36,356 nt of DNA. Source: Bacteroidota bacterium (lineage in GTDB: Bacteria; Bacteroidota; Bacteroidia; Bacteroidales; Paludibacteraceae). The notes below the pieces were generated by a model that did not search any database, was not told where the DNA came from, and saw only the letters and a program-made list of their open reading frames with translations. The translations under genes and the position numbers were made by a program. Where the stretch lies: assembly GCA_017860345.1 (NCBI GenBank), contig JAFNAV010000060.1, forward strand, positions 1-36,356, read 5' to 3'. Below are positions 1 to 36,356 of the stretch, piece by piece (positions within the stretch are counted from its first letter, which is position 1; every line of letters starts with the position of its first letter).

Positions 1-1050
1 TTGACTGTAACCAATACCGGAATAGTCAACAACAAAATGGTAGATGGCAATACATCGGTTGAAATAACAGAGCCCGGCACATTAAACGGAGTTGTAGCTT
101 CAGATGTTGATGGAGTTAATCTGAGTGTGGTAGCACATTACGACAACGCCAACATTGGCACAGGCAAAACCATTACCGTGGTATACAGCCTGAGTGGAAG
201 CAAAACAGCCAACTACCTGACACCGGTATCATACACGGTTGAAGATTGCAAAATATCAGATTATGTGGCAGTAGTTCCTTTGACAGCCCCGGCAACAGCA
301 GGTTGCGAAGGTTCGGACATCATCCTGAATTATGTTATCCAGACAGGAACCCCAACCCAGTATAAGATTACTTATAATCAGGCAGCACTCAATGCAGGTA
401 TGGTTAATGTGGATTACACAGATCTTCCTTCTGCTGCCACCAGCGACAATATCAGTCTGCTTATACCTTCGGGAACCTCATACGGAACCTTCCAGGCCAC
501 ATTACAAATGAGAAATGAGTTGGGTAGCGAAACCCCGGAATACACTTTCCAGTTTACCATCAATGTATCATCAAGCATGGTTTACTCAAAATTCGACGAT
601 GTGGTATTTATCGATAATGCCAGAGAAGAGTTTACCGAATATCAGTGGTATAAAAATGGCGTGATGATTCCCGGAGCCACCAAACAGTTCTATGCAGATC
701 CACTTGGATTATCGGGCGATTATTCTGTGAAGATTAAAACCGTATCTGGTTCATCTTTCCTGAGCTGTCCTAAAACATTCAATCTGGCACAGATGAGAAA
801 GGTTACAGCCTATCCCAATCCGCTCAAGGCAACCAGCAACTGTACCGTAACGGTAGAGGGTTATTCGGATCAGGAACTTGAAAAAGCAAGCATTTCCATT
901 TTCAATGCTCAGGGTATTCAGGTTTACACAACTCAGGTTGTAAACAGAACCAATCTTATCAATCTGAATGGTAATGCCGGAATCTACATCGGACGTGTAA
1001 CACTTTCCGACGGTTCAAGCACCACATTCAAAATACTTGTTGAAAAATAA
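1..1050 (+). CDS. T9SS-sorted YDG-domain surface/secreted protein (3' part)
   Basis: The reading frame is open from the first base, so this is the C-terminal 349 residues of a larger protein and the true start lies outside the window. The first ~80 residues (VASDVDGVNLSVVAHYDN, then NIGTGKTITVVYSLSG) resemble YDG/MBG-type beta-sandwich repeats found in long bacterial adhesin-like proteins. The middle is Ig-like beta-rich sequence. The last ~80 residues (VTAYPNPLKATSNCTVTVE ... GIYIGRVTLSDGSSTTFKILVEK end) match the type A C-terminal sorting domain recognised by the type IX secretion system, which carries proteins across the outer membrane and usually anchors them to the surface. Cargo function cannot be told from this fragment. 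The sorting-domain call is firm; the YDG call is from pattern recognition. Confidence 0.85.
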   Translation: MTVTNTGIVNNKMVDGNTSVEITEPGTLNGVVASDVDGVNLSVVAHYDNANIGTGKTITVVYSLSGSKTANYLTPVSYTVEDCKISDYVAVVPLTAPATAGCEGSDIILNYVIQTGTPTQYKITYNQAALNAGMVNVDYTDLPSAATSDNISLLIPSGTSYGTFQATLQMRNELGSETPEYTFQFTINVSSSMVYSKFDDVVFIDNAREEFTEYQWYKNGVMIPGATKQFYADPLGLSGDYSVKIKTVSGSSFLSCPKTFNLAQMRKVTAYPNPLKATSNCTVTVEGYSDQELEKASISIFNAQGIQVYTTQVVNRTNLINLNGNAGIYIGRVTLSDGSSTTFKILVEK

Positions 1051-1060
1051 TAAGCAACTC

Positions 1061-1097
1061 ATGTACACAGAGATTTTCAAAACATCTCTGTGTACAT
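1061..1097. repeat. 14-bp perfect inverted repeat (hairpin) between two genes
   Basis: ATGTACACAGAGAT (1061-1074) is the exact reverse complement of 1084-1097, with a 9-base loop. It lies 11 bases after the stop of the T9SS gene and 24 bases before the OmpA-family start. It may act as a transcription terminator or an mRNA-stabilising stem, but no T-run follows on the plus strand, so termination would be weak. A 12-base word (AAGCAACTCATG) occurs at 1052-1063 and again at 1113-1124 over the downstream start codon. Confidence 0.6.
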
Positions 1098-1121
1098 ATC
1101 AAAAAAAATAAAAAGCAACTC

Positions 1122-2489
1122 ATGAAAAAGCAATTTATAATCGCATTAAGCTGCCTTACGGCTGGTTTGATGCAAGCTCAGCAAGCCGGCCACTATCTTT
1201 ATTTGGGTGCTGGAGCCGGTTCTCAGAGCCTGAATTACCAGATTGTGGACGGAACACAAAAAGGGGGTGCCGGATACACCCTGAATGCAGCCTACAGTTA
1301 TTTTTTTGATGCACACTGGGGTATCCAGTCGGGTATTGGCATACAGTTATTCGGTTCTCAAAGTACGCTCGATATGCTTACTACCGAGAGTGCCGTAGAT
1401 ACCGATAACCAAACCTACGAATTAAGGACCGATTACAACGCTTTGATAGAACAGCAACGGGTTATGTTTTTAGACATTCCCCTGCTTGGCCAGTACCTCC
1501 ATCACTTCAATGCAAAATGGGGCATGATGGCCTCTTTGGGAGCCAAGGTTTCGCTGCCCGTATACAGGTCGTTCAAAACGGTTGGGGGCGACATTACCAC
1601 TACCGGATATTACAGTCAGTGGAATCTTTTGTTGTACGACCTGCCTCAGCATGGTTTTTATACTACCGATGACACCTACAAGGGTAAACCGGATATTAAA
1701 CCGGCTGTGATGACAGTGACCGAATTAGGTGCATTGTACAAGGCTTCGTACAATACGGAGATTTACTTTGGAGCATATTTCAATTATGGATTAAACAATG
1801 TAATTGATGCCGACTCCAAACATATCTTTCTGCAGGATGGAACTTACAATGGCATCTTAGCCTCTACCCAAACCACCGAGGTACGACCGGTAGCTTTCGG
1901 GCTTAAAGCCGGTGTTTACTGGAATCTTGGAAAGAAATCAGCCTTGGCAGGCCGTAAAACCGGCACGGCGGTGGATTTAAGCTCAGGGGCAGCGGTAGCT
2001 TCGCAGGCACAGGTGGCCGATGTAGCGCCAGTGGTGGAAGTTGCGGTTCCAACGCCTCAACCTGTCGATACGATAAAGGTCGTTGAGGTGGCTGTGGCTG
2101 AACCGGTTAAAGCCGAGCCTGTAAGTGTGGATACCGTAGTGGTGGATCCTTTGGAAAAAGCCAAAGAAGTATCTGTTCTTATCATGAGAGATATTGTTAA
2201 GAATACGGTTGAAACCGACCAGGCTGAATGGCTGAAAACCAAAGAAAGAATCGATGCCGGAATCAAAGAATTGAGTCAGATACTGATTGCCAACCCCGAT
2301 TTGAGGTTGACACTCTCGGGACATACCGACAACTCGGACACACCGGCCAACTCAATCAAAAAGGGGCTCAGCAGATCTATCAGCATGAGAACGGCCTTCC
2401 TCAAAAACGGGGTGCCCGCTCATCAGGTTATTCCTAAAGCCAAAGGACTTTATGCCTGGATGGAATTTAAGTTGGTAAGGGTACAGTAA
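1122..2489 (+). CDS. OmpA-family outer-membrane protein (beta-barrel plus peptidoglycan-binding domain)
   Basis: The 455-residue product starts with a Sec signal peptide (MKKQFIIALSCLTAGLMQAQ, cleavage near residue 20). Residues ~25-270 are rich in alternating aromatic and Gly-containing strands typical of an outer-membrane beta-barrel. A Pro/Val/Ala-rich linker (~280-340) follows, then a C-terminal OmpA-like region (~345-455) with LTLSGHTDNSDTPAN and LSRSISMRTAFLKNGV, the motif that normally grips peptidoglycan. The end (AKGLYAWMEFKLVRVQ) is shorter and less canonical than E. coli OmpA. Expected role: tethering the outer membrane to the cell wall. It sits 71 bases behind the T9SS cargo gene, so the pair may be co-transcribed. 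Some OmpA-family proteins work with T9SS, but nothing here proves a link. The start is the first ATG fitting the signal peptide. Confidence 0.85.
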   Translation: MKKQFIIALSCLTAGLMQAQQAGHYLYLGAGAGSQSLNYQIVDGTQKGGAGYTLNAAYSYFFDAHWGIQSGIGIQLFGSQSTLDMLTTESAVDTDNQTYELRTDYNALIEQQRVMFLDIPLLGQYLHHFNAKWGMMASLGAKVSLPVYRSFKTVGGDITTTGYYSQWNLLLYDLPQHGFYTTDDTYKGKPDIKPAVMTVTELGALYKASYNTEIYFGAYFNYGLNNVIDADSKHIFLQDGTYNGILASTQTTEVRPVAFGLKAGVYWNLGKKSALAGRKTGTAVDLSSGAAVASQAQVADVAPVVEVAVPTPQPVDTIKVVEVAVAEPVKAEPVSVDTVVVDPLEKAKEVSVLIMRDIVKNTVETDQAEWLKTKERIDAGIKELSQILIANPDLRLTLSGHTDNSDTPANSIKKGLSRSISMRTAFLKNGVPAHQVIPKAKGLYAWMEFKLVRVQ

Positions 2490-2522
2490 CCTTCGGAATA
2501 ACAATCTACGGATTGAAAATAC

Positions 2523-2566
2523 CACCACCCGTTAAGATGAATTAATCAATCTCTTAACGGGTGGTG
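2523..2566 (+). terminator. Hairpin terminator after the OmpA-family gene
   Basis: A 15-bp perfect stem, 2523-2537 (CACCACCCGTTAAGA) with 2552-2566, encloses a 14-base AT-rich loop and is followed by a modest T-rich stretch (TTGTATAATTT). It ends transcription ahead of the recQ promoter region. Confidence 0.75.
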
Positions 2567-2663
2567 TTGTATAATTTCCTAATATTTAACAAAAACAACC
2601 AACTGCATTTGAAGTACAAAGAAAAAGTTTGAAACTATTTAATCAAAAAAACAAAAAATGAAA

Positions 2664-2695
2664 CTTCGTTATTTCATCTGAAATGTTTTACTTTG
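2664..2695 (+). promoter_or_regulatory. Probable promoter of recQ
   Basis: TTACTTTG at 2688-2695 is one base off the Bacteroidetes -7 consensus TAnnTTTG, with a degenerate TTCG at 2665-2668 19 bases upstream. Transcription would start near 2702, twelve bases before the ATG at 2714. This argues against using the in-frame TTG at 2693 as the start. Confidence 0.4.
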
Positions 2696-2713
2696 TACAA
2701 TAAACTACCATAC

Positions 2714-4618
2714 ATGCAGCAATTCCTTTCTATACTGAAACAATACTGGGGTTACGATAACTTCCGTCCGCTTCAGGGCGATATTATTCAGAGTATAGCT
2801 TCGGGCAAAGATACGCTTGGGCTGATGCCTACTGGTGGTGGAAAATCGCTTACCTTTCAGGTGCCGGCGCTGGCCATGGATGGTGTTTGTATTGTGGTAA
2901 CTCCGCTGATAGCTCTGATGAAAGACCAGGTGGAAAACCTGAAGAAAAGACATATTCAGGCTGCTGCCATTTATTCGGGAATGAGCTCCGACGAAATCAG
3001 TCAGACACTCGAAAATACTGTTTTTGAGGCTTATAAGTTTTTATACGTTTCTCCTGAGCGTTTATCAACCACTATTTTTATTGAAAAAATACGGCAAGCC
3101 CGTGTTTGCATGATAGCCGTTGACGAATCGCATTGCATCTCGCAATGGGGATATGATTTTCGCCCATCCTATCTGAAAATTGCGGATATACGTGACATAT
3201 TGCCCGACGCACCGGTATTGGCACTTACAGCTACAGCCACACCTGAGGTGGTAGAAGATATTCAGGAGAAACTGCGTTTTAAAGAAAAAAATGTGTTTCG
3301 CAAAAGTTTTTCCCGCTCCAATCTGGCTTATGTTGTACGCATAACCGAAAATAAGGATGAACAGCTACTTAAAATCCTAAACAGCGTACCGGGTACCTCG
3401 GTGGTGTATGTACGTAACCGAAAAAAAACCAAGGAAGTGGCCGACTTCCTGAATGTAAATGGTATAAGCGCCGAGCATTTTCATGCCGGACTAAGCAACG
3501 ACACAAAAGATGCCCGGCAACAAAGATGGAAAAATGGTGAAACCAGGGTGATTGTTTCGACCAACGCTTTTGGGATGGGAATTGATAAAGCCGAAGTGCG
3601 GTCGGTGGTACACATGGACCTGCCTGACTCGCTCGAAGCTTATTTTCAGGAAGCCGGCCGTGCTGGTCGCGACGAGCAAAAGGCCTTTGCCATATTGCTT
3701 TACAACAACGGCGACTCCACCAAACTACGCAAACGCGTATCCGATACTTTTCCGGGAAAAGACGTAGTGCTAAAAACTTACGAATCGTTATGCAACTATC
3801 TGGGCATAGGTATAGGCTCCGGTCTTGAACGCGTTTTTGCCTTCGACATTGCCGATTTTTGCGCCTCGTTCAAGCTACCGATACTCATCACATACAACAG
3901 TCTGAAAATTCTTCAACAGGCAGGATACATTGAACTTACCGAAGAACAGGATAATTCATCACGCGTACTTTTTACAGTAGACAGAGACGATTTGTATAAA
4001 CTGAAACAAACTCCGCAACAAGACAAACTGGTACATATACTGCTACGCTCCTACACCGGACTTTTTACCGACCCTGCCTATATCAACGAAGACCTGATAG
4101 CCAAACGACTGGACTGGAAACGACAACAGGTTTACGACGAACTTGTAGCCATGAGCAAAGAGCGGATTGTGCAATATATTCCCCGCAAAAAAACACCTTT
4201 TCTCACTTTTACTCACGAACGTGAAGATGTAAATCGTATATTGCTCGGCAAAGAAGCTTACGACGACCGCCGTAAGCGCTATGTGGATCGAATAAAAAGC
4301 GTGTTGGATTATGCTCAGGAAGAAAACATCTGCCGTAGCCGTATTTTGCTGGCCTATTTTGGTGAAAAAGACAGTGCTCCCTGCGGCAAATGCGACATCT
4401 GCCTGAAAAACAAAGAAAACCGGCTTACCGAAAATGATTTTAATCTGATTAAAGAACAAATTATTACGGAGTTAACCGTAGAACCTTTATCTATCAATGC
4501 TATGCTCAACAAGCTCCATACAAACGAGTCGAAAGGATTACAGGTAATCCGTTTTCTGACCGACAATGGTATAATTGCCGAAAACGAGCAATTGAAACTG
4601 ATGCTTTGCAAAAAATAA
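2714..4618 (+). CDS. recQ: ATP-dependent DNA helicase RecQ
   Basis: A 634-residue superfamily 2 helicase that unwinds DNA 3' to 5' in recombination and fork repair. Motifs in order: Q-rich N-terminus, Walker A MPTGGGKS (38-45), Walker B as DESH rather than DEAH (137-140), motif III LTATATP (171-177), STNAFGMGIDK (282-292), and motif VI QEAGRAGRD (312-320). The RecQ zinc-binding cysteines are C540, C557, C560 and C563 (CGKCDIC), followed by a winged-helix-like tail ending LKLMLCKK. No HRDC domain is evident. ATG 2714 is chosen because a promoter-like element overlaps the upstream TTG and conserved RecQ sequence begins at MQQFLSIL. This is the cellular RecQ; a second, much larger RecQ fusion lies at 27531-32351. 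Confidence 0.93.
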   Translation: MQQFLSILKQYWGYDNFRPLQGDIIQSIASGKDTLGLMPTGGGKSLTFQVPALAMDGVCIVVTPLIALMKDQVENLKKRHIQAAAIYSGMSSDEISQTLENTVFEAYKFLYVSPERLSTTIFIEKIRQARVCMIAVDESHCISQWGYDFRPSYLKIADIRDILPDAPVLALTATATPEVVEDIQEKLRFKEKNVFRKSFSRSNLAYVVRITENKDEQLLKILNSVPGTSVVYVRNRKKTKEVADFLNVNGISAEHFHAGLSNDTKDARQQRWKNGETRVIVSTNAFGMGIDKAEVRSVVHMDLPDSLEAYFQEAGRAGRDEQKAFAILLYNNGDSTKLRKRVSDTFPGKDVVLKTYESLCNYLGIGIGSGLERVFAFDIADFCASFKLPILITYNSLKILQQAGYIELTEEQDNSSRVLFTVDRDDLYKLKQTPQQDKLVHILLRSYTGLFTDPAYINEDLIAKRLDWKRQQVYDELVAMSKERIVQYIPRKKTPFLTFTHEREDVNRILLGKEAYDDRRKRYVDRIKSVLDYAQEENICRSRILLAYFGEKDSAPCGKCDICLKNKENRLTENDFNLIKEQIITELTVEPLSINAMLNKLHTNESKGLQVIRFLTDNGIIAENEQLKLMLCKK

Positions 4619-4886
4619 TTACTGCGTTGTCGAGTCTATGTTCTTCTCAATCAGGCCTGAATTTAATAATTTGAACATAAACACATAATACTTAGCCGGA
4701 TTATAAGCCGACGCACACCACTTGAGAAGCGCCTTACATTGTCCAACATCTCCGGGTGAAAAAAGATTCAAAATATGAGATCTTTTTTGAATGATGTAAA
4801 AGTATATTTTCCAAAAAAATGGTAAAAGCACATTTTTATTGATTGTAAAACATAAGTATAGGTGTTTTATCACTCCAATAATTTAT
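4619..4886. other. AT-rich intergenic stretch with a possible minus-strand ORF remnant
   Basis: No clear gene. A minus-strand open frame (4873 to 4619, GTG start, 84 codons) abuts the recQ stop codon. Its second half (after ILNLFSPGDVGQCKALLKW) has protein-like composition, while its first half is low-complexity. It may be a decayed gene end or chance. An A/T-only stem (AAAAAAGAT 4759-4767 with 4780-4788) could be a weak recQ terminator. Confidence 0.35.
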
Positions 4887-4894
4887 TACCTTTG
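4887..4894 (+). promoter_or_regulatory. -7 promoter element of the acyltransferase-like gene
   Basis: TACCTTTG is a perfect TAnnTTTG element; TTTT at 4865-4868 lies about where the -33 box should be. Predicted transcription start is near 4901, so the ATG at 4920 is favoured over the longer upstream open frame. Confidence 0.6.
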
Positions 4895-4919
4895 GCGGCG
4901 GTATTCGATTAAAACCAGT

Positions 4920-5840
4920 ATGATAAACAAAAGAGATAAGCTTGGTTACTATAAACGGGGTTGGGGCGACCGGTATGACGGGTGGCGAGTAAAAAATGTT
5001 GATGCAGTTTTTTCTGTTATTCCCTACTTCTTACGTACGCGTATGGATGCTCAGAATTACTTTGAGGAACGTGTTCCCATCGACCATATCGAACAATTCA
5101 TCAAAGAACACAAAGAAGATATTCCTGATTTATCCATTATGCATGTAGTAATGGCTGCACTGGTAAGGCTTTACTCACAACGACCGCATCTGAACAGATT
5201 TGTGATGTGGAATAAAATTTTCGCCCGCAATTATCTTAACTTTTCTATTGTGGTAAAGCGTTCGCTGTCGGACAATGGAGAAGAAACACTTATAAAACCC
5301 GATTTCAACCCTACAGATACGCTACTCGACATTGTAAGGAAAACGAAAACTGAGCAGGAAAATAACCAACAGGCGGGGCAGCAAAACAATTCCGATCTTA
5401 TTTCTAAAATTATGGGTTATCTGCCCGACTTTGTGATGCGCATAGTGGTATTTTTACTATTCTGGCTCGACAAGGTAGGCCTTATGCCCCGTGTAATCGA
5501 AAAAGCAAGTCCATGGCATTGCAGTGTATTTCTTACCAACATAGGCTCCATTGGTGTTGAATCTATTTATCATCATTTATACGAATTTGGCACTTGCAGC
5601 ATGTTTGTGGCCATGGGCAAAAAATCGCGCCGCCACGCTATCAACAAACATGGTGAAATGGCTGTATACAAAAGCATATTACTGAAGTTTGTGATGGATG
5701 AGCGAATTTGTGATGGTTTCTACTATGCCTCGTCCATGCGCATGCTCAATAAAATACTGGCCGACCCGCGTGCATTGCTTTTACCACCCGAAAACGTAGT
5801 TGTGGATGATGGTGTACGACGAAAACGAATAGATATCTGA
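4920..5840 (+). CDS. CAT-fold 2-oxoacid dehydrogenase acyltransferase-like protein lacking the catalytic His
   Basis: The 306-residue product resembles the catalytic domain of E2 acyltransferases and chloramphenicol acetyltransferase. It has no lipoyl or subunit-binding domain. Family-like stretches are DLSIMHVVMAALVRLY (70-85), NFSIVVKR (107-114), SPWHCSVFLTNIGSIGVES (197-215) and a C-terminal VMDERICDGFYYA (258-270). The signature HxxxDG, where His is the general base, reads ERICDG (261-266), so Asp and Gly are kept but His is Glu. A hydrophobic segment (FVMRIVVFLLFWLDKVGLMP, 171-190) might touch the membrane. There is no E1 or E3 gene nearby, so it is not part of a normal dehydrogenase complex. 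Its own promoter lies just upstream and a bidirectional terminator just downstream. Substrate unknown; it may be a divergent or non-catalytic member. Confidence 0.75.
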   Translation: MINKRDKLGYYKRGWGDRYDGWRVKNVDAVFSVIPYFLRTRMDAQNYFEERVPIDHIEQFIKEHKEDIPDLSIMHVVMAALVRLYSQRPHLNRFVMWNKIFARNYLNFSIVVKRSLSDNGEETLIKPDFNPTDTLLDIVRKTKTEQENNQQAGQQNNSDLISKIMGYLPDFVMRIVVFLLFWLDKVGLMPRVIEKASPWHCSVFLTNIGSIGVESIYHHLYEFGTCSMFVAMGKKSRRHAINKHGEMAVYKSILLKFVMDERICDGFYYASSMRMLNKILADPRALLLPPENVVVDDGVRRKRIDI

Positions 5841-5869
5841 TATAAAAAACATTTTTTTCTCATAAAAAA

Positions 5870-5902
5870 ACACCCCTGTTAAAGAAAATTCAACAGGGGT
5901 GT
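5870..5902. terminator. Bidirectional terminator between convergent acyltransferase-like gene and recA
   Basis: An 11-bp perfect stem, ACACCCCTGTT (5870-5880) with 5892-5902, has an 11-base loop. A T-rich run follows on the plus strand (AATTTTAT) and seven T residues follow on the minus strand (5864-5870 complement), so it can stop transcription from both sides. Confidence 0.85.
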
Positions 5903-5923
5903 AATTTTATATAAGACACTGAT

Positions 5924-6946
5924 TTACTTTGACTTGATGGCATCCACTATTTTGGTTTCAAGTTCGGCCGCCAGTTCAGGATTATCCCGTATAAGCTGTT
6001 TGGAAGCATCGCGTCCCTGAGCCAGCTTGGTATCGCCATAGCTAAACCATGAACCGCTTTTTTTGATAATGCCATACTCTACGCCCAGATCAAGAATTTC
6101 GCCCGATTTTGAAATTCCTTCGCCGAACATAATATCAAATTCGGCCTTACGGAAAGGCGGTGCCACTTTGTTTTTCACTACTTTAACGCGGGTTTGGTTA
6201 CCTATGGCATCTTCGCCATCTTTAAGCTGTCCTATGCGGCGAATATCCAAACGAACCGAAGCATAGAATTTCAGAGCGTTACCACCGGTAGTAGTTTCAG
6301 GATTACCAAACATTACGCCAATTTTTTCGCGCAACTGATTGATAAACATACAAGTAGTATTTGTTTTATTGATATTGGCAGTAAGTTTACGTAAAGCCTG
6401 CGACATCAAACGAGCCTGAAGACCCATTTTTGAGTCGCCCATATCGCCTTCAAGCTCAGCTTTGGGGGTAAGTGCAGCCACCGAGTCAATCACGATAATA
6501 TCAACAGCCGAAGAGCGAATCAGCTGATCAGCAATTTCGAGTGCCTGCTCACCATTATCGGGCTGAGATATCAACAATTCTTCAATATTCACACCCAGTT
6601 TTTCAGCATAAAAGCGGTCGAAAGCATGCTCAGCATCAATAATAGCAGCTATACCACCAGCTTTCTGAGCTTCGGCAATAGCGTGAATAGCCAAGGTCGT
6701 TTTACCCGACGATTCAGGTCCGTATATTTCGATAACACGACCACGTGGGTATCCGCCTACACCCAGAGCCACATTAAGCCCTATGGAACCGGTAGATATA
6801 ACGGCCACTTCTTCCACTTTATTATCGCCCATTTTCATAATGGTACCCTTGCCGTGATCTTTTTCAATTTTGTCCATTGCCAATTGCAATGCCTTTAGTT
6901 TTTCTAACGAAGGTTTTTTTAATTCTTCGGCTGATTTTTCTGCCAT
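5924..6946 (-). CDS. recA: Recombinase RecA
   Basis: A 340-residue, full-length RecA, the strand-exchange ATPase of homologous recombination and co-regulator of the SOS response. Walker A is GPESSGKTT (76-84); Walker B is [14 protein letters not shown]; the L1/L2 DNA-binding loop region includes [21 protein letters not shown]. The segment [15 protein letters not shown] is slightly unlike the common AEHALDPxYAxxLGV. The start ATG at 6946 gives a standard N-terminus ([20 protein letters not shown]). It is monocistronic by position, convergent with the acyltransferase-like gene. No near-consensus promoter was found within 100 bases upstream; the nearest good -7 element is about 520 bases upstream, beyond a repeat element. 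Confidence 0.97.
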
Positions 6947-7048
6947 GGTTCTTTATCTGTTATTTGGTTATAATTAAATCTTTTATTTTTAGTACATCAC
7001 AAAAATTCTATTTTGCCTATAATTCATGGATGTGAATAGTGATTCATG

Positions 7049-7280
7049 TGAATAGAAACGCGGATATAGCGGATTAAACAGATTTTCGCTGTAAACTCAA
7101 AAGTTTTCCTAATACGGATTACATTACAGATTTTAGACTTCACAAGTGAAGTCGGCTGATTTTCAGCTACGAGCACTAATCCGTCATTTACGTAGTAAAT
7201 AAATCAGAATTAAAATCCGTTTTATTACTACAATAAATCAGTGTATATCAGTTAAATCCGCTATATCCGCGTATCTATTC
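7049..7280. repeat. MITE-like element with ~28-bp inverted ends and nested hairpins
   Basis: The left end (from 7050, GAATAGAAACGCGGATATAG and onward through GCGGATT) is the near-exact reverse complement of the right end (ending 7280, ATCCGCTATATCCGCGTATC then TATTC), differing at about three positions over ~34 bases. Inside are further inverted pairs: ACGGATTA (7114-7121) with 7177-7184; GACTTCAC (7136-7143) with 7146-7153; GCTGA (7155-7159) with 7163-7167; ATTTAC (7186-7191) with 7195-7200. There is no ORF. This looks like a small non-autonomous mobile or structured repetitive element. No clear target-site duplication was identified by eye. Confidence 0.6.
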
Positions 7281-7465
7281 TTTTTTTGTCATGTCTTAGT
7301 CTTTTATTATTGAGTAAAAAAAAATTACTTCATTTATATTTAGTTTTTGTAAACTTCAGCATGCTTAGGTTTTGAATCATTTCTGCATATTCCATTTACG
7401 TTCAACAACGACATTGTTTTTCTTGCGGCTAAGTTGTATAAACTCTATTATAATTCAATAGTTTA

Positions 7466-7473
7466 CAAAGATA
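7466..7473 (-). promoter_or_regulatory. Possible distant recA promoter (-7 element)
   Basis: Reads TATCTTTG on the minus strand, matching TAnnTTTG. A CAAA (TTTG) at 7487-7490 is too close (13 bases) to be a good -33 box. If used, the recA leader would be about 510 bases and would include the inverted-repeat element. Confidence 0.35.
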
Positions 7474-7557
7474 AATATTATTTTCTCAAATGAAAAAATC
7501 TGGTATTGAAATTTAAATAGAAATCTATCCGCAACCACACCCTAAAAAAGAACATTA

Positions 7558-9867
7558 CTATTCAAGCACTTCAAGTTTTGCAAATTTTAGCAGCAGCGAT
7601 TTCATCCCTTTATCACCAAAATCAATATCGGCTTTCTCATTACCATTCACCACACTGGTTTCCATCACTTTACCAATACCAAATACGGCATGTTTTACAA
7701 ACGCTCCCACTGGCAAAGCACTGTTTACGGTGGGCACCTTGTCGGCGCCGTTTCCACCCAGTTTAGTCATTCGTTTAGGTGGCTGTGGAGCAAAAGTTTC
7801 GGCAGGTGCAGCAGCGGTTCGGGGCGACTGGTTAAACCGCGAACGTTCAAAACTTATTTCGTCGTCCCAGTTACCAAAACGGGTTTGCCGGGCTTCAAAT
7901 CCCGTTTCCTTAGGTTCATCAAGATACTGAGAATCAATATCTTTTATAAAGCGGCTTGGATTCGAAAAATTTGTTTTTCCGTTACGGAAACGCGATTTGG
8001 AGAAACTGATAAAACACAGTTCCTCGGCCCTGGTGAGAGCCACGTAAAACAGCCTTCGCTCCTCCTCCAGCTCCCTTTCCGAGCCCGTAGTATAAGCCGA
8101 TGGAAATAGCTCTTCTTCCATCCCAACAATGAATACCACTTTGAATTCCAACCCTTTGGCTGCGTGAACGGTCATCATCGTTACTTTTTCACCATCACTA
8201 TCGGTATCAGTATCCTGGTCGGTTTGCAACGACACATCAGACAGAAAATCAGGTAAAAATGCCGATTCCTGATCATTCTGACGGGTTTCGCAAAATTCAT
8301 GTATAGCCTTGAGCAATTCCTGCACGTTTTCCTGTTTGCTCATATTTTCGGGCGAACGATCCAGAAAAGTTTCGCTGATAACGCCCGTAACCTTGACTAC
8401 ACTATTCACCAAATCGTAAGCATTTTGGGTATTAACCTGCTGTGCAAACACGCCTATCATATCCCTGAATTGCGCCAGTTTTGTAGCTGCACCGGCATTT
8501 ACAGGCAGGTTGTAGCCAAGCATATCGGTAAGTACATCCCAGGCGCTTACTTCATGAAGCTGGGCGCATTCCAACAGTTTCGTTACGGTAGTATCGCCAA
8601 TTCCGCGAGCCGGATAATTGATAATCCGTTTGAGCGCTTCCTCGTCATTGCGGTTACAAATAAGCCTGCAATAAGCAATCACGTCCTTAATTTCTTTCCG
8701 TTGATAAAAAGACAGCCCACCATATATGCGGTAAGGGATGGTCTTTTTTCTGAGCGCCTCTTCGAGTACACGCGATTGCGAGTTGGTTCTGTACAATATA
8801 GCAATATTCTGAAAACCATAACTTTCTTTATATTTCAGATCCAGAATATTTTGTGCCACCACGGCACCCTCCTCCAAATCGGTAAATACGCTCAGCAATT
8901 TGATAGGTCTGCCCTCTTCCTTTTCCGAAAACACTGTTTTACGTATCTGTTTGGAGTTTTTATCTATCAGGCTATTCGCAGCATTTACAATGGTTTGCGT
9001 TGAACGGTAGTTTTGTTCCAGCTTAAAAATCTGAGCATTGGTATACGCATTTTTAAACTGTAGTATATTGTCGATATTGGCACCCCGAAACGAGTAAATA
9101 CTCTGAGCATCATCACCTACCACACAAATTCGTTCATGTTGCTCCGAAAGCTTTTTAACGATTAGATATTGTGCAAAATTTGTATCCTGATACTCATCTA
9201 CCAGAATATAGCCGAAAGCATCGCGATATTTTTGCAAAACATCCGGGTGATTTCTGAAAAGGATGTTGGTTTGCATCAACAGGTCATCAAAATCCATGGC
9301 ATCGGCCTGTTTACAGCGGTTGCAATATATTTTGTAAATATCCGACATCATAGGCACCCGCGAAGTCATATCCGCTTTAATCAGGTCAGGAGTTGCCTGA
9401 TAAGCCTCCGGAGTTATCAGGTTGTTTTTAGCATAGGAAATACGCGAGTGAACAAAGCCATGTTTGTATTGCTTATCATCGAGTTTAAGCTCTTTTACAA
9501 TGCTTTTGATCAAACTATTTGAATCGGACGAGTCGTAAATGGTAAAGTTTTTGGAGTATCCTATTCTGTCAGCCTCATTGCGCAATATCCTCGAAAAAAC
9601 AGAGTGAAAAGTTCCCATCCACAAGTAGCGAGCCGTACGTTCGCCCACCATGCCGGCAATACGGGCTTTCATTTCGCGTGCAGCTTTGTTGGTAAAAGTC
9701 AGTGCCAGGATAGACGATGGCGGCAGTCCCATTTTAAGCAGATAAGCTATCTTGTAAGTCAGCACACGGGTTTTTCCCGATCCGGCACCCGCTATAACCA
9801 GCGAGGCTCCATCGATATATTCCACAGCACGACGCTGACTATCATTCAGTTCATTTAAAAAATCCAT
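7558..9867 (-). CDS. pcrA: UvrD/PcrA-type ATP-dependent DNA helicase
   Basis: A 769-residue superfamily 1 3'-5' helicase for nucleotide excision repair, mismatch repair and removal of blocked complexes. Motifs: Walker A GAGSGKTR (27-34), Walker B VDEYQDTN (223-230), GDDAQSIYSFRGAN, motif IV LEQNYRST, motif V TVHAAKGLEFKVVFI, and motif VI RRLFYVALTRAEE. The C-terminal ~50 residues (VGAFVKHAVFGIGKVMET ... DFGDKGMKSLLLKFAKLEVLE end) match the Tudor-like domain by which PcrA/UvrD contacts RNA polymerase. This tail and the length distinguish it from Rep. The gene stands alone, upstream of recA on the same strand but separated by 610 bases. uvrD is an equally acceptable name. Confidence 0.93.
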   Translation of the reverse strand: MDFLNELNDSQRRAVEYIDGASLVIAGAGSGKTRVLTYKIAYLLKMGLPPSSILALTFTNKAAREMKARIAGMVGERTARYLWMGTFHSVFSRILRNEADRIGYSKNFTIYDSSDSNSLIKSIVKELKLDDKQYKHGFVHSRISYAKNNLITPEAYQATPDLIKADMTSRVPMMSDIYKIYCNRCKQADAMDFDDLLMQTNILFRNHPDVLQKYRDAFGYILVDEYQDTNFAQYLIVKKLSEQHERICVVGDDAQSIYSFRGANIDNILQFKNAYTNAQIFKLEQNYRSTQTIVNAANSLIDKNSKQIRKTVFSEKEEGRPIKLLSVFTDLEEGAVVAQNILDLKYKESYGFQNIAILYRTNSQSRVLEEALRKKTIPYRIYGGLSFYQRKEIKDVIAYCRLICNRNDEEALKRIINYPARGIGDTTVTKLLECAQLHEVSAWDVLTDMLGYNLPVNAGAATKLAQFRDMIGVFAQQVNTQNAYDLVNSVVKVTGVISETFLDRSPENMSKQENVQELLKAIHEFCETRQNDQESAFLPDFLSDVSLQTDQDTDTDSDGEKVTMMTVHAAKGLEFKVVFIVGMEEELFPSAYTTGSERELEEERRLFYVALTRAEELCFISFSKSRFRNGKTNFSNPSRFIKDIDSQYLDEPKETGFEARQTRFGNWDDEISFERSRFNQSPRTAAAPAETFAPQPPKRMTKLGGNGADKVPTVNSALPVGAFVKHAVFGIGKVMETSVVNGNEKADIDFGDKGMKSLLLKFAKLEVLE

Positions 9868-10075
9868 TTTTAATACCCGGCTACAAAAAAACCGTAATCC
9901 GTATTTTTCTCCGGAGTCGAAAGATTTAGGACGACGATTTTTTATACAATAATTGAAAATAACTTGTTGTGTTCGACAAACAACTATCCGGCTTACATCA
10001 CAGTAATGCCTATAAAAAAAACAACTCGCTCTACAGTAAATATCTGTTGCATGTTATTTGAAAAAATACCAGATA

Positions 10076-10109
10076 CAAAGTTAGTAAAATTGAGCGGTAT
10101 TTCTACAAA
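10076..10109 (-). promoter_or_regulatory. Possible promoter of pcrA
   Basis: On the minus strand TAACTTTG (10083-10076) fits TAnnTTTG, with TTTG (10109-10106) 22 bases upstream, slightly longer than usual. The leader to the pcrA start would be about 200 bases. Confidence 0.4.
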
Positions 10110-10144
10110 AGAGTTATCAACAATATAGTTTGGCAGAAAAGCAC

Positions 10145-10152
10145 TATCTTTG
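10145..10152 (+). promoter_or_regulatory. -7 promoter element of the acyltransferase gene
   Basis: TATCTTTG fits TAnnTTTG exactly. The TTTG at 10129-10132 is only 12 bases upstream, too close for a -33 box. The predicted start near 10159 leaves almost no leader before ATG 10166, favouring ATG 10211 as the gene start. Confidence 0.5.
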
Positions 10153-10210
10153 CACAGGGTTTATCATGAAAAAGCTCCGAACAACAGCAACAAAAACACA
10201 ACGAAAAAAC

Positions 10211-10768
10211 ATGCAGAAAATCAGCAAGTTAATCCTGAAAATATTCGGATGGAAAGCCATCGTCACTGTTTCCGAACCTTCGAAAAGCATTATTTGCGTG
10301 GCACCTCATACCAGCAACTGGGATTTTCCTTTAGGCAAACTGGGCTATTGGGCCTTAGGGCGCAGCGCTTCATTTCTGATTAAGAAATCATGGTTTTTCT
10401 TTCCGATGAACTTGTTTTTCAACGCCATGAATGGCGTACCCATTGACCGCAGCAAACGCAGTTCAACCACCCAGCAGATGGTTGAAGAGTTTGCAAAACG
10501 GGAACACTTCCACTTAGCCATCACTCCTGAAGGCACCCGAAGTTTATCACCAACCTGGAAAATGGGTTTCTACTATATGGCTCTGCAAGCTCATGTGCCT
10601 ATACAATTAGCCTACATCGATTACAAAAAAAAGGAAATAGGAATTACCGAAGTTTTTCACCCCACCGGCAACGAAACAGCCGATCTGGAACAAATTCAGA
10701 ATTTCTACAAAGACAAAAATGCCAAATTTCCTGAAAAGTTTAATTTAAGTCACTCTGTAGTATCATAA
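10211..10768 (+). CDS. 1-acyl-sn-glycerol-3-phosphate acyltransferase-like (lysophospholipid acyltransferase family)
   Basis: The 185-residue protein has the PlsC-family motif I as HTSNWD (H33-D38, HX4D) and motif III as PEGTR (106-110), plus GVPIDRSKRS (75-84) as motif II. Such enzymes move acyl chains onto lysophosphatidate or related acceptors at the inner membrane. It is shorter than E. coli PlsC and lacks clear transmembrane segments, like many Bacteroidetes members of this family whose true acceptor is unknown. Start: ATG 10211 gives a typical MQKISKLILKIFGWK N-terminus; ATG 10166 would add fifteen basic residues and lies next to the predicted transcription start. It is followed by the promoter of the rimP operon, so likely monocistronic. 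Confidence 0.82.
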   Translation: MQKISKLILKIFGWKAIVTVSEPSKSIICVAPHTSNWDFPLGKLGYWALGRSASFLIKKSWFFFPMNLFFNAMNGVPIDRSKRSSTTQQMVEEFAKREHFHLAITPEGTRSLSPTWKMGFYYMALQAHVPIQLAYIDYKKKEIGITEVFHPTGNETADLEQIQNFYKDKNAKFPEKFNLSHSVVS

Positions 10769-10803
10769 TAAAGCTGCATTTGTATAACTTTTTTTTATAA
10801 TTC

Positions 10804-10835
10804 TTTGTTGTTTAAAGAATTATTTTGTACTTTTG
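10804..10835 (+). promoter_or_regulatory. Promoter of the rimP-nusA-infB operon
   Basis: TTTG (10804-10807), 20 bases, then TACTTTTG (10828-10835): a near-ideal Bacteroidetes housekeeping promoter. Transcription should begin near 10842, giving a ~56-base leader to rimP. Confidence 0.8.
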
Positions 10836-10853
10836 CACCGTTTCAGAACAAAG

Positions 10854-10878
10854 TGAGGGGGACAGGTTGTCCCCCTCA
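10854..10878 (+). promoter_or_regulatory. GC-rich leader hairpin ahead of rimP
   Basis: TGAGGGGGACA (10854-10864) pairs perfectly with TGTCCCCCTCA (10868-10878) around a 3-base loop, extended by a G-U and an A-T pair. It sits 12 bases after the predicted transcription start and 20 bases before the rimP ATG, with no T-run, so it is more likely an mRNA-stability or translation-control element than a terminator. Confidence 0.65.
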
Positions 10879-10897
10879 TTGTTAAATTACCCTGACA

Positions 10898-11365
10898 ATG
10901 ATCGACAAAAATAAAGTTAATCAAATCATTACAAACTATTTAGCAGAAACCAGCTATTACCTTGTTGATCTGAATGTATCGAACGACAACCACATCGGCA
11001 TAGAAATAGATTCCTTTGATGGAGTTTCAATTGATTTTTGCGTAGAACTTAACAAACACATTGAATCTCAGATAGATCGGGAAACCGAGGATTATGAGCT
11101 CGAAGTTAGTTCAGCCGGACTAACCGAACCATTCAAAGTATTAAAGCAATACGAAAAAAACCTTGGAAATGAAGTGGAAGTCCTCACCAAACAAGGCAAA
11201 AAATTAAGCGGCATACTGCAGGAAGCTAACGAAGAACATTTTGTTTTGATGGTAGAAAAAACTGAAAAGCCGGAAGGTTCAAAACGAAAGGTGACTGTTC
11301 AGGAAAATTTAATATTTAATTACTCAGACATAAAATACACAAAATATATTATCAGATTCAAATAA
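10898..11365 (+). CDS. rimP: Ribosome maturation factor RimP
   Basis: The 155-residue protein shows the RimP pattern: N-terminal domain with IEIDSFDGVSIDFCVELNKHIE (~35-56) and LEVSSAGLTEPF (88-99, the family's VSSPGLDRPL equivalent), then an Sm-like C-terminal domain. RimP helps assemble the 30S ribosomal subunit. It is the first gene of a rimP-nusA-infB operon, with only 4 bases to nusA, and is preceded by a canonical promoter and a GC hairpin. The conserved operon order supports the assignment. The ATG at 10898 is the only start fitting the family N-terminus. Confidence 0.93.
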   Translation: MIDKNKVNQIITNYLAETSYYLVDLNVSNDNHIGIEIDSFDGVSIDFCVELNKHIESQIDRETEDYELEVSSAGLTEPFKVLKQYEKNLGNEVEVLTKQGKKLSGILQEANEEHFVLMVEKTEKPEGSKRKVTVQENLIFNYSDIKYTKYIIRFK

Positions 11366-11369
11366 GGCC

Positions 11370-12623
11370 ATGAGCAAAAAAGAAACTATCAACTTGATCG
11401 ATACCTTTTCGGAATTTAAAGAACTGAAAAGTATAGACAGAAGCACCCTGATAAGTGTTATGGAAGAATCTTTCCGCAACGTGATAACTAAAATGTTCGG
11501 TTCGGATGAAAACTATGATGTGATTATCAATCCGGATAAGGGCGACTTTGAAATATATCGTAACCGCACTGTGGTTGAAGATGATGAACTTGAAGATCCG
11601 AATCTGGAAATTACTATCAGCGATGCCAAGAAAATTGACACTGACTATGAAGTGGGCGAAGAAGTTACCGACACGGTTGACTTCCTCGGATTTGGCCGCC
11701 GCGCTATTCTGACGCTTCGTCAAACTCTGTCGTCCAAAATTCTTGAACTTCAAAAAGATAATGTTTTTTCAAAATACAGCGAAAAAGTTGGTCAGATAGT
11801 AAGCGCTGAACTTTACCAGATATGGAAAAAAGAAATGCTGCTGATTGACGACGAAGGCAATGAACTTTACCTGCCTAAATCGGAACAGATACCAACCGAC
11901 TTTTACCGCAAGGGCGATACCGTACGTGCAGTAGTGGCTATGGTTGACAATAAAAACAACAACCCCAAAATTATTCTGTCGCGTATTTCGCCGGTATTTC
12001 TCGAAAGACTTTTTGAACTGGAAGTACCCGAAATCAACGAAGGTTTGATTATAGTTAAGAAAATTGCCCGCATACCCGGCGAACGTGCCAAAGTAGCCGT
12101 AGAATCGTACGACGACCGCATCGACCCGGTAGGTGCCTGTGTGGGAGTAAAAGGTTCGCGTATTCACGGAATTGTTCGCGAACTACGCAACGAAAACATT
12201 GACGTAATTAATTACACCAATAATATAAGTCTGTTCATATCGCGCTCACTCAGCCCGGCCAAAATATCTTCCATCCGTTTAAACGAAGCAGAGAAGAAAG
12301 CCGAAATTTATCTGAAACCCGATGAAGTATCGCAAGCCATAGGAAAAGGAGGACTTAACATCAAGCTTGCCAGCATGCTTACCGGATATACACTGGATGT
12401 GTTCCGCGATATTGAAGACGAAACAGAAGATATTTACTTAGATGAATTTAACGACGAAATAGATCAGTGGGTTATCGACGCCTTTAAAGCTATTGGTTGC
12501 GATACTGCCAAGAGCATACTTGCAGTACCCCGTGCCGACCTGATTCGCCGTACCGACCTCGAAGAAGAAACTATCGACGAGGTACTTGAAATTCTGCGTG
12601 CAGAGTTTGAGGAAGAAGAATAA
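11370..12623 (+). CDS. nusA: Transcription termination/antitermination factor NusA
   Basis: A 417-residue NusA that binds RNA polymerase and nascent RNA to control pausing and termination. It has an N-terminal polymerase-binding domain (1-~130), an S1 RNA-binding domain (~138-205), KH1 with GVKGSRIHGI (259-268) and KH2 with AIGKGGLNIKLAS (323-335). The acidic C-terminal ~70 residues end in EEEE; the tandem acidic repeats of E. coli NusA are absent, as in most Bacteroidetes. It is the second gene of the operon. Confidence 0.95.
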   Translation: MSKKETINLIDTFSEFKELKSIDRSTLISVMEESFRNVITKMFGSDENYDVIINPDKGDFEIYRNRTVVEDDELEDPNLEITISDAKKIDTDYEVGEEVTDTVDFLGFGRRAILTLRQTLSSKILELQKDNVFSKYSEKVGQIVSAELYQIWKKEMLLIDDEGNELYLPKSEQIPTDFYRKGDTVRAVVAMVDNKNNNPKIILSRISPVFLERLFELEVPEINEGLIIVKKIARIPGERAKVAVESYDDRIDPVGACVGVKGSRIHGIVRELRNENIDVINYTNNISLFISRSLSPAKISSIRLNEAEKKAEIYLKPDEVSQAIGKGGLNIKLASMLTGYTLDVFRDIEDETEDIYLDEFNDEIDQWVIDAFKAIGCDTAKSILAVPRADLIRRTDLEEETIDEVLEILRAEFEEEE

Positions 12624-12714
12624 ACAAAATCGGTATTATAACATTTTCAAGCTCTGTTTATAGCTTAGTTCCCGATAAACTCTTAGAATTATAAAAAAAC
12701 TATTCAAAAAATAT

Positions 12715-15700
12715 ATGTCCATAAGATTAAGTAAAGCCTGCAAAGATTTAAATGTCGGAATGACCACCGCCGTTGAGTTTTTGGCAAAAAAAGGTCATAA
12801 ACTGTCAGTTGATCCAAACCTCAAACTGTCGGACGAACTATATCTTTTACTTGCAAAAGAATTTAATAAAGATATGGCTCTGAAAATGGAATCGGAACGT
12901 TTGAGTCAGGAACGTCATTCAAAAGAAAAGGCTGGAACAGTAGCTTTGGAAGGTTATTTACAATCAAAAACTGCGGTAGAGAAACCAGTTGAAAAACCTG
13001 CGGATATCATTCGCACCACCATCCCTAAAGATCAGATTCCTCATATCAAGGCCGTTGGTCATATAGACCTTGATGGAATAAACAAACCGGCTGCTGAGGG
13101 CGTAAAGCAAACAGAAGCCCCTGTGGTTGAAGAAGTAACGGTAGAAACACCTCAAAGCTATGAGGCACCTGAAGTAATTGAGGAAACCCGGATAGAAGAG
13201 CCAGTTGTTGTTGAAACCATTGAACCACAAATAAAGGAAGACATTATCCCTGAAAAGGTTGAAATTCCTGCGATTGAAGTGGAGGACGTACCGGAAGCAA
13301 CACAACCGGTAGTAGCTGAAATTCATGTAGAGAGTCCTGTTGAAGTTAAAACAGAGCCAGTGGCTGTTCAGGAAGAAGAAGTGTTTGAACCTGAAAATGA
13401 TGAGGTAAAAAACACAGACAGTCATAACAAAGATATTGAGCTTAACGATGATGATAACGACGACGAAGATGATGATGTAAATTACACCAGCGAAAACGAA
13501 AATGACAACGCCACTGAAGTGGAAGACACCGAAGTAAGCGACGAAAACGAAGTTTTCTCACTGTCTCGTCCGAAAATTGAAAAAAAGCCTGTGGTTATAG
13601 GTACCATTGACCTGAATTTACTAAATCAGAGTACACGTCCCAAGCCCAAGACCAAAGAACAGAAACGCAAGGAAAGAGAAGAAAAAAACCGTCAGCTTGC
13701 CGAAAACAAGAAAACGCTAACCCTTCCGGGCGAAAAGAAAGTATTGAATATTAATGGCCCTGATAATGCTAACAGCGAAGCTCTGAAAAAGAAAAAACGC
13801 GAACGCTTTACCAGCCAGAAAGTAGACATAAACAAAGTTCAGCAGCCCGGCAATGCAGGTACAGGCAACAATTTGGGACAACCCAAAAAAGCCACGCTGG
13901 CCACTAATACCGGGAAAAAGGACAACAGACTGAAAAAACCTCTGAAAACAGTTGTTGACGAGGAAGCTGTACAAAAACAAATTAAGGAAACACTGGCTCG
14001 TTTGGCCGGAGGCAACAAAAAAGGCAAAGGAGCCAAATACCGTAAAGATAAACGTGAAATAGCCAGTGCCCGTTTGCAGGAACAGGCCGAACGCGATCAG
14101 GCAGAAGAAAGCGTACTGAAACTTACTGAGTTTGTTACAGTAAGCGAACTTGCCGTAATGATGGACATTTCTGTAAATCAGGTAATTGCTACCTGTATGA
14201 GCATTGGCATGATGGTATCAATCAACCAGCGCTTAGATGCTGAAACCATCAATATTGTGGCTGAGGAATTCGGATTTACAACCCAGTTTGTAAGTGCCGA
14301 TGTAGTTGAAGCCATTGGCGAAGAAGAGCCGGACAGCGAAGAAGACCTGTTGCCACGTGCTCCTATTGTTACCGTAATGGGACATGTGGATCATGGTAAA
14401 ACATCTTTGCTCGACTATATACGTAAAACCAACGTGATAGCCGGTGAAGCCGGAGGTATTACCCAGCACATTGGTGCATATAATGTAAAATTAGACAATG
14501 GTCAGAGAATTACGTTCTTAGACACTCCTGGTCACGAGGCATTTACTGCTATGCGTGCCCGTGGTGCTAAAGTTACCGATATCGCCATCATCATTGTAGC
14601 TGCCGACGATAATGTGATGCCTCAAACCATAGAGGCAATCAATCACGCATCGGCTGCCAACGTGCCTATGATTTTTGCTATCAATAAAGTAGATAAACCC
14701 GGTGCTAACCCTGAAAAAATTAAGGAAACGCTGGCAGGCATGAATTATCTGGTAGAAGATTGGGGTGGAAAATATCAATCGCAGGACATCTCGGCCAAAC
14801 AAGGTTTGGGTATATCCGAACTGCTTGAAAAAGTATTGCTCGAAGCCGAATTGCTCGAACTGAAAGCAAATCCCGAAAAAAGAGCTGTTGGCTCGGTTAT
14901 CGAATCATCGCTCGACAAAGGTCGCGGTTATATATCCACCATACTGGTACAAAACGGTACGCTCCATCAGGGCGATGTAGTATTGGCCGGTACGCATTTC
15001 GGTAAAATCAAGGCCATGTTCAACGAGCGTAACCAGCGCATTAAGGAAGCTAAACCTGCTGAACCGGTATTGATCCTCGGATTGAACGGAGCGCCACAGG
15101 CCGGCGATAACTTTAACGTAATGGCTACAGAACAAGAAGCCCGCGAAATTGCTAACAAACGTGAACAATTGCAACGCGAACAGAGTTTACGTACCAAAAA
15201 GCACTTTACGCTGGATGAGCTTGGACGACGTATTGCACTGGGCGACTTTAAAGAACTTAACGTTATCGTTAAGGGTGACGTGGATGGTTCTGTTGAAGCC
15301 TTGTCGGATTCGTTACTCAAACTGTCGACCGAGCATATTCAGGTAAATGTTATCCACAAAGCGGTGGGTGCTATTTCCGACTCGGACGTACTGCTTGCAG
15401 CTGCATCCAACGCAATTATTTGCGGTTTCCAGGTTCGACCAACTTCTACAGCCCGAAAAATGGCCGAAAAAGAAGAAATCGACGTACGCCTCTACTCTAT
15501 CATCTACGATGCTATAGAGGAAATCAAAGCGGCTATGGAAGGTATGCTTTCGCCTGAAATTAAGGAAGAAATTACTGCAACGCTCGAAGTAATTGAAACG
15601 TTCAAAATCACGAAAGTAGGAACGGTGGCCGGATGTTTGGTTCGTGAAGGTAAAATTAAGCGCAACAACAAAGTGCGTATTATCCGCGATGGTATCGTAG

Positions 15701-15861
15701 TGTACACCGGCGAACTCGACTCGCTGAAACGCTTCAAGGAAGATGTGAAAGAAGTTGGTACAAACTATGAGTGCGGTTTGAACATCAAGAACTACAACGA
15801 CCTGCGCGTAGGCGACCTGGTTGAAAGTTTTGAAGAAACAGAAATCAAAAAGACTTTGTAA
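12715..15861 (+). CDS. infB: Translation initiation factor IF-2
   Basis: A 1048-residue GTPase that places initiator tRNA on the 30S subunit and promotes subunit joining. The N-terminal IF2 domain begins [20 protein letters not shown]. Residues ~70-440 are a long charged, low-complexity linker full of Glu, Val and Pro, then Lys-rich, as in other Bacteroidetes IF-2 proteins. The G domain has G1 GHVDHGKT (556-563), G3 DTPGHEAF, G4 NKVDK and a SAKQGLG G5-like segment. Domains II to IV follow, ending in EETEIKKTL. It is 91 bases downstream of nusA with no terminator between, so co-transcribed. A strong bidirectional terminator follows. Confidence 0.96.
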
Positions 15862-15915
15862 TGAACTCACAAACCCTATCGGTTTTCGTAAAAACAGCTA
15901 AGGGTATTCAACAAT

Positions 15916-15959
15916 AAAAAACCGGGCAGGACTCTGAAAAGAATCCTGCCCGGTTTTTT
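15916..15959. terminator. Strong bidirectional terminator after infB
   Basis: AAAAAACCGGGCAGGA (15916-15931) pairs perfectly with 15944-15959 around a 12-base loop. Each strand ends in a T-run, so it serves infB and the convergent lipoprotein gene. Confidence 0.92.
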
Positions 15960-15982
15960 ATTTCCATTAGGTATTATGCAGT

Positions 15983-17122
15983 TTAATACTGACTGTAGAT
16001 TGACCTGATATACGTAAATGCCTGCGAATAAATAGGTTTTGTAAATTCAATAAACAGATCCTGATTAGTAGGAGGCAACTGCGGGTTACGCCCGCAAAGC
16101 GCTTTCTGCTCATTGGTTAACGCTCTTTCATCGCCATTGAAGTTTCCCCACGAGGTACTCCATACATATTCGCCTGTAAAGTTGCGTTGCTGCAATAGCA
16201 CATCGCGCGTGTCGTAAACCCTCACACTGAGTACTCCTCCTGAAAGAATTTCGCGACGATTGGTAGTAAGCTTAGCTGTTACTGTGTTGTACACATCCAC
16301 TTTTTTACCTTCAAAAGTTGCCGTACCTACCTTTACACTGTCGCGTTTTACTTCTACCGTATTTCTTGAATCGCGGATATTTCCGATAGAGTAATCTTCA
16401 AAATTCAGCACAAGGTATTGATGCGGACGCTCATCTGCATTGCGGGGAGCATTAGCTGCGTTATAAAAGCGTATCAATCTGCCGGAAAAATACTTATTGA
16501 TATCAGCAAGCAGATTTTCGCTAAAGAAATCGGCCGAAACCTGATAGTTCGGACTTGTTCGCGGGCGCTCCACAGCCACGCGCAAAGTACCCTGATAACG
16601 TGCCTCTTCTATCAGATTAAGCACATCTTTATATCCATTTGAAAAACTATTGGCTTTCTGGAAATACTGGTACGCAGCTCTGGCCTGATCGATAGTACCC
16701 ACATTAAGCGCTTTAACACCAAGTTCGTAAACCTGACCGGCCGCTTTATCACGAGCATCGCTTAATTCGCTGTGGTATTCCGCCGGAGCAGGAATTAATT
16801 CGATAGCCTTTGGGCAACGGTATATGGTCGAAGCCATTGCATTCAGACGCTCGTATTGATATACTACAGCCGCATAATTATCAGGCTGGTTACTCTGGAG
16901 GGCGATATTTATTTCGCGTAACGCCATTTGTTGTGCCAACGGATAAGTCTGTTTAAGCACGTATTGCGCCTTTTCGTTGCGTGGATTGTCCCGCAATTTT
17001 TCAACAGCCTCCATACAGGCCTTGTAGTAATCGCCTTGTTTGTAAGCCTTGTACCCCGACGAGCAAGCTCCCGTCAGCAAAATAATTAAGCCAAGAAAGA
17101 GTGTTTTGGTAGATGTTTTCAT
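15983..17122 (-). CDS. Predicted lipoprotein of unknown function
   Basis: A 379-residue product with a lipoprotein signal peptide: basic start MKTSTK, hydrophobic core LFLGLIILL and lipobox LTGAC with the lipidated Cys at 20. SS and G follow, compatible with export to the outer membrane. Residues ~25-180 are helical and TPR-like (YKQGDYYKACMEAVEKLR, then ALNVGTIDQARAAYQYFQKA). The C-terminal half is beta-rich with a conserved-looking LVLNFEDYSIGNI segment. No enzyme motif is seen. TPR-bearing lipoproteins of Bacteroidales often scaffold envelope assemblies, but no partner is evident here. It is 92 bases downstream of argS on the same strand and could be read through from it. Confidence 0.75.
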   Translation of the reverse strand: MKTSTKTLFLGLIILLTGACSSGYKAYKQGDYYKACMEAVEKLRDNPRNEKAQYVLKQTYPLAQQMALREINIALQSNQPDNYAAVVYQYERLNAMASTIYRCPKAIELIPAPAEYHSELSDARDKAAGQVYELGVKALNVGTIDQARAAYQYFQKANSFSNGYKDVLNLIEEARYQGTLRVAVERPRTSPNYQVSADFFSENLLADINKYFSGRLIRFYNAANAPRNADERPHQYLVLNFEDYSIGNIRDSRNTVEVKRDSVKVGTATFEGKKVDVYNTVTAKLTTNRREILSGGVLSVRVYDTRDVLLQQRNFTGEYVWSTSWGNFNGDERALTNEQKALCGRNPQLPPTNQDLFIEFTKPIYSQAFTYIRSIYSQY

Positions 17123-17214
17123 AGACCCGGAAATTTTTTTATTATTATTTAGATACTAAAGACAAAATATTTACTGAAACTAATAATTCATTCTCTTGTA
17201 TGCTTTTTCAACCC

Positions 17215-19008
17215 CTACATTCTCTCAGGTACTTCAATTCCCAAAAGTTGCATACCGGATTTTACAACCTTAGCTACCGAGTCGGACAGAACAAGCCGGA
17301 ATTGTTTCAAACCTTCATTTTCTTCTTTCAGGATAGAAAAATCATGATAAAACTGGTTGTATTCCTTTACAAGTTCATATTCGTAGTTAGCAATAAGAGC
17401 AGGACTGAACTCCTCGCCTGCCTGCTTTACCACCGTTGGGAACTCCGATAGTAACTGTATCAGATAACTTTCTTTTTCCGATATTTCAAGTTGCATATCA
17501 ACTATTGTTCCAAAATTCACGCCCTGTTCGGTAGCCTTACGCAACACCGATTTAATACGGGCATGCGTATACTGAATAAATGGACCTGTATTTCCATTAA
17601 AATCAATTGATTCCTTCGGATTGAAGGTCATGTTTTTTCGTGGATCAACCTTCAGAATAAAGTACTTAAGCGCACCAAGCCCCACCATGCGGGCAATTGT
17701 ATTTTTCTCCTCTTCGGTACAATTATCCAATTTACCCAGTTCCTGCGATGTTTCGCGTGCCGTGTTTATCATTTCCTCCATCAGGTCGTCGGCATCTACT
17801 ACAGTTCCTTCGCGGCTTTTCATCTTTCCTTCGGGCAGTTCCACCATACCGTACGAAAAATGCACCAGACTTTTGCCCCATGCAAATCCAAGTTTATCAA
17901 GCAGAATAGACAACACCTGAAAATGGTAATTTTGCTCGTTACCAACCACGTATACCATTTTTTGGATATCAAAATCGTTGTAACGCAGTTTGGCAGTACC
18001 AATATCCTGAGTCATATAAACCGATGTACCATCGGCTCGGAGCAAGAGTTTCTCATCAAGCCCGTCGGCAGTAAGGTCGGCCCACACCGAACTATCATCT
18101 CTGCGATAGAAAACCTGCTCATCCACACCACGTTCCACTTCAGCCTTGCCGGTGAGGTAAGTCTCCGATTCATAATAAATCTTATCAAAACTTACCCCCA
18201 TTTGCTGATAAGTTTCGTCAAATCCGGCATACACCCATCCGTTCATCATTTCCCAGAGTTGGCGTACTTCCTTATCGTTATTCTCCCAGGCTAACAGCAT
18301 TTTTTGAGCATCGAGTATAAGCGGCGCATTCTTTTTGGCCTCTTCTTCGCTCATGCCGGTAGCCATCAGTTCTTTAATCTCAGCTTTATACGCTTTATCA
18401 AAAATCACATAATACTTTCCCACCAGATGGTCGCCTTTCAGGCCGGAGCTCTGAGGCGTTTCGCCATTCCCAAAAAGTTTCCAGGCCAGCATCGATTTAC
18501 AAATATGTATACCGCGGTCGTTCACAATATTCGTTTTCACCACATTCCATCCATTGGCCTTTTGTATTTCCGAAATACTATGTCCCAACAAGTTATTGCG
18601 GATATGCCCCAGGTGAAGCGGTTTATTGGTATTGGGCGAAGAATATTCAATCATCATCACACCCGCAGCCTCATCGGGCAGCACGGTACCATACAAAGCA
18701 TCGCTATGAATGGCATTGAGCGTTTCAATCCAGTGGCTTTTATTTATACTAACATTCAAAAAACCCTTAATTACATTAAAGGCCGATACCACAGGATAGT
18801 GCGCCAAAAGGAACTCTCCAATTTCCTGTCCCACTACTTCGGGCGATTTACGTGCCATCTTTACAAACGGAAAAACAACTATTGTAACATCACCTTCAAA
18901 CTCCTTTTTGGTTTTCTGTATCTGTATTTGCGATATCTCGGTATCGGCATTATAAAGCGTTTTTACCGATTGAGTCACCGCCGACTGAATTATTTCTTCT
19001 AAATTCAT
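17215..19008 (-). CDS. argS: Arginyl-tRNA synthetase
   Basis: A 597-residue class I synthetase that charges tRNA-Arg. It has the N-terminal Add1 domain (1-~110), a HIGH motif HLGHIRN (132-138) preceded by EYSSPNTNKPL, and a KMSKS-position GKMKSREG. The C-terminal anticodon-binding helical domain includes the DALR-like FIQYTHARIKSVLRKA and ends PERM. Length is normal for the family. The start ATG at 19008 follows a good promoter by about 28 bases. Confidence 0.96.
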   Translation of the reverse strand: MNLEEIIQSAVTQSVKTLYNADTEISQIQIQKTKKEFEGDVTIVVFPFVKMARKSPEVVGQEIGEFLLAHYPVVSAFNVIKGFLNVSINKSHWIETLNAIHSDALYGTVLPDEAAGVMMIEYSSPNTNKPLHLGHIRNNLLGHSISEIQKANGWNVVKTNIVNDRGIHICKSMLAWKLFGNGETPQSSGLKGDHLVGKYYVIFDKAYKAEIKELMATGMSEEEAKKNAPLILDAQKMLLAWENNDKEVRQLWEMMNGWVYAGFDETYQQMGVSFDKIYYESETYLTGKAEVERGVDEQVFYRRDDSSVWADLTADGLDEKLLLRADGTSVYMTQDIGTAKLRYNDFDIQKMVYVVGNEQNYHFQVLSILLDKLGFAWGKSLVHFSYGMVELPEGKMKSREGTVVDADDLMEEMINTARETSQELGKLDNCTEEEKNTIARMVGLGALKYFILKVDPRKNMTFNPKESIDFNGNTGPFIQYTHARIKSVLRKATEQGVNFGTIVDMQLEISEKESYLIQLLSEFPTVVKQAGEEFSPALIANYEYELVKEYNQFYHDFSILKEENEGLKQFRLVLSDSVAKVVKSGMQLLGIEVPERM

Positions 19009-19042
19009 TGTTATGCTGCTAATTTATCTTTTATTCGGGATG

Positions 19043-19050
19043 CAAAGATA
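19043..19050 (-). promoter_or_regulatory. -7 promoter element of argS
   Basis: Minus strand TATCTTTG (TAnnTTTG). No matching TTTG at the -33 distance. Predicted start near 19036. Confidence 0.55.
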
Positions 19051-19141
19051 CAAAAATTAGTCATAACTATAAGGCCTTTAGATTTTTGATATTATTTTTA
19101 TTGTAGCCATAATGTTTTCTCAAATCATTATTTGCTAAAAA

Positions 19142-19179
19142 AAAGTGCCTGTAAATCTGCGACGATTTACAGGCACTTT
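19142..19179 (-). terminator. Terminator of the outer-membrane barrel gene
   Basis: AAAGTGCCTGTAAATC (19142-19157) pairs perfectly with 19164-19179 (16 bp, 6-base loop). On the minus strand it is followed by a run of T residues (complement of CTAAAAAAA), placing it 38 bases past the stop codon at 19217. Confidence 0.88.
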
Positions 19180-19216
19180 CCGGTGTGGAATCAATTATTT
19201 AATCTGAGAAATTCGT

Positions 19217-19867
19217 TTAGAATAATTTCCAGCCAAGTGAAATCACAAAGTTGGAATTGAGGTCGGGCTTGGTTTGCCAGGTGGCCTGATAAATATCGTT
19301 AATAAGATTAAATCTTACATCCAAAGCAAACATAAGCACATCGATACCTGCACCTGCTTCCAGACCGATATTGGCATTTTTAAACTCTCCTTTCAGGGCT
19401 TCCCTGTCTACTTCGCCGGCAGTTAAATTACCATACGATATTTGCGAACCGGCATTAAGCCTGATTTTAGGACCAGCAAAAGCCCGCAGGTTCATAACTT
19501 TCAGATCCAAAAGCTTATAACCCAACAGCAAAGGAATATCCACTGTGCTAAAGGTAACATACTTGTTGACATTTAAGTTTTCAGCTCCATCCAATATGGA
19601 GAACTGATAATCTTTTTTCTGCATATTGTACAACAGCTCGGGCTGGATATACAAATTCTTAATGAATACACGGCTAAAGATACCGGCGTGAAACCCGTTG
19701 GCAAGCTCAGAGTTTACGTTTTCTAAATTATAACCACCATTACTTACCGATGATATATTATCAAACGTTAAGGACGAATTATATCCGGCCTTGATACCAA
19801 AATTAAACTGAGCATTAGCAAAAGAGACAGACAGCAGAAGGACTGCCAGAAAAATTAGTTTTTTCAT
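19217..19867 (-). CDS. Small outer-membrane beta-barrel protein (PorT-like family)
   Basis: A 216-residue product with a signal peptide (MKKLIFLAVLLLSVSFANAQ) and a predicted 8-strand barrel: NFGIKAGYNSS, HAGIFSRVFIKNLYIQPELLYN, VDIPLLLGYKLL, AFAGPKIRLNAGS, NIGLEAGAGIDVLMFALDVRFN, and a C-terminal strand ending in GWKLF with terminal Phe. This pattern matches the outer-membrane protein beta-barrel domain common in Bacteroidetes. Function is unknown; it may be structural or a small porin. ATG 19867 is chosen because the signal peptide begins there; an upstream TTG would add MFIV. Confidence 0.82.
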   Translation of the reverse strand: MKKLIFLAVLLLSVSFANAQFNFGIKAGYNSSLTFDNISSVSNGGYNLENVNSELANGFHAGIFSRVFIKNLYIQPELLYNMQKKDYQFSILDGAENLNVNKYVTFSTVDIPLLLGYKLLDLKVMNLRAFAGPKIRLNAGSQISYGNLTAGEVDREALKGEFKNANIGLEAGAGIDVLMFALDVRFNLINDIYQATWQTKPDLNSNFVISLGWKLF

Positions 19868-19919
19868 AACAATAAACAAAAATTTAAATTATTATACAGA
19901 TATTAAGTAAATATGGCGT

Positions 19920-19927
19920 CAAATATA
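19920..19927 (-). promoter_or_regulatory. -7 promoter element of the barrel gene
   Basis: Minus strand TATATTTG fits TAnnTTTG; predicted start near 19913, a ~46-base leader. A recognisable -33 box is lacking. Confidence 0.45.
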
Positions 19928-20068
19928 CTAATTATTTATATTGAACCAGCCAATTCTATTGAATTATTTCGATTTATACATTCTTTTGTAAAACAAATAA
20001 CGCGCCAAATAATTTGAAATGGCAACCGTAAGGGCAATAGCCATCGGGAAAATTATAAATTATTTCTT

Positions 20069-20076
20069 TACCTTTG
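20069..20076 (+). promoter_or_regulatory. -7 promoter element of the pectinesterase gene
   Basis: TACCTTTG fits TAnnTTTG; predicted start near 20083. No -33 box is seen. The leader to ATG 20187 is about 104 bases and contains the hairpin at 20120-20150. Confidence 0.5.
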
Positions 20077-20119
20077 CTATATTATTTATCCTATTCAGCA
20101 GATATTAATTTATAATGAA

Positions 20120-20150
20120 ACTCGCATCCCGAAAACTCACTGATGCGGGT
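20120..20150 (+). promoter_or_regulatory. Leader hairpin before the pectinesterase start
   Basis: ACTCGCATC (20120-20128) pairs with GATGCGGGT (20142-20150), nine pairs with one wobble, around a 13-base loop. It lies inside the predicted 5' leader, over a short upstream ATG at 20115. Function unknown. Confidence 0.35.
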
Positions 20151-20186
20151 TCCATGCGACAACTAATTAAAAATAAAAAAGAACGA

Positions 20187-21152
20187 ATGAAAAAACTATT
20201 GCTCCCCTTGTGGTTGGTTTTACTTAGTGTTACAGCTAATGCCCGGCAATACGACTTTATTGTAGCAGCCGATGGAACAGGAAATTTCACTACCATACAA
20301 GCTGCTATCGATGCCAGTAAAGCTTTCCCGGATGCACCGGTTAGCATTTATATCAAAAACGGCACCTATCATGAAAAGGTAAAAGTGCCGGCATGCAATA
20401 CTCACTTAAGGCTGATAGGCGAAAGCGCCGAAAAAACCATTCTTACATACGGCGACCATTTCAACAGCATCAGCCGGGGGCGCAACAGCACCTTTTATAC
20501 CTATACACTGATGGTAGAAGCCGACGATTTCAGAGCCGAAAACCTGACCATTGAAAACTCAGCAGGTCCTGTGGGTCAGGCAGTAGCACTCCATGTAGAA
20601 GGCGACCGTTGCGCTTTCGTTAACTGCCGGCTGCTGGGCAATCAGGACACGCTTTATCTGTCGGGCGAGACAAGCCGCAATTACTTTGCTGCCTGCTATA
20701 TTGAAGGAACTACCGATTTTATTTTCGGTTCGGCTACGGCTTTTTTCGAAAACTGCACCTTACACAGCAAAACCAGTTCATATATTACCGCAGCCAGCAC
20801 GCCTCAGGGCAGGAAATATGGCTTTGTATTCAGCCATTGTACGCTTACGTCAGCTCCGGGTGTCGACAAAGCGCTACTGGGCAGGCCATGGCGCGACTAT
20901 GCCCGTGTTGTGTTTATACAGTGCCATATCGGGAAACATATAGCACCGGCCGGATGGGCCAACTGGGACAAAACATCGCGCGACAAGACAGCCTATTTCG
21001 CTGAATATCTGTGTACAGGCGAAGGCGCCTCTGTTGGCGGTAGGGTGGCATGGAGTCATCAGCTCAGCGCACGCCAGGCCAAAGCCTACAGCAAAGAAAA
21101 AGTACTTGCTCCGATTATATCGCCAGCCCACCCTACCGACTGGATTAAATAA
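20187..21152 (+). CDS. Pectinesterase (pectin methylesterase, CE8 family)
   Basis: A 321-residue exported enzyme that removes methyl esters from homogalacturonan. Signal peptide MKKLLLPLWLVLLSVTANA, then the family start YDFIVAADGTGNFTTIQAAI and a right-handed beta-helix. Active-site residues are all present: Q153 and D154 in NQDTLY, D177 in GTTDFIFG, and R233 in LGRPWRDY. Start: ATG 20187 fits the signal peptide; ATG 20115, in frame, would put 24 polar residues before it. It has its own promoter and terminator and no adjacent SusC/SusD or pectate lyase gene, so it is a lone CAZyme here. It probably acts in the periplasm or outside the cell. Confidence 0.92.
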   Translation: MKKLLLPLWLVLLSVTANARQYDFIVAADGTGNFTTIQAAIDASKAFPDAPVSIYIKNGTYHEKVKVPACNTHLRLIGESAEKTILTYGDHFNSISRGRNSTFYTYTLMVEADDFRAENLTIENSAGPVGQAVALHVEGDRCAFVNCRLLGNQDTLYLSGETSRNYFAACYIEGTTDFIFGSATAFFENCTLHSKTSSYITAASTPQGRKYGFVFSHCTLTSAPGVDKALLGRPWRDYARVVFIQCHIGKHIAPAGWANWDKTSRDKTAYFAEYLCTGEGASVGGRVAWSHQLSARQAKAYSKEKVLAPIISPAHPTDWIK

Positions 21153-21165
21153 ATCGATATTATAA

Positions 21166-21221
21166 AAGGCTGTACAAGAGAGACAATGTCATTCAGAACA
21201 TCACACTCTCTTTACAGCCTT
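21166..21221 (+). terminator. Terminator after the pectinesterase gene
   Basis: AAGGCTGTA (21166-21174) plus AAGAGAG (21176-21182) pair with CTCTCTT (21206-21212) and TACAGCCTT (21213-21221), 16 pairs with one bulged C and a 23-base loop, followed by ATTTTT. The pectinesterase stop is 14 bases upstream. Confidence 0.75.
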
Positions 21222-21267
21222 ATTTTTCGGGAAAATCCACTTTAAAACTTTCCTTTTTCCATTATTT

Positions 21268-21690
21268 CTAAAAGTTTATATATGCTTTTGCTTTCAAGTT
21301 ATTGGCCATCGTCCAGAAATGAGCCTTACCATGCGCAATACGAAACAGAAACAAATCCGGGCTTTCGGCTGTAAGGCCTAAAGTTTTCAGAAATGGCCTA
21401 TCTTCTACAACCTTATTTTTAAAAACCTGATCGTCAAGAATTTCAGCTTCACCCTGAACCCTGAGCATAGTCCCTGTTATACCTTCGTGATGATAAAAAC
21501 AAAGCTCTGTTTTTGGATTAACAGCCAACTGGCCCGGAAGTTCCTTGATGGAACCCGATTGAAAATAAAAGCCTGTTTTATCTGCAAACCACATACCCAG
21601 AATTCTCACATAAGGCTGATTATCAACAGCTGTCGCTACGTGACAAACAGGATTCTCGTTAGCAAAACGAATACAATCATCGATGTTCAT
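21268..21690 (-). CDS. Pyridoxamine 5'-phosphate oxidase-like flavin split-barrel protein
   Basis: The 140-residue protein matches the small PNPOx-like FMN-binding split-barrel family: HVATAVDNQPYVRILGMWF (17-35), FYFQSGSIKELPGQL (41-55), and TELCFYHHEG, with an end KAHFWTMANNLKAKAYINF typical of the family. Members bind FMN, F420 or heme and reduce varied substrates, so the substrate cannot be named. Its start overlaps the end of the upstream small gene by 14 bases, so translation is probably coupled. Confidence 0.82.
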   Translation of the reverse strand: MNIDDCIRFANENPVCHVATAVDNQPYVRILGMWFADKTGFYFQSGSIKELPGQLAVNPKTELCFYHHEGITGTMLRVQGEAEILDDQVFKNKVVEDRPFLKTLGLTAESPDLFLFRIAHGKAHFWTMANNLKAKAYINF

Positions 21691-21889
21691 ATTTTTTTTG
21701 TTTTTTAATTGGTTTGTAATTACACGTATTATTATCTGAGCTGTAAGTTATTTTGTATTCGTTAAGCAAACTGGCTATAATTCGCCGGGTGGCATCTTCT
21801 TCAAGTCCCAACATTTCGCCCAACATTATTTCGTCGACAGCACCTTTTGACATTTGAAGTGCCTGTAAATAAATATTGATATTATTCAT
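21677..21889 (-). CDS. Small HTH-like protein overlapping the flavin-protein gene
   Basis: A 70-residue product (start ATG 21889, MNNINIYLQALQMSKGAV). The sequence MLGEMLGLEEDATRRIIASLLNEYKITY looks like the helix-turn-helix half of a winged-helix fold, followed by a basic tail ending KKQKKYEHR. It may bind DNA or the neighbouring flavoprotein. The 14-base overlap with the next gene indicates a two-gene operon and supports it being real. I do not recognise a named family. A longer frame begins at 21922 but the extra residues look non-coding. Confidence 0.6.
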   Translation of the reverse strand: MNNINIYLQALQMSKGAVDEIMLGEMLGLEEDATRRIIASLLNEYKITYSSDNNTCNYKPIKKQKKYEHR

Positions 21890-22459
21890 AAGTTTATCTA
21901 TTAAAAAAATAGCAATTGACATAGGATACCAATTTGCATTTTTATCTTATAAAGAAATATTATAATAAACGATATAACCGACTTATCAGACAAGCCGGCG
22001 TATCCTCCGAAGTGCTATTACTTATGTAATGAAGTGGAGGAGTATGGAAGACAATATATTAATAGACCTTTAGAATAATGCAAAAATAATATTTTTTCGC
22101 ACTTTAACCTTAATCACGGTAAAATATTTTTTAATTTTCGATATTCATTCACTTGATTGTCAAATAAACTTCAATATGATGGATTAAGAGCTATATTTTT
22201 CACTTCTTCCTGAATGACAGTCCGGAACCTGGGATTGACGGGGTTGGGGCGGAGAAAAAAGAAGTTTCATTACTGACTTTTCGGCTTTTTAATGCTTTCA
22301 TTTATTTTCATCCTCTGTTTTTTTATACCTTTGCTAACGCAAATCCGGCAACTGCGGGCATCAGCCCCGAATGTTGGAAAATTGATTGTTTCGTTGAACC
22401 AAACAACCACCGTATACGTTTAAAAAAAGTGCTTATAAACGTCTCTGCATAAATTACTG
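21890..22459. other. Divergent intergenic region before the ABC transporter operon
   Basis: No gene seen. It contains a broken stem (TCCTCC 22003-22008 with 22036-22041; ATTAC 22017-22021 with 22026-22030), a possible minus-strand -7 element TATTTTTG (22088-22081) for the small HTH-like gene, and a plus-strand -7 element at 22326-22333. A G-rich patch lies at 22229-22253. Confidence 0.45.
22326..22333 (+). promoter_or_regulatory. -7 promoter element of the ABC transporter operon
   Basis: TACCTTTG fits TAnnTTTG, with predicted start near 22340 and a ~120-base leader. The leader can form a short GGGC/GCCC hairpin near 22356-22368. No clear -33 box. Confidence 0.5.
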
Positions 22460-24220
22460 ATGAATAAAAAAGAAGACTCGCTACCGTCGGACAAACGCCC
22501 TAAGAAACCCAATATTTTTTCGGTGCTTAGTCCGTACAAACCTATGATTTTTCTACTGATTCTGTTTGCATTACTCAGCAATGGAGTCAACTTGATTATT
22601 CCCCAAATTATATCGCATGCTATCGACGACTTTTCTCTGGGTGAGTTCTCGTACCGGAAACTAATTATTGAGTTTCTCGCAGCATCTATCGTTATTTTTC
22701 TTTTTACCATTCTGCAAAGCATTATTCAAACGTATACTTCGGAGAAGGTTGCACGCGATTTACGAACACAATTATCGGCTAAAATATCGCGACAGAGTTT
22801 TTCGTTTATCCAACAGGCCAACCCCAACAAGCTGCTTACCAACCTCACTTCGGATATCGATTCCATCAAAATGTTTGTATCCATGGGGGTGGTATCGCTG
22901 GCATCGTCAGTTTTTGTGGTGATTGCGGCCAGTATACTGCTAATTACTATCGACTGGAAACTGGCACTCACCATTTTAACCATCATCCCGATTATCAGCG
23001 GAGCCTTTGCCATTGTGTTCAGAAAACTGCAACCACTCTTCAAACGCAGCCGCGAGGTAATTGACCGCCTCAATAAAGTAATCAATGAGAGTATTCTGGG
23101 TGCAGCCCTTATACGTGTGCTGAATGCCCATACCATGGAATACAACAAATTTTTAGACGTAAACACCGAAGCCCGGAATCTTGGTATTTCTATCCTGCGC
23201 TTCTTTGCTACACTAATCCCCATTGTGGTGTTTGTGGGTAATATGGCATCGCTTATTATTCTGGCCTTAGGGGGACATTATGTAATACAGGGACGTATGT
23301 CGTTGGGCGACTTTGCGGCATTCAGCTCGTACCTTACCCTGCTCATATTTCCTATTATGGTTATTGGCTTTATCAGCAATTTTATAGCGCAAGCCTCGGT
23401 AGCTTACGGACGCATCAGCGAAGTGATGAACGCACCCGAAACAGCCGACACAGGAACCATAGATAACGAGCTGAAAGGGAATATGGAATTTAAAAACGTA
23501 AATGTGCAGTTTGGCAATAAACCGGTACTGAAAAATATATCGTTGCAAATTCAGGCACATACGCTTACGGCCATAATAGGCCCCACTGCAGCCGGTAAAA
23601 CGCAACTGCTTTACCTGCTGACCGGTTTGCTGAAACCAACCACGGGCGACATTTTTTTCGACGACACAGAACTGAGCCTTTTCAACAAAGAAAGGTTTCA
23701 GCACCAGATTGGTTTTGTGTTTCAGGACAGTGTTATTTTCAACCTGAGTTTGAGAGAAAACATTGCTTTCAATGAAACCGTAACTGATGAGCTGATGAAC
23801 AAAGCGATAGAAACTGCCGAATTGCAGGATTTTATCGGTTCGCTCCCCGACGGACTCGAAACGATTGTAAGCGAGCGGGGCAACAGCCTCTCGGGCGGAC
23901 AAAAACAGCGCATTATGCTGGCGCGTGCCCTGGCGCTGAATCCGAAAATTCTGCTGCTCGATGACTTCACAGCCCGAGTAGACAACCAGACAGAAAAAAA
24001 GATACTGGAAAACATACGACAGAATTATCCCGATTTAACTTTACTCTCGGTTACCCAAAAGATAGCGTCGGTGCAGCATTACAATCAGATTGTAGTGATG
24101 GAAGAAGGCGAAATACTGGCCGTGGGAACACATGAATATCTGCTCGAAAACAGCACGGAATACGTGCAGATATTTAATTCGCAAAGAAGTACCAACGAGA
24201 TTGAAACCACCGAAGACTAA
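22460..24220 (+). CDS. ABC exporter half-transporter, degenerate-site subunit (TM287-like)
   Basis: A 586-residue fusion of a six-helix membrane domain (~25-320) and an ATPase domain (~335-575). Walker A is GPTAAGKT (374-381) and the signature is a canonical LSGGQ (477-481). The Walker B segment reads ILLLDDF (497-503), so the catalytic Glu is Asp (D502), and the H-loop reads SVTQKI, with Gln (Q533) in place of the switch His. The same substitutions mark TM287 and similar subunits of heterodimeric exporters, where one ATP site binds but barely hydrolyses. It pairs with the next gene, 5 bases downstream. Such pumps export drugs, lipids or peptides; the cargo here is unknown. Confidence 0.9.
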   Translation: MNKKEDSLPSDKRPKKPNIFSVLSPYKPMIFLLILFALLSNGVNLIIPQIISHAIDDFSLGEFSYRKLIIEFLAASIVIFLFTILQSIIQTYTSEKVARDLRTQLSAKISRQSFSFIQQANPNKLLTNLTSDIDSIKMFVSMGVVSLASSVFVVIAASILLITIDWKLALTILTIIPIISGAFAIVFRKLQPLFKRSREVIDRLNKVINESILGAALIRVLNAHTMEYNKFLDVNTEARNLGISILRFFATLIPIVVFVGNMASLIILALGGHYVIQGRMSLGDFAAFSSYLTLLIFPIMVIGFISNFIAQASVAYGRISEVMNAPETADTGTIDNELKGNMEFKNVNVQFGNKPVLKNISLQIQAHTLTAIIGPTAAGKTQLLYLLTGLLKPTTGDIFFDDTELSLFNKERFQHQIGFVFQDSVIFNLSLRENIAFNETVTDELMNKAIETAELQDFIGSLPDGLETIVSERGNSLSGGQKQRIMLARALALNPKILLLDDFTARVDNQTEKKILENIRQNYPDLTLLSVTQKIASVQHYNQIVVMEEGEILAVGTHEYLLENSTEYVQIFNSQRSTNEIETTED

Positions 24221-24225
24221 ACATC

Positions 24226-25995
24226 ATGGCAAATTATAATCTCAACATACAAAAAGGTCAGGCTGCTCCTGCAAAATCAAGCGTTTTCAATACCATTAAG
24301 CGCCTGCTTACGCTTATGGGCGAAGAACGGAAAAATCTTTTTGTGGCGCTGATATTTATTTTTATCAATTCAGGACTGAACCTGCTGGCTCCCTACCTGC
24401 TGGGGCAAGCAGTTGATAAATATGTGGTAACGCATCAGTATCAGGGTGTAATACAATATTCACTTATTCTGCTGGGTATTTTCGTTGCGGCTCTTTTCAG
24501 CGGCTACACACAGTCGCAAATGATGGGTAGGGTGGGTCAGCGCATGCTGTTCAACCTCCGCAATACGGTTTTCAGCAAACTACAGGATTTACCTATCGAC
24601 TTTTTCAATCAGAATAAAGCGGGCGATTTAATTTCGCGCATCAACAACGATACGGATAAAATCAATCAGTTTTTCTCGCAATCGCTCGTACAGTTTATGA
24701 GCAGTATTTTTGGCATGATTGGCGCTGCCGTTTTTCTTTTATCCATCAATCTGAAACTCGGATTAGCCACCCTGGCTCCGGCCTTGCTTATCTGGGTTTT
24801 CACCAAGGGCTTTTCGCCTTTAGTAAAAAAACTGAATACTGCCAATATGAAAAGTACCGGCGGACTAAGCGCCGAGATCCAGGAGAGTCTGAACAATTTC
24901 AAAGTAATTGTAGCGTTTAACCGCCGCGATTATTTCCGCCGCAAATTTGACGAAGCCAACACAGCCAATTACCGCAGCGCGATACGTGCCGGTATAGCCA
25001 ACAATATTTTTATGCCGGTATACAGTTTGGTGGCCAACATAGGGCAACTCGTAGTACTCGGTTTCGGAATTTATCTGATAGCAGCCGGTGAGTTTTCTAT
25101 CGGTCTGCTCATTAGTTTTATTGCTTACGTAACTCAGTTTTATAACCCGCTCAGGCAGATAGCTGCACTGTGGGCCAATTTTCAGGTGGCGCTGGCCGGC
25201 TGGGACAGGATTTCGCAAATACTGGTACTCGAAAACAACCTGCAACAGCAAGCTGCCACGCAAACCGAAAAAAAATCGGCCCTGATTTCGTTCATAGATG
25301 TAACTTTTGCCTATGTGCCGGGCAAAAATATTCTAAACAAAGTAAGTTTTGACCTTGAACGTGGTAAAACCTACGCCTTTGTAGGGCCTACGGGTGGAGG
25401 AAAAACCACCACAGCATCGCTCATTGCCCGACTGTACGACCCCACTTCCGGAACAGTATTGCTCAATGGTGCCGACATACGCACAATCAGCGACAGCCAG
25501 CGCACGGCCAAAATCGGATTCATCCTGCAAGAGCCGGTATTGTTTACCGGTAATTTGCGCGATAATATCCTGTATGGCAACCAGTGTTTTAGCAACCTGA
25601 ATGATGAAGAGTTGATGCGCGAACTGAACGAAGTGGGACTCGACGGACTTATAGAGCGTTTCGAAAATGGATTTGACACACCCATCAATGCATCAGGCGA
25701 TAACATCAGCCTCGGCCAACGGCAGATTATTGCTTTTATACGCGCCGTAATCCGCCGCCCCGATCTACTGATTCTGGACGAAGCTACTGCCAATATCGAT
25801 ACCGTTACCGAGCAGCTACTCGACGATATTCTGCGTAAACTTCCGCGCAGCACTACCCGCATTATCATTGCTCACCGACTAAATACCATTGAAAACGCCG
25901 ACGAGATTTTCTTTGTCAACTCAGGCACCGTTACCCGAGCCGGCTCGCTTAGCGACGCTGTAAGCCTGCTGCTCAACGACAAAAGAGAAAGCTAA
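24226..25995 (+). CDS. ABC exporter half-transporter, catalytic-site subunit (TM288-like)
   Basis: A 589-residue half-transporter with a six-helix membrane domain (~35-330) and an ATPase domain (~350-580). Walker A is GPTGGGKT (387-394), Walker B LLILDEA with catalytic E519, and the H-loop IIIAHRL has the His (H550). The signature is ISLGQ (494-498) instead of LSGGQ. Together with its partner this gives one full ATP site (its own Walker motifs plus the partner's LSGGQ) and one degenerate site, the known arrangement of TM287/288 and BmrCD. Overlap-level spacing with the first subunit supports one operon and one heterodimer. Confidence 0.92.
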   Translation: MANYNLNIQKGQAAPAKSSVFNTIKRLLTLMGEERKNLFVALIFIFINSGLNLLAPYLLGQAVDKYVVTHQYQGVIQYSLILLGIFVAALFSGYTQSQMMGRVGQRMLFNLRNTVFSKLQDLPIDFFNQNKAGDLISRINNDTDKINQFFSQSLVQFMSSIFGMIGAAVFLLSINLKLGLATLAPALLIWVFTKGFSPLVKKLNTANMKSTGGLSAEIQESLNNFKVIVAFNRRDYFRRKFDEANTANYRSAIRAGIANNIFMPVYSLVANIGQLVVLGFGIYLIAAGEFSIGLLISFIAYVTQFYNPLRQIAALWANFQVALAGWDRISQILVLENNLQQQAATQTEKKSALISFIDVTFAYVPGKNILNKVSFDLERGKTYAFVGPTGGGKTTTASLIARLYDPTSGTVLLNGADIRTISDSQRTAKIGFILQEPVLFTGNLRDNILYGNQCFSNLNDEELMRELNEVGLDGLIERFENGFDTPINASGDNISLGQRQIIAFIRAVIRRPDLLILDEATANIDTVTEQLLDDILRKLPRSTTRIIIAHRLNTIENADEIFFVNSGTVTRAGSLSDAVSLLLNDKRES

Positions 25996-26011
25996 ACTCA
26001 ATCAGGATTCC

Positions 26012-26037
26012 GCGCTATCAAAGTTGCTTGATAGCGC
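26012..26037. repeat. Hairpin over the aminotransferase stop codon, between convergent genes
   Basis: GCGCTATCAA (26012-26021) pairs perfectly with 26028-26037 around AGTTGC. It covers the aminotransferase stop (26018-26020) and lies 17 bases past the ABC operon stop. No T-run follows on either strand, so it may be a weak shared terminator or 3'-end stabiliser. Confidence 0.45.
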
Positions 26038-27202
26038 CGGCCAGTTTACGTATCCCCACTTCTATTTCGGCCGGAGTAGAACACGAAAAATTCAACCTAC
26101 AGGTATTCACATCTGTTTTACCCACATAAAACGGATTGCCGGGAACAAAAGCCACTTTTTCGCGTATTGCCAGGTTAAAAAGTTCCATCGCATTTTTACC
26201 CTCAGGTAAAGTAAGCCACAGAAACATACCGCCTTCCGGACGGGTATAATGAACCTCTTTCGGGAAATAGCGCTCTATAGCATCCATCATGGCAGTGGCC
26301 TGTTCGCCATAAGCCTTACTGATAACTGCTATATGTTCATCGATATCATATTCGGCCAGATACAGATGCAGCAAGCGCTGCGTAAAATAATCAGTATGCA
26401 GGTCGGCAGCCTGCTTGGCTATCACCAGGCGCTCCATCACCTCATGGGGAGCAACTATCCAACCCATGCGAAAAGACGGCACTACTGTTTTGGAAAACGT
26501 ACCCAGCAGTATCGTTTGCTCAGGCAGATAATGCGCCAGCGAAGGCAGGTGCTCACCACTGAAGCGTATATCGCCGTAAGGGTCATCCTCAACCACAAAC
26601 ATATTTTTCCCGCGGCAAATATCCGCTACAGCCTGCCGGGTTTCGGCACTGTAGCTAATGCCCGATGGATTCTGAAAATTAGGAATCAGGTAAGCCAACC
26701 GTGGGCAAAACGCATCCATCTTTTGTTTCATCAGTCGTATATCAATACCATCAGCAGTAAGCGGCACCGTTACAAATTCCGGTTTAAAAATTGAAAATGC
26801 CTGAATAGCTCCCAAATAGCCCGGCTCTTCTATCAACACCGCATCACCCTCGTTTACAAAAATCTTCCCAAGCAAATCAAGTCCCTGTTGCGAGCCATTG
26901 GTAATCAGGATATTTTCGGCACTCACAGTCAGACCCTTGCGGGCATATCTGGCCGCTATCTGTTCGCGCAGAGGCAGGTAACCTTCGGTATTGGCATATT
27001 GCAAAATATTGCGGTCGGAGCCCGACATCAGCAAATCCGCGCACTCATGCAGTTCCTCCAGCGGAAACAAATTTTTGTTAGGAAGGCCTCCGGCAAATGA
27101 AATAACATCGGGCGACACCGCTACTTTAAGTATTTCGCGGATAAACGACCGGGGAACACCAGCCATACGGCGGGCAAACTGTGGTTCGATAGTTTCGTTC
27201 AT
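26018..27202 (-). CDS. PLP-dependent class I/II aminotransferase (LysN/2-aminoadipate aminotransferase-like)
   Basis: A 394-residue fold-type I aminotransferase. N178 and P179 lie in FQNPSG, D207 in EDDPYGD, and the Schiff-base Lys is K238 in LGTFSKTVVPSFRMGW; the C-terminal Arg is in CRLNFS. The closest remembered relatives are LysN/alpha-aminoadipate and MocR-like aminotransferases, a group of broad specificity that includes branched-chain and aromatic 2-oxo acids. Its leader carries a predicted attenuator with an Ile/Leu/Val-rich leader peptide, which suggests, but does not prove, a role in branched-chain amino-acid metabolism. The gene has no HTH domain. It is convergent with the ABC operon. 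Confidence 0.9.
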   Translation of the reverse strand: MNETIEPQFARRMAGVPRSFIREILKVAVSPDVISFAGGLPNKNLFPLEELHECADLLMSGSDRNILQYANTEGYLPLREQIAARYARKGLTVSAENILITNGSQQGLDLLGKIFVNEGDAVLIEEPGYLGAIQAFSIFKPEFVTVPLTADGIDIRLMKQKMDAFCPRLAYLIPNFQNPSGISYSAETRQAVADICRGKNMFVVEDDPYGDIRFSGEHLPSLAHYLPEQTILLGTFSKTVVPSFRMGWIVAPHEVMERLVIAKQAADLHTDYFTQRLLHLYLAEYDIDEHIAVISKAYGEQATAMMDAIERYFPKEVHYTRPEGGMFLWLTLPEGKNAMELFNLAIREKVAFVPGNPFYVGKTDVNTCRLNFSCSTPAEIEVGIRKLAGAIKQL

Positions 27203-27238
27203 AATGTTTATTATTTTAGATGAATAAAAATAAAAAAA

Positions 27239-27264
27239 CCCCTTCCGGCATTCACCGAAAGGGG
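27239..27264 (-). terminator. Attenuator-type terminator in the aminotransferase leader
   Basis: On the minus strand CCCCTTTCGG pairs with CCGGAAGGGG (ten pairs, one U-G wobble, 6-base loop) and is followed by T x 7 (27238-27232) and more T-rich sequence. It lies 30 bases before the aminotransferase ATG, so it would block that gene unless prevented. It could also end read-through from the helicase gene upstream. Confidence 0.75.
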
Positions 27265-27295
27265 GTTGAAATATCTTGCGTCAGTGCAAAATGTC

Positions 27296-27364
27296 CTACC
27301 TTCGGTAAATCCTTCGGATTCCGATGACAAGAATAATTGCAATGACGAGTGAATTCAAATACAT
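27296..27364 (-). CDS. Putative leader peptide rich in Ile/Leu/Val
   Basis: A 22-codon ORF with ATG at 27364 and TAG at 27298-27296, starting ~24 bases after the predicted transcription start. The peptide begins MYLNSLVIAIILVIG and ends IRRIYRR; eleven of 22 residues are Ile, Leu or Val, the pattern expected for a branched-chain attenuator leader. Its last codons overlap the segment that can pair with the terminator's 5' arm. Caveat: the DNA (GTCATCGGAATCCGAAGGAT) also resembles degenerate intergenic repeats seen in many bacteria, so chance cannot be excluded. Confidence 0.5.
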   Translation of the reverse strand: MYLNSLVIAIILVIGIRRIYRR

Positions 27365-27424
27365 AAACCTGATTGTAATTTTTGTTTGTGAATGCAAAGT
27401 TATACGATTTATCAGAAAAACAAA

Positions 27425-27530
27425 CCATTCTCCGATTTATTTTTATTTGCAGAAGACACTTTTTCTGGTCAGGGCCGGATGAATGAAATAGAAGAATAAA
27501 TATAAACAGCAGGTTAGATGCACCTCAAAT
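27425..27530. other. Short gap between the aminotransferase promoter and the helicase gene
   Basis: AT-rich sequence with no clear hairpin terminator for the helicase gene; transcription from it may run into the aminotransferase leader. Confidence 0.4.
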
Positions 27531-30500
27531 TCAATTTCTTTCAGTTTTTTCAAAAAACAATTCGGGCAAAACAATCTTGATTTCCTGATTAGTCTCTTCT
27601 TTCAACCAATACACTATAAAATTCACTTTGGCACTTTTCAATTCATAGTTGTTTAATTTAAGTGTTTCAATTTCTTCGATAAATTGCTTTGAAAATCTTA
27701 AAACCGATTGTCCATTTGAATTCAGACATTCATCGCCTTTCAAAGTCAACTCATCTCCACTCATTAATTGAGAAACCAGTGATTGCCTATTCAAAAAATA
27801 ATCGAGCCAGACATCTTTGTAAGTCAAATGCCTTACTATCTCGTTGGGCTGTTCATAAGTATTATTATCCACCAGTCTAAGAAGATTTTCGCTTGAGATA
27901 TGGTCAAGCACATCAGAATTAACATGAATATTGAGATTCTGTTTTGCTCTGGTCATGGCAACATACAATTTTCGTTTTTCTTCGTCGGTTTCTGAATTAA
28001 AATTATCAAGCATCAGGAAAACATGATCAAACTCTTTCCCTTTTGCTTTATGAATTGTTGACACAAAAACAACATCTCCATTTTCATTAAAGAAATCCTC
28101 TAATTTGGATTCACGAATAAAAACATGAAGGTCGGATTTGTATTTCCTTTTAATATTCGTTGCTTCAAAATCGCGAATAAGGTTGTTACATATTTCTATT
28201 TTATTACTGTGCTGAAACTTATTTTTCAATTCGCGTTTTGCCCTATCCCATAAATCGTCATTGATTGTAAAAACATCATCGGCAGTATTGACAAGGCTTA
28301 AAAAATATCTTATTTCCAAAACATGATATAAATTAAATCCATCGTTTGTTTGAATAAGTTTAGCCGGCACACTATTTTTGGTCAGCAATCCTGTTATTTG
28401 CAGCGCATCTTCATTTGTTTTGGCAAGCACACATACAGTTCCTTTAAGTCCGGTTGCAAGTATATCATTTACAAGAGGAACTATCAAACTACCGCTCTTG
28501 TAACGGACTATTTTAATTAAACCATCATCTGTTTGTTTTGCAATTATCGGAGTGTATTTTAATCTATGCTTTATTTGTTTTACAAACTGGTTAGTAAAAT
28601 CTACCAGATTGTTTTTGCTTCTGTAATTTTCTATCAGTTCATGTTTAACGGCTTGGTTGTTCAGTATAAACTGTTCAAGATATTTAGAACTTGCTCCTCT
28701 GAATTCAAAAATATTCTGGTCATCATCACCAACAGCTATCACCCTCATTTCTTCATTTTGCTCCATTAATGTATTGATCAGATTAAATTCATCTTCGTCC
28801 ATATCCTGAGCTTCGTCAATCACCAAAACTGTTTTAGTAATACGATTAATTTCAACTTCGTGATTTTTAATCTTTTCAATCGTTTTCTTTATGATAGCAT
28901 CAGACTTTTCCAGATTTCCAACTTTCCCAAGCAAGTCGAAACAATAAGCATGAAATGTCTTTATTTCAATGAAATAAGCTGCATTCCCAATAAGGCTAAC
29001 CAAGCGTTTTTTAAATTCTGTAACAGCAGCCCTTGAGAATGTAAGCATCAGTAATTGTTCATGCTTAACATCTTCCATCAAAAGCAGCGAAGCTAACTTA
29101 TGCACTAAAACCCTTGTTTTTCCACTTCCAGGCCCTGCTGCTACAACAATATTTTTGGACTCATTATCGTTAATAATTCTCAACTGCGTAGGCGATAGTT
29201 CCCCAAAAAGCTGCTTGAATTTGGCTGGTGTCATTTTCAGTTTAAGGTCATCAGCTTTGCTTCCGGGGAAATACTTATTAAGAAACGAACTGTAATTTAA
29301 CTGAAAATAGTCTTCTACAAACTGTAAAGCATCTTTATAGTCGCTTAACATTTTCTTAGCATATTCGCCAACAATATGTATTTGCTGTACCTTGCTTTCG
29401 TAAAACTGCTCAAGCTTCTGATAATCTTCCTTTCTATACCTTTTTTTATTATCCTGTTCTAACCTTTCAATGGTTAAACGATTATATAACACTAAAAATC
29501 CACCCTCAATTTTTATAGCCTCAATTCTCGACAGATAAAACAATGAATCTTCAACATCATCAATGCCAACACTCAACTTAAACAGATACTGACTGTTTTC
29601 GTAAGCAGTTTTTAATTCGTGAACCGAAAATTCAACTAAAACATCTTCTTTTCCTGTATCATCGTCCGAAGCACTCAAATTACTTTTATCGTAAAGATAT
29701 TGAACAATGAATTGAGCTAATTCATGCCTTTTTTCTAATTTTTCTTTAAGTAACTCTTTTGAATACAAACTCTGCACTACAATGTGATTTTTGGTATATT
29801 CTAAGTTCTGTCTTCTAATCCAATTTTTAATAGACCAAAAATTGATAATCGTTTTTATCTTACTCACATTCACATCATGACAGCCGCTTAACTCGGCCTT
29901 CTCGTTTAATTCTTTAAGATGAAATGTTTTTTCGCTTTCTTCAAACATTTGCAGTAAATACCGCTCTATCTTACTAAATGTTTCAACAATATTGAGCGAA
30001 CGATTCTTATTTTCACCCTTTTTGATAAATGCCGATAAATCTTTGGCATCGGCCAGAATGTTTTCGTCCCGCAGCAAGTTAACAATATCAACAACCTCTT
30101 CTTTTACAATTCCCAAATGATCACTTATATAATCAATTCTGGATTCTGCCGATTCTTCGTTAGATTGTTTTCTGCTTTTACTGGATAAAAGTTTTTTAAT
30201 TATCCTGACTCCTTTTTCTTTTTGTTTTTCCTGAAATTTCTCTGAAGCATTTATTTTTTCGATAGCCTCCTGAGCATTCTTGCAAAGTATACTATTGGCA
30301 AAAACTTTTGGCATATTTTGTCCACGCTTCAGGTAGCCGGCGTCTTCCAGAGCAGCAATAGCAGTTGTTACTCTTGTTTCGATATCAGCAACATTGTCAT
30401 CCCAACCCGCTTTACGTGCAATTTCTAACGCAGAATTTGATACGGACAATCTAAATCGGGTAATTTCTTTTATGGCTTTCCATATTTGTTGAATTTCTTT

Positions 30501-32351
30501 TATAGATAATTTGGTTTGGTTCAACAGAATAAAATGTTTACTCAGGTCTTCTTCGTTAAACAACACAAAGCAATCGGCAACAATATTTTCATCTCTGCCA
30601 GCTCTACCCGCTTCCTGAATATAGTTCTCAAGAGAGTCGGATATTTCATAATGAACCACCATACCCACATCTTTTTTATCCACACCCATACCAAAAGCGG
30701 AAGTGGCCACCATAATTTGCACTTCACCAGCTATAAACGCATTTTGATTAGTTGTTTTTGCCTGCGCATCCATTTTTCCATGATAAGGTTTGGCCGAAAA
30801 CCCATCATTGCAAAGCCTTTCGGCCAACAAATTTGCTTTTCTGGTTCTGGAAACGTATACAATGGTAGGGCAATACCTGCTTTCAATCAAATCTCTGAGT
30901 TTTTGGTATTTTTCTTCCTCATCACGCTCTTCATAAACTTTGTATTGAAGATTGGTTCTTGATGCTTTTGATGTGAAAACCTCCAGGTCAACAGACAGTT
31001 TTTCCTTAAAATAATTCAGAATATCTTCGATTACTTTTGGCTTGGCAGTAGCAGTAAAACAGGAAACGGGAATACCCTCGGGTAAATTTTTCTTTTCCTG
31101 AATACTTTTAATAAAATCGCCAATATAGAGGTAATCTACCCTGAAATCCTGTCCCCAAGCCGAAAAACAGTGAGCCTCATCAATCACAAAACGGGTAATC
31201 GTTCTGCCTGATATTACTCGTTCAATTGTTTTAGACCGTAAAGACTCCGGAGATATGTAGAGTAATGAAGCCGAACCATCTTCAACCCGTTCAAATGATT
31301 TGGCCCGGTCTATCGGGTCTAATAATCCGTTGATGGTAACAGCATCAGTTATTCCATTTTTCTCGAGGTTATCTACCTGATCTTTCATCAGCGATTGTAA
31401 AGGGGATATAATCACTGTCAGGCCATTAGAATTAACACCACTCATCAAAGCCGGCACCTGAAAAGTGATAGATTTTCCGCCTCCTGTAGGAAAAATCGCT
31501 AATAAAGATTTATTATCAACAGCTGCCTTAACTGCTCTTTCCTGTAAAGATTCACCACCATAAGTACGGAATGTATTAAATCCAAAAAAACGGCGTAATC
31601 CCTGATGTATATCCAACGCTTTGTTGCAATACATACAACCGGTTGTGCAGGGTTTGTTTCGTAACAAAAATATAATCCGCTCAACCTCCGGAAAATTAAT
31701 TAACACCCATCGCGGTATAATGGAGCGTACGTTTTTAAAATGACATAAAGAATTTATGAGTGACAAACAATAAGCAAGTTCTATGGGGTTATTTGCAATC
31801 AAGGTGGAAAGTAATGCGTTTTCGCAAATTTCATTTTCAAATCTTCTGCGGATTATACTTTCAACCGAAACCTGATTATAAGGAACAAATGAAATATATC
31901 TGAAAAAAGCCCGGAACTCACGTTTATCTGAAAGAAGAGCATAGAAGATATTTTGCAAATCACGATCAATCTGATTAAATTCATCCAGCTCGTCATAAAA
32001 CAAATCCTTAGACTTAATGGCATCATTCAACGGATTATTCAACTCATCCGTTTGTAATTTATCATCTTTTAAAAGTGCGTGATACGGTTTGGTCGGAAAC
32101 AAAAGTGGAGATAGGTACAACGTATCCACAACGGCTTTAACCCCAATATCAAAAAGCGCCCTTCCAATGTATTTTATATCATGATTCAGGATATTATGTC
32201 CGCATACAAATTCTACTCCGCTCAAAAACTGAGCAAGTTCTGCAACTGAACTCCCGTGGAATGTGTTTCCGTCAACCCTTATACCGCCAATATCTAATAT
32301 CTTTTGGCTCTTAGGCTCTATTTCGGTATCAACGAAGGCAATAGCGCTCAT
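27531..32351 (-). CDS. Exonuclease-RecQ-UvrD triple fusion helicase/nuclease
   Basis: A 1606-residue single frame with three enzyme modules. Residues 1-~140 are a DnaQ-like DEDD exonuclease: FVDTE (D8, E10), GHNILNHD (D58), NDAIKSKD (D110), with Asn where DEDDh enzymes have His. Cys 235, 239 and 242 form CX3CX2C. Residues ~265-605 are a RecQ core: PTGGGKS (288-294), DEAH (391-394), FTATAKP, TSAFGMGVDK, QEAGRAGRD (579-587). The usual RecQ zinc cysteines after the core are absent. Helical and winged-helix-like sequence fills ~610-1050. Residues ~1054-1475 are a UvrD-like SF1 helicase: GPGSGKTR (1073-1080), DEAQD (1179-1183), GDDDQNIFEFRGA, ENYRSK, STIHKAKGKEFDHVF, LYVAMTRAK. It has its own promoter and is clearly more AT-rich than recA or pcrA. 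Likely a DNA-processing factor for repair or phage defence; neither is shown. Confidence 0.92.
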   Translation of the reverse strand: MSAIAFVDTEIEPKSQKILDIGGIRVDGNTFHGSSVAELAQFLSGVEFVCGHNILNHDIKYIGRALFDIGVKAVVDTLYLSPLLFPTKPYHALLKDDKLQTDELNNPLNDAIKSKDLFYDELDEFNQIDRDLQNIFYALLSDKREFRAFFRYISFVPYNQVSVESIIRRRFENEICENALLSTLIANNPIELAYCLSLINSLCHFKNVRSIIPRWVLINFPEVERIIFLLRNKPCTTGCMYCNKALDIHQGLRRFFGFNTFRTYGGESLQERAVKAAVDNKSLLAIFPTGGGKSITFQVPALMSGVNSNGLTVIISPLQSLMKDQVDNLEKNGITDAVTINGLLDPIDRAKSFERVEDGSASLLYISPESLRSKTIERVISGRTITRFVIDEAHCFSAWGQDFRVDYLYIGDFIKSIQEKKNLPEGIPVSCFTATAKPKVIEDILNYFKEKLSVDLEVFTSKASRTNLQYKVYEERDEEEKYQKLRDLIESRYCPTIVYVSRTRKANLLAERLCNDGFSAKPYHGKMDAQAKTTNQNAFIAGEVQIMVATSAFGMGVDKKDVGMVVHYEISDSLENYIQEAGRAGRDENIVADCFVLFNEEDLSKHFILLNQTKLSIKEIQQIWKAIKEITRFRLSVSNSALEIARKAGWDDNVADIETRVTTAIAALEDAGYLKRGQNMPKVFANSILCKNAQEAIEKINASEKFQEKQKEKGVRIIKKLLSSKSRKQSNEESAESRIDYISDHLGIVKEEVVDIVNLLRDENILADAKDLSAFIKKGENKNRSLNIVETFSKIERYLLQMFEESEKTFHLKELNEKAELSGCHDVNVSKIKTIINFWSIKNWIRRQNLEYTKNHIVVQSLYSKELLKEKLEKRHELAQFIVQYLYDKSNLSASDDDTGKEDVLVEFSVHELKTAYENSQYLFKLSVGIDDVEDSLFYLSRIEAIKIEGGFLVLYNRLTIERLEQDNKKRYRKEDYQKLEQFYESKVQQIHIVGEYAKKMLSDYKDALQFVEDYFQLNYSSFLNKYFPGSKADDLKLKMTPAKFKQLFGELSPTQLRIINDNESKNIVVAAGPGSGKTRVLVHKLASLLLMEDVKHEQLLMLTFSRAAVTEFKKRLVSLIGNAAYFIEIKTFHAYCFDLLGKVGNLEKSDAIIKKTIEKIKNHEVEINRITKTVLVIDEAQDMDEDEFNLINTLMEQNEEMRVIAVGDDDQNIFEFRGASSKYLEQFILNNQAVKHELIENYRSKNNLVDFTNQFVKQIKHRLKYTPIIAKQTDDGLIKIVRYKSGSLIVPLVNDILATGLKGTVCVLAKTNEDALQITGLLTKNSVPAKLIQTNDGFNLYHVLEIRYFLSLVNTADDVFTINDDLWDRAKRELKNKFQHSNKIEICNNLIRDFEATNIKRKYKSDLHVFIRESKLEDFFNENGDVVFVSTIHKAKGKEFDHVFLMLDNFNSETDEEKRKLYVAMTRAKQNLNIHVNSDVLDHISSENLLRLVDNNTYEQPNEIVRHLTYKDVWLDYFLNRQSLVSQLMSGDELTLKGDECLNSNGQSVLRFSKQFIEEIETLKLNNYELKSAKVNFIVYWLKEETNQEIKIVLPELFFEKTERN

Positions 32352-32502
32352 TCACATTGACTATTTAATTCTTTTATTGAAACATATTAATATACCGGTA
32401 AAGATATTCAAAATGCAAATCTACATATTTAAAGTTAACAATACAAACAACCTACACAATGATTCTACTTCGTTTAATACGGTAAGCGTTTTTTTACACT
32501 CA
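32352..32502. other. Gap between GH95 and helicase genes
   Basis: Holds the helicase promoter. A 6-bp stem (GGTAAG 32481-32486 with 32506-32511) overlaps the GH95 stop region but lacks a minus-strand T-run, so GH95 termination is unclear. Confidence 0.4.
32416..32447 (-). promoter_or_regulatory. Promoter of the fusion helicase
   Basis: Minus strand TTTG (32447-32444), 20 bases, then TAGATTTG (32423-32416), a close match to the Bacteroidetes promoter. Predicted start near 32409, giving a ~58-base leader and showing the helicase can be transcribed apart from GH95. Confidence 0.7.
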
Positions 32503-34974
32503 CTACTTACCACCCTCCAACTCGTACACCCGGCCTTTTTCTGCCATAAATTCCAACATAAACAGGCCATCTTTTTCGATGGTGACAGCCGAGAGACCTT
32601 TGATTTTTAGTGGCGATGCGGAACGGATAACACATTTATTGGTGGACGTGGGTCTGACTATGCCTTGCAGCACTTTCCCGTTTTTCCATTGTATATCCAA
32701 CACAAAACCACCCCGGGCAACCAGACCTTTGACTGCTCCGTTTCTCCACATATCGGGCAGTGCCGGCAGCAATTCGATATAGCCATTGTGACTTTGCAGC
32801 AGCATTTCGGCTATACCGGCTGTACCGCCAAAGTTTCCGTCGATCTGAAACGGTGGATGAGCGCAAAACAGATTGGGGTATGTGCCTCCTCCGTTGGACA
32901 TGTTTAGTCCGGAGTTATCTACCGGTTTCAGCAGATTTTTGAGTAACAGGTATGCGCGATTACCATCTTTCAGTCGCGCCCAAAGATTCACTTTCCATGC
33001 CAGCGACCAGCCGGTTCCAACATCCGTTCTCACCTCTAAACTTTTGCGGGCGGCAGCTGCCAGTTCCGGGGTAGTATGCGGGTCAATCTGAGTACCGGGA
33101 TATAGCATATACAAATGCGATATATGCCTGTGGTTGATTTCCGTTTCTTTAAACTCTTCGCTCCATTCCATTAGTCGCCCTTCGGCAGCTATACCGGGAG
33201 TGGCCAAATTTTGCAACGCATGGTCAATTTTACTCAATAGCGGATCTGTATCTTTCAGAACCTTAGAAGCAGCCAGCACGTTGGTAAAAAGCTCATACAG
33301 AATTTCCTGATCGTGCGAAGGCCCCATACAAATAGAACCCCATGAACCATCGGGCGCAATAAAGGTATTTTCGGGCGAAGTAGATGGTCCGGACACTAAC
33401 CGACCGGTTTTGGGGTCGGTCACCAACCAATCGAGATAAAACCGGGCTGCCTCCAGCATAACGGGATACACCCTTTGCAGGTAGCTATGGTCGAGTGTAA
33501 AGGTGTAATGATCCCAAAGATGCCTGCACAGCCAACCCCCTGCGGCCACATACAGTCCCCAACTTGTTCCCTCGCCCGGCGAAGTATACCCCCAAACATT
33601 GGTGATAGGCTGCACACACCAGCCCGAAGCCTTGTATTGAACGGCAGCCGATATTTCGCCCGGCTTTACCAGCGACTCTATGAGGCGGGATAGCGGACTG
33701 AAGCACTCGCCGAGGTTGACAATGTCCGAAGGCCAGTAGTTCATCTGTACATTGATGTTTGTATGATAGTCGCAGTTCCAGGGAGCCTGAATTTTGTTGC
33801 ACCAAATGCCCTGCAAATTAGCGGGCAGCGAACCTTCGCGCGATGACGAAATGAGCAGATACCGGCCAAACTGGAAATAAAGCTCCTGTAAATGACGGTC
33901 ATCGGGATTTATGGCCTGATTGCGCAACCGCTGATCGGTAGGAATGGTGTCGGCCTCATCGGCCGATAAGCTAAGGCTCACTTTACTGTACAGAGCAGTA
34001 TAATCGGCAATATGATGTTTGAGCAAGGCAGCATACGACTTCGATGCCGCCGCCGATAGCTGATTCAGTGTCGTTATGGCCGGGTTGTCACCCACAAAGC
34101 CGGGATATTCCTGTTTGTAGTTGGTAGAGGCCGTCAGTATCAAAGTCACCTCATCGGCACCCTGCACACTCAGTTCGGCATTGCTGTAATTTACCTTTCC
34201 ACCTTTGGCTTTAGCTTTTAGCCGGGCTGCATATTGCATGCCTTCCCCTCCTTTGCCATTGGCCAGCGTTCCGGTCATAAGCAAATGATCGTTCCCGGCA
34301 TGCGTCTCGTAACGTTCGGGGCGGGTAAGTCCGGCAGTAAAGCTGAGCGTCCCTTTTTTATCGGCCGTAAAACGGATAATCAATGCACGGTCGGGGTAAC
34401 TGGCCAAAATCTCACGTTTGTACCTCACCCCGTTCTGAGTATAAGCCACGGTCACCAAGCCCCGGTTCAGGTCGAGCTCCCGTACATAGTTTTCGTACGG
34501 AGCCGTATGCCCAAAGTCGAGAAACAGATTGCCCAGTAACTGGTACGATCCGTACGGAACATTGGCGCCACTTCCACCTCCTGAGCCTACACCTTTACAA
34601 ACCTGAGTGGCAACCGTTAGTGCATTGGCTTCTCTGTATTTTCCTTCCAACAGATAGTTCCTGATCTGGCTCAATGTTTCGGCAGCCTGAGGGTTGTTAT
34701 TGTCGTCGGGGCTGCCCGACCATAAACTTTTTTCGTTGAGCTGAATCAATTCCTGATTCACATTACCATACACCATAGCACCCAAAAAACCATTGCCCAC
34801 AGGCAAGGCATTCAGCCATTCGTGGTCGTTGTTCCAACTGTTTTTTATATCCGAGGTGGCAGCACTTGCAGGCTTATTGTACCATACCCGCATGGTTTTG
34901 TCAGCATATACCGCCTGAGTTGCAAAAACCGCAACCCATACAGCAAGCACAACTTTGAGTGATTTGCGTTTCAT
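32503..34974 (-). CDS. Glycoside hydrolase family 95 (alpha-L-fucosidase/alpha-L-galactosidase-like)
   Basis: An 823-residue exported enzyme with signal peptide [20 protein letters not shown] and family start MRVWYNKPA ... [18 protein letters not shown]. Family landmarks: [10 protein letters not shown] (N406, N408), LMEWSEEF (E603) and [12 protein letters not shown] (D712), matching the catalytic Asn pair, acid Glu and Asp known in bifidobacterial AfcA. An N-terminal beta-sandwich, a linker, an (alpha/alpha)6 barrel (~300-730) and a C-terminal beta domain are expected. It inverts alpha-1,2-fucosyl or alpha-L-galactosyl links in xyloglucan, pectin side chains or host glycans. With the pectinesterase at 20187 it hints at plant cell-wall use, but no SusC/D pair is near. 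Confidence 0.92.
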
Positions 34975-35065
34975 TGTATTATTGTTTTTTGAGGGATCAG
35001 AACAAGAGGTTTTGGAATATCTGTCAGAGCTATTTATTTTACCTTCTAATTAATTTTTTCAGCCC

Positions 35066-35096
35066 CAAATTTAAACATTATATTTTACAATTCAAA
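35066..35096 (-). promoter_or_regulatory. Promoter of the GH95 gene
   Basis: Minus strand TTTG (35096-35093), 19 bases, then TAAATTTG (35073-35066), a canonical Bacteroidetes promoter. Predicted start near 35059, with an ~85-base leader. Confidence 0.7.
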
Positions 35097-35368
35097 CCAG
35101 AAACAGCTATCAATTAATAATCTCGTTTCACTCTTTTCCACGGAAGCGAGAAGCGGGTAGCAGGTATTAAAAGTCGTAAGTCATAGGTCTCAGGTCAAAA
35201 GTCGTAGGTCTTAAGAGCGCAACGCGAGAAACATCTGGTATATCATTTATCATTCATCACTTATCATTTTCTTTCGAGGGGCATCGCCCCGATTTCTTTG
35301 TAGCAAAAAAGCACCCCCTCACCTACCTCAAGGGTTGAAGACCCGGAATAGGGTGAGATTTTTGAACG

Positions 35369-35468
35369 CAAATGGAACATGCCGATTTGTCGGTAGCACG
35401 CAAAGCCGCCAAGGCGCTAAGATTTAATATTTTTTAAACACAAATGGAACATACCGATTTATCGGTAG
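35369..35468. repeat. Pair of 28-base direct repeats
   Basis: Copies at 35369-35396 and 35441-35468 begin CAAATGGAACAT and end TCGGTAG, differing at only two positions, 72 bases apart. Each contains a CCGA/TCGG stem. The spacer includes GCCGCCAAGGCGC, a common intergenic word. Confidence 0.75.
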
Positions 35469-35509
35469 ACCCGAAGACACAAAAAAAACATCCACCAGAT
35501 GTCGCAAAG

Positions 35510-35526
35510 CCTCCCCTTTGGGGAGG
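35510..35526. repeat. CCTCCCC inverted repeat
   Basis: CCTCCCC (35510-35516) pairs with GGGGAGG (35520-35526); an outer AAGCC/GGCTT pair (35507-35511 with 35534-35538) could form an alternative larger stem. Similar AAGCCTCCCC words are common between Bacteroidetes genes. Confidence 0.6.
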
Positions 35527-35712
35527 TTGGAGGGGCTTAAATGTGTCCAAAAAAAACACCCGGCATCGTAAAGCACAGAAGCAATTATGCTGCCCTTTCA
35601 GGGCGCTGGGTTCGTTTTCTTGCATTCTAACCCAAGGCGTTGCCATTGGGCTATGCTATATAGTCCTTTCAGGACATAATGGCCGTCGAATTTATTGCAT
35701 GCGGGTTCATTG

Positions 35713-35732
35713 CCGTCGGCTTTAGCCGACGG
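35713..35732. repeat. CCGTCGGC hairpin
   Basis: CCGTCGGC (35713-35720), loop TTTA, GCCGACGG (35725-35732): a perfect 8-bp GC-rich stem. It follows two smaller stems with the same TTTC-type loop (35592-35604 and 35663-35675). Confidence 0.65.
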
Positions 35733-35798
35733 ACAAAAGAAGCACAAAAAAAACCTTACTACATTGCTGTAATAAGGACTTCTTAAAAAACGGCGGCT

Positions 35799-35816
35799 AT
35801 CCGCCAGCTGGCGGAT
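35799..35816. repeat. Perfect 18-base palindrome
   Basis: ATCCGCCAGCTGGCGGAT reads the same on both strands and is followed by CGGAATGACAAG, a tail typical of dispersed intergenic repeats. Confidence 0.7.
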
Positions 35817-35862
35817 CGGAATGACAAGAGGTGGAACCCCAATGCTATAACCACCTGAATAT

Positions 35863-35933
35863 TTAATGAATAATTGATAATTGATAATTATTCATTGTCA
35901 ATTATTCATTATTCATTATCAATTATTCATTAA
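35863..35933. repeat. AT-rich inverted repeat over the cold-shock gene stop
   Basis: TTAATGAATAATTGATAAT (35863-35881) is the exact reverse complement of 35915-35933, with the TTATTCA/TGATAAT words reiterated between. The right arm covers the last codons and stop of the minus-strand cold-shock gene. On the minus strand it could fold into a long A/T stem at the mRNA 3' end. Confidence 0.65.
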
Positions 35934-36356
35934 GCTTTCTCACATTCACCGCATTAAGTCCTTTGCGGCCATGTTCCAGGTCGAGCAGTACAATGTCGTT
36001 CACCAATAGTTTATCGGAAGTGTTGCTAAAGTGGAAGTAATATTTATCGGTTTTGGCTATATCTTTGATAAATCCGTAACCTTTTTCCTGATTGATATGT
36101 TCAACGCGCCCTTTGATGTTTTTCAGGGCCGATTGGCGGTCGTTGTTATCCGCGCCGGAGTTGTTATCGTTGGTCGACTGGCGGCTATCATAAGCCCCCG
36201 GAGGAGTAGCGCTAATGTTACCATAGTGGTCGGCATAAGCTATCATATCGTCCATGCTGTTGGTGCCGGACGCTTTTCTGGTTTCTTTACGTTTTTGCTT
36301 TTCAGCACGTCTTTCTACTTTTTTCTTTTCATTGTCTCGTTTACTTGATAATATTG
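35923..36356 (-). CDS. Cold-shock-domain protein with Lys/Arg-rich N-terminus (5' end outside window)
   Basis: The C-terminal ~62 residues (GRVEHINQEKGYGFIKDI ... KYYFHFSNTS ... LDLEHGRKGLNAVNVRKLNE) form a cold-shock domain with the RNP1-like KGYGFI and RNP2-like YYFHFS motifs that bind single-stranded RNA or DNA. The frame stays open upstream of the first ATG (36255) to the window edge, encoding a basic stretch (NEKKKVERRAEKQKRKETRK) before MDDMIAYADHYGNISATPPG. This basic-head plus DMIAY layout is the usual form of the Bacteroidetes protein, so the true start lies beyond 36356 and the ATG at 36255 is internal. Likely an RNA chaperone. Confidence 0.85.
   Translation of the reverse strand, partial: ILSSKRDNEKKKVERRAEKQKRKETRKASGTNSMDDMIAYADHYGNISATPPGAYDSRQSTNDNNSGADNNDRQSALKNIKGRVEHINQEKGYGFIKDIAKTDKYYFHFSNTSDKLLVNDIVLLDLEHGRKGLNAVNVRKLNE

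Follow-up and report, generated by a model that had tools for sequence, protein, structure and literature searches.

A helicase paired with a nuclease is a recurrent design in bacterial immunity. Gabija is one such pairing, in which GajB is encoded adjacent to GajA, an OLD-type ATPase/TOPRIM protein. Human WRN has an N-terminal DEDD exonuclease, of the DEDDy kind, followed by a RecQ helicase, and contains no UvrD motor. Motors of the RecQ and UvrD families normally move 3'→5', DEDD domains digest 3' ends, and the zinc-binding/RQC and HRDC domains of RecQ are absent in some members of that family. Hachiman also couples a helicase with a nuclease in bacterial immunity. The closest described single-protein helicase-nuclease defence that we found is Hna, reported to be a broadly distributed anti-phage system with 3'-5' exonuclease activity on ssDNA, in which a PD-(D/E)XK nuclease is joined to a pair of SF2 helicase lobes (PMC13381803). 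A link between a nuclease and RecQ has been seen before, since Majorek et al. 2014 mention a cluster, F.14, in which RNase H-like exonuclease domains belong to "RecQ" helicases (PMC3985635).

Here we analyse a gene in a 36,356-nucleotide stretch of Bacteroidota DNA (the window) whose product combines in one chain a DEDD-type exonuclease, a RecQ core and a UvrD-like helicase, with the helicase motifs and the catalytic acids intact. No description of this triple architecture was found in searches of an open-access library (most papers in subscription journals lie outside that scope); the first-pass annotation likewise knew of no described function for it. Because the gene has spread as a single unit and anti-phage genes lie beside some of its relatives, this large fusion protein is probably a one-gene defence (or repair) machine.

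Architecture of the fusion protein

The reading frame begins with ATG on the minus strand and continues for 1606 codons with no internal stop (Table 1). The first-pass annotation had recognized a DnaQ-like exonuclease, a RecQ helicase and a UvrD helicase in this frame, and Pfam, NCBIfam, profile and structural comparisons agree on the triple architecture. Pfam places DEAD at residues 269-443, Helicase_C at 480-586, the best stretch of UvrD-helicase at 1053-1149 and UvrD_C at 1363-1478, with E-values from 6e-22 to 5e-30 for the four domains. Our homologue alignment comprises 88 full-length rows, 86 of them distinct (L090 duplicates L070, and L093 duplicates L068); nine of the 97 homologue loci lie outside it, either because contig ends cut the gene (L051, L061, L072, L077 and L081) or because the frame is interrupted (L013, L041, L073 and L084). 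The helicase motif sets, described as intact from the window sequence, consist of residues that are invariant in all the distinct sequences. A chance ORF is ruled out by this invariance of helicase and nuclease motifs, and a misassembly fusing two genes by the 85 distinct full-length relatives that exist besides the window copy.

Table 1. Positions of the gene, its predicted domains and candidate flanking signals in the window
Feature	Position	Strand	Details
Exonuclease-RecQ-UvrD protein gene	27531..32351 (stop codon included)	minus	single ORF, 1606 aa
DEDD-type (RNase H-fold) exonuclease domain	31962..32351	minus	residues 1-130; D8, E10, D58, D110 invariant; N105 at DEDDh His position
Helical linker, candidate zinc site	31617..31961	minus	residues 131-245; C176 + C235-x3-C239-x2-C242
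SF2 RecQ helicase core	30462..31616	minus	residues 246-630; motifs intact
Middle region	29217..30461	minus	residues 631-1045; no Pfam match, no RecQ_Zn_bind match
SF1A UvrD/PcrA-type helicase	27882..29216	minus	residues 1046-1490; motifs intact
C-terminal domain	27534..27881	minus	residues 1491-1606; mixed beta/alpha; least conserved part of protein
Candidate Bacteroidota-type promoter, TTTG-N20-TAGATTTG	32416..32447	minus	65-96 bases upstream of ATG; 4 window matches vs 1.0 expected
Intrinsic-terminator-like hairpin	27239..27264	minus	11 pairs then T run; 267 bases past stop codon

AlphaFold2 models of the two halves were built on 41-row alignments. The model of residues 1-640 has a mean pLDDT of 80.9, and that of residues 625-1606 a mean of 73.3 with a pTM of 0.48, so the C-terminal model is only moderately reliable. 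This structure prediction, one of the checks proposed in the first-pass annotation, bears out both motor assignments: the solved structures closest to the N-terminal model are the RecQ helicases 4tmu and 1oyw, with WRN helicase chains also among the matches, and those closest to the C-terminal model are UvrD, PcrA and Rep, as for an SF1A helicase.

The RecQ core passes the NCBIfam recQ_fam cut-off (276 bits against 220, residues 252-615). Its motifs P288-T-G-x-G-K293 and DEAH (391-394) are invariant in the 86 distinct sequences and its aromatic-rich loop, W399-G400..D402-F403-R404, shows no variation among 41 aligned sequences, which marks it as an SF2 RecQ helicase. The accessory domains RecQ_Zn_bind and HRDC find no Pfam match in the 1606-aa protein at E ≤ 1e-3. 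An ordinary RecQ encoded at 2693-4618 of the same window carries RecQ_Zn_bind. The linker preceding the core has four cysteines, C176 and C235-x3-C239-x2-C242, which may form a zinc site; each is found in every one of 41 aligned sequences and in 84-85 of the 86 in the wider set. The region between the two motors perhaps contains several winged-helix-like modules, read by eye in a low-confidence model that neither proves nor excludes such stretches. In the UvrD half, PF00580 matches at 4.5e-30 and PF13361 at 1.8e-23, and the motifs GPGSGKT (1073-1079), DE-x-QD (1179-1183), GDDDQ (1208-1212) and N1242/R1244 are invariant among the distinct sequences, as are the C-terminal motif residues H1434/K1437/G1438/E1440 and R1460/Y1463/V1464/R1468.

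DEDD exonucleases of the DEDDh type have a His five residues before the last Asp, and those of the DEDDy type a Tyr four before it. The acids of the ExoI, ExoII and ExoIII motifs, which define the DEDD class, do not vary among the 86 distinct sequences, and to this extent, together with the profile matches given below, the DEDD nuclease domain proposed earlier stands. The catalytic His expected of a DnaQ-like enzyme does not: residue 105, which aligns with the His of the HxxxxD motif in 9l8b, is Asn in 85 of the 86 and Ser in the other, placing the domain outside the DEDDh/DnaQ subclass. The adjacent position 106 is Asn, Asp or Ser and is never Tyr (0 of 86), so the DEDDy residue is absent as well. 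Judged from the alignment, a family with members in Bacteroidota, Campylobacterota, Cyanobacteriota and proteobacteria has thus retained the acids throughout but replaced the general base. With the usual His absent, nuclease activity cannot be assumed.

The assignment to the DEDD class draws on comparisons of differing reach. Pfam has no model matching residues 1-245 of the window protein, and a search of ten N-terminal pieces from the family gave no DEDD family above its cut-off, the best score being that of DNA_pol_B_exo1 on one relative (L064; 19 bits against a cut-off of 23). A profile built from 37 family members and run against PDB sequences returned DEDD-type exonucleases as its top eight matches, with E-values of 6e-4 for the PolC exonuclease 2p1j, 1e-3 to 3e-3 for four chains named exodeoxyribonuclease III (9mrc among them), 8e-3 for the DEDDh protein 8fyc, 0.025 for DnaQ (8h18) and 0.3 for PolC (9qpc). 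Glutathione transferases follow at 0.5, and the DNA polymerases T7 and delta near 1, so the signal is modest but consistent. Foldseek with the N-terminal model gave no separate nuclease match among the 50 matches listed, since these are RecQ-family helicases. The predicted nuclease fold is mostly confident, with a pLDDT below 50 in the loop of residues 91-101. Two residues of this poorly ordered stretch, H91 (present in 85 of the 86 distinct sequences) and K95 (in all 86), belong to an adjacent, near-invariant PYHxLxK loop.

Selection was compared among the three enzymatic parts in ten close pairs of relatives. Eight pairs have sufficient synonymous change in the exonuclease, and in these the dN/dS ratio is 0.07-0.23 for this domain, 0.01-0.12 for RecQ and 0.06-0.17 for UvrD; one further pair has no change in the exonuclease, and the last gives a ratio of 1.1 on a dS of only 0.01. 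The exonuclease values exceed those of RecQ, and the ratios indicate that purifying selection acts on all three parts, the exonuclease domain included.

Distribution and lateral spread

The gene occurs in 15 of 395 genomes sampled over the phylum (E ≤ 1e-150), about one in 26, and in 5 of 36 genomes of its genus, its own being counted in both; some of the copies in the genus are in pieces at contig ends, and some of the 31 genomes without it are incomplete. Among the other genomes of the order, 3 of 24 carry it. We compared the window copy with those of 14 carrier genomes outside the genus, using as references RecA and PcrA, the latter verified by its best PDB match (1pjr, 1e-158). Identity of the gene is higher than that of PcrA in 12 of the 14 carriers and higher than that of RecA in three, all outside the window's class, for which the values for gene, PcrA and RecA are 77/46/68% (G034), 73/44/67% (G291) and 71/43/67% (G157). 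In a genome of the same order (G351) the corresponding figures are 51/56/83%, the gene lying below both references. Over the 14 genomes, PcrA and RecA identities are correlated with each other (Spearman 0.55, p 0.04), and the gene's identity correlates significantly with neither PcrA (-0.22, p 0.44) nor RecA (0.39, p 0.17).

A tree of 72 rows requires 23 changes of host class against a minimum of 7. The window copy falls in a starred (96) set whose 17 rows include Bacteroidia, Chitinophagia, Cytophagia and Flavobacteriia. The host classes are nevertheless less mixed than shuffled labels (mean 31.4 changes, with none of 200 shufflings reaching so low a count), and vertical inheritance within genera is therefore also present; the tree contains large Flavobacterium and Chryseobacterium clades. 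Taxon labels of bins may be wrong in such a tree, with the Clostridium and Fibrobacter rows as possible cases, and a copy labelled Flavobacteriaceae (L075) has flanking genes in common with two Pedobacter copies.

Plasmids carry the gene in several phyla. Twenty-three plasmid records match at E ≤ 1e-100, and six cover at least 80% of the query, from Phocaeicola, Bacteroides, Aliarcobacter and three cyanobacteria. The seven records that we examined (Bacteroides, Aliarcobacter, Rhizobium, Cereibacter, Nostoc, Thiothrix and Microvirga) add alpha- and gammaproteobacteria; each holds a single large CDS that has no constant partner and is named only 'RecQ family ATP-dependent DNA helicase', and all seven copies are in the 88-row alignment and retain the UvrD motifs. 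In Microvirga the annotated start lies inside an open frame that spans 1706 codons as a whole. A scan of viral contigs, reaching close relatives only, found no relative. Coverage of the query stays below 80% in every phage record, the best 20 of 25 phage matches being to the helicase part only.

The limits of similarity coincide with the gene. In three loci of the same genus (L110, L111 and L112), blastn similarity to the window stops at the ends of the ORF or at the contig end; the flanks of the first are 8.0 and 6.8 kb, and the other two meet a contig end on one side. A clean empty site was not found: two genomes holding an ortholog of the left (G457) or right (G410) neighbour match the window over that one gene only. 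A search for terminal repeats around the gene gave a longest shared word of only 9 bases. The first-pass annotation regarded the gene as acquired, and this is upheld by the patchy distribution, the identities that ignore host relatedness, the plasmid copies and the single-gene boundaries; on these comparisons we conclude that it has spread laterally as a single unit.

The proposal that the gene stands alone is right for the window and for most relatives. Clustering of the flanks of 97 loci yielded no family common to more than 10, and those in common were mostly among related hosts; the most widespread resembles a short-chain dehydrogenase, as read by eye. Flanks are short at many loci, with 3 kb on both sides in only 49 of the 80 loci on genome contigs. 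A same-strand ORF lies within 60 bases of the gene, on one side or the other, in only 18 full-length loci; the count drew on 65 loci where an upstream neighbour exists and 64 where a downstream one does. A fixed operon partner was rejected on the small size of the flank clusters and the scarcity of close same-strand ORFs.

Composition and signals at the window locus agree in part with the first reading. The gene was called AT-rich, and it has the lowest GC3 of the 18 window genes (31.8%) with a GC content of 35.3%; 16 of the 17 others range from 38.8 to 50.3%, but one short gene is lower still (34.2%). For the promoter attributed to it, the upstream match to TTTG-N20-TAGATTTG, which we take to be the Bacteroidota consensus, is a plausible candidate, but another of the four matches in the window falls inside this gene and a sigma-70-type scan was at chance level.

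Neighbourhoods and proposed function

In the window the gene is flanked by an aminotransferase and a GH95 glycosidase, and the contig also holds the core genes recA, nusA, infB and argS. PADLOC matched neither flanking gene, and no defence gene was found beside the window copy in a scan of these two neighbours and one ABC transporter. The ABC transporter gave weak mad3/mad8 matches.

Neighbours of relatives match PADLOC models more than random proteins do. At E ≤ 1e-10, 134 immediate neighbours in loci on genome contigs matched 163 PADLOC families, 130 second neighbours matched 69 and 134 random Bacteroidota proteins matched 23, a crude measure, since a single restriction enzyme matches many families. 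Six of 140 immediate neighbours lie outside the set, four being fragments of the gene where it is interrupted and two (in L060 and L069) having been scanned separately; the controls are 134 of 141 proteins, sampled at 20 places across 7 single-contig Bacteroidota genomes, two of which carry the gene elsewhere. Because one enzyme can weigh so heavily, we repeated the comparison with only the ten longest proteins on either side, a post hoc choice, and found PADLOC matches in 7 of 10 neighbours against 1 of 10 controls (Fisher p 0.02). Four of the seven are Type I restriction enzymes (8e-303 and 1.5e-39), a Type IV enzyme (1.2e-224) and the candidate system PDC-S37 (1.8e-140), and the remaining three are weaker AAA or helicase similarities; the sole control match is to the candidate system PDC-S73 (5.9e-175). 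The commonest Pfam families among the 134 neighbours are those of ordinary metabolism (oxidoreductases, peptidases and GTPases). The gene has the traits of a defence gene, being patchy, laterally spread and, by this crude measure, enriched near defence genes. We read the association as real but partial: the defence link suggested at first is seen around some relatives and not at the window's own locus with its metabolic neighbours.

Taking distribution, lateral spread and neighbours together, we lean, if only slightly, towards a helicase-nuclease that acts against phages or plasmids, is encoded by one gene and has spread horizontally. Branched or single-stranded DNA of the kind produced when phages or plasmids replicate would be bound, at a fork, a gap or a 3' end, by the middle region and the two motors. 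RecQ and UvrD, whose families both move 3'→5', would unwind it, and the N-terminal DEDD domain would trim the exposed 3' ends. Replicating foreign DNA would be destroyed or its replication stalled, possibly at a cost to the host cell. Enzymatic activity, polarity, target and outcome are here predicted from the families to which the parts belong. More doubtful is a bolder proposal, of an immune enzyme class spread across phyla as a single gene, in which two motors of different superfamilies and the same expected polarity would drive a DEDD exonuclease with a family-wide His-to-Asn change, whose catalysis would be rescued or gated by the PYHxLxK loop, perhaps ordering on DNA binding. Several observations speak against defence: the metabolic neighbours in the window, the many relatives beside housekeeping genes, a nuclease with neither His nor Tyr, and the lack, in the searches above, of viral-contig relatives and of any phage record covering 80% of the query.

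The same action on host DNA would look like repair, and the best-placed alternative, though an unlikely one, is a mobile accessory enzyme of DNA repair or recombination. Such an enzyme would be a WRN-like exonuclease-RecQ equipped with a second motor, restarting stalled forks or resecting ends, either on the host chromosome or on a carrier plasmid. Both motors come from repair families, the exonuclease-then-RecQ order is that of human WRN, whose helicase chains are among the structural matches, and the Aliarcobacter plasmid copy adjoins parAB and replication genes. The host, however, has two further RecQ-like proteins and PcrA, 31 of the 36 genomes of the genus (some of them incomplete) have no copy, and no repair gene, as read by eye, recurs in flank families common to at least three loci. 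We consider it improbable that the gene serves the mobile element itself, a plasmid or integrative element, in replication, integration or competition with rival elements; plasmid copies in several phyla and partition genes near two copies (L098 and L099) would suit such a role, but flank families are confined to 10 of 97 loci at most, and the ParA-like one, read by eye, occurs in four loci, two of which are the plasmids themselves. A housekeeping substitute for RecBCD/AddAB, to which functional analogy and the absence of an AddA-like match to the PcrA query in the window's genome (86% complete) might point, is highly improbable and was rejected, as the gene is patchy (15 of 395 genomes in the phylum, 5 of 36 in the genus), has single-gene similarity boundaries and no conserved context, and as candidates for both subunits exist, a possibly AddB-like PDDEXK_1 protein (1094-aa frame) in the same genome and AddA-sized UvrD-family frames of 1048-1263 aa matched by the PcrA query in 11 of the 14 other carriers. 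Homologues are not confined to core-genome housekeeping positions, a point on which the first-pass annotation had staked its reading.

Comparison with known systems

The anti-phage or anti-plasmid enzyme that we favour resembles several described proteins in part. Among RecQ-family proteins (RecQ, RqlH/PsyrT and DpdF), the likeness lies in the helicase core, residues 246-630. The best PADLOC models, DpdF (PDLC02864, 325 bits) and, in third place, PsyrT (268 bits), cover only this helicase, and the fusion protein falls short of the NCBIfam cut-offs for DpdF and the recQ equivalog; it differs from the family in its want of a RecQ_Zn_bind or HRDC match and in having a nuclease before RecQ and a second helicase after it. 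GajB resembles the UvrD half, both in models (149 bits at best) and in structures (at rank 30), but UvrD, PcrA and Rep structures fit it better. Only this helicase half matches GajB, the window neighbours are not GajA-like, and flank clustering shows no recurrent partner. GajB and DpdF/PsyrT thus each resemble one half only.

With WRN the protein has the order of exonuclease and RecQ in common, which may be convergence, and it departs from WRN in the Asn at the His position and in the additional UvrD half. The self-contained, RecBCD-like end-processing machine first proposed survives as an analogy only: since both motor families normally move 3'→5', the layout is closer to the WRN order with a second motor of the same polarity than to the opposed motors of RecBCD. 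In layout, the family would be the bacterial equivalent of WRN, and its natural DEDD site with neither His nor Tyr would offer a test case for the role of the general base.

The account of cluster F.14, in its available part, makes no mention of UvrD, the His-to-Asn change, mobility or function (PMC3985635). Hna is set apart by its reported composition (PMC13381803): the 1606-aa protein has no Pfam match to PD-(D/E)XK and combines an N-terminal DEDD domain with RecQ and an SF1 UvrD helicase. To the helicase-nuclease pairings of bacterial immunity the fusion family would add a further design, carried on plasmids of several phyla as well as in genomes, with one exonuclease and two motors on a single chain.

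Interrupted copies of the exonuclease-RecQ-UvrD gene

As assembled, the reading frame of the long protein (the DEDD exonuclease-RecQ-UvrD fusion) is interrupted in 4 of its 80 copies from genome contigs (L013, L041, L073 and L084), with the break falling within the first ~220 codons in three of these four. The frame breaks may be real or may be assembly errors.

Neighbours of the copies at other loci

At the Flavobacterium luteum locus (L060), a second giant helicase-nuclease gene lies upstream of the copy, its product combining an AAA_11/AAA_12 helicase, an MTES_1575 restriction-like nuclease and a GreA/GreB-like C-terminus. The gene adjoining the copy at L069 also encodes a nuclease-helicase fusion, of a different kind. 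Two closely related flavobacterial copies (L026 and L032) are each followed, at most 45 bases downstream, by a same-strand gene. A few kilobases separate the Thiothrix plasmid copy from genes for a free-standing 3'-5' exonuclease, a WYL protein and Cas6.

Coordinates of the features discussed
Feature	Location	Strand	Product or source
Giant helicase-nuclease gene	L060:2576-7420	+	1615 aa
RNase_H_2 domain and SF1 AAA_11/AAA_12 helicase, single fusion	L069:4260-7646	-	1129 aa
Downstream gene	L026:12857-13561; L032:5004-5708	same as copy	~235 aa
Long-protein copy, Thiothrix plasmid pTfr153	L103 locus 16658-22169		
Aminotransferase	window 26018-27202	-	394 aa; NCBIfam

Other genes of the window

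The best NCBIfam matches of the aminotransferase are the MocR-like regulators PdxR and YczR. Because the alignment is confined to the aminotransferase part of these models and the protein has 394 residues, it probably lacks the DNA-binding domain of such regulators. Ordinary RecQ, RecA and PcrA genes all lie within ~7 kb of one another (2693-9867), ~18 kb from the long protein.
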